This document shows positions 1 to 46,313 of a stretch of DNA of 46,313 nucleotides, one piece after another. The notes under the pieces were generated by a model. It was given only the letters and a program-made list of their open reading frames with translations. It was not told where the DNA came from and searched no databases. This DNA is from a virus. A program made the position numbers and the translations under genes. Each line of letters begins with the position of its first letter. The stretch's first letter is position 1. The stretch covers positions 1-46,313 of IMG/VR virus record IMGVR_UViG_3300042914_002633, one strand, 5' to 3'.

Positions 1-384
1 ATTATTGAGATTAGCACCTCTTATTTTATAATATGTTTCTATATTAGGCGAATCGATAGAAATACTCAAATGTTTTAATGATGAATTGACTAACTTTATC
101 ATTTTTTCATCGGATAGATTTACTAAATTCGTATTGGTAGATGACCAAGTATTATTATTTAATACTTCTAAAGCTTTCCAAAACGATGGACTTAACGTAG
201 GTTCTCCGACTCCGTGTAATTGTATATATTTAGCATTATGTATATAAGGTTTTAATTGTTCCAATATTTTTTCAGATAAATGAACTTTATCTCTACCAAA
301 ATTCTCAGCTGATTGAGTACACATTACACATTTTAAATTGCATATTGATGTAGTTTCTATATTGAGGGATTTTGGATAATTCAT
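1..384 (-). CDS. Radical SAM enzyme, N-terminal part (cut by window edge)
   Basis: The frame opens with ATG at 384 and runs off the left edge with no stop, giving 128 residues. Residues 15-22 read CNLKCVMC, the CxxxCxxC motif that binds the radical SAM [4Fe-4S] cluster. A GVGEPTLSP segment near residues 55-63 fits the glycine/glutamate SAM-binding strand (GGEP-like), and SISIDSPN near 108-115 fits a later barrel strand. This is the start of a radical SAM TIM barrel; whether a SPASM or twitch domain follows cannot be seen. The start lies 5 bp after the stop of the upstream gene, so it belongs to the operon with the GT4 glycosyltransferase. The substrate is unknown; sugar, peptide or nucleotide modification are all possible. 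Family call is secure, specific role is not. Confidence 0.88.
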   Translation of the reverse strand, partial: MNYPKSLNIETTSICNLKCVMCTQSAENFGRDKVHLSEKILEQLKPYIHNAKYIQLHGVGEPTLSPSFWKALEVLNNNTWSSTNTNLVNLSDEKMIKLVNSSLKHLSISIDSPNIETYYKIRGANLNN

Positions 385-389
385 AAATT

Positions 390-752
390 TCAAAAAATAA
401 TATCGTTATCTATGGATATTGACAATATCTTAACTCCGAGAGTTCGATTGTCGCCTCCGACTGTATATGGATTTTTCAAATTAATTTCAAATTCTGATTT
501 CCCAGAAGTTTTAATTTTTACTACATTCAAACAATCTGTTTTTAACTCCATTTCATTATTATCATAATACAAAATATTATCCACTTCGGATGTAACTGTT
601 AATGTAACATAATCGATGTTATTTACTATCCCGCCAAAAATGGTAGAAGACCAAATCCATTTTGTAGATTTGTTACTTTCTAAAGAATAAATTCCATGGG
701 TAAATTGTATTTGTTTTTTACTATCGTCTAGTTGATTATAATTGATTTTCAT
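390..752 (-). CDS. Small beta-sandwich protein, glycosyltransferase-associated
   Basis: A 120-residue protein with no signal peptide or membrane segment, predicted to be almost all beta strand. It has a GIYSLES...WIWSS segment near residues 20-36 and a TLGVKILSISID segment near 104-115. From memory this resembles the small beta-sandwich modules attached to bacterial glycosyltransferases and methyltransferases (a conserved W plus an RxLGhxhxxI strand), here as a free-standing protein. It overlaps the upstream GT4 gene by 17 nt and is followed 5 bp later by the radical SAM gene, so translation is probably coupled. It may be an accessory subunit or carbohydrate-binding module. The similarity is pattern-based and unverified. 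Confidence 0.55.
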   Translation of the reverse strand: MKINYNQLDDSKKQIQFTHGIYSLESNKSTKWIWSSTIFGGIVNNIDYVTLTVTSEVDNILYYDNNEMELKTDCLNVVKIKTSGKSEFEINLKNPYTVGGDNRTLGVKILSISIDNDIIF

Positions 753-1836
753 AACAGTTTCTCATCAGTTCATAGGCGTGGTCTAATTCTGGATATGACC
801 ACTCTTGATCTACAGAATAATTAGTACTAAACGACTCCATCCCACTTACTTTATCTATTTTATATTTTACTAATCCATCATAGTCCAAACCAAGATAATC
901 CACTTGTCCACCATACCCAGTTGTAACCACTTTTTTACCATAGTTGAACGCGTCAAATATAGTTAATCCAAATCCCTCTCCCTTGTTTAAACTAACATAA
1001 CAATCTCCAAAACTATGTAACCCTAATATATCTCTGTTACTTAGATTATCTAGTATAATATGAATAGATGTGCCTAACTTATTAGTCAATTTATTAATGG
1101 TATCAACACAATATTGTCTATTAGTAGGATGATAGTCTCTATAATGAATCTTAAGCAGAAGTTGGGTATCTGGATAATTATCATTAAATTTATCAAATAC
1201 TGTTACTAAATCTTCTATACCCTTTCTAAAATTCAATTCACCTATATTATAAAATGTATATTTGTTTTTTGGTACTACATTTCTAGTATGATCATATATG
1301 GTTATACTGTCTTTATCGATTAAATTTTGACGATGCCATATATGAGGTACAACTTTTATAATAGATTTTACCCCGGAATTTATAAAACATTCTTTGTTAA
1401 ATACCGATGGTACCCAAACTTCCGGTACAAGATTAATACAATCTACCCACTTTGCTGGTAGCTTATTTGTTTCCCATGTGCAATATCCAACTACATTTTT
1501 AACGTTATGTTTATGAGTTAATATCAACTCATTCCAAATGTCCGGAGTGCTATGTAAAATCAATGTGTCATATTCTTTATATGAAACGCCTACACGACTT
1601 TCTGCTAAAGCATCTACATAATAATTCTTATCATTGTTACTATTATCAAATAATAATGGCATCCAACTAACAGACACATTGCGTAAAACATAGTCTGCCA
1701 AATAGCCTTTAGCGGCACTAGCATAACCGCTAGTGCCGCTTTGACCAATATATTTAATATTACCTACGTCGTTTATTTCGACGGATGAAAGAATAACTGG
1801 TTTACTACTAACTATTCGTGATACTTTCTTTATCAT
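736..1836 (-). CDS. GT4-type glycosyltransferase (GT-B fold)
   Basis: A 366-residue cytosolic protein. The C-terminal Rossmann half begins near residue 193 with YNIGELNFRKGIEDL, the typical segment before the donor site. Residues 285-296 (KGEGFGLTIFDA) are the retaining GT-B E-x7-E motif, with Asp295 in place of the second Glu. TTGYGGQVDYL near 305-315 completes the nucleotide-sugar pocket. It probably transfers a sugar from an NDP-sugar; donor and acceptor are unknown. The start overlaps the clamp-loader stop as ATGA, so it is translationally coupled to a replication operon, which is an unusual partner. A 12-bp perfect hairpin lies near its 5' end (1711-1740). Confidence 0.85.
   Translation of the reverse strand: MIKKVSRIVSSKPVILSSVEINDVGNIKYIGQSGTSGYASAAKGYLADYVLRNVSVSWMPLLFDNSNNDKNYYVDALAESRVGVSYKEYDTLILHSTPDIWNELILTHKHNVKNVVGYCTWETNKLPAKWVDCINLVPEVWVPSVFNKECFINSGVKSIIKVVPHIWHRQNLIDKDSITIYDHTRNVVPKNKYTFYNIGELNFRKGIEDLVTVFDKFNDNYPDTQLLLKIHYRDYHPTNRQYCVDTINKLTNKLGTSIHIILDNLSNRDILGLHSFGDCYVSLNKGEGFGLTIFDAFNYGKKVVTTGYGGQVDYLGLDYDGLVKYKIDKVSGMESFSTNYSVDQEWSYPELDHAYELMRNCYENQL
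1711..1740 (-). repeat. 12-bp perfect inverted repeat inside GT4 gene
   Basis: AGCGGCACTAGC and its exact reverse complement are separated by a 6-nt loop. It falls about 95 nt inside the glycosyltransferase gene (codons near 33-42) and is GC-rich against an AT-rich background. There is no T-run on either side, so it is not a standard terminator. It may form an mRNA hairpin affecting translation or decay. Confidence 0.6.
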
Positions 1837-2789
1837 TTACCGATTGTTTTTATCAACTTAGCAATACAAGCCATAAACGTAATCTCTTTATCTACAACCA
1901 TTGCACTCTGATACATATATTCGGCAACTTCAATAATCACAGTTACTTCTTTACCCGGAGCAAAATCACTAGCCTTAGTATACAATTCACTATATAATTC
2001 ATCGAATGTTTTTGTTCCAGCATCTGCTACCAGCTGTCTGATCTCATTAAATGCTTTTGAATTTGTTTTACTGCCATTCAAAATAGAAATCAAACTAGAT
2101 TTCAAGTCAACACTTGCATTCTGCGTCTTAACTAGTTTAAGACTCCCACTTGTACTACTCTGTTGTAGATAATTGATTACTTTACGAATGTCAGGATAGA
2201 AATTATCCAATACAATCTTCAAGTCTGATAGTTCATACTTAATTGCTTCTTTATCAAGAATGTTGCGTACATAAACAGCTACATCTTTCTTTGTAGGAGG
2301 TTCGATCTCAAATACTTGACAACGACTAATCAATGGTTTAATGATCTTTTCCACATAGTTACATGTTAAAATGAATCGTGTAGATTGACTATATGTCTCC
2401 ATTAGATTACGAAGAGCCGCTTGAGCCTCAGTAGTGAAGAAATCAGCTTCGTCCAGAATAACAATCTTTAATGCTTGAAATCCGGTAGATCCAGCAAATC
2501 CTTTGATTTTAGTACGTACCATTTCAATGCCGTTAGTATCACTAGCATTGATGTAAATCACATCTGATGGAATATTCTTAGTTAAAATCTTAGCAAGAGT
2601 AGTCTTACCAGTACCAGCTCCGCCATGAAACAACAAATGAGGAATATCATTTCTTTTGATAAAGTCATTCAAAATATCTTTCAAATGACTGTCACAAATA
2701 TAACCATCTACATTATTTGGACGATACTTTTCAGCCCAAAGAGTATGAGATGACGACTGTGTTTCTGTTTCTTCTGAAAAGAAGCTCAT
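1833..2789 (-). CDS. 44: Sliding-clamp loader large subunit (gp44/RFC-small like)
   Basis: A 318-residue AAA+ ATPase. Visible motifs: RFC box LWAEKYRP near residues 17-24, Walker A GGAGTGKT near 56-63, Walker B with ILDEAD near 110-115, sensor 1 LTCNYVEKI near 140-148, and the SRC motif with the arginine finger near 154-156. The C-terminal helical collar follows from about 230. In T4, gp44 (four copies) with gp62 opens the gp45 clamp around primer-template DNA. The gene starts 6 bp after the clamp stop; its partner gp62 is encoded far away at 26105-26578. Length matches T4 gp44 (319). Confidence 0.95.
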   Translation of the reverse strand: MSFFSEETETQSSSHTLWAEKYRPNNVDGYICDSHLKDILNDFIKRNDIPHLLFHGGAGTGKTTLAKILTKNIPSDVIYINASDTNGIEMVRTKIKGFAGSTGFQALKIVILDEADFFTTEAQAALRNLMETYSQSTRFILTCNYVEKIIKPLISRCQVFEIEPPTKKDVAVYVRNILDKEAIKYELSDLKIVLDNFYPDIRKVINYLQQSSTSGSLKLVKTQNASVDLKSSLISILNGSKTNSKAFNEIRQLVADAGTKTFDELYSELYTKASDFAPGKEVTVIIEVAEYMYQSAMVVDKEITFMACIAKLIKTIGK

Positions 2790-2795
2790 ATAATA

Positions 2796-3533
2796 TTAGT
2801 CAACGTTCTTGATTTCAACCAAGTAATAGCTACTGTTAAATAGATCGTTATTAAACTCAACGTGTGCAATACCAGCATCACTGATCTTTAGTACAGCATT
2901 TTCACAATCACTATTGCTAGTCAGAATCTCTTTTAGATACTTGGCACTGAAATGAATAGTCTTGGCAAGAGTATCTTTACCTTCAGTTGGCTTAAAATCA
3001 ATACTAATACGATTACTATTCACACTGCTAAAACCAATAACCAACTTAAGTTTATCTTTCTTATCTTTTGTAAAAGTCAAAGTATCTACATCACTCAAAG
3101 CATTCTTAGCTTTTACAAAAGTACCAACGAATTCTTTGGTAAGAGGAATTTCCAGATTGAACGGAGGCAACTTCTTGAGTTCTGGTACTTTAGGAATAAC
3201 ACTAAGATCTGCGGTAACGTACTGTACATCAGTACTTTCTCCGGTTAACGATAGTGATACAATCTTATCTTCACGGGTATTAAATGAGATATTTACTTCA
3301 TCATTCAAAACACTAAGAAGTTTCTTTAGTTTAGCTGTATCATTGATACCAATCTCAGCATCATTCAAACCAGCACTGTCTTTAATAGACACGAATGAAA
3401 GTACGTTCTTATCATCACTGATAGAAGCGGTTTTGATTTGTTTATTTGCACTATCAACGACCCACTTTACACTTTCAATGGTTCCGTTGAGTGAATACTT
3501 GTCGATAAATGTATTAATTGTTTGTTTCTTCAT
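2796..3533 (-). CDS. 45: Sliding clamp / DNA polymerase processivity factor (gp45-like)
   Basis: A 245-residue protein, close to T4 gp45 (228). No short motif identifies clamps; the call rests on size, alternating beta-strand pattern (for example SFVSIKDSAGLNDAEIGI near residues 46-63, a clamp-like strand-turn-strand), and position between polymerase and clamp loader. As a trimeric ring it would tether polymerase and, in T4, late transcription factors. It has its own strong promoter (TTGACA-17-TAAGAT) in the 39-bp gap after the 135-residue gene, with a predicted leader of about 2 nt and no Shine-Dalgarno sequence. Long open frames on the opposite strand are compositional shadows. Confidence 0.88.
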   Translation of the reverse strand: MKKQTINTFIDKYSLNGTIESVKWVVDSANKQIKTASISDDKNVLSFVSIKDSAGLNDAEIGINDTAKLKKLLSVLNDEVNISFNTREDKIVSLSLTGESTDVQYVTADLSVIPKVPELKKLPPFNLEIPLTKEFVGTFVKAKNALSDVDTLTFTKDKKDKLKLVIGFSSVNSNRISIDFKPTEGKDTLAKTIHFSAKYLKEILTSNSDCENAVLKISDAGIAHVEFNNDLFNSSYYLVEIKNVD

Positions 3534-3541
3534 ACTCTACA

Positions 3542-3570
3542 ATCTTATTCTAAGTTTAATGTTTTGTCAA
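3542..3570 (-). promoter_or_regulatory. Sigma70-like promoter of the sliding clamp gene
   Basis: The -35 box TTGACA lies at 3570-3565 and the -10 box TAAGAT at 3547-3542, with a 17-bp spacer. The predicted transcription start is near 3535, only about 2 nt before the clamp ATG at 3533. Confidence 0.7.
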
Positions 3571-3572
3571 TT

Positions 3573-3980
3573 TTAAAATGTGAAATCGAAAAATTCTTCA
3601 GAAGCTTTGCACAAATCTTCTACGGAACTCAAGCATTTAATGCCGTTTACATACAAATCGTCTGGGGATACATAAAAGTAACCAATTTTATAATCAGCAT
3701 ATGCAACAGTTCTCATTTGATAATATACCTTCACATTGCTACTGTCATTTGTTCTAAACTCAATATAATAGATTTTAGGATCACTTAACCTATATAACTG
3801 ATTCTTTGGAACAAACAATTTATCACACAATATTTGATTTGGCGCAAATTCTACATATGGACCACGTTGTCCAATAACTACACGTTCATATTTACGAGCA
3901 ATAACTGTATCATAACTTGTTTTTAACTCTAATGACGATCCCTCTTCGGATATTTTTAATAAATCTTTATACTTCTTCAT
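3573..3980 (-). CDS. Unknown protein between polymerase and clamp, polymerase-like C-terminal tail
   Basis: A 135-residue protein that I do not recognise. I chose the ATG at 3980 because it lies 7 bp after the polymerase stop; an upstream in-frame start at 4028 would overlap the polymerase gene. Residues about 25-46 (ARKYERVVIGQRGPYVEF and on) look like a beta-hairpin with a conserved-looking GxRGPYhEF turn. It ends in EEFFDFTF, closely similar to the polymerase C-terminus LEEFFSF; T4-type polymerases and late transcription factors bind the clamp by such hydrophobic C-terminal tails. Position and tail suggest a clamp-associated factor, but this is inference. It does not resemble RegA, which sits beside gene 43 in T4. 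Confidence 0.75.
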   Translation of the reverse strand: MKKYKDLLKISEEGSSLELKTSYDTVIARKYERVVIGQRGPYVEFAPNQILCDKLFVPKNQLYRLSDPKIYYIEFRTNDSSNVKVYYQMRTVAYADYKIGYFYVSPDDLYVNGIKCLSSVEDLCKASEEFFDFTF

Positions 3981-3987
3981 AACAATT

Positions 3988-6639
3988 TTAAAAACTAAAA
4001 AACTCTTCCAATTTAACATCTGTCTCATTTGGATAACTCCAATTCAACACATTATAAAAGTCTAACAACTTACCTCTGAGTTCTTGTTCATACATAGCAT
4101 TTCTATCTACATATTGTTCAATAAACTCCATAATACGATCAGGATCAGTACCATCCGCTTTCATAGCAATACCCTCAATACCATATTGATTTTGTTTTAG
4201 ATATACCCACTTGATCTTTTGACCGTGGAAGATCTCTGGTACTTCTTTGTCCAACTTCCAAGTCTTCAACAAATCATTATAAGCCAAAGCAGCCTTAGCT
4301 TGCGCTGGAGTACCATCTATAAACTGAAATGGATGTCTAGTCTTTGGATTATAATCATTATCTCCATTTTGACTTTTAAATTTTACACTAGTATTCTTTG
4401 CAATCTCAATAACTGGATAAGTAGACATCTTATCCTTAAATTCAAGAATACTAGCATCGATTTGATCTTTTGGAAGTTTACGCAACATATCATCCAAGAA
4501 CTTTTGCATAAACTTACGAAATCGAATTGGAAAGCTAGTACGAACTACGTCAATACCCTTTACTTCCATTTCATCACACTCAATACCAGCTTTGTTGATA
4601 ATAAACTGAGCATAACGTTTCTTAGCCAACCAAAAACTAGTCTTAGCAATAACTTCTTGTTTTGCATCAAATCGATGTTTTTCAATGTTGAAGTAACGTT
4701 TTGCCATTACATCATAAAACTTATTAACAAATGATTGTACATCACCGGTTACTTTTAGAATAGCTTCTGTCATTGCTTTTTCATCGTTTAGATCGATATC
4801 AGGCATATTCTTTTTGATGATAGGTAAAGCACTAGCAAAACAACTATCTGTGTCTGTATAAATAACCCAATCTCCTTCTTTCTCATTCAATGAACGTTTG
4901 AAACATTCATTAATAGCTTTACCAGTAGATTTGATAATATCTTGACCTGTTATGGTAACAGCACTCGCGTTATCCTTGTCATAAAATCTAAAGATCGGTA
5001 GACCCAATACACCATAGATTGAATTAAGTAATACTTTTTGTACTTTTTGACGACCATCATAAAATTCATATTTTTCCCATTCTTTTAAATCTGCATGCTT
5101 TTTAGCAAGTTTACGAAGATCTTTACGTTCATCGAACCACTTTACTAGAATTTCTGGAATAACCCCAGTCTTGTCTTTCTTACACATTACACCATTACTA
5201 GCCACACTCAAATTGCTTTGGGTAACCAATTGTTTAAATTCATCATTGGTATAAACTGTAGATCCAACGTGATACTTACCAATTTTGTCTTGAGCAAACA
5301 ATCTAGCATTAAATGCGTACAATCGTTGTTCAAGATATTGAGCAAATGGAGTCTTCTTTTGAGCACCATCACTTAGATTCTCATAATCCTCACGAATTTC
5401 TTTGGTACGATCTTCAACATAAGAATCATCATATTCGATCTTATTAATTACCGCTACTTTAGTTTCAGGTGATAAGTTAAGACTGATGATGATATTCGGA
5501 TACATTGATGTAAGATCCAAGTCAAAGACCCAATCATAACGACCGGGAGTAGGAGCTTTAACATAAGCACCTTCAAAACCTTGTTCATTATCTTCCATTT
5601 GAGTTTCATATTCATCGCGACCATCCAATGATTTATTTTTAGCGACTTGTCCTTTGCGACGTAGATACATAAGAATAGCACCTTCAATGAAACGAGAACT
5701 CATTTCATACCATTCATATGGAACGTGACCCTTGTGACAAATAGCCCTTGCCAATTCAATAAACTGTAACTTCTTTTCTAGTGCTACAATGATTTGTACG
5801 TCGTTCAAGTTATATTCAATATACTTGTTGATATCAGCTTTGTACAAATCATCCAAACTGCCTTTATAGGCAATCTTCTCCATACCCACGATCTTTTTAC
5901 CAATAGCTCCAAGAGCATAACTAGCTTCTTGTTTGATATTAAGCTTCTTGTAAAGAGTCATATAATCCAAATGAGTTACCCCAGCTACAATAACTTTTTT
6001 ATTCCAGTCATTGATATAAGCAACTTGAATTGGACTCAAACGTTTTGCATTGTTTGGACCAATAATATTTTTCATACGACGAAACAGATATGGCATATCG
6101 AAGTTATCACTATTCCAACCAGTACTAATAGTAGGTTGAATTTCTTCCCATTTGGTAAGAAAGTGCATCAATAGACTGTCTTCATCTGTAAAACTACGTA
6201 CTTCTACATTTTCTTTAACGAAGTCCTGTAGCTTTTGTTCTTTGTCCAAAATGAAAGCTGTATATTTAGATGTACAGCTATCATAAATAGCAATAGCTGT
6301 AATTTCTTTATCAGCTTCTTCTACGTTTGGAAAGCCACCTTCGGTACTAACCTCAATGTCAAGATATACAACACGATGTCCTTCAGATGGTTCGTCACTA
6401 TCCTCATAAGCATCAATCAAAATACGAGTTTCTGCTGGAACATCGCTTTCAAATAGACTTGGGTCTTTTGGACTAAATTTGTAGACTTTTTCTAATTCGT
6501 CTCCATAAATACTACGATACATTCCACCTTCACGCTTTCGATAAGCATATGGACGATACGGAACCGTTACATATCCTTTTTTATCATCCCACAAGTGAAT
6601 AATGTTATCTTTCTTTGAAACAAATATATTTTGATACAT
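3988..6639 (-). CDS. 43: Replicative DNA polymerase, family B (gp43-like)
   Basis: An 883-residue polymerase with an intact proofreading exonuclease: ExoI YLDIEVS (Asp94, Glu96), ExoII GWNSDNFDMPYLF near 174-186, ExoIII YIEYNLNDV near 273-281. Polymerase motif A is DLDLTSMYPN near 373-382, motif B KVLLNSIYGVLG near 535-546, and motif C YTDTDS near 594-599, so both catalytic aspartates are present. The C-terminus LEEFFSF is a hydrophobic tail of the kind that binds the sliding clamp. Length is close to T4 gp43 (898). No intein or split is seen, unlike some T4-like phages where gene 43 is divided. It lies just after a 75-residue ORF and upstream of the clamp genes. Confidence 0.98.
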   Translation of the reverse strand: MYQNIFVSKKDNIIHLWDDKKGYVTVPYRPYAYRKREGGMYRSIYGDELEKVYKFSPKDPSLFESDVPAETRILIDAYEDSDEPSEGHRVVYLDIEVSTEGGFPNVEEADKEITAIAIYDSCTSKYTAFILDKEQKLQDFVKENVEVRSFTDEDSLLMHFLTKWEEIQPTISTGWNSDNFDMPYLFRRMKNIIGPNNAKRLSPIQVAYINDWNKKVIVAGVTHLDYMTLYKKLNIKQEASYALGAIGKKIVGMEKIAYKGSLDDLYKADINKYIEYNLNDVQIIVALEKKLQFIELARAICHKGHVPYEWYEMSSRFIEGAILMYLRRKGQVAKNKSLDGRDEYETQMEDNEQGFEGAYVKAPTPGRYDWVFDLDLTSMYPNIIISLNLSPETKVAVINKIEYDDSYVEDRTKEIREDYENLSDGAQKKTPFAQYLEQRLYAFNARLFAQDKIGKYHVGSTVYTNDEFKQLVTQSNLSVASNGVMCKKDKTGVIPEILVKWFDERKDLRKLAKKHADLKEWEKYEFYDGRQKVQKVLLNSIYGVLGLPIFRFYDKDNASAVTITGQDIIKSTGKAINECFKRSLNEKEGDWVIYTDTDSCFASALPIIKKNMPDIDLNDEKAMTEAILKVTGDVQSFVNKFYDVMAKRYFNIEKHRFDAKQEVIAKTSFWLAKKRYAQFIINKAGIECDEMEVKGIDVVRTSFPIRFRKFMQKFLDDMLRKLPKDQIDASILEFKDKMSTYPVIEIAKNTSVKFKSQNGDNDYNPKTRHPFQFIDGTPAQAKAALAYNDLLKTWKLDKEVPEIFHGQKIKWVYLKQNQYGIEGIAMKADGTDPDRIMEFIEQYVDRNAMYEQELRGKLLDFYNVLNWSYPNETDVKLEEFFSF

Positions 6640-6646
6640 ACAACCA

Positions 6647-6874
6647 CTATACCTTCAATTTAGCAACAAGTCCAGTGAAAACTGCGTGATGTTCTTCTTT
6701 TACGTGTTGAGCGCATTGTAATATTCTATCCATCAATTTTTTATGTTTAATAGCAACAAATAAACACGGTTCAAGTTCTTCGCCTGATAATACAGGTGGA
6801 GTAATTTTATTAATACAAAACCACAACATTGCTAATTCGTCTTCTGTGAGAGACTGTAAATGATCTAATTTCAT
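6647..6874 (-). CDS. Small hypothetical protein
   Basis: A 75-residue protein, likely all-helical and cytosolic, with LTEDELAMLWFCINKI near residues 9-24. I recognise no family. It overlaps the upstream glycosyltransferase by ATGA (6871-6874) and ends 7 bp before the polymerase start, so it is an operon member rather than noise. A role in controlling polymerase expression is possible but nothing in the sequence shows it. Confidence 0.65.
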   Translation of the reverse strand: MKLDHLQSLTEDELAMLWFCINKITPPVLSGEELEPCLFVAIKHKKLMDRILQCAQHVKEEHHAVFTGLVAKLKV

Positions 6875-7767
6875 TGATTAATTTTATTTAAAATATAATT
6901 TACTCTAGCTATTGGTGTATGATATGTTGACACTTTCTCAAAACATTTAAGTGTCATATCTTTAATTTTTTGTTTATCGGATATATACTTCAAAAGCACA
7001 TCATATAAATTTGATGTCGAATTATACTCTAATATATCGGTTCCATCAATAAATGAATTAGGATATTCAATTGTCCATTTTTGAATACATGGCAAAGAAT
7101 AATTGGCAGCAATTTGCCATAGTCTAGCATTACATTGTCCCCCTCCATATGAGTCTAATACAAGCCAACTATCAGATATACTTTTATAATAATCGTTTTG
7201 ATAATTAGTGACAACGTTATATCCGTGTTTTTTAAATTGATTGGCTATATACGTACATCCAGGTCTTAAACCAGTACTATGATTGGCTCCCCAAGTACAC
7301 AGTAGATCTATTTTTTTATCGTCATTGAATTTATTTGTTTTAAAATAGTCAGAAACTGATGCAAATGGAAGTGGAATTATTCCTACGTCTTTATCAGTCG
7401 ATGTACATTCACGTTTAAAATACCACTTACATTTTAATAACATCGATGGATTTAACCACGGATCATTTCCTTTATGTCCAGTATAAGTTAATTCACTACC
7501 ATCTATATAAACAGTTCTATCTTTTCTATTTATCAAGTCCAATAAATAATATTTGGGAGGATTGTTAGTATTAACTTTACCCCATAATACGAATATATAA
7601 TCAGCATCTTTAGCGTGATGTACTATTTCAGCATCAGAATAGGAAACATCTACACCGTTTCCAATATCAGAACAATACAACTCATGATTTGCTAATTTTA
7701 AACCCTCTATAATTGAAGATGCCAAATAATCATGCTTCAAATTTGGCGTGATACATACTAATTTCAT
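6871..7767 (-). CDS. CgeB-like glycosyltransferase (GT-B)
   Basis: A 298-residue cytosolic protein. The N-terminal half has an alternating Rossmann pattern (KLVCITPNLKHDYLASSII). The C-terminal half has SYGGGQCNARLWQIAANY near 210-227, then PCIQKW, and DGTDILEY near 244-251, matching the donor-binding region of CgeB/GT4-like transferases in which a residue list marks the nucleotide-sugar site. It overlaps both neighbours by ATGA, tying it between an exported protein and the polymerase gene. Donor and acceptor are unknown. It is one of two glycosyltransferases lying outside the large plus-strand cluster. Confidence 0.72.
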   Translation of the reverse strand: MKLVCITPNLKHDYLASSIIEGLKLANHELYCSDIGNGVDVSYSDAEIVHHAKDADYIFVLWGKVNTNNPPKYYLLDLINRKDRTVYIDGSELTYTGHKGNDPWLNPSMLLKCKWYFKRECTSTDKDVGIIPLPFASVSDYFKTNKFNDDKKIDLLCTWGANHSTGLRPGCTYIANQFKKHGYNVVTNYQNDYYKSISDSWLVLDSYGGGQCNARLWQIAANYSLPCIQKWTIEYPNSFIDGTDILEYNSTSNLYDVLLKYISDKQKIKDMTLKCFEKVSTYHTPIARVNYILNKINQ

Positions 7768-8495
7768 TTTAGTTTAATTCCAAAAATATTTTGTCCGTAA
7801 TTTACAAATAGAGCGTTATCCAACTTAGATTTTAATAAGAACAATTCTTTAGAGTGTACTTCTTTTTCTTCATCCTCTACTTCTTTAACACTAAAACTAT
7901 TACCCAACTTAGTAACACTAGCTTCTCTAGCACTCATAACGATTTGTGGCGTAACTACTAAATAGTCGCCTGATTTTAATTCTTTCTTCTTTTTAGACTT
8001 ATTATCCAATACGGTTACATTACCACTCATTACATATACGTGAGTAAACTTTTCATTAGATTTAACAAAGAATGTGGATTGACTAAATGCTACACTACAT
8101 AACGTAGTAAGTAATGTATTTAGATTAGTACTTTCACTAACACAATATAGTTCTCCGTTGAGAGTAAAGTTAAACATTGCGTCCTTTACTTTAACCACTT
8201 CAGGCAATTTAAAATCATTTACATATTCAGTACTTGTTTGATTAAAGTATGTGGAAGTGTTTTCTTTCTGAAACACTGCAATACGATATGGTATTATATA
8301 TGATACACTAGAGTTGGTTGTGTTTATATTAAGACTATTAGTAATAGTATATGTTTTACCAATAGTAGTAGGTAATACGTTTAATTTATTATTAATTACC
8401 TCGGTTAATTCCACCTGACCAACTGTGTCATAAACAAAAAGATCGTTGGCGTGGAGATTAAATGATGTCAATAGAATAGTTAGAAATTTCTTCAT
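7764..8495 (-). CDS. Exported FecR-like beta-rich protein
   Basis: A 243-residue protein from the ATG at 8495 (an in-frame TTG lies two codons upstream). The N-terminus MKKFLTILLTSFNLHAND is a typical Sec signal peptide, with cleavage likely after LHA near residue 17. The mature part is beta-rich; FFVKSNEKFTHVYVMSGN followed by a lysine-rich turn and LKSGDYLVVTP fits the FecR periplasmic domain pattern. A phage protein with a signal peptide would act in the host periplasm or envelope, for example in superinfection exclusion or envelope sensing. Its start faces the plus-strand nuclease gene across a 57-bp divergent region. Function not known. Confidence 0.7.
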   Translation of the reverse strand: MKKFLTILLTSFNLHANDLFVYDTVGQVELTEVINNKLNVLPTTIGKTYTITNSLNINTTNSSVSYIIPYRIAVFQKENTSTYFNQTSTEYVNDFKLPEVVKVKDAMFNFTLNGELYCVSESTNLNTLLTTLCSVAFSQSTFFVKSNEKFTHVYVMSGNVTVLDNKSKKKKELKSGDYLVVTPQIVMSAREASVTKLGNSFSVKEVEDEEKEVHSKELFLLKSKLDNALFVNYGQNIFGIKLK

Positions 8496-8518
8496 ATACA
8501 ATATATAGTTTTTATAGA

Positions 8519-8546
8519 TTGACTTTTATTAATTATACATTAGGAT
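8519..8546 (+). promoter_or_regulatory. Sigma70-like promoter of the PD-(D/E)XK nuclease / plus-strand cluster
   Basis: The -35 box TTGACT is at 8519-8524 and the -10 box TAGGAT at 8541-8546, with a 16-bp spacer. Start of transcription is predicted at 8553, the A of the ATG itself, so the mRNA would be leaderless. Confidence 0.6.
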
Positions 8547-8552
8547 GATAGA

Positions 8553-9443
8553 ATGTCAATTGAAGAAATTAAAGAAATAAAAAAGAAACGAGTCAGTTTT
8601 AGCCAATATTCTACATTTCTAAAATGTCCGCAAAAGTGGTATTTGGATTATGTCAAGAATCTTCGGGTTAAAGATGATAATATTAATACTACGTTTGGAA
8701 CTGCCATTCATCATGCATTTCAAACATATCTTACCGCATTATATAAGGAAGGTGTCGGTATTGCCGACTCATTAGATGTAAAGAAGCTATTCTTAGATAA
8801 GTTTAATGAGGAAATCAAAAAGGTAAAAGATGTAAAAGAAGAAGAGTTTACCGACTTTATTTTCGACGGAAATGATATCGTTGATACATTTTGTAAATCT
8901 GCAAATAGGTTAAAATACTTTCCTACCAAAGACTATGAACTAATTGGCATTGAAATTCCACTTGAGATTCCAATCAAAAATAATGTGGAGTTTGTAGGCT
9001 TCATCGATATCGTCCTAAAAGAACGAAACAAAGAATATTATCGTATTATTGACTTCAAAACATCTAGCAGTGGTTGGAATAGTTATATGAAAGAAGATGT
9101 AAGTAAACTTGCACAGTTACATCTATACAAATCTGTATACAGCAAAAAGTTTAATGTGCCACTCAATAACATCGAAGTAGAGTTCTTTATCGTAAAACGT
9201 AAACTTTATGAAAATGTAAGCTTCCCACAAAGCAGAATTCAGTTATTTAAACCGGCCGCTGGTCCTACTATCATTAAAGAATCGATCAAATCATTTGTTG
9301 AGTTCTTAGACTACGGATTTACTTCAGATGGAAATTATAATGAAACCAATCAATATATAAAAGTTCCTGGTAATGGTAAAAAGAATTGTAAGTATTGTAC
9401 CCATTACAAAAAAATATGTGATGGTAAGGCTACAAAATTATAA
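8553..9443 (+). CDS. PD-(D/E)XK nuclease with Fe-S cysteines (RecB/Cas4-like)
   Basis: A 296-residue nuclease of the RecB/AddB/Cas4 type. It starts with a SFSQYSTFLKCPQKWYLDY segment near 15-33, typical of this family. Catalytic residues are His53/His54 (GTAIHHAF), Asp152 (GFIDIVL), Asp167-x-Lys169 (IIDFKTS) and Gln188 with Tyr192 (QLHLY). Four cysteines, Cys25 and Cys279, Cys282 and Cys289, match the pattern of the AddB/Cas4 4Fe-4S cluster. It likely acts as a DNA exonuclease in recombination or host DNA breakdown. It is the first gene of the plus-strand block and has its own promoter. Confidence 0.87.
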   Translation: MSIEEIKEIKKKRVSFSQYSTFLKCPQKWYLDYVKNLRVKDDNINTTFGTAIHHAFQTYLTALYKEGVGIADSLDVKKLFLDKFNEEIKKVKDVKEEEFTDFIFDGNDIVDTFCKSANRLKYFPTKDYELIGIEIPLEIPIKNNVEFVGFIDIVLKERNKEYYRIIDFKTSSSGWNSYMKEDVSKLAQLHLYKSVYSKKFNVPLNNIEVEFFIVKRKLYENVSFPQSRIQLFKPAAGPTIIKESIKSFVEFLDYGFTSDGNYNETNQYIKVPGNGKKNCKYCTHYKKICDGKATKL

Positions 9444-9453
9444 TTAATACTTT

Positions 9454-9485
9454 ACATATGTGTATATCTATATATGTACATATGT
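9454..9485. promoter_or_regulatory. Paired palindromes upstream of the RHH gene (candidate operator)
   Basis: The 8-bp palindrome ACATATGT occurs at 9454-9461 and again at 9478-9485, 24 bp apart centre to centre, with an overlapping palindrome ATGTACAT at 9474-9481. The block ends 2 bp before the ribbon-helix-helix ATG. Paired palindromic boxes are typical operators of such regulators; autoregulation is inferred. Confidence 0.5.
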
Positions 9486-9486
9486 T

Positions 9487-9702
9487 ATGGATCAATTTGT
9501 TACAACAGTAAAACTTAATCAAGAATTATATAATCAGTTTAAAGAACTGAATATACGAGGAAAAATATCTTTCCAAGACTTTGTAAATAAGTGTCTTGAA
9601 AAGTATTTGATAGACGCTAAATTTCAAACAGAAATTAGCGAAAGTATTTCTACTAAGTTAAGTTTTAATGCTCCATTTTCATTATCAAAGGAATCTAAAT
9701 GA
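9487..9702 (+). CDS. Ribbon-helix-helix DNA-binding protein
   Basis: A 71-residue protein from the ATG at 9487; a GTG start nine codons earlier would fall in the palindromic region and is less likely. It has the RHH order: a short strand TTVKLN (residues 5-10), helix QELYNQFKELN, turn NIRGKIS, and helix FQDFVNKCLEKYL. A polar tail of about 25 residues follows. RHH proteins bind DNA as dimers through the strand and commonly repress their own promoter. It overlaps the next gene by 4 nt and heads the glycan cluster, so it could control it. No toxin partner is visible beside it. Confidence 0.68.
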   Translation: MDQFVTTVKLNQELYNQFKELNIRGKISFQDFVNKCLEKYLIDAKFQTEISESISTKLSFNAPFSLSKESK

Positions 9703-10250
9703 AAAAGAAAAAGATACTATTATTGAGTGATGATTTAAGAATGCATAGTGGTGTGGCTACAATGAGTCGAGAACTCGTATTAGGCACTCTTCATCACTAT
9801 GACTGGGTGCAAATTGCAGGTGCCATTAAACATCCAGAGGGCGGCAAAGTTGTGGACATGAAAGACGCATGTGATAAGTTGAATGGTAGATCTGATAATT
9901 ACCTTAGATTATATCCAGTAGATGGTTATGGAGATGAAGATATTTTATACCAGATCATTGCTATAGAAAAACCTGATGCAATTATGCACTTCACTGATCC
10001 TCGTTTCTGGGGATGGTTGTATAATATCGAACATCAAATTCGTAGTAAAATCCCACTAACTTACCTGGATATCTGGGATGATTTACCATATCCAATGTGG
10101 AATAAACCATTCTATAAAAGTTGTGACGCTTTATTTGCTATTAGCAAACAAACAGATAATATTAATAAATGGGTACTAGGACCGGAAAATTGTACTAGTA
10201 TCTACGGTGATTTTGACAATAATGGAAATATAATAAAGGAGAACGTTTAA
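9699..10250 (+). CDS. Glycosyltransferase N-terminal half (split GT-B)
   Basis: A 183-residue protein equal to the N-terminal, acceptor-side half of a GT-B glycosyltransferase: a KKKKILLLSDDLRMHSGVA start, with the glycine turn common in GT4 enzymes, then LTYLDIWDDLPYP near 125-137 and ALFAISKQT near 147-155. It stops just where the inter-domain linker and C-terminal Rossmann domain would follow; these are encoded by the next gene in another frame. The stop is followed by TATG (TAATATG), and AAAGGAG lies 8 nt before the next start, so the split looks established rather than a recent frameshift. The two halves probably assemble. Confidence 0.78.
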   Translation: MKKKKILLLSDDLRMHSGVATMSRELVLGTLHHYDWVQIAGAIKHPEGGKVVDMKDACDKLNGRSDNYLRLYPVDGYGDEDILYQIIAIEKPDAIMHFTDPRFWGWLYNIEHQIRSKIPLTYLDIWDDLPYPMWNKPFYKSCDALFAISKQTDNINKWVLGPENCTSIYGDFDNNGNIIKENV

Positions 10251-10251
10251 T

Positions 10252-11217
10252 ATGCCAGTAAAAGGAAAACATCTATTACACTTGGTACCACATGGTATTA
10301 ACAGTGACGAATTTAAACCACTTCCAAAAAGAGATTCTTCAGTTGAAAAGTTGAAGAAAAGTTTATTGGGAGAGGGTGATTACAATTTTATAGTAGCATT
10401 CAATAGTAGAAATGCACATCGTAAACATCCAGCAAATCTAATTTTAGCATTTAAATCATTTTGTGCTTCTATTGATCCAGAACAAGCTAAAAAATGCGCT
10501 TTAATTATGCATACCGATAAAGTGTGTGAAGCTGGTACTGATCTTGTAGCTACGATTCAAGCGGTGTGTCCAGAGTATAAAGTGGTATTGGACGAGTCTC
10601 GTAGATCGCCAGAAGAAATGGTAGCATTCTATAATCTGGCTGATGTTACCGCCAATGTTAGTTCCAATGAAGGATTTGGTTTAAGCATCGCTGAAAGTAT
10701 TATGTGTGGTACTCCTGTCATCGCTACGGTCACAGGCGGTTTACAAGATCAACTAGGAATTGTTACAGACGATGGTAAGCCGGTAGAATTCAATCTTGAA
10801 TTTGGCACCAATAGTACAGGAAGATACACAAAACATGGCATTTGGGCTAAGCCTATTTGGACTAAAGTGCAAAATCTTCAAGGCAGTCCTCCCACTCCGT
10901 ATATCATGGATGATTTGACGAATTATACCGATATTGCTGATGCAATTGCATATTGGTATTTAGTTGGAAGTGATAAACGTGAACAATATGGATTAGAAGG
11001 TCGTAGATGGGCAATGAATGAAGGCGGAATTAATAGTTTAAACATGTGTAATCAGTTTATTAAAGCGATGGATTTCACATTAAATAATTTTACTCCTGTT
11101 AAATCATTTGACATCTTTACTAATAATGGTTATGATATTAAATCATTACCTAACGATAAATTGGGATTTGATTTACACGTTGTAAATTTAGAAACTATTA
11201 AGCAGACTATTTCATGA
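10252..11217 (+). CDS. Glycosyltransferase C-terminal half (split GT4)
   Basis: A 321-residue protein that begins in the GT-B linker (LLHLVPHGINSDEFKPL, residues 8-24) and contains the donor-binding domain: FNSRNAHRKHPANLILAF near 50-67 and the retaining E-x7-E motif in SSNEGFGLSIAESIMCGTPV near 138-157, with both glutamates intact. It lacks an N-terminal domain, which the preceding 183-residue gene supplies. A good Shine-Dalgarno AAAGGAG precedes the ATG. It overlaps the dUTPase start by ATGA. Together the two proteins equal about 504 residues, somewhat longer than a standard GT4 enzyme. Confidence 0.82.
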   Translation: MPVKGKHLLHLVPHGINSDEFKPLPKRDSSVEKLKKSLLGEGDYNFIVAFNSRNAHRKHPANLILAFKSFCASIDPEQAKKCALIMHTDKVCEAGTDLVATIQAVCPEYKVVLDESRRSPEEMVAFYNLADVTANVSSNEGFGLSIAESIMCGTPVIATVTGGLQDQLGIVTDDGKPVEFNLEFGTNSTGRYTKHGIWAKPIWTKVQNLQGSPPTPYIMDDLTNYTDIADAIAYWYLVGSDKREQYGLEGRRWAMNEGGINSLNMCNQFIKAMDFTLNNFTPVKSFDIFTNNGYDIKSLPNDKLGFDLHVVNLETIKQTIS

Positions 11218-11906
11218 AGATTCAAGTATTAAAAAACGAAGATTATCAAGATGTAGAAAATCTACCAAAAAAAGGCACAGAACGTGCTACTGGTTATGAT
11301 GTTATTGTTACAAGTGAACCCGAAATCATCGGGGAAACATACAATAATGGTACATATAAAAGAATCGATTATATTCAGTATAAAACAAATCTTAAACTAG
11401 CTGTACAACAAGAAAGACAGTATAGTGGATTTGGTCATACCGATATTGATTATGATATCCTAGCATTTCCTCGTAGTAGTGTTAGCAAGTACAATTTAGT
11501 ATTGGCTAATTGTATTGGGTTGATTGACGCTGATTATCGTGGCGAAGTATTACTAAGATTCAAATATCAATGGCAACCAGAAGACTATAGAATCAGAATT
11601 GATAATCTAATTGAAGGAATCGTAAATTCCAATAAACTTTATAAAAAAGGAGATAAAGTCTGTCAACTCAAAGTGACTAAAGTAGAAAATGTAGAATTCG
11701 TATTGGTAAATGAATTAGATTCTACAAATAGAGGCGAAGGCGGATTTGGCAGCACCGATGATAAAAAAGGTGAACGAGTCGAAATTGCACAACTTCAAAT
11801 GAGTAAAATGGAAGCACTCTATAATAGTTTAGGTGGAATTCCTACTCCAAATAAAAAGTATAGTCAGTTAGTTAGTGAAAGAGATACAAAACAATTTAAT
11901 CAATAA
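11214..11906 (+). CDS. dut: dUTPase (trimeric type), extended
   Basis: A 230-residue dUTP diphosphatase with all five motifs: I ATGYDV near 25-30, II PRSSVSKYN near 87-95, III GLIDADYRGEV near 102-112 (catalytic Asp), IV KGDKVCQL near 144-151, and the P-loop-like motif V RGEGGFGSTD near 174-183. It hydrolyses dUTP to dUMP, keeping uracil out of DNA and feeding dTMP synthesis. It is longer than the usual 150 residues, with an insertion between motifs I and II and between III and IV and a tail of about 45 residues. It sits inside the glycosyltransferase cluster, overlapping the split GT by ATGA and followed by TAATATG. Confidence 0.93.
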   Translation: MKIQVLKNEDYQDVENLPKKGTERATGYDVIVTSEPEIIGETYNNGTYKRIDYIQYKTNLKLAVQQERQYSGFGHTDIDYDILAFPRSSVSKYNLVLANCIGLIDADYRGEVLLRFKYQWQPEDYRIRIDNLIEGIVNSNKLYKKGDKVCQLKVTKVENVEFVLVNELDSTNRGEGGFGSTDDKKGERVEIAQLQMSKMEALYNSLGGIPTPNKKYSQLVSERDTKQFNQ

Positions 11907-11907
11907 T

Positions 11908-13245
11908 ATGAACAAACCATTATGTCTAATTTCAGGGCCAGTATTTAACCGAAGCGGATATGGCGACTGGGCCACAGCTATTGCTAAAAGCATCATTCGT
12001 TATGATAAGTATGATGTTAAAATTGCTCCGGCAAAATGGGGCAATTGTCAAAGTAAACGTTTTCTTGAGGATCTGACCGATCCTGAAGACAAATTACTTG
12101 CGAGCAAATTCTTGCAAGGAGCTTTAAATAAACAACCAGATGTATTTATTCAACTAACTATTCCGGAAGAATTTCAACCAATTGGTAAATACAATATTGG
12201 AATGACAGCTGGTATCGAAACTACTATTCCACCAGGCAGTTGGATCGAAGGTGTTAATAGAATGAATCTTACTATCGGATTGTCTAATCATGTTAAAAAA
12301 ACATTTACCGAGACAAAGTTAGCAAAACAATTGGAAAACGGTCAACAAATTCCAATTCAAGTTGAAAAACCTATCGAAGTATGTTTCTGGGGAGCAGATA
12401 CCAATATCTTTAAAAAGACAGATGAAAAACTTGAATCTGTTGAAAATGCTTTATCAAACATCAAAGAATCTTCTGCATTCTTATTTGTAGGTCAATGGAC
12501 ACATGGTGGACTTTACAATGATCGTAAAGACATTGGAAATCTTATTAAGACATTCTGTACATCATTTAAGAATCAGTCTCTAAATGATCGTCCGTGTCTT
12601 ATTGTAAAAACAAGTGGGGCTTCATATTCGACTGTAGATCGTTTTGAGATTCTTTCCAAGATTAAGAAAGTGCGTGAAGAAATAGGCGAAAATGCTCCTA
12701 ATGTATATCTTTTACACGGCGAATTATCCGAACCAGAAATGAATGCATTGTTAAATCATGAAAAGATTATAGCACACGTTTCATTTACTCACGGTGAAGG
12801 ATATGGTCATCCTCTTTTATTAGCTACATTAAGTGGTAAACCGTTATTAGCGCCTAATTGGAGTGGGCATTTAGATTATCTAAATCCGATGTTTGCTAAT
12901 TTATTGCCTGGCAATTTAGTAGATGTAGATAAAAAATCAGTAAATCAGTGGATTATTAAAGAAAGTAAATGGTTCAAAGTATCATATTCCCTAGCGGAAG
13001 ATAAAATGAAACAAATATACTTTTCTAGAAAGATCGATAAGTTTACTAAAAACGCCGAACTTTTACGTAAACAAAATGCAGAAAACTTTAGTATGACTGC
13101 GATGGATAAAAGATTGTGGTCTATACTGGATAAATATGTCCCAGAATTTGCAGTTGAAAATACGTTTGTATTGCCAAAATTAAAAGCAATTAATAACACT
13201 TCTACTGAAAATAAACTAACTCTTCCAAAATTAAAGATAGCTTAA
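11908..13245 (+). CDS. GT4-like glycosyltransferase
   Basis: A 445-residue GT-B protein from the ATG at 11908, one base after the dUTPase stop (TAATATG). The N-terminus LCLISGPVFNRSGYGDWA carries the acceptor-side glycine loop of GT4 enzymes. CFWGADTNIFKKT near 163-175 is the linker; FVGQWTHGGLYNDRKDIGNLI near 192-212 starts the donor domain; FTHGEGYGHPLLLATLSGKP near 292-311 is the E-x7-E region, but Leu replaces the second Glu. NWSGHLDYL follows. The missing second acid is seen in some active members of the clan. Substrates unknown. Confidence 0.83.
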   Translation: MNKPLCLISGPVFNRSGYGDWATAIAKSIIRYDKYDVKIAPAKWGNCQSKRFLEDLTDPEDKLLASKFLQGALNKQPDVFIQLTIPEEFQPIGKYNIGMTAGIETTIPPGSWIEGVNRMNLTIGLSNHVKKTFTETKLAKQLENGQQIPIQVEKPIEVCFWGADTNIFKKTDEKLESVENALSNIKESSAFLFVGQWTHGGLYNDRKDIGNLIKTFCTSFKNQSLNDRPCLIVKTSGASYSTVDRFEILSKIKKVREEIGENAPNVYLLHGELSEPEMNALLNHEKIIAHVSFTHGEGYGHPLLLATLSGKPLLAPNWSGHLDYLNPMFANLLPGNLVDVDKKSVNQWIIKESKWFKVSYSLAEDKMKQIYFSRKIDKFTKNAELLRKQNAENFSMTAMDKRLWSILDKYVPEFAVENTFVLPKLKAINNTSTENKLTLPKLKIA

Positions 13246-13246
13246 T

Positions 13247-13894
13247 ATGTTTTTGTCTTATTTAGTAACATCGCATAATGAAACTGATAGTTTAGAAAAG
13301 CTATTAAATAAATTACTATTAAATAAAAAAGATCAACATGAGATTATTCTTCTCGATGATTATTCTGATAATCCAAAAACTTTGGACATTATACAAAAAT
13401 ATAAAGAAAAGATAAATTTTTATCAACATAATTTAGATAAAAATTATGGAGCGCACAAAAATTATGGCATAGAATTATGCAAAGGCGAATGGATCTTTCA
13501 ACTAGATGCTGATGAAGTTCCTACAGATGAATTAATAGAAAATATTGATTTAATTATTGAATCAAATATTAACAATGAAGTATTATGGTTGCCACGTTTA
13601 AATTATTTTCTTGGGGTAACCGAACAAGATATCAATATGTGGGGATGGAAAATGTATGATGGCATGATCAATTTTCCTGATTATCAATCTAGATTATATC
13701 GTAACTTACCACATATTAGGTATGAAAGAAGACTACATGAAAAAGTTGAAGGATTTAAAAGTTATGTTTTTATTCCTCCACAAAAAGACTATGCTATAAT
13801 TCACGAAAAAACTATAGAAAAACAAAGAGAAACAAATATGAGATACAACGAAAACTTTAGCCCCAATGAAAACAAAGGTTACGCTGTTAAATAA
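13247..13894 (+). CDS. GT2-family glycosyltransferase (GT-A)
   Basis: A 215-residue GT-A protein. It opens with a classic GT2 strand, FLSYLVTSHNETDSLEKLL, then IILLDDYSDNPKTLDII near 33-49, NYGAHKNYGIELCKGEW near 66-82 and the metal-binding DxD in FQLDADEVPT near 84-93. It is short for GT2 enzymes (usually 230-330) but the catalytic core is complete. No membrane anchor is seen, so the acceptor may be soluble or presented by partners. It starts one base after the preceding stop (TAATATG) and is followed the same way by a methyltransferase. Confidence 0.85.
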   Translation: MFLSYLVTSHNETDSLEKLLNKLLLNKKDQHEIILLDDYSDNPKTLDIIQKYKEKINFYQHNLDKNYGAHKNYGIELCKGEWIFQLDADEVPTDELIENIDLIIESNINNEVLWLPRLNYFLGVTEQDINMWGWKMYDGMINFPDYQSRLYRNLPHIRYERRLHEKVEGFKSYVFIPPQKDYAIIHEKTIEKQRETNMRYNENFSPNENKGYAVK

Positions 13895-13895
13895 T

Positions 13896-14471
13896 ATGAC
13901 TATCGACGAGCTTTTAAAAGATATACCAGATAAATTTGAACATAGTACCACTACAAGTCATAAATTTAAACGTGATGTGTTTGAGTTTTTTGACAAACCC
14001 GAATTTAAACAAAGTGTTTGTTTGGAAATAGGGTCCAATTTGGGATACTCTACTAGAATTTTAAGTTATTTGTTTAAAGAAGTAGTAGGCTTTAATTTGG
14101 AAAGTGCTAAAGAAGCTATAGAGTTTAACAAACATCGCACAAACGTAAGATATTATACACAAGACGTATATAATACGCAGATGCCATTAGATTATGGAGA
14201 TATCTTTTTTATCGATGCACAACACACTTATTTTGCAGTTATAGATGATACAATTAGATCTCTTAAATTTAAATCTACAAACGGATTAAAGAAGTATTTT
14301 ATTTATGACGACATTGGAGGATTTCCAGAATTAAAACAGGCTATGGATGATTTGATCAAAAATGAATACATTAAAATAGTAAAACCAATTGGTTATAGTC
14401 CTAATGAAACATTTATTAATAGATTCCCAAAATTAAGTGCTTATGAGGGATATATTTGCGTTGAGGTATAA
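13896..14471 (+). CDS. SAM-dependent methyltransferase, class I
   Basis: A 191-residue Rossmann methyltransferase. The ATG at 13896 lies one base after the GT2 stop (TAATATG); an upstream in-frame ATG at 13866 would overlap that gene. Motif I is VCLEIGSNLGYSTRIL near 41-56 (SAM-binding glycine loop), then VVGFNLES (post-I) and a DIFFIDAQHTYFAVIDD strand near 100-116 resembling the FIDAxHxYxxVxxD motif of small-molecule O-methyltransferases. FIYDDIGG near 130-137 may supply an acidic metal ligand. Likely methylates a sugar hydroxyl or an aglycone made by the neighbouring transferases. Confidence 0.8.
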   Translation: MTIDELLKDIPDKFEHSTTTSHKFKRDVFEFFDKPEFKQSVCLEIGSNLGYSTRILSYLFKEVVGFNLESAKEAIEFNKHRTNVRYYTQDVYNTQMPLDYGDIFFIDAQHTYFAVIDDTIRSLKFKSTNGLKKYFIYDDIGGFPELKQAMDDLIKNEYIKIVKPIGYSPNETFINRFPKLSAYEGYICVEV

Positions 14472-14474
14472 TTT

Positions 14475-15122
14475 ATGAATAACATTGAACTAAGAAAAAA
14501 ATACGGCGATCATCCTGAGAATCCGATATATAAGTATCCAGATCATTATTTTGCTAATAAAGACGGATTTACTATGCACATCACAAATTGGTTGGCATTT
14601 TTATCAAAATTTGAAAATGCTCCTAATCTTCAATTTTTGGAAATAGGCACGGGTAATGGTAGATCCTCTGTATGGACATTTGAAAACATTTTAACACATC
14701 CGAGTTCTAAATTAATAACTGTTGATATAACGGAAAATCTACATTACAAAAAAGGCGCTAAATTTAAAGGGATGGAGCTAGAAGAAGACATACTGGTATC
14801 AGTTAGACAAAATTTACAGCCTTATATAGATCAAAATAAATGTGAATATGTTTTGGAAGATTCAAAGTTATTTTTGAAAAAATTCAATCCAAATGTAGAA
14901 AAAATTCTAGATTTCGTTTATATTGATGGCAGTCACGAACCAGATCACGTAATTTATGAATCTTGTTTATGTTTTGAAATGTTAAAGCCAGGAGGATATC
15001 TTTTGTTTGATGATTATGGTTGGGGGAATTGCAGATATGGAATAGAATCTTTCTTACTATGTTATCAAAACAAAATAAAAATACTATATAAAGACTGGCA
15101 AGTACTAGTAGAGAAGTTATAA
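14475..15122 (+). CDS. SAM-dependent methyltransferase, class I
   Basis: A 215-residue methyltransferase. Motif I is FLEIGTGNGRSSVWTF near 50-65; LITVDITEN near 76-84 is the SAM ribose-binding acid; FVYIDGSHEPDHVIYE near 149-164 is the FIDGxHxYxxV motif of the metal-dependent MTase_24/CmcI-like group; LKPGGYLLFDDYGW near 172-185 provides a second acidic pair. It probably performs O-methylation. It is 3 bp from the previous gene and 4 bp from the next. It is distinct in sequence from its methyltransferase neighbours, so the cluster is not a simple duplication series. Confidence 0.85.
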   Translation: MNNIELRKKYGDHPENPIYKYPDHYFANKDGFTMHITNWLAFLSKFENAPNLQFLEIGTGNGRSSVWTFENILTHPSSKLITVDITENLHYKKGAKFKGMELEEDILVSVRQNLQPYIDQNKCEYVLEDSKLFLKKFNPNVEKILDFVYIDGSHEPDHVIYESCLCFEMLKPGGYLLFDDYGWGNCRYGIESFLLCYQNKIKILYKDWQVLVEKL

Positions 15123-15126
15123 TATT

Positions 15127-15684
15127 ATGAGTAAATATGGATTATTAGACCCAGGAACGTGCATACCAGTATTAGAAGTTGCATTTGCGGTATATCAAAT
15201 AAATTCTGTATTAGAATTTGGATGTGGTATATGGAGTACTGGTTGTTTTGTTAGAAATAGCAAACAGACCACATCTATTGAAAATGTAGAAGAATGGGTA
15301 AAGTTTGTAAAAGAGGAATACAGTCATAAAAATAATTTGAATGTCGTTCATTATACAAAACCAATGAATGAATACTTTACTGAAACTAAAGAAAGTTATG
15401 ATCTGATTTTTATAGATGGAAATGACCGAAAAGAATGTTTACAAGCTGCATTTTATAGAAGTCCAATAATTGTTTGTCACGATATGCATACCAACGAATT
15501 CAAATGGCAATCAGTTAATGTTCCAAGTGATTATAATCTGATGCTATATACAGGATGCGAACCTTATATAACAGGCATATTTGGTCATAAAGATATATCA
15601 TTAAAAGAAAATATACTGAATAGAAAAAATTATAAACACAAAAACACATATATCGACGAATCCTTTTGGGTAACAGGAAATTAA
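15127..15684 (+). CDS. Methyltransferase-like protein
   Basis: A 185-residue Rossmann-type protein. VLEFGCGIWSTGCF near 28-41 is a motif I variant with the GxGxxS pattern, TTSIENVEEWVKFV near 48-61 fits the post-I acid, and YDLIFIDGNDRKECL near 93-107 is motif IV. PIIVCHDMHTNEF near 115-127 follows. The overall layout fits class I methyltransferases acting on small molecules, but the fold lacks a clear C-terminal cap, so catalysis is likely rather than certain. Codon and base use match its neighbours. Confidence 0.7.
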   Translation: MSKYGLLDPGTCIPVLEVAFAVYQINSVLEFGCGIWSTGCFVRNSKQTTSIENVEEWVKFVKEEYSHKNNLNVVHYTKPMNEYFTETKESYDLIFIDGNDRKECLQAAFYRSPIIVCHDMHTNEFKWQSVNVPSDYNLMLYTGCEPYITGIFGHKDISLKENILNRKNYKHKNTYIDESFWVTGN

Positions 15685-15690
15685 AAATAT

Positions 15691-16425
15691 ATGAAAAACG
15701 TAATAATATTTCAAGATTTCGTTGACACTATCACATATGGTAGAAATTATAAAATCGAAGAGTTGTATAAATACTTTCGTGCTCAAATTGATAATAGTCT
15801 GAGATTTGGTTGGAATCCCAGTGATATCGTAGTTGTTACCAATTTGGACTTCTCTTATAAAGATGTCACTATTATCAAAACAAATAGATTGTGTAGATAC
15901 AATAGATATTTTAATAAACAATATGGAATCTGTGAGTTGTTAGAAGAAAATTTAATAAATGACGACTTCTGGTTTCACGATTTTGATGATTGGCAAATTA
16001 ACAAATTTGAATTTCCAAAATTTGACGGTGTAATTGGTATGTCAAAGTATATCAATGACACACAGTGGAATACCGGATCAATTTTTATTAAAAAATCAAG
16101 CGTTAACATTTGGAGACTGATCGTAGATTTTATGGATGCCAATAAAGATCTTCTCAAAAATCACGGAGATGAAAACATAGTTAATTATGTTTATAGTCAG
16201 TATTTTAATGAACTCAGTCCATTCTTTTCTCATCTAAATACCAAATACAACGTTGGTGTAACTGGATTTCAGTATAGATATGATATGGCAGAAAAACCAG
16301 TGTGTATATTGGCATTTAAACCAGACGATGTTGTTGGGTATAACTTAATGTTAAATAATAACTTGATCGATTCTGAATTACGTGATATTTTTAATAAATA
16401 CAATCTTATAATAAAAAACGAATGA
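15691..16425 (+). CDS. GT-A-like putative glycosyltransferase
   Basis: A 244-residue protein. NVIIFQDFVDTI at the start, VVVTNLDFSYKDV near 48-60 and DFWFHDFDDWQINKF near 92-106 suggest a GT-A nucleotide-sugar fold with an FxDFDD acidic metal site. MSKYINDTQWNTGSIFIKKS near 117-136 resembles the segment after the DxD in capsular or galactosyl transferases (NxGsxF). I cannot name a family with certainty. It overlaps the next methyltransferase by ATGA, supporting membership of the glycan operon. Confidence 0.62.
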   Translation: MKNVIIFQDFVDTITYGRNYKIEELYKYFRAQIDNSLRFGWNPSDIVVVTNLDFSYKDVTIIKTNRLCRYNRYFNKQYGICELLEENLINDDFWFHDFDDWQINKFEFPKFDGVIGMSKYINDTQWNTGSIFIKKSSVNIWRLIVDFMDANKDLLKNHGDENIVNYVYSQYFNELSPFFSHLNTKYNVGVTGFQYRYDMAEKPVCILAFKPDDVVGYNLMLNNNLIDSELRDIFNKYNLIIKNE

Positions 16426-17045
16426 ATTTAACAGAACTCGCAGATTTTTATGAAACCGATAAAGGCACTCGTTTTAACGAGTGCCATAATTATACAAGCA
16501 TATATCAATCATTTATTTCAAATCAAGAAAAGAAAAAAATGTTAGAAATAGGATTGTTTGATGGTGCATCTACAATGATGTGGCAGAGTTTTAATCCTAA
16601 TTTAGAAAATGTTGTGATTGATATTTCTTCAAACAAATTAAAAAAACAATTTGAATCGAGTTTTGATAAAAATCGTGTTTCAATAGAATTAGGAGATCAA
16701 TCGGATGTTATTTTTTTAAAAAAAATAGGAGATAAATATAGTTCATTTGATTATATAATCGACGACGGAAGTCATTTTCAACATCATATACAAATTAGTT
16801 TCTCTGTTTTATTTGAATATCTGAAGTCAGGTGGTTTTTATTTTATAGAAGATTTACATGTACATTTATCTAAAAGATATTGTAGAGATCCTAAAGAATC
16901 AGTTATTTCTTTATTTGAATTTTTTAGTAAAAATCGCCATTTTAACTCACATTGTGTTAATAATGAAATTTTAAATAGATATAAAGATCAAATCAAATCG
17001 GTTAAATTCTTTAATAATAAACTTTTAGTAATTGAAAAGGTATGA
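16422..17045 (+). CDS. SAM-dependent O-methyltransferase (sugar O-methyltransferase-like)
   Basis: A 207-residue methyltransferase. The N-terminus has ELADFYETDKGTRF and HNYTSIYQSF, a segment that in known relatives precedes motif I in sugar O-methyltransferases of macrolide and tetracenomycin pathways. Motif I is MLEIGLFDGASTMMW near 41-55, VVIDIS is post-I, FDYIIDDGSHFQHHIQISF near 106-124 is the metal/catalytic motif and GGFYFIEDLHVHL near 134-146 adds a second acid. The best guess is O-methylation of a deoxy- or amino-sugar. A perfect 8-bp hairpin (16464-16485) lies over the YETDKGT-HNYT coding segment. Confidence 0.83.
   Translation: MNLTELADFYETDKGTRFNECHNYTSIYQSFISNQEKKKMLEIGLFDGASTMMWQSFNPNLENVVIDISSNKLKKQFESSFDKNRVSIELGDQSDVIFLKKIGDKYSSFDYIIDDGSHFQHHIQISFSVLFEYLKSGGFYFIEDLHVHLSKRYCRDPKESVISLFEFFSKNRHFNSHCVNNEILNRYKDQIKSVKFFNNKLLVIEKV
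16464..16485. repeat. 8-bp perfect inverted repeat near methyltransferase start
   Basis: GGCACTCG and CGAGTGCC flank a 6-nt loop about 42 nt into the methyltransferase gene. No T-run follows on either strand, so a terminator is unlikely. It may be a translation-modulating hairpin or chance within a conserved coding motif. Confidence 0.5.
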
Positions 17046-17068
17046 AGAAAATTATTATTTAACAATAT

Positions 17069-18532
17069 ATGAGTCGTAAAATTAAATTTGTAATGCCAAC
17101 ATTATTTCATCGTAAGGAGATTGAAATTGAATGTGCTGAAACACTTTATCAGCAGTCATTAAAACATAATTCGGAAAACGAAGTACATATGGTTTGTAAT
17201 TTTGATAGTTTGGAATTTGCACAATGGCAACCCAAATATCCCCACATTAAAAAACATATCTCACATTTGATGTACAATATATCAAAAGCTCTAAATGTAG
17301 TTGCTTTGGAGGAAAATACCAAAGACTTTGATTACTTTTGTTTTGTACATTCGGATGTGTTCTTTGAAGATGAAACTTGGATCGAAAAGTGTATTGAAGT
17401 ATATGAAACTCACGGAAATGTCGGCGTTATTGGAATAACAGCGCACAGTACATTTGAAAGATATCATAAACAAATAACAAACATCAAAGTAAATGGTATA
17501 AATGAAATGTACGAAGTTTTATGGTCCGATGGCATCATGTTCTTTAGTACTAAGTTATTTGACAAAATTGGCTATTTTGATGAACGATTCTTTGGTGATT
17601 GTGAAAGTCAAGATTTTTGTTATTCTGCATTTGAGAAGGGTTACAAAAATATCTATATACCAGACCATTATTTAAATTCTAAACACATAACAACACCTTT
17701 CCGATACAAATCTCTAAAAACAGAATTATTGTTAAACAACGTGGAAAAGTCTCAGAAGTTATTTTTTCACAAATGGGAACATATGTTTAAAACATATTTC
17801 CAAAATACTTATGAAAAACAAGCAAAATTATATAATATTATACCTAAAGACGAGACAAAAATGAAAAAAATATTTGTTATAACTACTCACTGTTCAAATG
17901 AATACTGGGAATCCGGCAATCATTATTTATATAATTGTTTAGATAGTTTACGTGAAATAAAACCAGATAAAATTATAATAGTAGATAATCAGTCTGTTAT
18001 TAAACCAAATTTTGATCAATTTAAAGATCTTAATATACATTATATATATGTTGAAAATCAGTCGGAAAGAGGTTTAACAGGAGCTTGGAATATAGGAATT
18101 AATGCAGCTATACAATATGGTCCATCATTAATATGTAACACTAATAGTGACGTAGAATTTGATCTTAGTTATAATAATCTATATAATCATATAATGCAAG
18201 ATAAAGATTCGTCTACTACAATTTATGGATCTAAAACAAACAATCCAGGATGGCAAACAGCTCAATATGTTTTAGATCGTGGAGCGTATATTTTATCAGG
18301 AAATAATAAATCGGATATATTGAATGGTTTTTGTATGTTTTTTACTAACGAATTTTATCATAAACATCAAGAGAATGGTTTATTATTCTCCAATGAAAAA
18401 GAAAGACCATGGGGCGGAAATGAACAAATCATGTGTTATTGGTCAAAAACTAAAAAAACATGTATAAAAGTATTAAATAACTGTTTTGTATATCACAAAA
18501 AAAAGGCTAGTTGGAGAAATTTAGTAAAATGA
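17069..18532 (+). CDS. Bimodular GT2 glycosyltransferase (two GT-A domains)
   Basis: A 487-residue protein made of two GT-A domains. Domain 1 (about 1-255) starts IKFVMPTLFHRKEIEIE and has the metal site CFVHSDVFFEDETWIEKC near 91-108 and a GIMFFS...FDERFFGDCESQDFCY acceptor region near 155-185. Domain 2 (about 265-487) starts MKKIFVITTHCSNEYW, has IIIVDNQS, RGLTGAWNIGINAA and CNTNSDVEFD, and ends in a HKKKASWRN tail. Two active sites suggest successive addition of two sugars, as in chondroitin or O-antigen polymerases. Met265 (base 17861) could also be an internal start giving domain 2 alone. Confidence 0.82.
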   Translation: MSRKIKFVMPTLFHRKEIEIECAETLYQQSLKHNSENEVHMVCNFDSLEFAQWQPKYPHIKKHISHLMYNISKALNVVALEENTKDFDYFCFVHSDVFFEDETWIEKCIEVYETHGNVGVIGITAHSTFERYHKQITNIKVNGINEMYEVLWSDGIMFFSTKLFDKIGYFDERFFGDCESQDFCYSAFEKGYKNIYIPDHYLNSKHITTPFRYKSLKTELLLNNVEKSQKLFFHKWEHMFKTYFQNTYEKQAKLYNIIPKDETKMKKIFVITTHCSNEYWESGNHYLYNCLDSLREIKPDKIIIVDNQSVIKPNFDQFKDLNIHYIYVENQSERGLTGAWNIGINAAIQYGPSLICNTNSDVEFDLSYNNLYNHIMQDKDSSTTIYGSKTNNPGWQTAQYVLDRGAYILSGNNKSDILNGFCMFFTNEFYHKHQENGLLFSNEKERPWGGNEQIMCYWSKTKKTCIKVLNNCFVYHKKKASWRNLVK

Positions 18533-19515
18533 AAATACAATATAAATACGCAATCGGTATACATGTCATGTTTTATGAAATTGAAATGTTATCTACATAT
18601 ATAGATGGGTTATTAAATCTTTTATCAACTGTAGATAACAAAGAAAATGTTTATTTAGATTTTTCTTTTAATACTTCACAGTTCTTTGAAAAAATAGATA
18701 TTTCAAAAACTTCTAAAGACGATCTTGCCGATAGATTTGAAATTGAACTAGCCAGATTAAAACAATTGCCTAATTTACATTATAAAATTATAGACAATGA
18801 TGTTGAATTTTATACTCAAACAAATTATCGTAGAGAGTTCAATACAAAATATTGTGAAAAGGTCGATTATTTAATGTGGGGGGAAACTGATAGTTTGTTT
18901 CCCAAAGAAGCTATAATTGGATTGGAGACTTTAACTCCTGTTATAAGATCTCAGGGTGTATATAGATTTATAGCTTGTTTTGCAGATAGAAAAATGTGGG
19001 ATAACAGTTGGGATGTTACAGTTCATCCGAAGTACTTGAATCACGTATATGATGACAAAGACGTTGATAATATAAATCAATCAAAATCAACTATGACAAT
19101 CGAACAGATGAATATCATCAACTCAGAAATTAAAGACCTTGATATACAAACCATAAATCATCCAAAAATAGATGGATCTTGTTTGGTATTGAGTAGTGAT
19201 TTAATTAAAAGCGGAGTTAATATACCGCCTTGTTTTATTCATAACGACGATGAGAGTTTATCAGTTATGGCACAAAAAATACTTGGAGAAAAATATGTTC
19301 AAGTTATATTCAAAAATATTTTAAAAGTACACGCTAGAAGACATCCAAATAAACGTATGTATATAGCTAACGAAAATAATCCAAGAGGATTTTGTGGAAA
19401 AGAAAAGGGAGATTGGTGGCAAGTTTTCAAGCAAATGTCACAACACAATCTAAATATACTTTTTAGTAATACAGGCAGATTTTATACATACGAAGATTTT
19501 AAAAATAATATATGA
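18529..19515 (+). CDS. GT-A-like putative glycosyltransferase
   Basis: A 328-residue protein from the ATG at 18529, which overlaps the previous stop as ATGA; GGAG lies about 11 nt upstream. IGIHVMFYEIEMLSTYIDGL near 8-27 resembles the first strand and helix of GT-A enzymes, and VDYLMWGETDSLFPKEAI near 111-128 looks like the metal-binding strand (ETDSLFP). VHARRHPNKRMY near 266-277 is basic and may contact a diphosphate. Family assignment is by pattern; it could be a glycan-modifying enzyme of another type. Both ends overlap neighbours by 4 nt. Confidence 0.6.
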   Translation: MKIQYKYAIGIHVMFYEIEMLSTYIDGLLNLLSTVDNKENVYLDFSFNTSQFFEKIDISKTSKDDLADRFEIELARLKQLPNLHYKIIDNDVEFYTQTNYRREFNTKYCEKVDYLMWGETDSLFPKEAIIGLETLTPVIRSQGVYRFIACFADRKMWDNSWDVTVHPKYLNHVYDDKDVDNINQSKSTMTIEQMNIINSEIKDLDIQTINHPKIDGSCLVLSSDLIKSGVNIPPCFIHNDDESLSVMAQKILGEKYVQVIFKNILKVHARRHPNKRMYIANENNPRGFCGKEKGDWWQVFKQMSQHNLNILFSNTGRFYTYEDFKNNI

Positions 19516-20459
19516 ACATTTGTTTTATCAGCCAAAACGGTCACGTTGGTAAGATTCCTCGTAACTTTTCAAACTGCCGTACAGAATTTTCTTGGCAAAT
19601 TGCGTTAAATGCGGATCATCTATCTTTTGATTATATTTGTCAAAACAAAGTACCGACATATGATTTAGCCATCATAATTTTACCAAAGAAATTGGAGATA
19701 ATTAACACAAATCAGATTTTAGACATTTGTAAATCTATTGGCAAAAAATTATCGGTAATGCAAGAAGGTCCGGCTTGGTATTATCAAGATTACAAATACG
19801 CAGATCAAGTTAACTATATAAACTTCTTAAGTGAAATGAATTTCTTGTTGGTTCACAATAAGAGTGATATTCCATACTTCAAAGGTATATTCAAGAAACC
19901 CACATTTAATCTTCAGTCTCTTATGATTGAAGATATTGTCAAAGATGTACCCCGTCAAAACAACCAAATGCCTATTATAGGTGGTAATTTCTGTAGTTGG
20001 TATGGCGGTATAGACAGTTACTTTGTAGCACAAAACTTTAATAAACCCATCTTCATCCCTAGTATGGGGCGTAAGATAGAAAATGAAGATCAATTTCCTA
20101 GCTTACATCATCTACCATATATGATGTGGAATGAGTGGATTAAAACACTTGCCAATTTTAATGTGGGCATACATTTAATGCGTACACATGCGGCTGGTAC
20201 ATTCGCTCTCAATTGCGCTTATTTGGGTATACCGTGTATAGGATATAAAGGTTTAGATACACAAGAAACTCTACATCCTGATCTGAGTATTAATATAGGA
20301 GATATAGACACAGCAAACAAACTATCAATAAAACTCCGAGATGACAAAGATTTTTATAATTACTGTTCAGAAACCGCCAAAGATAATTATCTAATGTATT
20401 ACATAGAGAAAAAATGGTTACAAAATTGGAATATAATTTATGAGCAAATTAAAGACTAA
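19512..20459 (+). CDS. GT-B-like putative glycosyltransferase
   Basis: A 315-residue protein with two Rossmann-like halves. The first half has MNICFISQNGHVGKIPRNF and a DLAIIILPKKLEI strand; the second half has IGGNFCSWYGGIDSYFVAQ near 155-173 and the donor-pocket-like VGIHLMRTHAAGTFALNCAY near 216-235, then LGIPCIGYKGLDTQETLHPD. This fits a GT-B enzyme of the GT4 type lacking an obvious E-x7-E. The gene overlaps the upstream one by ATGA and the dehydrogenase by 20 nt. Confidence 0.65.
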   Translation: MNICFISQNGHVGKIPRNFSNCRTEFSWQIALNADHLSFDYICQNKVPTYDLAIIILPKKLEIINTNQILDICKSIGKKLSVMQEGPAWYYQDYKYADQVNYINFLSEMNFLLVHNKSDIPYFKGIFKKPTFNLQSLMIEDIVKDVPRQNNQMPIIGGNFCSWYGGIDSYFVAQNFNKPIFIPSMGRKIENEDQFPSLHHLPYMMWNEWIKTLANFNVGIHLMRTHAAGTFALNCAYLGIPCIGYKGLDTQETLHPDLSINIGDIDTANKLSIKLRDDKDFYNYCSETAKDNYLMYYIEKKWLQNWNIIYEQIKD

Positions 20460-21243
20460 AGTAGGTATTGTTGGTTATGGTTATGTAGGAAATGCATTCT
20501 ATAATTTCTTTAAAAATCATTATGAAACGGTAATTTACGATCCATCATATATACTATCTGTATCAAAAGAAGAAATCAATAAATGTGATTTAGCAGTCGT
20601 ATGCGTGCCAACTCCAGAAAATGACGATGGTAGTTGTAATACGTCTATTGTAGAAGATACTATCAGTTGGTTAAATACTCCATTAATTCTACTCAAAAGT
20701 ACTGTGGAAATAGGAACTACTGATAGATTAATTAAAACATACAACAAAAACATCGTGTTTAGTCCGGAGTTTGCGGGGGAATCTAAACATTGGACTCCAG
20801 ATGGTTTTACAACAGATGTCAAACAAACCCCATTCTTCATTTTCGGAGGCAAAAAAGAATTGTGTTATAAATTAATTGAAATCTATACACCAATAACCGG
20901 CCCAAGTAAAACATATAGAGTTACAGAACCAATCAATGCCGAAATTACAAAGTATGTCACTAACACCCAGTTAGCTATGAAAGTTGCATATTGCAACGAA
21001 ATTTATGATCTCTGTGAAAAACTCGGTACTTCCTATTATGAAGTCCGTGATCTATGGTTATTAGATCCCCGTACAACTAAATCTCATACTGCCGTATTTA
21101 CAGGAGAACGTGGATTTGGCGGAAAATGTTTTCCAAAAGATACCAAAGCCATGGTTAAACTAGGCGATAAGGTTGGTGTCGATCTATCAATATTAAAAAC
21201 TGTCTTAAACAGCAACGAGAAAATGTTGAAAAGAAATGAATAA
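20440..21243 (+). CDS. Nucleotide-sugar 6-dehydrogenase, short form
   Basis: A 267-residue member of the UDP-glucose/GDP-mannose dehydrogenase family. The NAD-binding start is VGIVGYGYVGNAF near 8-20; VCVPTPENDDGSCNTS near 53-68 and LLKSTVEIGTTD near 85-96 belong to the same domain. The central domain has EITKYVTNTQLAMKVAYCNE near 168-187 and the catalytic cysteine in GFGGKCFPKDTKAM near 226-239. The family usually has about 390-450 residues with a C-terminal UDP-sugar-binding domain; here it is absent, the protein ending shortly after the central domain. It would oxidise an NDP-hexose to a uronic acid. Start overlaps the previous gene by 20 nt. Confidence 0.85.
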   Translation: MSKLKTKVGIVGYGYVGNAFYNFFKNHYETVIYDPSYILSVSKEEINKCDLAVVCVPTPENDDGSCNTSIVEDTISWLNTPLILLKSTVEIGTTDRLIKTYNKNIVFSPEFAGESKHWTPDGFTTDVKQTPFFIFGGKKELCYKLIEIYTPITGPSKTYRVTEPINAEITKYVTNTQLAMKVAYCNEIYDLCEKLGTSYYEVRDLWLLDPRTTKSHTAVFTGERGFGGKCFPKDTKAMVKLGDKVGVDLSILKTVLNSNEKMLKRNE

Positions 21244-22000
21244 AAATTGCATAGTAATGGTCGCTATTCAAGACGAATGTTCTAAATACGATCATCAAAA
21301 ATACTTTGAAGTTTCAAAACAATGTTGGCAGTCGTACTGTAAAAGACACAACATAGATTTTATAGTAGTCGATAAAAAATTACCCAACGTAAAATTTTGC
21401 GTTTGGCACAAAGAATTCGTTTTTGATTTCATCGAAGATAAATATGAAAAAATTGCATTAGTAGATTTTGATACCATGGTTCATTGGTCAGCTCCTAATT
21501 TTTTCGATTTATACAATGATGAATTCTGCGGGGTATTAGAAAATGAAAGTTTATTCTGGATTCAAAATAGTTTAAATGCGTTCAAAAACAGTTTTAATGA
21601 ATTAAAGAATGTAGATATAACTTTATCGGAATATATAAACGGAGGTATTTTATTCTTTAATAAATCCCACAAAAATTTCTTTGCAAAATTAAAGGAATTT
21701 TATATAACAAATAAATCTACATTTGATAATTGGAACGTTCCTAATACAGGAAAAGAACAAACCATATTAAATCTATATCTTAAGAAAGAAGGAGTTAAAA
21801 AGAAATATCTAGATTTTAGATTTAATACTATGAGATTAATTAAAAACGATTGGTTGCAATATAACTGGCAGATAAATGAGGATAAAACTCCATTTTTTAT
21901 TAAATACTCGTATATCTGGCACTTTACAGGATGTTCTATAGAAGAACGAACCAATCTAATGACGAGTATATGGCAACAAACTAAACATTTATATGGATAA
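21236..22000 (+). CDS. GT-A glycosyltransferase, MNN10/GMA12-like
   Basis: A 254-residue cytosolic protein. KIALVDFDTMVHWSAPNFF near 76-94 gives the metal-binding DxD (DFD) in the form used by alpha-galactosyl/mannosyl transferases of the GT34-like and GT8-like groups; INGGILFFNKSHKNFF near 134-149 is the matching NxGxxhhxxS acceptor segment. IWHFTGCS near 235-242 supplies the late histidine ligand. The next gene encodes a paralogue with the same order of motifs. It overlaps both neighbours by 8 nt. Confidence 0.82.
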   Translation: MNKNCIVMVAIQDECSKYDHQKYFEVSKQCWQSYCKRHNIDFIVVDKKLPNVKFCVWHKEFVFDFIEDKYEKIALVDFDTMVHWSAPNFFDLYNDEFCGVLENESLFWIQNSLNAFKNSFNELKNVDITLSEYINGGILFFNKSHKNFFAKLKEFYITNKSTFDNWNVPNTGKEQTILNLYLKKEGVKKKYLDFRFNTMRLIKNDWLQYNWQINEDKTPFFIKYSYIWHFTGCSIEERTNLMTSIWQQTKHLYG

Positions 22001-22748
22001 TATAGTATATATCATCAACATAGAAACTGATAAAAAACCAGGTAGAACAGCGCCATATAAATATGGAGTCGAATCTTGGAGAAAATGGTGTCACAAAAAT
22101 AATGCCAAATTAGTTGTTCTTGACCAAGCCATTTTACCATATGAAGATCTCAGACCAAATTGGCATAAAGTGTTTATATTTGATTTATTAGAACAATCAA
22201 ATATAGAAGTAAACAAAATAATCATCGTTGATGCAGATACCATTGTTCATCCAGACGCTCCTAATTTTTTCGAAATGGATGATGGTAAATTTTGCGTAGT
22301 TCCTAATATAGGATCATATGATTGGATTTTTAGAAGTGTTGAGAACTATAAAAAACACATATTCAATAATTACGACTTTGATGTTACTAAATACTTTAAT
22401 TCCGGTTTCATGATTTTGAACAAAAATCATAGATACTTTTTAGAAAAAGTTAAACAGTTTTATTTCTCTAATAAGGACAATCTAATAAAGATGCAAGAAA
22501 CATTTTTTACAGGTACAGATCAACCTGTGTTAAACTTCATGTGTCAAATCGAAAATATAGATATGAAATTTCTACCATATGAATTTAATATGCAAGATTT
22601 ACATAGAAGAGAAGGTCTGACTCCAGATATGCCCTATATTAATTTGGGATATATTTATCATTTTAACGCAATACCAAATAATAAAGACAACGTACAAACA
22701 ATTTATTGGATGGAAAAAACCTACAAATCTTTATATGAATCTCGATGA
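21993..22748 (+). CDS. GT-A glycosyltransferase, paralogue of preceding gene
   Basis: A 251-residue protein with the same plan as its neighbour: KIIIVDADTIVHPDAPNFF near 74-92 (DxD), YFNSGFMILNKNHRYFLEK near 128-146 (NxG segment) and IYHFNAIPNN near 228-237 (late histidine). The shared DTxVHxxAPNFF string points to a tandem duplication followed by strong divergence, so the two may use different donors or linkages. An alternative is two genes acquired together. It overlaps the next gene by 14 nt. Confidence 0.82.
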   Translation: MDNIVYIINIETDKKPGRTAPYKYGVESWRKWCHKNNAKLVVLDQAILPYEDLRPNWHKVFIFDLLEQSNIEVNKIIIVDADTIVHPDAPNFFEMDDGKFCVVPNIGSYDWIFRSVENYKKHIFNNYDFDVTKYFNSGFMILNKNHRYFLEKVKQFYFSNKDNLIKMQETFFTGTDQPVLNFMCQIENIDMKFLPYEFNMQDLHRREGLTPDMPYINLGYIYHFNAIPNNKDNVQTIYWMEKTYKSLYESR

Positions 22749-23589
22749 TAGAAAAAATATATCGTACTTTGGTGAATTTGGACCTGAAATGATGTTGTGT
22801 TTACCATATGCATATTGGTTACACACTCAAAATTTATTAGAATCTACTACTACTTGTCCAGACACACATTGTTTTTATTATTTCAGTCCAAAACACAGTG
22901 AAGTAAATACTCATCGTACAATAGATAGAGTTGCCGCAGGAAACAAAAATTTACCAAATTTTTACGAACACGATATTGAAAATTTTTGTTACAAATATTG
23001 GACTCCGCCTCCATTAAAAGAATACTATAGTAAAAATAACGAAATTGAATTTAGTAAAGAAATCGTAATCATAAGCAACAAGTATAATGTTGAATGGGGA
23101 AAATACCCAATTAATTATATTAATTTTGAAACATTGAATACATTACTTGATATGTTGTCAAAAAAATACACCGTAATATATAGACGACCAACGTTGGATA
23201 TGTGTGTAGGTGATCAAAACGAACTTCATGGTCAATTCCATATTCTTGATAAAAGTGGTAAAGTAACTGATTATGATTTATGTAAGAGTTATAATAACGT
23301 GTACACATTTCAAGATTTGATGAGTATGTATCCATATTTCTCATTTAATATGTTTCAATGTAAAGTCTTTTCTCTATGCGATAAATTTATCACTGTTCAA
23401 GGCGGAAGCAGTTATCTTCCAGGCTATTTCGCAAAAATGAATTTAAATTTAATTAAAAAAGGAAAAGAAATAATACCTGGATATTATACAAATCCAAATA
23501 GTTGGTATAAAAAACTAAATGGAGGTGAGATTGAATTGTCTACAACCGAGGACTCTTTAATTGAAAATGTTCAAAAATATTATATGTGA
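22735..23589 (+). CDS. Hypothetical protein of glycan cluster
   Basis: A 284-residue soluble protein that I do not recognise. It begins NISYFGEFGPEMMLCLPYAYWL; a middle strand EIVIISNKYNVEWGKYPIN near 103-121, a YTVIYRRPT strand near 141-149, and FSLCDKFITVQGGSSYLPGYF near 211-231 look like the second half of a GT-B or fucosyltransferase-like fold, where the glycine-serine loop sits near the donor. I give no family name. It overlaps both neighbours in frame-shifted fashion, consistent with the cluster's coupling. Confidence 0.55.
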   Translation: MNLDDRKNISYFGEFGPEMMLCLPYAYWLHTQNLLESTTTCPDTHCFYYFSPKHSEVNTHRTIDRVAAGNKNLPNFYEHDIENFCYKYWTPPPLKEYYSKNNEIEFSKEIVIISNKYNVEWGKYPINYINFETLNTLLDMLSKKYTVIYRRPTLDMCVGDQNELHGQFHILDKSGKVTDYDLCKSYNNVYTFQDLMSMYPYFSFNMFQCKVFSLCDKFITVQGGSSYLPGYFAKMNLNLIKKGKEIIPGYYTNPNSWYKKLNGGEIELSTTEDSLIENVQKYYM

Positions 23590-23617
23590 TCCAAAAAACA
23601 CTTCAATAGTTATTTAT

Positions 23618-24823
23618 ATGAAAATTAGTTTTATCCAACCAAGCAGAAACAACCTAAAATATCTTAAATGGAGTTACGAAGCTATTCGTAAAAATTTAAG
23701 TCATAAAGAACATGAAATCTGTGTTGCAGACGACTTTAGTAATGACGGTACATTGGAGTGGTGTAAGGAAACAGCTCAAAAAGATCCACATTTCAAATTC
23801 ATCCGTAATGATGGACCAACCAGATTGGGTCACACAATTCTATATGATCGTCTTATAAACGACGTTGCTACCAATGATGTGGTAATGATCTACCATGCCG
23901 ATATGTATGCTTGTCCCAACTTCGATAAATATGTAGAGAAATATATTCAACCAGGTACAATCGTTAGTTTAACTCGTATTGAACCACCTCTACATCCTCC
24001 AGGACCAGAGAAGATCGTACAAGCCTTTGGTACAGAACCAGAAGAGTTTAATGAAGCTGCTTTGTTGAAATGGTTCAATGATACCCGTTTGACAAGAAAA
24101 GATAAAACCACAGAAGGAATCTTTGCGCCATGGGCCCTTTATAAGAAGGATTTCCAATCTATTGGAGGTCATGACGATCTATATGCACCACAAAGTAAAG
24201 AAGATAGTGATATCTTTAATCGATTCTTGTTAAGTGGATGTAAGTTTGTACAAACATGGGAAGGATGTGTATATCACATGACATGTAGAGGTAGTAGATA
24301 TAACCCAACATTAACGACTGTTGGAAAAGAAAGCAACGAATGGTTAGAGCAAAATAATCGCAGTGCTAGAAACTTTATTCGTAAATGGGGACATTTTGTT
24401 AAACACAATGATACGATGAAGCCTATTGTTCCAAGCAGATATAATGTTGGATTTGTAGTACGTAATTGTGATGAATATAAACTTGCTCTATTAGAACCAT
24501 GGTGTGATACGATTTACACAGATGTTCCATATGACAGATACATTCAAGCTGAACAAAAAAACACAAAATTCGATCTAAAGAAAAAATTGAAAAGATACGA
24601 AGATCAAAAAATAAATGATATTATTATTGAATTCGATGCGGTAAAATTAAACAACCAAAGCTTTGAGTTCTTCAACATGATACAATTAATGTTAGAAGAT
24701 AGTGGAGTCGTCGGCGAATTAGAATATGATATTTTTAAAGTAAAAATAAATAATCTAAATAATTATAGCAAAAATCTAATCAATCTCAACGAGGATTGGT
24801 ACAACAATAAATTGACAAAATGA
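23618..24823 (+). CDS. GT2 glycosyltransferase with C-terminal extension
   Basis: A 401-residue protein from the ATG at 23618; an earlier in-frame start at 23561 would overlap the preceding gene. The GT2 domain has KISFIQPSRNNLKYLKWSYE, ICVADDFSNDGTLEW near 32-46, TRLGHTILYDRLINDV near 68-83 and the metal site IYHADMYACPNF near 90-101. EDSDIFNRFLLSGCK near 200-214 is the catalytic (E/D)D region. A segment of about 170 residues follows with no family I know. It ends in ATGA overlap with a membrane protein, which might anchor the machinery. Confidence 0.83.
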   Translation: MKISFIQPSRNNLKYLKWSYEAIRKNLSHKEHEICVADDFSNDGTLEWCKETAQKDPHFKFIRNDGPTRLGHTILYDRLINDVATNDVVMIYHADMYACPNFDKYVEKYIQPGTIVSLTRIEPPLHPPGPEKIVQAFGTEPEEFNEAALLKWFNDTRLTRKDKTTEGIFAPWALYKKDFQSIGGHDDLYAPQSKEDSDIFNRFLLSGCKFVQTWEGCVYHMTCRGSRYNPTLTTVGKESNEWLEQNNRSARNFIRKWGHFVKHNDTMKPIVPSRYNVGFVVRNCDEYKLALLEPWCDTIYTDVPYDRYIQAEQKNTKFDLKKKLKRYEDQKINDIIIEFDAVKLNNQSFEFFNMIQLMLEDSGVVGELEYDIFKVKINNLNNYSKNLINLNEDWYNNKLTK

Positions 24824-25197
24824 ACTTGACCGATTTTAACATACCTCTTATTTTTTATACCACATTTATAATGGTAGTTTGGTTTGAAAGTGATATAGTT
24901 CAAACCATCTCAAAACTAATCAATATACGTAGTTTATTAAAAATACCAGAGTTTGAGAAGTACAAATTAGAAGTAGATATCATGTCTACTTATCCTAACT
25001 TTTTATATGAAAATTATCCAGGTTATTTAACTAAATTACTATCATGTCCAATATGTTTGTGTTTCTGGACAACTTTAATTGGGGTAAATATACTAACATT
25101 CTTAATTGGATACCAACAGTGGTTTTCTTTGTTAATGTTTCCAATTAACTATATATGTTCTCTTACTATTTATTTAGTAATAAGAAAATTGTTATGA
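24820..25197 (+). CDS. Small membrane protein with CPxC motif
   Basis: A 125-residue protein with hydrophobic segments at about 8-22 (PLIFYTTFIMVVWF), 80-97 (FWTTLIGVNILTFLIGY) and 102-122. CPICLCFW near 73-80 resembles the CPxCxGFW motif of small phage and bacterial DUF1360-type membrane proteins. The protein is likely embedded in the host membrane with the cysteine motif at a membrane edge. It is translationally coupled to the GT2 gene before it and to the small gene after it (ATGA both sides), suggesting a role in anchoring or export, but this is not shown. Confidence 0.68.
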   Translation: MNLTDFNIPLIFYTTFIMVVWFESDIVQTISKLINIRSLLKIPEFEKYKLEVDIMSTYPNFLYENYPGYLTKLLSCPICLCFWTTLIGVNILTFLIGYQQWFSLLMFPINYICSLTIYLVIRKLL

Positions 25198-25475
25198 ATA
25201 TAGGAAGTTATCAAACACTTATAAATTTAATAGGATCCGATAATATTACTTCACTAGACAGATTAAAAGACTGTTTAACTGGTGCAAATAAAATCTGTAA
25301 CTGTCAAAAACAAAGAAAAAATCAGAAGCATGAAGAATGTAATACGTTGTATATTAACTTCGTATCATCTCATGCCTCTGATTTAATCAACTATTTTAGT
25401 ACTAAAACTACCGATAATGAAATTATCTTTTCTCACGGCAGCAATCATGTGATAAAGACAATTAAATTACGTTAA
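25194..25475 (+). CDS. Small Cys-containing hypothetical protein
   Basis: A 93-residue protein starting at the ATGA overlap (25194). CLTGANKICNCQKQRKNQKHEEC near residues 26-48 has four cysteines and a histidine in a basic stretch, which could bind zinc. No family is recognised. It is the last plus-strand gene, and its stop overlaps the last 14 bp of the convergent kinase gene. The same short region holds a weak hairpin followed by T-rich sequence that may end the cluster's transcript. Confidence 0.62.
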   Translation: MNIGSYQTLINLIGSDNITSLDRLKDCLTGANKICNCQKQRKNQKHEECNTLYINFVSSHASDLINYFSTKTTDNEIIFSHGSNHVIKTIKLR

Positions 25476-26103
25476 TCGCTTTTAGTGATTCTATTACTTT
25501 TTCTCTGATATACGGACTGTCTTCCAATGAAGTGCCATTTAATTTATCACTATAATCTTCCCATTCAAAAGCATAATTAGCTTTTGCTTTTACTTTGGGG
25601 TTATTTAACAACTCATGGTCGTTTGGAGCAGCATCATATATCTTAACAATTTTATCTTTGCTAAATCTTTTAGCCTGTGGTACTGTTCCACGTTTAAACT
25701 TGGTAATATGAACCAATTTACCATTCATTTTATTACGTAACCAAGTACATTCGTCTTCTGGATAAACGTCGTATCGAATATCAGTTATAAACACAACATC
25801 GGCTTTACTTTTAATTATACGTTGTGCAACTTTATTAGTCCAATATGTACCTTCACTAGTTTTACGCATTACATCGCCATAAGCTACTAATAATGGTCTA
25901 ATAATATTCTTCTCCTCCGTTTTTTCTGTAAAAACATCTATACCCGTCTTATCTTTAATAAGACTTTTTAAATCATTTTTAAGTTCATAAGCAAGAGCAA
26001 ACTTTTCAGATTTAAGTTTATGTTCTTTTAGAACTGTTTGAGCAACCGTTGTAAATAAATCTTTACCACTACGAGCGTATCCTGATATTCCAATTATAGT
26101 CAT
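25462..26103 (-). CDS. 1: Deoxynucleoside monophosphate kinase (gp1-like)
   Basis: A 213-residue P-loop kinase. The start MTIIGISGYARSGKDLF carries Walker A in the GxxRSGKD form (residues 7-14) seen in T4 gp1-type dNMP kinases. VVFITDIRYDVYPEDECTWL near 92-111 holds the nucleoside-binding DxR and acidic pair. It phosphorylates dNMPs (in T4 also hydroxymethyl-dCMP) to feed replication. The upstream gp62 gene stops one base before its ATG (TAATATG). Length is near T4 gp1 (241). It converges with and overlaps the plus-strand cluster by 14 bp. Confidence 0.8.
   Translation of the reverse strand: MTIIGISGYARSGKDLFTTVAQTVLKEHKLKSEKFALAYELKNDLKSLIKDKTGIDVFTEKTEEKNIIRPLLVAYGDVMRKTSEGTYWTNKVAQRIIKSKADVVFITDIRYDVYPEDECTWLRNKMNGKLVHITKFKRGTVPQAKRFSKDKIVKIYDAAPNDHELLNNPKVKAKANYAFEWEDYSDKLNGTSLEDSPYIREKVIESLKAINVI
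25474..25490 (+). terminator. Weak possible terminator ending plus-strand cluster
   Basis: AATCGCT and AGTGATT pair with one G-U over a 3-nt loop, followed after four bases by TTACTTTTTCTC. It begins at the stop of the last plus-strand gene. The stem is AT-rich and inside the convergent kinase gene, so the call is tentative. Confidence 0.3.
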
Positions 26104-26104
26104 A

Positions 26105-26578
26105 TTATGAAAACATTTTTTCTATTTCTTTTTCCGTATATCCAAAACATTCAATCAGACTTATTAGGTCTTTAGTCCCACGTTCATCTGCCATAAAAAC
26201 ATTATAATAATCAATTGCGTCTTTTTGGCCGACTTTAAATTTATCACAAATACATGTTAAAATTGTTTCATTAATATTACCAGTCGATTTTTTAATATAT
26301 TTAGAAAATCTCCTTCCTTTTGGAACAATTTCAATCAACACTTTGTAGAACTGATCATTGGGTATATTTTGAAAGTATTTGGATAAAAATGCCATTTCTT
26401 CAATTATATCAGAATCCATACTCAATACACGTAACAACATATATTTGTTAAATGTAGTCTTTTCCGAATCAGTAAGAGAACGATAATAATCGCCACTCTT
26501 CACTTCCCGAATATGATTGACATGATCAAACAATCCACGGGACTTATTCTTTTCTTCTGTTGTTTTCTTTTGCTTCAT
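26105..26578 (-). CDS. 62: Clamp-loader small subunit (gp62-like)
   Basis: A 157-residue all-helical protein. The segment VPKGRRFSKYIKK near 85-97 followed by CDKFKVGQKDAIDYYNVF near 111-128 matches, from memory, T4 gp62's VPRGKRYGKWAK and LLAKRYQVNTNDAINY blocks in order and spacing. gp62 bridges the gp44 tetramer on the clamp. Length is close to T4 gp62 (187). In T4 it is encoded beside gene 44; here it lies about 23 kb away, in a different operon, with the dNMP kinase. It overlaps the upstream membrane-protein gene by 35 nt. Confidence 0.76.
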   Translation of the reverse strand: MKQKKTTEEKNKSRGLFDHVNHIREVKSGDYYRSLTDSEKTTFNKYMLLRVLSMDSDIIEEMAFLSKYFQNIPNDQFYKVLIEIVPKGRRFSKYIKKSTGNINETILTCICDKFKVGQKDAIDYYNVFMADERGTKDLISLIECFGYTEKEIEKMFS

Positions 26579-26795
26579 TACTTATCATTCTACTACGTCT
26601 TTGTAAAGCTTCAATTTCTTTTAATAGTCTAGCTCGGTCATTATTCAATAATTCAAATGCTTCATAAGTAGCAATTTGAAAATCGTCAAATTTTTTGATT
26701 ATTTTATAAGACACGAACAAACTTATAAAAGAAAAAGTGGCTGCTAGCAATCCTAGCAGCCACAACATTGTATGATTATGTGATAACGAATCCAT
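26544..26795 (-). CDS. Small membrane protein with coiled-coil tail
   Basis: An 83-residue protein: a single hydrophobic helix at about 10-34 (MLWLLGLLAATFSFISLF and on), then a charged helical tail (about 35-83) with heptad-like spacing (FELLNNDRARLLKEIEALQ). It would insert with the tail in the cytoplasm or periplasm. A perfect 11-bp hairpin with a T-run is embedded in its codons 11-20, which is unusual for a coding sequence. The stop overlaps the gp62 start by 35 nt. Function unknown; holin, spanin or replisome anchor roles cannot be separated. Confidence 0.68.
   Translation of the reverse strand: MDSLSHNHTMLWLLGLLAATFSFISLFVSYKIIKKFDDFQIATYEAFELLNNDRARLLKEIEALQRRSRMISNEAKENNRRKE
26737..26763 (-). 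terminator. Intrinsic terminator-like hairpin inside a coding sequence
   Basis: On the minus strand GTGGCTGCTAG pairs exactly with CTAGCAGCCAC over a 5-nt loop and is followed by TTTTTCTTTT. It has the form of a strong intrinsic terminator for the transcript of the upstream 69-residue gene, yet lies in codons 11-20 of the membrane protein gene. It may work as an attenuator lowering gp62/kinase expression. Confidence 0.65.
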
Positions 26796-26835
26796 ATAAA
26801 TATATATTTTTTATATGGACTCTATCATCAAAAAA

Positions 26836-27045
26836 TCAAGCTTTGGAATTAAATCCAGCATTCAAGACATCACGTAGAGCCTTGATTTGACGACCATCAA
26901 GATCAACTCGGGTCTTACCACTACGAAGTGTCAAACGTGAAGCCTTCTTGGCCTTCGCTAGCGGAGTAGAGAGGTAAATCTCAACACCAGTGGTGTTATG
27001 TCCTACGAAGTTAGTCTTGTTACGAGCATTTGTACGTGTATACAT
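26836..27045 (-). CDS. Small basic hypothetical protein
   Basis: A 69-residue very basic protein (many Lys and Arg), with SRLTLRSGKTRVDLDGRQIKALRDVL across residues 37-62. A beta-strand pair followed by a helix is plausible and would suit nucleic-acid binding. It has its own strong promoter and a purine-rich leader (AAAAGAAAG upstream of ATG), so it is probably abundant. No family is recognised. GC content is visibly higher than in neighbouring genes (for example the segment near 26880-26980), which may reflect high expression codon choice. Confidence 0.72.
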   Translation of the reverse strand: MYTRTNARNKTNFVGHNTTGVEIYLSTPLAKAKKASRLTLRSGKTRVDLDGRQIKALRDVLNAGFNSKA

Positions 27046-27084
27046 ATTATATATTACTTTCTTTTTTTGTTTGTTTTTTGTTTC

Positions 27085-27102
27085 GTTAGTTTCATCACTA
27101 AC
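27085..27102 (-). repeat. Hairpin in leader of small basic gene
   Basis: GTTAGT and ACTAAC flank a 6-nt loop just downstream of the predicted transcription start near 27104. At the 5' end of an mRNA this can stabilise it against decay, as in T4-like leaders. Confidence 0.4.
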
Positions 27103-27110
27103 TTAAATTT

Positions 27111-27139
27111 ATCTTACCATCTAATCACTAATCCGTCAA
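27111..27139 (-). promoter_or_regulatory. Sigma70-like promoter of the small basic gene / gp62 operon
   Basis: The -35 box TTGACG is at 27139-27134 and the -10 box TAAGAT at 27116-27111, with a 17-bp spacer. The leader is about 58 nt and rich in A. The promoter lies just after the UvsE stop. Confidence 0.7.
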
Positions 27140-27150
27140 CAACTTTTTGA

Positions 27151-28065
27151 TCAAATTTTGAATTCTTTTTCAAACCGTTCAAGAGCATAGTCCTTAGCTT
27201 TGAATTCAAATTCGTAATCTACACCATCCATATCAACATATTCTTCAGGAATACTACGAACATAATCACCGTGCGCTCGTGGATTTTTATTTGTTAGATC
27301 ATTATCACTAAAATGAAATAGAGGGCGATAACTACCCCACGTAGACATAGCTAGTTTCATAGCATCCTTAGCAGATAAATTGCCTGGGTTACAACGATGG
27401 TGTAGATTATCGTAAGTAATTGGAATACCAGTTTTAGAATAAATCAAATCATACAACTGTTGAACATTCCAGCTATTAGGTTTGTCTTCATTCTCAAGAA
27501 CAAGCCTAGATCTCACATTTGGAGAAATGCTGTTATATACATCAATAAAACGCAATGCGATATCGTCTAGATTGCCTTTATAACAGTTCATATGAATATT
27601 GATAGGAGATTCATATGTTTGAGGCAAACCCATAGCATCCATCATTTTTCCATGGGCTTCCAATTCAATGATAGATTTTTTGACAACCGATTGATTTGCA
27701 CTAGCCGGCACAACAAATTGATCTGGATGTGTACTACACCGAATATTGTTTTTCTTGATGACAGATGTACACAAATCAAACTCTTGTTTAATTTTTGAAT
27801 AATTGTATGTAGTTTCGATTGAAAGATTTGCTTCTGGAAGAGTTTCCAAAGGCATCATACCACTACTAACACGATAGTTCCATTTGTGTAAAGCACAGTA
27901 CTCCAATGTCTTACGTGTTACATATGCATTGTTTAGTGTACGATCCGCTACAGTTTTTTCCGCAGTTTTACGTTCCAACGCAAGAAAACGAGTTTTCGTC
28001 ATTGTTGACGCTCGGATTTTTTGCTCTTGGAGTTTGAGTGAAATGCAACAGAGAGATTTTGTCAT
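27151..28065 (-). CDS. uvsE: UV damage endonuclease (UvsE/UvdE)
   Basis: A 304-residue TIM-barrel repair enzyme. I take the ATG at 28065 because the conserved first strand KSLCCISLKL begins there. Metal-ligand regions are visible: HPDQFVVPAS near 114-123, NIHMNCYKG near 159-167, RLVLENEDK near 188-196 (catalytic Glu), ITYDNLHHRCNPG near 216-228 and HFSD near 252-255. It nicks DNA 5' to UV photoproducts. The T4-type answer to UV is DenV, so this is a different repair route. The promoter -10 box is only 6 nt before this ATG, predicting a leaderless mRNA; a start farther downstream would lose strand 1. Confidence 0.92.
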   Translation of the reverse strand: MTKSLCCISLKLQEQKIRASTMTKTRFLALERKTAEKTVADRTLNNAYVTRKTLEYCALHKWNYRVSSGMMPLETLPEANLSIETTYNYSKIKQEFDLCTSVIKKNNIRCSTHPDQFVVPASANQSVVKKSIIELEAHGKMMDAMGLPQTYESPINIHMNCYKGNLDDIALRFIDVYNSISPNVRSRLVLENEDKPNSWNVQQLYDLIYSKTGIPITYDNLHHRCNPGNLSAKDAMKLAMSTWGSYRPLFHFSDNDLTNKNPRAHGDYVRSIPEEYVDMDGVDYEFEFKAKDYALERFEKEFKI

Positions 28066-28071
28066 TCTCTG

Positions 28072-28100
28072 TTTATACCACACTTTTTATAGAATGTCAA
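28072..28100 (-). promoter_or_regulatory. Sigma70-like promoter of uvsE
   Basis: TTGACA at 28100-28095 and TATAAA at 28077-28072 with a 17-bp spacer. The TGA inside TTGACA is the stop codon of the upstream tail-fibre gene. The predicted start is base 28065, the A of the UvsE ATG. Confidence 0.72.
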
Positions 28101-29386
28101 GGTAATTTACTTTTAAGATCATCAACTTCAGATTTTAACTCTTTTATAGCTTTTACCAATATAGGAATCATTGAAAATGTATCTAAATTATAATATCCCT
28201 TTTCGTCGGTACCAACTAAGTCTGGAATATGAGATGCTACTTGCTGAGCAATAAATCCATATTTTTTATTTCTATCATGTTTACTGGCATCTTCGGTCCA
28301 ATAAAATGTTACAGGATTTAAATTAGAAACTTCATTTAAACCGTATGTTACTGGTTGTATACCAGTCTTCAATCTTTCGTCAGATGATGGATTAACATTT
28401 GTGATTTTACCACCTTTAGTATACAAAGGACCATCTGTACCAACTAATCCAAAACTATAATAATTAGCACTTGAAGATATCCATCCCCTCGCATAAGTAT
28501 TTCCACTCGCGGACACATAAAATGTAGGGGTCATGCCAGTATTAGCACTTCCGGATCCATAATTGACTAATATCGCAGTAGATCTATTTTCAACAGTTGC
28601 TTGAGGACTCCATGGACCTGCACCACTGCCACTGAACATATTTATCTGCAATTTAGCTCTTAAATACTTGTTGAATGATCCGGTTGGTTCAGATGGAGGT
28701 TGTACACCAATACCAATGGCACCATCTCTAGCTGGCGTATTACCAGCCATATATGGCCAAAAATAGAAACCATTTCTTCTTTGCACCATACCATAAATAA
28801 TGATATCATTAGCTGCCGCGCGAGATATAACGCCTGAACTGGAAATTTCGTATGATCCAATCGGCATTGTAAATGTTAAACTACCACTTCTATTAGAGTA
28901 AATAATCCATCCGTCACGATTTGGGAAAGCTTCAGAACTATTTAAATTAAACAGACTAATTGCGGCCTGATTATATTGAACGCCTCCACTAGTTAATCCG
29001 CGACTTGCGACGTTTAAATAATTAAACGGTAAAGATGATGAAATACTAAGAGATTTTACACCAGAAGTATTGTTATCGAATAATAATCCATCTGCACTTT
29101 TTAATCCAGTTCCATCAAAATAACCCAAACCATTTGTTGTATTTTGTGTAGTTTTTGCTAAAAACGAAGCGGTTGTAGATGTACCTTTGATGCTTCCGGT
29201 AAACTGTGAAGCAAATACAGCTCCTTCTTTAGTTATATAAAATATTGGATTTTTATATCGTTGAAGTTCAAAGTATTTTGTTCCAGCCGCTGATGAATCA
29301 TTTCCTATTGGAATGTCCATTTTAATGGCTGGTTTATTATCTGCTTCCAACGATCCTGTTAAAGTGTCTATATAAGTAAATCCCAT
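28097..29386 (-). CDS. Tail fibre/spike protein with S74 intramolecular chaperone
   Basis: A 429-residue structural protein. The first 340 residues are glycine/serine/asparagine-rich beta repeats with no known enzyme motif (for example TASFLAKTTQNTTNGLGYF). Residues about 334-425 form the Peptidase S74 / intramolecular chaperone domain: SSDERLKTGIQPVTYGLNE with the catalytic Ser-Asp, then FIAQQV near 377-382 and a C-terminal trimerising helix (LVKAIKELKSEVDDLKSKL). The domain folds the trimer and cuts itself off. A receptor-binding role is likely. A TATAAATA late promoter lies 30 bp upstream, and an inverted repeat covers the start codon. Confidence 0.88.
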   Translation of the reverse strand: MGFTYIDTLTGSLEADNKPAIKMDIPIGNDSSAAGTKYFELQRYKNPIFYITKEGAVFASQFTGSIKGTSTTASFLAKTTQNTTNGLGYFDGTGLKSADGLLFDNNTSGVKSLSISSSLPFNYLNVASRGLTSGGVQYNQAAISLFNLNSSEAFPNRDGWIIYSNRSGSLTFTMPIGSYEISSSGVISRAAANDIIIYGMVQRRNGFYFWPYMAGNTPARDGAIGIGVQPPSEPTGSFNKYLRAKLQINMFSGSGAGPWSPQATVENRSTAILVNYGSGSANTGMTPTFYVSASGNTYARGWISSSANYYSFGLVGTDGPLYTKGGKITNVNPSSDERLKTGIQPVTYGLNEVSNLNPVTFYWTEDASKHDRNKKYGFIAQQVASHIPDLVGTDEKGYYNLDTFSMIPILVKAIKELKSEVDDLKSKLP

Positions 29387-29412
29387 AGTTAACTATATAT
29401 ATTAACCATGGG
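29382..29412 (-). promoter_or_regulatory. Inverted repeat over the tail-fibre start codon
   Basis: CCCATAGTTAA at 29382-29392 and TTAACCATGGG at 29402-29412 pair with one mismatch over a 9-nt AT loop. The downstream arm includes the tail-fibre ATG (29386-29384), so the hairpin may hide the start codon and lower translation, or be a protein site. Confidence 0.5.
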
Positions 29413-29415
29413 TAT

Positions 29416-29423
29416 TATTTATA
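29416..29423 (-). promoter_or_regulatory. T4-type late promoter (TATAAATA)
   Basis: TATAAATA on the minus strand, 30 bp upstream of the tail-fibre start. This is the octamer recognised in T4 by gp55/gp33 with the gp45 clamp. It sits before the only clearly structural gene in the window, as expected. The gp55/gp33 homologues are not in this window. Confidence 0.6.
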
Positions 29424-29427
29424 TCAA

Positions 29428-30612
29428 TTATCTACCAACTTCTTTAAAATATACACTTTTAGCCTCTTCATATGACATCCCAATCATATTGTTGTAGAAA
29501 TGTATATTGGTCTTTAAATTTGATTCACTCTTTAGCTTTTTATACCGTTCTACAGCCTTGGGTACCCACCACTCACAAACAGCTTGAGTATCACGTTTAA
29601 ACAAGTCTTTCATGACCAATTTATCATCATCAATCTTGTTTTGTAGATAATCTTTGGTGTTTTCATAAAAACAACTGTAATATACCCCACGTTCATATCC
29701 ATGTTGATAATGACTCTGTTTAATATTACACTTACTAAAAATCATTCCTATTACCCTGCTCTTTGCTCCGGTAACAGGTCCAGACACACCTTCACGTTGG
29801 GTCATAGCTTTATCATATTTCTCCGCACAATTATCTTTTACCCATTCATGCCATACTTTGTAGATATTTTCATCTGGTTTAATAGAAATCTTACCAGCAC
29901 TACTACCACACTTGTGCCACCATTTCAAACTATTATACATACTATAACTGCCATACAAACTGGTTGTAGTCATACCTACCAATGTTTGATTATATAACTG
30001 TTTCCACAATTCTCGTACAGTACTAGTAGTAATCATAGCGGCTACTAGTTTACCACCTAGAAAGTTGTAACCAATAGGTTGAGTACTCATAATACAACTA
30101 CCAATAGCACTATGAGCTAGTTTTTTATCTTTAATCTTATTGTCAGATGTCCACCCTAGATACGTATCACGATCACTAATAGCAATTACATCGCTGGACA
30201 CACTAATTGCACCAATATAACGTGGGTTATCTTTATTGCCATCTGTTACAAGAAATTTTAGAAATCTACCCGGAGTTTGATCAAATGACATTGTATGACC
30301 AAATATACGAATTAAAGTCCAGTCTTCATTGTCACGTTTAGAATTAACATGAACCAACGTTGGATTGCAATTTTCTATTTCATTAATTGTCAGTTGTTCA
30401 TCATTAAAATCAGTAGGAGTCCAAATCTTGGCTTTTACTTCATTTAACTTGCCGGATGATCCGTTGAATGACTGAACTTCTTGCCATTTCTTATAAAACG
30501 TCTGTTCTTCCACAGACATAGATTTTAGAAAATTAAGATTATCAATTAATTTCTTTTTGTTTGTTTCAAAGTCAAAAGCCTCAATTCCAAAATATTCTTG
30601 TAATGCGTCCAT
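29428..30612 (-). CDS. DruA-like (DUF4338-type) protein, putative
   Basis: A 394-residue soluble protein. The centre reads RYIGAISVSSD near 140-150, DRDTYLGWTSDNKIKDKKLA near 156-175, then GGKLVAAMIT near 196-205 and a TTTSLYGSYSMYNSLKWW motif near 225-242. From memory, RDxxhGW followed by a basic stretch, then a LhGGKLhA strand and a SLYGxSxxYxxL block, matches the DUF4338 family that includes DruA of the Druantia anti-phage system. In a phage it could be a defence-like, nucleic-acid-acting protein or an anti-defence decoy. The N-terminal 120 residues match nothing I know. Family call is from memory and needs a profile search. Confidence 0.5.
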   Translation of the reverse strand: MDALQEYFGIEAFDFETNKKKLIDNLNFLKSMSVEEQTFYKKWQEVQSFNGSSGKLNEVKAKIWTPTDFNDEQLTINEIENCNPTLVHVNSKRDNEDWTLIRIFGHTMSFDQTPGRFLKFLVTDGNKDNPRYIGAISVSSDVIAISDRDTYLGWTSDNKIKDKKLAHSAIGSCIMSTQPIGYNFLGGKLVAAMITTSTVRELWKQLYNQTLVGMTTTSLYGSYSMYNSLKWWHKCGSSAGKISIKPDENIYKVWHEWVKDNCAEKYDKAMTQREGVSGPVTGAKSRVIGMIFSKCNIKQSHYQHGYERGVYYSCFYENTKDYLQNKIDDDKLVMKDLFKRDTQAVCEWWVPKAVERYKKLKSESNLKTNIHFYNNMIGMSYEEAKSVYFKEVGR

Positions 30613-30630
30613 ATTTATAATTAGTATACC

Positions 30631-30876
30631 ATGGCATTTAAAAAAATCAATCTAAAAGATAAAACATTTTATATATTTGAAATATCCTCTACTAAATTTT
30701 TAGTTTTAGATAGTGAGATGGATCAACCACTTTATTATGGCAGTTGGAATATGACCTCGGCATACATACGCACTATAAAAGAAAAAGCACCAAAAGCTAT
30801 TATCAATTATTATACAAAAGAAAAAAGCGGATTGCTTAAATACAATCCGCTTTGGTCATATGTACCTAAACCTTAG
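30631..30876 (+). CDS. Small hypothetical protein
   Basis: An 81-residue protein on the plus strand, the only plus gene in the 25-46 kb block, lying between divergent and convergent partners. It opens with alternating strands (KTFYIFEISSTKFLVLDSE). Its end, residues about 65-75, overlaps an inverted repeat that looks like a minus-strand terminator (30824-30853). Its stop overlaps the next minus-strand gene's stop by 4 nt. No family recognised. Codon use is ordinary. Confidence 0.55.
   Translation: MAFKKINLKDKTFYIFEISSTKFLVLDSEMDQPLYYGSWNMTSAYIRTIKEKAPKAIINYYTKEKSGLLKYNPLWSYVPKP
30824..30853 (-). terminator. Intrinsic terminator of winged-helix-like gene
   Basis: On the minus strand AAAGCGGATTG pairs exactly with CAATCCGCTTT over an 8-nt loop and is followed by a T-run (TTTTTTCTTTT). 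It lies 20 bp beyond the minus-strand gene 30873-31256 and inside the convergent small plus-strand gene. Confidence 0.72.
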
Positions 30877-31256
30877 GCTCCAACAACATTATTTGATACA
30901 TTAATCTTTGTCTCTGTACTCTTTCGATCAAAGATATCAACAGTAGTTGGCATATTTGTGATTTTAATTATATTAACAGTTGAAGCATCCTTCAAGATAA
31001 CTTGACGACTCTTTGCTTCCTCAATGTGTTCCTTAGTAGGAGTACCATACACAAATACCAACGTTGGACGACCTTTGCCATTATGTAGAACACCAATCTC
31101 AGTGATTTCTCCACTTTCCATTGCTTTCTTCATACGAACTCGTAGTGTAATTTCTACGAATTCTGGATTATTAGCATTCAACTCTTTAATAGTAAAGACG
31201 TTTGAAGGCCATGTTACTGTTAGGTTTGTCTTGTTCTTTCTGTCTGTCTTTTTCAT
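30873..31256 (-). CDS. Winged-helix-like DNA-binding protein, putative
   Basis: A 127-residue basic protein. FTIKELNANNPEFVEITLRV near 21-40 reads like two helices with a turn, and GVLHNGKGRPTLVFVYG near 54-70 like a beta wing, an order typical of winged-helix transcription factors (RPxLVY form). It has a perfect consensus sigma70 promoter (TTGACA-16-TATAAT), an AGAAAGGAT leader and its own terminator, so it is a single-gene unit probably made early and in quantity. A regulatory role is likely but not proven. Confidence 0.68.
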   Translation of the reverse strand: MKKTDRKNKTNLTVTWPSNVFTIKELNANNPEFVEITLRVRMKKAMESGEITEIGVLHNGKGRPTLVFVYGTPTKEHIEEAKSRQVILKDASTVNIIKITNMPTTVDIFDRKSTETKINVSNNVVGA

Positions 31257-31307
31257 ATTTTATCCTTTCTTGTTTGTTTGTTATGTGATAAATTCTGACG
31301 TTCTTAT

Positions 31308-31335
31308 ATTATAACACGTTTATATTATATGTCAA
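31308..31335 (-). promoter_or_regulatory. Consensus sigma70 promoter of winged-helix-like gene
   Basis: TTGACA at 31335-31330 and TATAAT at 31313-31308, with a 16-bp spacer; both hexamers are perfect. The -35 hexamer lies within the last codons of the VWA gene. Start near 31301; the leader of about 45 nt carries AGAAAGGA before the ATG. Confidence 0.85.
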
Positions 31336-33397
31336 TAGCATCCATCATCTTTGTATTGATAGTACTAACAATCTGATTTAGATTTTCTACATTGATAAAG
31401 TTAGCGTCTTTTCCATACATCCTCTTGAAATTGTCGCGATATGCATCACAATCATATTCAGATACAAAGTATGAAATGACATTATAACCACTTTCACGAA
31501 TTTTATTTACCTGTTTACGTGTATGATTACATCCCTCTTCACCATGATAGTTGAAATAATTACCGTTTGGAGCACTATAAATAAATGCTGGTTCACCGTC
31601 GCTAATATTAACAAAATAACTATTTGTATTGGTACTAGCTTTAGGCAAATATCGCATTAGTGCCTCAAAACACAATCCTTCAGGAGTTGTATTAGTTGGT
31701 GCTAGATAAGCAAATAGATTTTTAATCTTAGAGAACTTATCTACACGTGAATCATAAGCAATTGCAATATACGGATTGTGTCCACTTGACGTTCTAAAAC
31801 TAATAGTAACCTCAACGTTATCAATCATAGATGTAGCTTTTGCTAGAGCAACACACAGTTTAATTGTACGATTCCACTTTTTACCCCGCATACTTGCGCT
31901 AGCATCCACACTAATATGGAAGTTAACTTTCTTATACTTTGTAGTAAAATTATTATAAAAGATGTTGGTATCAGTATCAAATCCAAGTTCGTGCATTAAA
32001 CGCTTGTCAATCTTACCCAAATTACGACGGGTAAACTTATCAACATTAATTTCATTACGAATTTGTAGACGGCGACCTAGCTTAGTACCCAATACAATAC
32101 CAGCGTCAACATTCTTTTGATAATCAGAATAAGCTTGTTGATTGTTTTTGCCAATCGTCATTGGAAATTCCTCAGACAAAAGCAATTCTTTGGTCATGTT
32201 CTTAACAAAGATACACTCAACATTTCCAATCATTCCTTTTGACTTAAGCTCTTCTTGAGCTACAGGCACAAGATCAATCTGACTCTTTTCAAGAATATCA
32301 AGCAAATCTTTTTCACGCTTGGTCACTTTCTTCTTCTTGAGTTTACCAGCAAGAAAATCTTTTTGCTTTTCAAAAGACTTAACAATCTTGTTCTTTTTAG
32401 ACTTGCTGAGATTATCATCTTTACCAATATCAGCCGTAACATCTTTATTATCAGGTGTTACAGTTGATTCAGTGCCTCCAAGAATATCTGCAACATCAGC
32501 ATTTGTATTAGATTGATCTGAATTATCAGAAGGCGCACCAATACCAGAATCAGCTGATAAACCCTCACCTTTTTCAGACGATTTATCTTCGTTTTTATGT
32601 TCGTTAATATTCTTAAACACAATCTCAGCAATATTGTAAGCGACATTCAACCTATCTTTTGGAGTGGTCAAACGCTTGATATTTGATAGATCAAGTTCTC
32701 TAGCAATATCATACAATCCAGGCAACGCTTTCAAAGAAGTGTCTGGGTTTGTAAGATTAATAATACGAAACACGTATGACTCAATGCTTAGTGTACGATA
32801 CAGATCGCTAGTCAAAGCATCTGAGATTACTTTGTTATTAAAGTATTCATCGTACAAAGCATCATAGTATCCACGATAACCAGGAGCGTTAGAATGTACC
32901 GTATAATCAATATAACGATCTTCTACATAATTTAGAATAGTCTGACAAATCTTACCCACTTCATCTTTTGAAATGTTTAGTTTTTCACTATACCCATAAA
33001 TTTCCCGTGGGACATTCATCCATACAGTCTTGAACATTTCAAAATCAGAATATTTGATGTGGCTGCCTTCATGTAAGGCTAGTCCGACAGCCACATCAAA
33101 ATTATCTTTCTTAGTAATATCGCTACTGATATAAACCACCTTACCATCAGTACAATTTACCGAACTATCATTAAATACTACAGGTACATTCTGATTGGTC
33201 AGAATACTAACATAGTTAGCAACAGCGCGACGAGCCGATGACAAACGAATCAATCGGGCTGTATTGTCAGAAAGTCGATCTTCGGCAGCAATATCTGCAT
33301 CTAGACCATTTTCTTCCTCAATAGCCGCATCAAGTTCGTCTTCCCAATCCCAATCGTAATTGTTATCCTTCAACCAGAAGTCACTGTAGTTACTCAT
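31325..33397 (-). CDS. VWA-domain protein with HEXXH metallopeptidase-like site (CobT-like)
   Basis: A 690-residue protein. Residues 109-113 are HEGSH, an HExxH zinc motif, followed by NYVEDRYID near 156-164 that can give the third ligand Glu. A low-complexity linker rich in Asp, Ser and Asn (about 268-335) follows. Residues 498-502 read DASAS, the MIDAS start of a von Willebrand A domain (VNFHISVDASASMRGKKW), with TxxxG-type downstream residues in TPEGLCFEAL. This is the CobT-like partner of the MoxR ATPase encoded 25 bp upstream. Such pairs remodel or insert metal into targets; CobS homologues occur in cyanophages. Target here is unknown. Confidence 0.85.
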   Translation of the reverse strand: MSNYSDFWLKDNNYDWDWEDELDAAIEEENGLDADIAAEDRLSDNTARLIRLSSARRAVANYVSILTNQNVPVVFNDSSVNCTDGKVVYISSDITKKDNFDVAVGLALHEGSHIKYSDFEMFKTVWMNVPREIYGYSEKLNISKDEVGKICQTILNYVEDRYIDYTVHSNAPGYRGYYDALYDEYFNNKVISDALTSDLYRTLSIESYVFRIINLTNPDTSLKALPGLYDIARELDLSNIKRLTTPKDRLNVAYNIAEIVFKNINEHKNEDKSSEKGEGLSADSGIGAPSDNSDQSNTNADVADILGGTESTVTPDNKDVTADIGKDDNLSKSKKNKIVKSFEKQKDFLAGKLKKKKVTKREKDLLDILEKSQIDLVPVAQEELKSKGMIGNVECIFVKNMTKELLLSEEFPMTIGKNNQQAYSDYQKNVDAGIVLGTKLGRRLQIRNEINVDKFTRRNLGKIDKRLMHELGFDTDTNIFYNNFTTKYKKVNFHISVDASASMRGKKWNRTIKLCVALAKATSMIDNVEVTISFRTSSGHNPYIAIAYDSRVDKFSKIKNLFAYLAPTNTTPEGLCFEALMRYLPKASTNTNSYFVNISDGEPAFIYSAPNGNYFNYHGEEGCNHTRKQVNKIRESGYNVISYFVSEYDCDAYRDNFKRMYGKDANFINVENLNQIVSTINTKMMDAIDI

Positions 33398-33422
33398 AAT
33401 AATTTGTTTTTAATAGTTTAAC

Positions 33423-34394
33423 TTAGAAAGGAGGCTGATCACTCTTTAGTGGATCATTAAACAGCTTATCCTTTGATTCAACTTTTACATACTTTTGTAC
33501 CAACTGACGAACATAGGTACGTTCACTGTCAACGCCACCATCGTCACTGAAGTTAGGATAGATGGTAGTCTCTGCGATTTCAAGTAAATTAAATCCATCA
33601 ACAATTAGTTCAGCGATTTCAACTGTACTACGTGTTGGAATAAAATTAGTAAGCTTGCTATCATCCTGCTTTACTTGCTTACGGGTATGATCGGCAATTT
33701 CACAAACAGCCTTTAGAGTTTCAAGCTGACCATCTGAATTCAGATTGAATCGATTCTTAAGAAGATTGTACTCACTATCTTTGTCAAGTGGGGTAACCTC
33801 AATCTTGACTGGAAAACGTGAAAGTAGAGCACGATCCATTACACGGGTAGCGGTATATTCGTTACCTACGTTAGCGGTAGCGATAAAGGTAACACCTTCA
33901 GCAACCTTAACGACTTCACAATCGTCCTTTTCATCCAAACGAAGATAACGCTGGAGATCATCAAGAACAGTCATTAGAATATTAACACCATCGTGATGAC
34001 TACGACTAATTTCATCAAGAAGAATGATGGCATTAGGGGTACGAATAGCCTTGATGAAACTAGACTCCTTGAATAGAGTACCAGTCTTCTTATCAAAGTG
34101 AGTGTTGCCAATCAAAGCACTACGAGCATCTTGTGTAGCACCCAGATTAAAATAGAAGAAGTTATCTTCACGACCAATAGCCTTAGCAACAGTTTGCGCT
34201 GCTAGAGTCTTACCACAACCAGTTGGACCAAGAAGCAGAATGTTCTTGCCACGAATAGCACTACGTACCATATACTTCCACTTGAGATCATCCATAATCA
34301 AAGAAGATGGACGTAGATTTACACAAGTGTCAAGATAAGCCTTGATATTGAAGTCCTTGCCAGTAACCAGATTAAACGAGTTTTTGTTTTTCAT
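33423..34394 (-). CDS. MoxR/CobS-like AAA+ ATPase
   Basis: A 323-residue AAA+ ATPase: Walker A LLLGPTGCGKTLAAQ near 53-67, Walker B in AIILLDEISRSHHDG near 121-135, sensor 1 FIATANVGNEYTATRVMDRA near 169-188, with the arginine finger in ALLSRFPVKI near 189-198. It belongs to the MoxR/CobS clade that works with VWA-domain partners as a chaperone or metal-insertion motor. The partner is the next gene, 25 bp downstream. It has its own promoter right after a terminator, so the pair forms a two-gene operon. Length suits family (about 300-340). Confidence 0.92.
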   Translation of the reverse strand: MKNKNSFNLVTGKDFNIKAYLDTCVNLRPSSLIMDDLKWKYMVRSAIRGKNILLLGPTGCGKTLAAQTVAKAIGREDNFFYFNLGATQDARSALIGNTHFDKKTGTLFKESSFIKAIRTPNAIILLDEISRSHHDGVNILMTVLDDLQRYLRLDEKDDCEVVKVAEGVTFIATANVGNEYTATRVMDRALLSRFPVKIEVTPLDKDSEYNLLKNRFNLNSDGQLETLKAVCEIADHTRKQVKQDDSKLTNFIPTRSTVEIAELIVDGFNLLEIAETTIYPNFSDDGGVDSERTYVRQLVQKYVKVESKDKLFNDPLKSDQPPF

Positions 34395-34415
34395 AAGTTT
34401 TCTTACCGTAAAATC

Positions 34416-34443
34416 ATCTTACCACGGATATATAAGAAGTCAA
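34416..34443 (-). promoter_or_regulatory. Sigma70-like promoter of MoxR-VWA operon
   Basis: TTGACT at 34443-34438, TAAGAT at 34421-34416, 16-bp spacer. The promoter lies 14 bp beyond the terminator of the preceding exported protein gene, with a leader of about 15 nt before ATG. Confidence 0.68.
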
Positions 34444-34457
34444 CTGGAAAAATAAAA

Positions 34458-34479
34458 AAACCACCAGTTACGGTGGTTT
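34458..34479 (-). terminator. Intrinsic terminator of exported Pro/His-rich gene
   Basis: On the minus strand AAACCACC pairs exactly with GGTGGTTT over a 6-nt loop and is followed by TTTTATTTTT. It lies 22 bp after the stop of 34502-34822 and just before the MoxR promoter. Confidence 0.85.
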
Positions 34480-34501
34480 GGGTTATATTAAAATAATATT
34501 A

Positions 34502-34822
34502 TTAATGATGATGATGATAGTGATATACTGGACGACCCCATCCACCATACACAACTACTGCTGGTTGGGGATGTACATATACAACAGGAGCAGGTTGATA
34601 ATATACTACTGGTTGAGGATGTACTACTACAGGCTGTGCATAAACCACTGGTTGTGGTTGTACATATACAACTTGTGTTGGGGGATTTACAATTCTATCA
34701 ATAACGTGAATTACTGCAACTCCGGTTAATACTTTACCAACTGTAGCCCATTCTCTATCGCCAGCAAATGTTTGGGAAGATAGAGTTGCACCCAACGTTG
34801 CGATAGTAATCAATTTTTTCAT
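34502..34822 (-). CDS. Exported Pro/Val/Tyr-rich protein with His-rich tail
   Basis: A 106-residue protein. MKKLITIATLGATLSSQTFAG is a clear Sec signal peptide with cleavage after TFA (near residue 20). DREWATVGKVLTGVAVIHVI follows, then from residue 47 a repeat of QPxPVVY-like units (VYVQPQPVVYAQPVVVHPQP and on), ending in HYHHHH. No cysteines for covalent anchoring. It would be exported to the host envelope; the histidine tail may bind metal. It has its own promoter, a good AAAGGA leader and a terminator, hence a single-gene unit. No known phage lysis protein matches. Confidence 0.78.
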   Translation of the reverse strand: MKKLITIATLGATLSSQTFAGDREWATVGKVLTGVAVIHVIDRIVNPPTQVVYVQPQPVVYAQPVVVHPQPVVYYQPAPVVYVHPQPAVVVYGGWGRPVYHYHHHH

Positions 34823-34849
34823 ATGTATCCTTTTTTTAGATATACTTTA

Positions 34850-34878
34850 ATAGTACATCAAAACCTAGAAATTGTCAA
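34850..34878 (-). promoter_or_regulatory. Sigma70-like promoter of exported Pro/His-rich gene
   Basis: TTGACA at 34878-34873 and TACTAT at 34855-34850, 17-bp spacer, starting 1 bp after the upstream stop. The leader of about 20 nt includes AAAGGA, 5 nt before the ATG. Confidence 0.72.
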
Positions 34879-35514
34879 TTACTTCTTTTTAGCTTTACCA
34901 GCCTTAGTATACTTTACAACCAATTTTTGCAGAGCTTTTGGTAGAGTAGGAGGAGTGTATTTTGGATTAACACTCTTATATTCAGATGCTTTGACAAACT
35001 TGTCAACAACTTGCATTGGTTGAGTTGGATCATCTATTTCTTTATTCATTGAATCCACTTTAACGTTTTTAACAATTTTAAATCCTTTTTGTGGATCAAC
35101 TACGTTTTCTTCTTTTTCAGATTGCGTATCAGCCTTTTTACCACCTTGTTTATCTTTGGTATTATCTACTACTTTATTTAAAGCGCTGTCCACATAATTT
35201 AAATCTTTTGAAGTTAAATAATCTTTTACGAATTTCTTTACATCTTCAAACTTCATGAATAACTTCTTGGTTCTATCGCTATAATCTTTGAATGCTTGTA
35301 CATCACAAATACCGTGTACAATTGGTCTAATACTGATATGATGTGGTTCACAGTCACATACATTATAGTTGCCAGCGTCATCTAGTTCAATAGGCTTCTT
35401 GATTTCTTTAGATAATTCATCGATTAAATCGCTCCAAGAAGCTGAAGCATTAGTGTACTTTTGTTCTAGTGTTTCTTTTACAAGTTTATTGACTAATTGT
35501 TTGGAAGACTTCAT
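34879..35514 (-). CDS. Hypothetical protein, charged
   Basis: A 211-residue protein from the ATG at 35514 (an in-frame ATG at 35526 is equally possible). Two parts: a helical N-terminus with CDCEPHHISIRP near 53-64, whose Cys-x-Cys and histidines might bind zinc, and a Lys/Asp-rich tail (about 110-211) ending in lysines (KYTKAGKAKKK). I recognise no family. The lysine-rich tail would suit DNA binding or packaging. It lies between the NrdB terminator and the His-rich gene promoter, so it is a separate unit. No clear ribosome binding site. Confidence 0.66.
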   Translation of the reverse strand: MKSSKQLVNKLVKETLEQKYTNASASWSDLIDELSKEIKKPIELDDAGNYNVCDCEPHHISIRPIVHGICDVQAFKDYSDRTKKLFMKFEDVKKFVKDYLTSKDLNYVDSALNKVVDNTKDKQGGKKADTQSEKEENVVDPQKGFKIVKNVKVDSMNKEIDDPTQPMQVVDKFVKASEYKSVNPKYTPPTLPKALQKLVVKYTKAGKAKKK

Positions 35515-35626
35515 ATTAATATACATATAAATAGTGTTGGGTATCTAATTATTAATCTTTTTTATCGTCTAATACTTCAATATGTCCTATGTACCCATAA
35601 TAGAGATGAATATAAATATAATAAAA

Positions 35627-35652
35627 AACGGATACTAATTAAAGTATCCGTT
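35627..35652 (-). terminator. Intrinsic terminator of nrdAB operon
   Basis: On the minus strand AACGGATACT pairs exactly with AGTATCCGTT over a 6-nt loop, followed by TTTTATTATATTT. It lies 25 bp after the NrdB stop at 35678. Confidence 0.85.
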
Positions 35653-35677
35653 ACATTTTTAACTATTTACACTATAA

Positions 35678-36736
35678 TTATAGTTTGAAGTCATCAAAAG
35701 CACCTTCACTGATGGTATTATCAACTCCTTTAACATAACTACTCAATTCAGTCTCTTGAGGAGCTACTTGTAGTTTCTTGCTATCATAGTAACTATCCAA
35801 CCATCCAGCCAATGGATTAACCTTGGCAGTAGGATATAGTTTCTTGTATCCCATACTAGATAAACGATTGTTAGCCAACCATTCAACATAGTGTTTTAGA
35901 CTTTCACTGGTCAAACCTACTAGATTACCTTTACTGAATAAATAATCAGCCCAGTCTTTTTCAGCATTAACTGCCATTTCATAAGCAGCATAGATCTTGT
36001 CTTCGTTCTTCTTAACAATATCTTGGAACCCTTCTTCTGGATTATTGATCCAATTCTTCATGATATTCTGAGTAATGGCTACGTGTAGATTTTCATCACG
36101 GCTAATAAACTTAATAATCTTACTATTACCCTCCATCTTTCCACGATATCCAAAATAGAAACTACACGCAAATGATACATAGAAGATCAACCCCTCAGTA
36201 ATTTGAGTTGCCAATACCGCATCAAATAATTGTTGTTTAACGTCGTCCGATGGTGCTAATAGTTCGTCATACTTCTTACTAATAGCTTTAGCACGTTTCA
36301 CAATTTCTTCGTCTTCTAAGACACTATCAAAGAACTTGGTAGCATCTGGATAAACATTGTTAAGAATGTATGTATAACTATTACTGTGAATAGTTTCAAA
36401 GAAACTCCACGAATTCATACAAATTTCCAATTCACTATTTGTAACGTGCTTCATCAGTTCGTGAATACTACGACTCAACATACTATCAGTCATAGTTTGA
36501 AACTTAAGGTTACTGTCAAATACGAATCGTTCTTCAGGTGAAAGATTCTTGTAATCACTGATATCTTTTACCAATGACACTTCTTGTGGCCGCCAAAAGA
36601 AGTTTAGCTGTTGATCATACAGATCGTAAAACTTGGGATACTTGATTTGATCATATCGTTGTAGCGATAGATCTTCTCCCAAGAACATCGGATTTCTTAA
36701 CTGATCTATGTTTTTCTTATTTAGTACTGTCTTCAT
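35678..36736 (-). CDS. nrdB: Ribonucleotide reductase class Ia, beta subunit
   Basis: A 352-residue NrdB. The ATG at 36736 is preceded by a perfect AGGAGG four nt upstream, so I choose it over the in-frame codon at 36760. The metal-binding ligands are visible: Asp in KFQTMTDSM near 80-88, FFETIHSNSYTYIL near 110-123 with the Glu, His and the radical tyrosine in HSNSY, then Glu in ITEGLIFY near 177-184 and ENLHVAITQN near 227-236. It makes the tyrosyl radical for NrdA. Sequence features fit the di-iron Ia type, not the manganese Ib type. Its stop is followed by a terminator. Confidence 0.96.
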   Translation of the reverse strand: MKTVLNKKNIDQLRNPMFLGEDLSLQRYDQIKYPKFYDLYDQQLNFFWRPQEVSLVKDISDYKNLSPEERFVFDSNLKFQTMTDSMLSRSIHELMKHVTNSELEICMNSWSFFETIHSNSYTYILNNVYPDATKFFDSVLEDEEIVKRAKAISKKYDELLAPSDDVKQQLFDAVLATQITEGLIFYVSFACSFYFGYRGKMEGNSKIIKFISRDENLHVAITQNIMKNWINNPEEGFQDIVKKNEDKIYAAYEMAVNAEKDWADYLFSKGNLVGLTSESLKHYVEWLANNRLSSMGYKKLYPTAKVNPLAGWLDSYYDSKKLQVAPQETELSSYVKGVDNTISEGAFDDFKL

Positions 36737-36747
36737 ATGTCCTCCTA

Positions 36748-39033
36748 TTATAGAGCACAAGCACCGCTTTCACAACCGGATTCTTGTACTACTGGTTTTG
36801 TTTCAACAGTTTTTGTTTCCATAGCTGTTTGCTTATCACCGTCATCTGTATTAGCATAATATAGATTCTTCAATCCATACTTGTATGCCAACAAAATATC
36901 TTTAATAACAACCTCTACGGGTACTTTATTTTTCTCATAACGGGAAGGAATATAGTAAGTGTTAGTGCTGATACTCATATCTGTGAATTTCTGAATAGCA
37001 GCAGCTACCTTTAAATATCCCTCATTACTTGGCATATCAAAAGCAAAGGTATAATTATCCTTGTACTTATCAATATTTGGAACAACCACAGGCAAAATGT
37101 TACTCTTGCTTCCTTTGAAACTAATAGCACTACGAGGTGGTTCAATACCATTGGTGCTACTTTGAATTACACTACTTGATTCTACAGGCATACAAGCAGT
37201 AAGTGTACTGTGTCTCATACCATACTTCTTGATTTCTTCTCTTAGAGCTTCCCAATCCATATGTAAAGGTTCAGTAATAAATTCATCAACGTCCCTCTTA
37301 TAAGTATCAATTGGAAGAATGCCTTGACTAAATTTAGTACGATCAAACTTCTCACACTTACCCAACTCTTTTGCCATTTCAACACTGGCCTTGATTAGAT
37401 AATAACTTGTCTTTTCCATCCATTGAGCTACAAAGTTTGGAGCTTTGGCATCCCAATACTTTAATCCTTCTTTAGCTAATAGAGCCGCCAAGTTACTCAC
37501 ACCTACACCTAGACTACGACGTTTGGTAGCAAAGTTTTTTGCGCCTGGCACGAAATATTCTTGATGATCAATCAAAGCATCCAACATTCTGACAATGATA
37601 TCACAAACATTTTCCATTTCAGTATCGTCTTTAATTTCCAACCAATTCAATGCTGCCAATACACAAACGCCAATTTCTCCATTTGGATCATTAACATCAT
37701 AAATAGGAATCAATGGGTGATTGACTTCAAGACATAAATTGCTTGTATCCACTTGATCCAACCAACTACCGTGTTCATTTGCATGATCAACGAACATTGT
37801 ATAAATACGACCAGTTTCAAGACGTTCTTTAGCCAAAAGACCCATCAATTCACGGGCAGGTACTTTCTTCTTGAACTTAATGTTCTTGTTAGCTTCTGCC
37901 TTTTCGTACTTTTCTTTGAATCCTTCCATACCAAAAGTATTCCATAGTGAAGGACATTCATGATAACTGAATAGTGTTACATCTTGATTCTTCAAGAAAC
38001 GTTCAAAGATTAGCTTATCCAAACCAACGCAATAATCCAACTTACGAACTCGGTTATCATCAGTACCTTGATTGTTCTTCAATACAAGAATATCTAGAAT
38101 ATCATAATGAAACCAAGCAAAGTTTACAGTTGCACTACCACCACGAATACCATTTTGGTGACAACTCTTTACAGTAGATTCAAATGCTTTAGCAAATGGA
38201 ATTGGTCCTGTGTGCACAACTTCGCCATTACGAATAGGAGCATTTGTAGCGCGTAGTCTGGATAGATTTAATCCAATACCATAACGACTAGCTGTAGCAA
38301 ATCCAACAGCACTATTGTTGCTGAAAATACTACGAAGATCATCATCTACAGTGAACAGAGAACAACTAGCATAACTCTTCATAGGAGTTCTTACGCCCGC
38401 CATAATTGGCGTAGGTAGGTTAATCTTATGTTTACTAAAGTAGTTATATGCTTTCTTTACATACTCAATTCTATTTTCTTTATAGTCCTTAAAGAATGTC
38501 ATTGCAATAAGCATATAAGCAAACTGTGGAGTTTCATAAATTACTTTGGTAACTCTGTTTTGTACCAAGTACTTATCACACAACTGTTTGATACCAGCAT
38601 ACGTGAAATTAAAATCACGGTCATGCTTTAGATATTCATCCAGCTTATCAAACTCTTGTTTACTATACCAATCGAGAATAGATGAGTCATAGACCAATGC
38701 ATCGATATTAGTTTTAACTAGATCATATAGTTTAGGAGGATTCTTGCCTCCCCAAACATTCTTACGTAGTTGATAATTCAACAAACGTGATGCTACAAAT
38801 TGATAATTTGGTTTATCTTCTGTAATAAGATTTGCAGAAGCTTCAATTAACATTGCGTGAATGTCTTTGGATGTCATTCCATCAAAGAATGACAAATGTG
38901 CATTCATTGCTACTTCTTCAAAACCAACACCTTTTATGTCTTCCGTAGCCCATTGTAAAATCTTATTGATTTTGTCTGCGTTGAACTTTTCAGTGTTACC
39001 ATTTCTTTTCTTTATAAAAATTTCTTTATTCAT
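36748..39033 (-). CDS. nrdA: Ribonucleotide reductase class Ia, alpha subunit
   Basis: A 761-residue NrdA. The N-terminal ATP cone (about 1-90) starts KEIFIKKRNGNTEKFNADKI. Catalytic cysteines: SYASCSLFTV near 215-224, SNLCLEVNHPL near 422-432 with Asn-Cys-Glu, and VCVLAALNW near 446-454; the C-terminus ends CESGACAL, the redox pair passed electrons by thioredoxin or glutaredoxin. It reduces NDPs to dNDPs. The alpha gene precedes nrdB with an 11-bp gap. A 7-bp hairpin precedes it (39047-39065). No inteins or homing endonuclease insertions, unlike many phage nrd genes. Confidence 0.97.
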   Translation of the reverse strand: MNKEIFIKKRNGNTEKFNADKINKILQWATEDIKGVGFEEVAMNAHLSFFDGMTSKDIHAMLIEASANLITEDKPNYQFVASRLLNYQLRKNVWGGKNPPKLYDLVKTNIDALVYDSSILDWYSKQEFDKLDEYLKHDRDFNFTYAGIKQLCDKYLVQNRVTKVIYETPQFAYMLIAMTFFKDYKENRIEYVKKAYNYFSKHKINLPTPIMAGVRTPMKSYASCSLFTVDDDLRSIFSNNSAVGFATASRYGIGLNLSRLRATNAPIRNGEVVHTGPIPFAKAFESTVKSCHQNGIRGGSATVNFAWFHYDILDILVLKNNQGTDDNRVRKLDYCVGLDKLIFERFLKNQDVTLFSYHECPSLWNTFGMEGFKEKYEKAEANKNIKFKKKVPARELMGLLAKERLETGRIYTMFVDHANEHGSWLDQVDTSNLCLEVNHPLIPIYDVNDPNGEIGVCVLAALNWLEIKDDTEMENVCDIIVRMLDALIDHQEYFVPGAKNFATKRRSLGVGVSNLAALLAKEGLKYWDAKAPNFVAQWMEKTSYYLIKASVEMAKELGKCEKFDRTKFSQGILPIDTYKRDVDEFITEPLHMDWEALREEIKKYGMRHSTLTACMPVESSSVIQSSTNGIEPPRSAISFKGSKSNILPVVVPNIDKYKDNYTFAFDMPSNEGYLKVAAAIQKFTDMSISTNTYYIPSRYEKNKVPVEVVIKDILLAYKYGLKNLYYANTDDGDKQTAMETKTVETKPVVQESGCESGACAL

Positions 39034-39046
39034 ATGGGTAAAAAAT

Positions 39047-39065
39047 AACTATCTTTAGGATAGTT
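39047..39065 (-). repeat. Hairpin in nrdA leader
   Basis: AACTATC and GATAGTT flank a 5-nt loop 14-32 bp upstream of the nrdA ATG, followed on the minus strand by ATTTTTTA. It may attenuate transcription or shape the leader. A TATAAT at 39085-39080 lies upstream but has no good -35 box. Confidence 0.45.
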
Positions 39066-39135
39066 CATTTTGTGTTTAGATTATAACTTTTTTAATAATT
39101 TATTTGTACGCTTTTTGTGTGTTACATACTATAAA

Positions 39136-40518
39136 TTATTCTTCGTCATCGTTGTTATGAACGTTCCACTTGGATTTTAGAGCCTTTTTGACTTGATTTT
39201 CACCATCCATCATTTCATTCAAGATACTCATACCCTCACGGCTATTCTCCCCATAAATCTCAATATGACCACAACCAGCGTTCATCTTACTTGGGAATGT
39301 CAAACCATCTGGTCCGAAACGATTCTTAATTACGTGGAATCGTGCAGTGTTCGCTTGTTTATCGTTAACTTTACGACTTAGACTCATAACGAAGTCAGCA
39401 GTCATAATTTTACGATAACTATCAGCGATGTTGTTAGCCTGAATAATATCTTCATCCATAGCAGCACGATTACTCTGTGAAGCACTCCAAATAGGAACTT
39501 GTAATTCACCAGCTACACCACGAAGCTCTTCATAAATACCTCCAGCTTCACTATAACTGTTACTATTACGTTCACTCTGCGATGGACGTAGAATATCTGC
39601 ATAGTCAACAATAATCATATCGACTTTGGTACCTAGTACTGCCAATCGTTCACAATGAGCCTTAAGGCTATAAGCACTTACAGTTTTAATTGGGAAGTAC
39701 TTGATCTTCAACTTACCAGGCACATCAGCAATCTTCTGCTTTACGATGTCTACGTTGTTGCGAATGTTTTGGAAATCAATTCCAGTAAAACAAGCATCAT
39801 ATCGAAGACCCACATAGTTTTCATTCAATTCTAGAGTGAAGTGGACTACGTTCTTGCCTTGTTTCATAGCTTCAGCACCTAGCTTAGATAGTACCCAGCT
39901 CTTACCACTACCAGCACAAGCTGTAATAATACCCAATTCACCAGCTGCTAATCCACCATCCATAATTGTATCAATTTCAGTCCAATTAGTCTTAACACAA
40001 TTACGACTCATTACACTCATACGCTTTTCAACGTCTTCGGTATAATCGTGGCCAATATTACGTTCCATACCAGCTTTCATTGCGTGATCAACTACATTCT
40101 TGATCTTTTCATATTGACCTAGTGCCAATAGGTCTGCACTTTCAATAATAGCATTCTTTAGTTTCTGATTTTTGCAGAATTCCAAGAACTGTTCCTTAAC
40201 AAACTTCAAATCGTTGTCGCTTACTTTTTGGTAAACCAACTTTAGATTGTCTACAATACTTCGTTTGAGAAGTTCGTCGTTGACATCATCAACTTTAATT
40301 TTAAAGACCGTTAATGTTGGTAGATCTTTATACTCGTTAAAGTATTTAATACTTTCTTTTACAACCCACTTGTTTGCATCACTTTCAAAGAAGTCTACTT
40401 CAATAATATCGTTAATACGTTCAATAAATGAACGATCAGATATTAAGCACGAAATACACTTGATTTGAAAGTCACGGCCGTATTTTGTTAATGAATCAAT
40501 TGCTTTTTTGTTTTCCAT
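39136..40518 (-). CDS. 41: Replicative DNA helicase (gp41/DnaB-like)
   Basis: A 460-residue RecA-fold helicase. The N-terminal helical domain (1-150) is followed by the ATPase: Walker A ITACAGSGKSW near 198-208, a DnaB-like FTLELNENYVGLR segment near 223-235, Walker B MIIVDYADILRP near 300-311, a SASQSNRAAM strand near 345-354 and the motif HVIKNRFGPDG near 393-403. In T4, gp41 is the hexameric 5'-3' helicase that pairs with primase gp61; no primase gene is visible nearby. Length matches T4 gp41 (475). The promoter has a perfect inverted repeat in its spacer. Confidence 0.94.
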   Translation of the reverse strand: MENKKAIDSLTKYGRDFQIKCISCLISDRSFIERINDIIEVDFFESDANKWVVKESIKYFNEYKDLPTLTVFKIKVDDVNDELLKRSIVDNLKLVYQKVSDNDLKFVKEQFLEFCKNQKLKNAIIESADLLALGQYEKIKNVVDHAMKAGMERNIGHDYTEDVEKRMSVMSRNCVKTNWTEIDTIMDGGLAAGELGIITACAGSGKSWVLSKLGAEAMKQGKNVVHFTLELNENYVGLRYDACFTGIDFQNIRNNVDIVKQKIADVPGKLKIKYFPIKTVSAYSLKAHCERLAVLGTKVDMIIVDYADILRPSQSERNSNSYSEAGGIYEELRGVAGELQVPIWSASQSNRAAMDEDIIQANNIADSYRKIMTADFVMSLSRKVNDKQANTARFHVIKNRFGPDGLTFPSKMNAGCGHIEIYGENSREGMSILNEMMDGENQVKKALKSKWNVHNNDDEE

Positions 40519-40529
40519 AAGATAACTCT

Positions 40530-40558
40530 ACTATACCACTGAATTAAGTGGTCTTCAA
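40530..40558 (-). promoter_or_regulatory. Sigma70-like promoter and operator of the helicase gene
   Basis: TTGAAG at 40558-40553 and TATAGT at 40535-40530, 17-bp spacer. The inverted repeat ACCACT-N6-AGTGGT (40535-40552) fills the spacer exactly, the ideal place for a repressor. Predicted start near 40523, five nt before the ATG. Confidence 0.62.
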
Positions 40559-40579
40559 CTTTTATTTACCGACGATTTT

Positions 40580-41647
40580 TTATTCTACGAAACTATTTAA
40601 TTTACCGAAACATTCATTGAGCCAAATGTGATAATTGGGGATATTATTCCACATTTTGTCTTCTGTAATTAGTTTAGAGAAACTAATTTTATCAATCTTC
40701 TTGACAGGAGTATTGATAATCTCTTCTACACGAAGTTGTGTAAAAGATTGAATTTGTGTATTATGTAACTGCATCAATTCATAATTGCGTGCGAGTAATA
40801 ACTTATTGTTTAATACAGTCTCATAAATCTTGTATTTGTTTTTATTATTTTCTGAATAGTTGTATATCTGCTGTAAACACGATTGATCTTCGTTAGCAAG
40901 AAAAGGAAATGCTTTAACAACTCTTTTCAATCCAACTCCATCCAATCCAGGAATATTATCGCTGACATCACCTTCCATTACTCTGTATAAAATGAAGTTG
41001 TTACAAGTGATACCATATTCATCCAATATTTCTTTGCATCCAAAAACTTTCTTCTTGGTAGGACTCCAGATTTTAATCTTGTCACTTGCCAACTGTAGGA
41101 AATCTTTATCTGTAGACATAATGGTTACATTGCTGTCTTTAAAAGTATCTTTAGCCAGATAAGCAATTGTATCGTCTGCTTCTATTTGATCAATTGCCAT
41201 AACTGTTACAGGCAATGTATCCAAATAATTTACAGTACGAATCAATTCTTTTTTAAAATTAACCGATTCAATTTGTGAAGAAGATAATTCTTCATAATTG
41301 CGATTAAGTTTAATATCTGTCTTTCTGCCATTTTTGTAATCTGGATAAATCTTTCTACGTTTCTGGCTACCGCCTTTACCATCAAATACAATAATAACTC
41401 TGGTAGGAGAAAGCAATTTAATTGCATATCCAATGCTCTTCAGAAATCCAGCAATACCACCAGTATGTAGTCCATCTTCATTGAGTGAAGGAATGGCCAT
41501 AAAACTTCTAATGTAAGTATTAAGGCCATCAACAAGGAGGATGTCAGAATTGGTAGACTTTTTAAGTCCGTCATTTCCAACACCCTCCTTGATGTTTTCA
41601 AACAAGGAGAACAGTTTTTTCTTTTCAGATGAACTGAATCCACTCAT
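40580..41647 (-). CDS. rnh: 5'-3' exonuclease / RNase H (FEN-type, T4 rnh-like)
   Basis: A 355-residue FEN/PIN nuclease. ILLVDGLNTYIRSF near 31-44 (first Asp), VIIVFDGKGGSQKRRKIYPD near 87-106, IEADDTIAYLAK near 156-167 (acidic pair), IMSTDKDFLQL near 176-186 (further acids), and GDVSDNIPGLDGVG near 230-243 (helix-hairpin-helix). Together these make the acidic active site that removes RNA primers from Okazaki fragments. Longer than T4 RNase H (305), with an extended C-terminal helical region. It follows uvsX by 4 bp. Confidence 0.94.
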   Translation of the reverse strand: MSGFSSSEKKKLFSLFENIKEGVGNDGLKKSTNSDILLVDGLNTYIRSFMAIPSLNEDGLHTGGIAGFLKSIGYAIKLLSPTRVIIVFDGKGGSQKRRKIYPDYKNGRKTDIKLNRNYEELSSSQIESVNFKKELIRTVNYLDTLPVTVMAIDQIEADDTIAYLAKDTFKDSNVTIMSTDKDFLQLASDKIKIWSPTKKKVFGCKEILDEYGITCNNFILYRVMEGDVSDNIPGLDGVGLKRVVKAFPFLANEDQSCLQQIYNYSENNKNKYKIYETVLNNKLLLARNYELMQLHNTQIQSFTQLRVEEIINTPVKKIDKISFSKLITEDKMWNNIPNYHIWLNECFGKLNSFVE

Positions 41648-41651
41648 ATTA

Positions 41652-42791
41652 TTATTCGTTGCCGGCAGTCTCTTCTTCTGTATCTACTACAGCATCCTCA
41701 ACGATTTGACTATTAGGATCTTTGTACTTCATAATTACAGCATCACAAATCTTCAAGTAAATTTCTTCACCCAATTCTTTGTCAGTCTGCATTGTGGTTA
41801 CAAAGTCTTTGGATTGAAACTTCCATTCTGATCCATTGTCCTTCTTATATGTGTAATAAGCACCACCTTGTTTAATTAGACCTTGTTCTTTTAGAACTTT
41901 AACCCAACTACCATAGTCAGCAATACCGCTATCAAAATAGATATCAAAATTTGCTTGACGTTGTGGTGGTCCCATACGGTTCTTCACAACAACTGCTTTA
42001 CACTCATTGCCAATGATTTCCTCACCCCGCTTGAGTTTACCAGTGTTGTTAAGACGAACACGTACACTGCAATGATAAGCAAGTGCTTTACCACCACTTA
42101 CCACGTACTTGTCACCAAATGCCATAGCATTTAGATTCTGACGCAATTGATTAGTAAATACAGTAAGAACCTTCTGACGACCAATCATAGTGGTAATCTT
42201 ACGCATAGCTTTACTGATAATAATTGATTTACCAGTAGCATAACCATCTTTACCATGATCACTCTCAAGTTCTGCCTTTGTTGATGCTGCTGCTACAGAA
42301 TCAACAATGATTGTTAGAATACGATCTTTGTTGCTCTTACGAACAATTGCGATCATCTTCTCCATCTGAGCAAAAATATCTTCAACGGTTTCACATTGAA
42401 CATATAGTAACTTAGATAGATCCACTCCTAAACTCTTCCAGAATTCAGGTGCAGCTGCGTTTTCAGTATCAATTACTACCGCAACTCCACCTTTTCTTTG
42501 AGTGTCAGCAACAACGTGTGCAGAAACTAGACTTTTACCAGTTCCTTCTAATCCGTTGAATTCAATCATCTTACCAACAGGCAAACCTCCATGAGGACGG
42601 TTACTAATTGCTAGATCCAGAATAGAAGAACCTGTACTAATCCAATCGCTGATCTCGGCAGGATTTTCTTGCTCATCTAAGAAATAAGCAATCTTACCGC
42701 CATCTTTGTTTGCTTTGTTTAGTTCATTTGCCAACAACTCAACTAATTCGTCTCGTTGTCCAGACTCTTTTGTAACATTCTTTTTTGCCAT
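41652..42791 (-). CDS. uvsX: Recombinase UvsX/RecA
   Basis: A 379-residue RecA-fold recombinase. Walker A is GLEGTGKS (80-87), then VVIDTENAA near 104-112 with the catalytic Glu, Walker B TIIVDSVAAASTKAE near 156-170, and loop L2-like NQLRQNLNAMAFGDKYVVSG near 210-229. It carries the acidic C-terminal tail typical of UvsX/RecA (DAVVDTEEETAGNE). It forms presynaptic filaments on ssDNA with gp32 and its mediator for recombination-driven replication. Length compares with T4 UvsX (391). It lies just downstream of gp32, with a hairpin between. Confidence 0.96.
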   Translation of the reverse strand: MAKKNVTKESGQRDELVELLANELNKANKDGGKIAYFLDEQENPAEISDWISTGSSILDLAISNRPHGGLPVGKMIEFNGLEGTGKSLVSAHVVADTQRKGGVAVVIDTENAAAPEFWKSLGVDLSKLLYVQCETVEDIFAQMEKMIAIVRKSNKDRILTIIVDSVAAASTKAELESDHGKDGYATGKSIIISKAMRKITTMIGRQKVLTVFTNQLRQNLNAMAFGDKYVVSGGKALAYHCSVRVRLNNTGKLKRGEEIIGNECKAVVVKNRMGPPQRQANFDIYFDSGIADYGSWVKVLKEQGLIKQGGAYYTYKKDNGSEWKFQSKDFVTTMQTDKELGEEIYLKICDAVIMKYKDPNSQIVEDAVVDTEEETAGNE

Positions 42792-42807
42792 AACGTATAT
42801 AACTAGA

Positions 42808-42839
42808 AAGCCGGTAGGGTATAAAAACTCTACCGGCTT
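42808..42839 (-). terminator. Hairpin between gp32 and uvsX
   Basis: AAGCCGGTAG and CTACCGGCTT pair exactly over a 12-nt loop. On the minus strand it has only a short T run after it; on the plus strand a T-rich run follows but no plus gene uses it. It may be a partial terminator or an RNA-processing site setting the gp32 to UvsX ratio. Confidence 0.45.
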
Positions 42840-42850
42840 ATTTTTATTTT

Positions 42851-43678
42851 TTAAGAGTTAAACAAATCATCAAATGCTTGTTCTACACTATCCTTACCTT
42901 TTGCTTTAGCAGCAGTTGGTGAAGACGGAGCTGGAACAGCCTTTGCTGGCACATCAAATGGAGCTTCATCATCTCCGTCAGATGGTGCAGCTGCGGTTGA
43001 TACAGTTGCATCAGCTGATTCAGTATCTGGATTCAACCACTTATCCATAACTTCCTTAAGTTCTTCGTATGAGAGTTCTGGGAATAGATCCAAGATGTTT
43101 ACTTGAGCCTTTAGTGCTTCAAGCAACTGACTGTTTTTTGGATCAACCGCAACACTCACATTTGGCTTAACACGAATGCTGGTTTCTGGGAAACTAGCTC
43201 CGCCTTCAGCTGTCTTGAATTCTACAACAATATCACGACCACTTGTTAGATCAGTAATATCACCGAAGTCAGGATCGCTGATGATCGATAAAAGTTCTTG
43301 ATAAACTTGCTTACCAAATCCCCAGAACTTAACTCCTTCGTGTTCTTCGCCACGTACAATTACAGGAGCAAATGTACGCATCTTTGGTTCCATCTTACGA
43401 CCCATCTGCCAATCTTCCTTAGAACCAGTCTTCTTCAAACGGTTACTAAACTCAACGATTGGATCTGGACGACCAAAACTATCAGGAGACAGATAGGTCT
43501 TGTTGTTGATGTTATAATGGAACTTTAGTTCGATGAACGGATTATCTGGTTCGTACTTATAAGGAACGATACGAACTACTTGTTTACCGGGCTTTGGTTT
43601 CCAAATCAAGTTAGATTTTTGATTTGTGTTTGAAAGAGAGTTCAAACGACTCTTTAGCTTACTAATGTCTAATGCCAT
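42851..43678 (-). CDS. 32: Single-stranded DNA-binding protein (gp32-like)
   Basis: A 275-residue protein of T4 gp32 plan. A basic N-terminus (ALDISKLKSRLNSL) for cooperative binding, a core (about 23-200) beginning NLIWKPKPGKQVVRIVPY (SSB core strand), and an acidic C-terminal tail (about 210-275) ending SVEQAFDDLFNS, which binds partner proteins. The Cys-rich zinc site of T4 gp32 is not present (no cysteine cluster seen). It has a strong promoter with a 75-80 nt leader and four AATTAA repeats before the ATG, suggesting the autogenous control known for T4 gene 32. Length is close to T4 gp32 (301). Confidence 0.88.
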   Translation of the reverse strand: MALDISKLKSRLNSLSNTNQKSNLIWKPKPGKQVVRIVPYKYEPDNPFIELKFHYNINNKTYLSPDSFGRPDPIVEFSNRLKKTGSKEDWQMGRKMEPKMRTFAPVIVRGEEHEGVKFWGFGKQVYQELLSIISDPDFGDITDLTSGRDIVVEFKTAEGGASFPETSIRVKPNVSVAVDPKNSQLLEALKAQVNILDLFPELSYEELKEVMDKWLNPDTESADATVSTAAAPSDGDDEAPFDVPAKAVPAPSSPTAAKAKGKDSVEQAFDDLFNS

Positions 43679-43685
43679 AATTTAT

Positions 43686-43714
43686 TTAATTGTTTAATTG
43701 TTAATTAGTTAATT
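43686..43714 (-). promoter_or_regulatory. AATTAA repeat array, candidate gp32 translational operator
   Basis: Four copies of AATTAA (43714-43709, 43706-43701, 43699-43694, 43691-43686) with 8-, 7- and 8-nt periods end 8 nt before the gp32 ATG. In T4, gp32 represses its own mRNA by binding an unstructured A/U-rich leader; the period here matches the gp32 site size of about 7-8 nt. Confidence 0.62.
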
Positions 43715-43719
43715 ATTTT

Positions 43720-43741
43720 AACCGAATCACTCGACTCGGTT
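43720..43741 (-). repeat. Leader hairpin of gp32 mRNA
   Basis: AACCGAGTC and GATTCGGTT pair, with one G-U, over a 4-nt loop, just 5' to the AATTAA repeats. The T4 gene 32 leader has a pseudoknot in the equivalent place; a pseudoknot here is not evident. Confidence 0.5.
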
Positions 43742-43764
43742 TATAACCAACCTAAAATCAGTGT

Positions 43765-43793
43765 ACACTAGGTACAAACTGAAATCAAGTCAA
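43765..43793 (-). promoter_or_regulatory. Sigma70-like promoter of gp32
   Basis: TTGACT at 43793-43788 and TAGTGT at 43770-43765, 17-bp spacer. The 10-bp palindrome AGTGTACACT (43760-43769) covers the -10 box and could be a repressor site. Predicted start near 43758. Confidence 0.5.
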
Positions 43794-43802
43794 AAATATA
43801 TA

Positions 43803-44195
43803 TCAAACTTCGGAGATAGAAAACAGTTTTAATGGAACTATTTTTACACCAATTTCATTGGTTAGTATAATACTGTTTTTATATAAATCCCAATTTAATT
43901 GAAAACTTTTATCAAATGTGCCGTCATTTTCATCAGCAATTAACTTATTCATTGCGTTTAATGTATACAATGTATTTGTTTGCTTTTTACGATGTATGCT
44001 TATTGTTCCTTTATATCGATTAACTTGTTCACGTTTTTCTACATTGAACGTTAGATATAATTCCCGAAGATTATTTTCGTTAGCAAATATAAAGATCTTA
44101 TTATCAATCAATTTATATTGTTGTGGTATTTCATTCAATACGTCTGTATATTGACTACTATTGGAGAATGTACAAAGCAGTTGTTTTTGTATCAT
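43803..44195 (-). CDS. Conserved-looking hypothetical protein
   Basis: A 130-residue protein, beta-rich at the start (KLIDNKIFIFANENNL near 28-43), then RKKQTNTLYTLNAMNKLIAD near 69-88, which reminds me of a segment found in hypothetical proteins of T4-like cyanophages (NTLYTLNALN). No functional motif. Its ATG overlaps the stop of the large upstream gene as ATGA, so it is coupled to it. It ends 10 bp before the gp32 promoter. The opposite strand carries a compositional shadow frame. Confidence 0.7.
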   Translation of the reverse strand: MIQKQLLCTFSNSSQYTDVLNEIPQQYKLIDNKIFIFANENNLRELYLTFNVEKREQVNRYKGTISIHRKKQTNTLYTLNAMNKLIADENDGTFDKSFQLNWDLYKNSIILTNEIGVKIVPLKLFSISEV

Positions 44196-46313
44196 GGTAT
44201 TTCAAATTCAAATTTACCGTCAATTTCAGGTTCCATATCAAAATAATTTGCAAAATGTTCAAATCCCTTGTCTAAAATTTGTTTAACGGTAATTGATATT
44301 TTTATAACCATTCGTTTGAAAAATTCTTTTATTTTGTTATAGAATACATTTAATGCACTCTTAGCGGACGCAGATAGATTTTTTACAAACTCTAAACTGT
44401 TTTGTACTACGTTTTTAAATTCGGCGCCTAAATTGTTAATAAATGACATCAAACTTTCTTCTATTATTTGATTTTCCAATAGAAGATAATCAGTTTCGTC
44501 ATATTGTTCTTTTAAGATGCCAATTCTAAGTGATCCGCCACGTTCATTTCCTCTGTCACGTACACCGAATTTAATTTTATTATAGTTATCGTCGATGAAT
44601 TCATCTACTGTGTAAACCAAACAATCTCCTTGACAATCCCAAGTCATAATATGATCTGCTACACATTTTTCGCCAGCAGCAAATCTTTTTTCGCCGGTAG
44701 AAAATTCTCTCAACAATGCTTTTTTGTATTTATCTTCGGTAAAAATCTTATTTAATTCACCCAACATCTGTTGCATTTCTTTTTCTTCTATGTTGATGTC
44801 ATTAACTGCATCTGGACTTTTAATCAACGATATTAAGTTATTTACAGCTTCTTTGGTTTTCTTTTGATCACTAGTGGTTGATAGTGTAGTCAAATTTTTA
44901 TTAATAACAGCTGCATGTTCATAGTAAAATGACTTTTCCATTAAATGAGCAAGTGTCTCTGTAATATTTGCAACCATCTTGTTTTTAATATCTGGAAAGT
45001 CTTTCAATACTGCGGAAATTACGGTTGTTAATTCTTTATGTTGTGAAGATGCTATTTGTGCTCCACCAGCTTTCTTTGCACTACATTTTATGTTACCATT
45101 AATAATTAAATCTGTTTTAGATATCTTTGATATACCCGCAAACTCTTCAGATAATTTACATCCAGATGATCCCAATATTTCTACAGCTTTAACCGGAGCA
45201 CTAATTTCTTTGTATTTACCACTTTTTAATTTATCAGCTATCTTTTTAGCAACTGTATTTTTTGATCCTTGTGGAGTATTAAATTCTTCACCTATATAGG
45301 CCTCCATTTCTCTAGCAGGACACGATTTATCCAAATCACTATTTGCTTTAGATACAAACTTATTTTTATATTTTTTGTACAATGTAGACAAAACTGCAAT
45401 AGTTTGTACATCGTTCTTCTTATATTGAATTAAACGTTCATCCGACAAACTTCTAATTTTTACATATGTAGAAGCTGGTACCAAATTTACATTATTTGTA
45501 GATAGATATTTGTCGAAATCGACAAGTGTAAATTGTATATCTCTTCCTCTAGGAAATTTAAATGTAGTGAAATTGGTTGTTTCAAAAACTTTTTGAAAAT
45601 AAAGTTCAGGCGGTATAGTCTTTCCAGCATCATCGGTTCCGGCTACTGGTTCATAAAATAAAACGTCTTTTGCAATTTTAAAGAAATCATTGTTATATTT
45701 TGGAGAAATTGCTTCTTTTATAGATTTTCTTATTACAGTGGTTTTTCTTGATTCGTCGTATACTTGCTCTCCAATCAAGTTACCTTCTGTATCAAACCAT
45801 TCGTATCCCTTTTTGTAGAATCCAAACTTTTTAGCTTCATCTACACTATAATTTACAAGAGGAGATTGACCCGTCAACACAGATTGTACCGCTATTGCAT
45901 CCAATTCTTTTTCTCTAGGAGTTCTTTTATCTTGATCTGTGTCAACTATCTTTTTGTCCAATGCTTGATCTATAGGAACAGTTTCATCTTTATCGTCTTG
46001 TTTTGATGTGTCAGATTTTGTATCTCCGCCAGCTTTAATGTCTGATGGGGGTTCTGTAAAAATATTTGTTTGAGCTTTTTTAGGATTTTCAGCAAAGTGA
46101 GTACCTTTATTTACAGCACGATCACGATATTCTTTGCTTGGAAACGTAACAAGTATGCCATCTTTGTTATATGCTTGTCGATCTGGGAATCTACCAGCTT
46201 CAAATAAATTAGAAGTTTTATCGACTACGAAATTAACATCGTATCCAAGCGTTTCGAGGTATTCTTGCAATACAAAAACATGTTCTTGATTTTTAACATC
46301 AAAAACCCCGTCC
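44192..46313 (-). CDS. Large hypothetical protein (cut by right window edge)
   Basis: The frame stays open to the right edge: the codons upstream of the first TTG at 46270 read DGVFDVKNQEHVFV without a stop, so the true start is outside and the visible part is about 707 residues. An acidic, low-complexity segment lies near visible residues 90-120. SKTDLIINGNIKCSAKK then GGAQIASSQ near 390-415 has a D...SxK-like pattern seen in some PD-(D/E)XK-fold phage proteins, but the match is weak. C-terminal region is helical, with KEFFKRMVIKI. Three CxxC-like cysteines sit near MTWDCQGDCLV. Function unknown. Confidence 0.72.
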   Translation of the reverse strand, partial: DGVFDVKNQEHVFVLQEYLETLGYDVNFVVDKTSNLFEAGRFPDRQAYNKDGILVTFPSKEYRDRAVNKGTHFAENPKKAQTNIFTEPPSDIKAGGDTKSDTSKQDDKDETVPIDQALDKKIVDTDQDKRTPREKELDAIAVQSVLTGQSPLVNYSVDEAKKFGFYKKGYEWFDTEGNLIGEQVYDESRKTTVIRKSIKEAISPKYNNDFFKIAKDVLFYEPVAGTDDAGKTIPPELYFQKVFETTNFTTFKFPRGRDIQFTLVDFDKYLSTNNVNLVPASTYVKIRSLSDERLIQYKKNDVQTIAVLSTLYKKYKNKFVSKANSDLDKSCPAREMEAYIGEEFNTPQGSKNTVAKKIADKLKSGKYKEISAPVKAVEILGSSGCKLSEEFAGISKISKTDLIINGNIKCSAKKAGGAQIASSQHKELTTVISAVLKDFPDIKNKMVANITETLAHLMEKSFYYEHAAVINKNLTTLSTTSDQKKTKEAVNNLISLIKSPDAVNDINIEEKEMQQMLGELNKIFTEDKYKKALLREFSTGEKRFAAGEKCVADHIMTWDCQGDCLVYTVDEFIDDNYNKIKFGVRDRGNERGGSLRIGILKEQYDETDYLLLENQIIEESLMSFINNLGAEFKNVVQNSLEFVKNLSASAKSALNVFYNKIKEFFKRMVIKISITVKQILDKGFEHFANYFDMEPEIDGKFEFEIP

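What the first reader, a model, noticed from the sequence alone, without database searches (positions are those of the whole stretch)
29428..30612. Phage-encoded protein resembling Druantia DruA (DUF4338)
Seen: central RDTYLGW, GGKLVAAM and TTTSLYGSYSMYNSL segments in an otherwise unrecognised 394-residue protein. Known: DruA belongs to DUF4338 and is part of an anti-phage system; its biochemical role is not settled. Inference: a phage homologue may act on DNA as part of competition between phages, or be a captured defence gene reused by the phage. It sits between a tail-fibre gene and a probable regulator, separate from the replication genes.
Basis: partly seen in the sequence, partly recalled or inferred. 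Interest (0 to 1): 0.62.

Follow-up and report, generated by a model that had tools for sequence, protein, structure and literature searches.

The report
Phage DruA-like enzyme, probably modifies DNA
A gene in this environmental phage really is a relative of the bacterial defence protein DruA, but its relatives occupy the spot beside the phage DNA-copying clamp where sister phages keep known DNA-decorating enzymes, so it is more likely an enzyme that chemically marks the phage's own DNA than a stolen defence gene.

Summary
In detail: window 29428-30612, on the minus strand, encodes a 394-aa protein that matches Pfam PF14236 (DruA/DUF4338) at 72.9 bits, E=3e-20. Its role is probably not captured defence. 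The protein belongs to a large, old viral lineage (over 560 IMG/VR stretches, cyanophages, Pelagibacter phages) that is co-inherited with phage DNA polymerase (Mantel r=0.84). The AlphaFold model (pLDDT 90) has CoA acyltransferases as its nearest solved folds, weakly. A profile chain links it to Mom, the GNAT that modifies phage Mu DNA (E=1.6e-13, then 2.6e-11; a direct comparison fails). Most telling, in many relatives the gene lies exactly between sliding clamp and clamp loader. In 24 clusters of related contigs with that slot filled, it holds DruA-like (5), TSPPY DNA methyltransferase (15), D12 adenine methyltransferase (2) or TET-associated DNA glycosyltransferase (2). Mom genes cluster near DruA-like genes. 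Best reading: a Mom-like GNAT that acylates bases of new phage DNA to evade restriction. Catalysis and substrate are inferred, not shown. In the window itself the slot is empty and the gene sits in a MoxR/VWA-like operon. DruA-like proteins in cyanophages were already reported; the slot exchange and Mom link appear new.

The parts
29428..30612 (-). DruA-like (PF14236/DUF4338) protein, 394 aa, predicted DNA-modifying GNAT-type enzyme
   Evidence: Pfam E=3.3e-20, PADLOC, phrog_19197, AlphaFold pLDDT 90.4
29641..30375 (-). DruA domain, residues 80-324
   Evidence: Pfam match limits
30151..30171 (-). RDTYLGW motif, residues 148-154 (R148, D149, I/L152, G153, W154 conserved across viral and bacterial members)
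   Evidence: alignment A6
30046..30084 (-). TQPIGYNFLGGKL, residues 177-189, probable equivalent of GNAT motif A (CoA-binding turn)
   Evidence: near-invariant in A1/A2; GNAT equivalence is inference
29935..29970 (-). TTTSLYGSYSMY, residues 215-226; aligns with bacterial LLETFVD..GT.YRAANW and Mom VQSFAD..G.VYQASNF
   Evidence: alignment A6; hhalign A7 vs Mom
30873..31256 (-). small conserved protein (127 aa) just upstream of the DruA-like gene in this lineage; no Pfam match
31325..33397 (-). 690-aa VWA-like protein (DASASMRG motif read by eye; no Pfam match); 22 of 22 relatives whose contig reaches far enough have DruA-like downstream
33423..34394 (-). MoxR/CobS-type AAA ATPase
   Evidence: PF07728 E=5e-18, phrog_249
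2790..2795 (-). empty clamp / clamp-loader junction in the window; in relatives this is the slot that holds DruA-like or a DNA-modification gene
   Evidence: ORFs 2796-3533 (clamp) and 1833-2789 (loader); slot survey

Best explanation
The gene encodes a GNAT-fold enzyme of the DruA/DUF4338 family, distantly related to Mom, that most likely transfers an acyl-type group from a CoA-like donor onto bases of the phage's own DNA during or just after replication, so that host restriction and related systems do not cut it. Shown: DUF4338 membership; a confident model whose nearest solved folds are CoA acyltransferases (weak scores); profile links from DruA-like to short DUF4338 to Mom; replacement at one genomic slot by DNA methyltransferases and a DNA glycosyltransferase; co-inheritance with replication genes; nearness of Mom genes. 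Inferred: that it is catalytic, that DNA is the substrate, which base and which group, and that restriction evasion is the purpose.
For: PF14236 match. AlphaFold pLDDT 90.4; the listed Foldseek PDB hits are almost entirely GNAT/MYST/p300/NAT10-type CoA acyltransferases; DUF4338 was called a GNAT domain in PMC10853773. hhalign: viral family vs short phage paralogue + bacterial DUF4338, prob 98.0, E=1.6e-13; that set vs Mom, prob 97.3, E=2.6e-11; bacterial DUF4338 vs Mom E=4.4e-8; unrelated controls E 0.48 and 0.07. Bacterial DUF4338 L268 also matches Pfam Mom, E=2e-4, below Pfam's cut-off. Slot between clamp and clamp loader, 34 clusters at 90% clamp identity: 10 empty, 24 filled, of which DruA-like 5, TSPPY methyltransferase 15, D12 methyltransferase 2, TAGT glycosyltransferase 2 (Pfam checks). 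In L122 a true Mom gene follows the clamp and the DruA-like gene is elsewhere. Mom within 9 kb: 3 of 6 clusters with DruA-like against 0 of 28 without, p=0.003; Mom in 10 of 13 large records at E<=0.001. Mantel r 0.84 with polymerase. One bacterial-contig relative is fused to a ParB domain.
Against: Direct profile comparison of the viral family with Mom finds nothing, and the mixed alignment gives only E=0.047. Foldseek E-values are marginal (best 3.5e-3) with low TM-scores. No catalytic or CoA-binding residue was tested in a structure. In the window itself the gene is not in the clamp slot, and no Mom, TAGT or TSPPY gene was found (the window is a fragment). Slot exchange shows shared neighbourhood, not shared chemistry; it was not compared with a random gene position, and some filled slots also carry other genes (for example IMP dehydrogenase in L436, polymerase in L438).
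Confidence: 0.6

Rival explanations
1. A GNAT that acylates a protein, for example the sliding clamp, clamp loader or a host protein, to favour phage replication or host takeover.
For: Most known GNATs act on amines of proteins or small molecules (general knowledge); phage GNATs acting on host RNA polymerase are described in PMC7824862; in relatives the gene neighbours clamp and loader genes, which could be substrates.
Against: The same slot is filled in sister phages by enzyme families known for acting on DNA, and the closest characterised relative found by profile is Mom, a DNA-modifying enzyme.
Confidence: 0.17
2. A non-catalytic member that binds DNA or modified DNA, or a decoy that blocks host Druantia by imitating DruA.
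For: It resembles DruA, and the canonical GNAT glycine-rich turn is not demonstrated to bind CoA; the ParB-fused relative suggests a role on DNA that need not be catalytic.
Against: Strictly conserved polar and glycine motifs over many members in varied phages, and presence in cyanophages and Pelagibacter phages, whose small-genome hosts are unlikely Druantia carriers (inference).
Confidence: 0.13
3. A captured Druantia defence gene that the phage uses against competing phages.
For: DruA homology; the MoxR ATPase next door weakly matches ATPases of candidate defence systems.
Against: Viral proteins form one old set with genuine DruA (L272, 592 bits to PADLOC DruA1) outside it; co-inheritance with replication genes; no other Druantia component among the neighbours.
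Confidence: 0.07

Closest known systems
DruA of type I Druantia (PF14236, formerly DUF4338)
   Same: Same Pfam family over residues 80-324; RDxxIGW motif shared; similar length to PADLOC model PDLC00002 (407 positions).
   Different: No other Druantia component found near it; own viral lineage; replication-linked neighbourhood in relatives; different conserved core (TQPxGYNFLGGKL, TTTSLYGS).
DruA-like proteins of Synechococcus phages (Phold paper PMC12774648; phrog_19197, unknown function)
   Same: Homologous (S-PRM1 29.7% identical over 66% of the query); same PHROG; next to clamp-loader genes in cyanophages.
   Different: Window protein is only about 25-30% identical; the passages read in that paper note the fold match to DruA, with no slot exchange or Mom link.
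Mom family (PF25680; phage Mu DNA modification, GNAT superfamily)
   Same: Linked by profiles through short DUF4338 proteins; co-linear motifs; both found near or in the clamp slot.
   Different: No direct Pfam or profile match to Mom; extra N- and C-terminal regions; Mom co-exists as a separate gene in many relatives.
TAGT (PF20691), N6_N4_Mtase (PF01555) and D12 (PF02086) DNA-modification enzymes of sister phages
   Same: Occupy the same slot between sliding clamp and clamp loader.
   Different: Unrelated folds and chemistry; the analogy is positional.

Membership tests
PF14236 DruA / DUF4338 | Match above the curated Pfam cut-off over the domain | tested here: met
   72.9 bits against cut-off 27; 52 of 52 relatives match
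Druantia type I defence system | DruA encoded with the other Druantia genes including the DruE helicase | tested here: not met
   No scanned neighbour matches a Druantia model; longest ORF in the window is the 883-aa polymerase. The window is a fragment, so only the surroundings are excluded.
Druantia type I defence system | Protection of a cell against phages | not testable with these tools
   Needs an infection assay
GNAT superfamily | GNAT fold | tested here: inconclusive
   Confident model; listed PDB hits are nearly all CoA acyltransferases but best E is 3.5e-3; published assignment of DUF4338 as GNAT
GNAT superfamily | Acyl-CoA binding and transfer | not testable with these tools
   No coordinates or assay available
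Mom family PF25680 | Match to the Mom model or profile | tested here: not met
   No Pfam Mom hit for the protein; viral family vs Mom alignment not significant. Distant relation only through intermediates.
Mom family PF25680 | Modifies bases in DNA | not testable with these tools
   Needs nucleoside mass spectrometry; supported only by gene context

The most novel reading that the evidence does not exclude
The DruA/DUF4338 family is a second class of DNA-base-modifying GNATs besides Mom, making a still undescribed acyl-type base in many marine and freshwater T4-like phages; DruA in Druantia would then be a DNA-marking or mark-reading part derived from the same ancestor.
Probability: 0.35. Interest if true: 0.8.

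Novelty: new variant of a known kind. Interest (0 to 1): 0.6.

Why it matters
DruA's biochemical role in Druantia is unsettled. If its abundant phage relatives modify DNA, that gives a concrete, quickly testable function for the family, predicts a new DNA base in cultured cyanophages and Pelagibacter phages, and corrects 'phage-encoded defence gene' labels that annotation tools now give them.

Tried and rejected
Captured Druantia gene: rejected as the main reading by neighbourhood, tree and co-inheritance. Direct Mom membership: tested, not met. Sequence search of solved structures with protein and profile: no significant hit. NCBIfam: no hit. Equating the window's VWA-like and 127-aa proteins with the Pelagibacter 'peptidase' or a cyanophage DNA-binding protein: no similarity found; only the MoxR/CobS ATPase is shared. 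Literature on a DruA mechanism or on DNA-modification genes at the clamp locus: none found in the searched library. In the quick tree row L278 was mistranslated (stops) and is ignored.

Full report
WHAT IS THERE. The ORF is real, at exactly the stated coordinates, on the minus strand. It encodes 394 residues and matches Pfam PF14236 DruA with 72.9 bits, E=3.3e-20 over residues 80-324, against a curated cut-off of 27 bits. PADLOC's DruA1 model agrees (63.7 bits), and PHROGs places it in phrog_19197, function unknown. The window is a 46,313-base virus record. Its polymerase is closest to that of Microcystis phage Mel-JY01 (42%).

FAMILY. A first scan found 77 IMG/VR loci at 56-100% identity; a profile scan hit its limit with 565 confirmed stretches. 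Named relatives are the Pelagibacter phages Mosig and HTVC008M (32-34%) and 25 records of cyanophages and marine viruses (about 24-30%), one annotated 'methylcarbamoylase mom'. Invariant or near-invariant stretches are RDxYxGW, TQPxGYNxxGGKL and TTTSLYGSxSxY. The gene is under purifying selection.

FOLD. AlphaFold2 with 52 natural sequences gives pLDDT 90.4, pTM 0.83. The solved structures listed as nearest are almost entirely CoA acyltransferases of the GNAT/MYST/p300/NAT10 kind, but weakly (best E 3.5e-3). DUF4338 has been called a GNAT domain in print (PMC10853773). The best viral library hits are uncharacterised giant-virus proteins (Faunusvirus, E=6e-19).

LINK TO MOM. Viral DruA-like against Mom gives nothing. 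But viral DruA-like against a set of short phage paralogues plus bacterial DUF4338 gives probability 98.0, E=1.6e-13, and that set against ten Mom proteins gives 97.3, E=2.6e-11 over 166 columns; bacterial DUF4338 alone against Mom gives E=4.4e-8. Controls against a sliding-clamp alignment give 0.48 and 0.07. Independently, a bacterial DUF4338 fused to a transposase part also matches Pfam Mom at E=2e-4, below Pfam's cut-off. A mixed alignment gave only E=0.047, so the link depends on intermediates.

NEIGHBOURHOOD. In the window's own subgroup the order MoxR ATPase - VWA-like - 127 aa - DruA-like is constant; all 22 VWA-like relatives whose contig reaches far enough carry the DruA-like gene next. 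In a second, larger subgroup the DruA-like gene lies exactly between sliding clamp and clamp loader: 30 loci of one scan and 15 of 20 of another. In cyanophages it lies beside clamp-loader genes.

THE SLOT. In sister contigs the same clamp / clamp-loader slot holds other genes. A survey of 75 contigs, 34 clusters at 90% clamp identity, found 10 empty and 24 filled: DruA-like 5, TSPPY methyltransferase 15, D12 adenine methyltransferase 2, TAGT glycosyltransferase 2. Pfam confirms TAGT (E=3e-35) and PF01555 (E=2e-6), and D12 (E=2e-20 and 2e-22); PF01555 was weaker for L408 (below cut-off). In L122 a true Mom gene (E=4e-45) follows the clamp directly while the DruA-like gene is elsewhere. Mom genes lie within 9 kb in 3 of 6 clusters with DruA-like and 0 of 28 without (p=0.003), and in 10 of 13 large records.

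EVOLUTION. In the 60-row tree the window lies in a well-supported phage-only clade, and full-length viral proteins are far from transposon-type bacterial DUF4338. A genuine DruA (L272, 592 bits to PADLOC DruA1) falls outside the viral set in a smaller tree, with weak deep support and long branches. Distances correlate with polymerase (r=0.84), VWA-like (0.81) and clamp loader (0.75). This points to old vertical inheritance, not a recent capture.

MECHANISM. The most economical reading is a GNAT-type DNA modification enzyme acting alongside replication, comparable to Mom and positionally interchangeable with DNA methyltransferases and a DNA glycosyltransferase. Shown are family, context and distant homology. 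Inferred are catalysis, DNA as substrate, the kind of group transferred, and restriction evasion. Protein acylation near the replisome is the main rival.

NOVELTY. DruA-like proteins in six Synechococcus phages were reported from structure comparison (PMC12774648). I found no report of the slot exchange or the DruA-Mom profile link in the library searched; absence there is not proof.

Noticed in passing
BFVD hits A0A3G4ZXG3, A0A5K0UAJ3, A0A3G4ZRA1: Uncharacterised giant-virus proteins (Faunusvirus, Yasminevirus, Dasosvirus) match the model (E 6e-19 to 1e-9), so the family seems to reach giant viruses of protists.
   Followed up: no
L073:8312-9073, L115:14068-14808, L113:12094-12876, L121:11211-11933: A second, short DUF4338 paralogue (about 250 aa, closer to bacterial transposon-type DUF4338) near a dNMP-kinase-like gene in some relatives; it bridges the long viral form and Mom.
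   Followed up: partly
L085:6915-9116; L086:6903-9101: DruA-like domain fused to a ParB N-terminal domain (L085) or to an unknown N-terminal region (L086) in bacterial MAG contigs; L084, L085 and L089 lie near recombinase-like genes.
   Followed up: partly
L267, L268: Bacterial DUF4338 domains fused to the N-terminus of transposase domains.
   Followed up: partly
L134:634-2176, L420, L422, L425: Two tandem Mom genes upstream of the DNA polymerase gene, so these phages may carry three GNAT-type modification enzymes.
   Followed up: partly
window 29431-29436 (residues 393-394): The last residue, arginine, is kept even in distant cyanophage members (VGR or IIR ending); the reason is unknown.
   Followed up: no
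window 9699-24823: A run of glycosyltransferase-like and methyltransferase-like genes on the plus strand (read by eye), opposite in direction to the replication genes.
   Followed up: no
window 27151-28083: UvdE UV-damage endonuclease gene close downstream (PF03851 E=3e-42), kept in most close relatives.
   Followed up: partly
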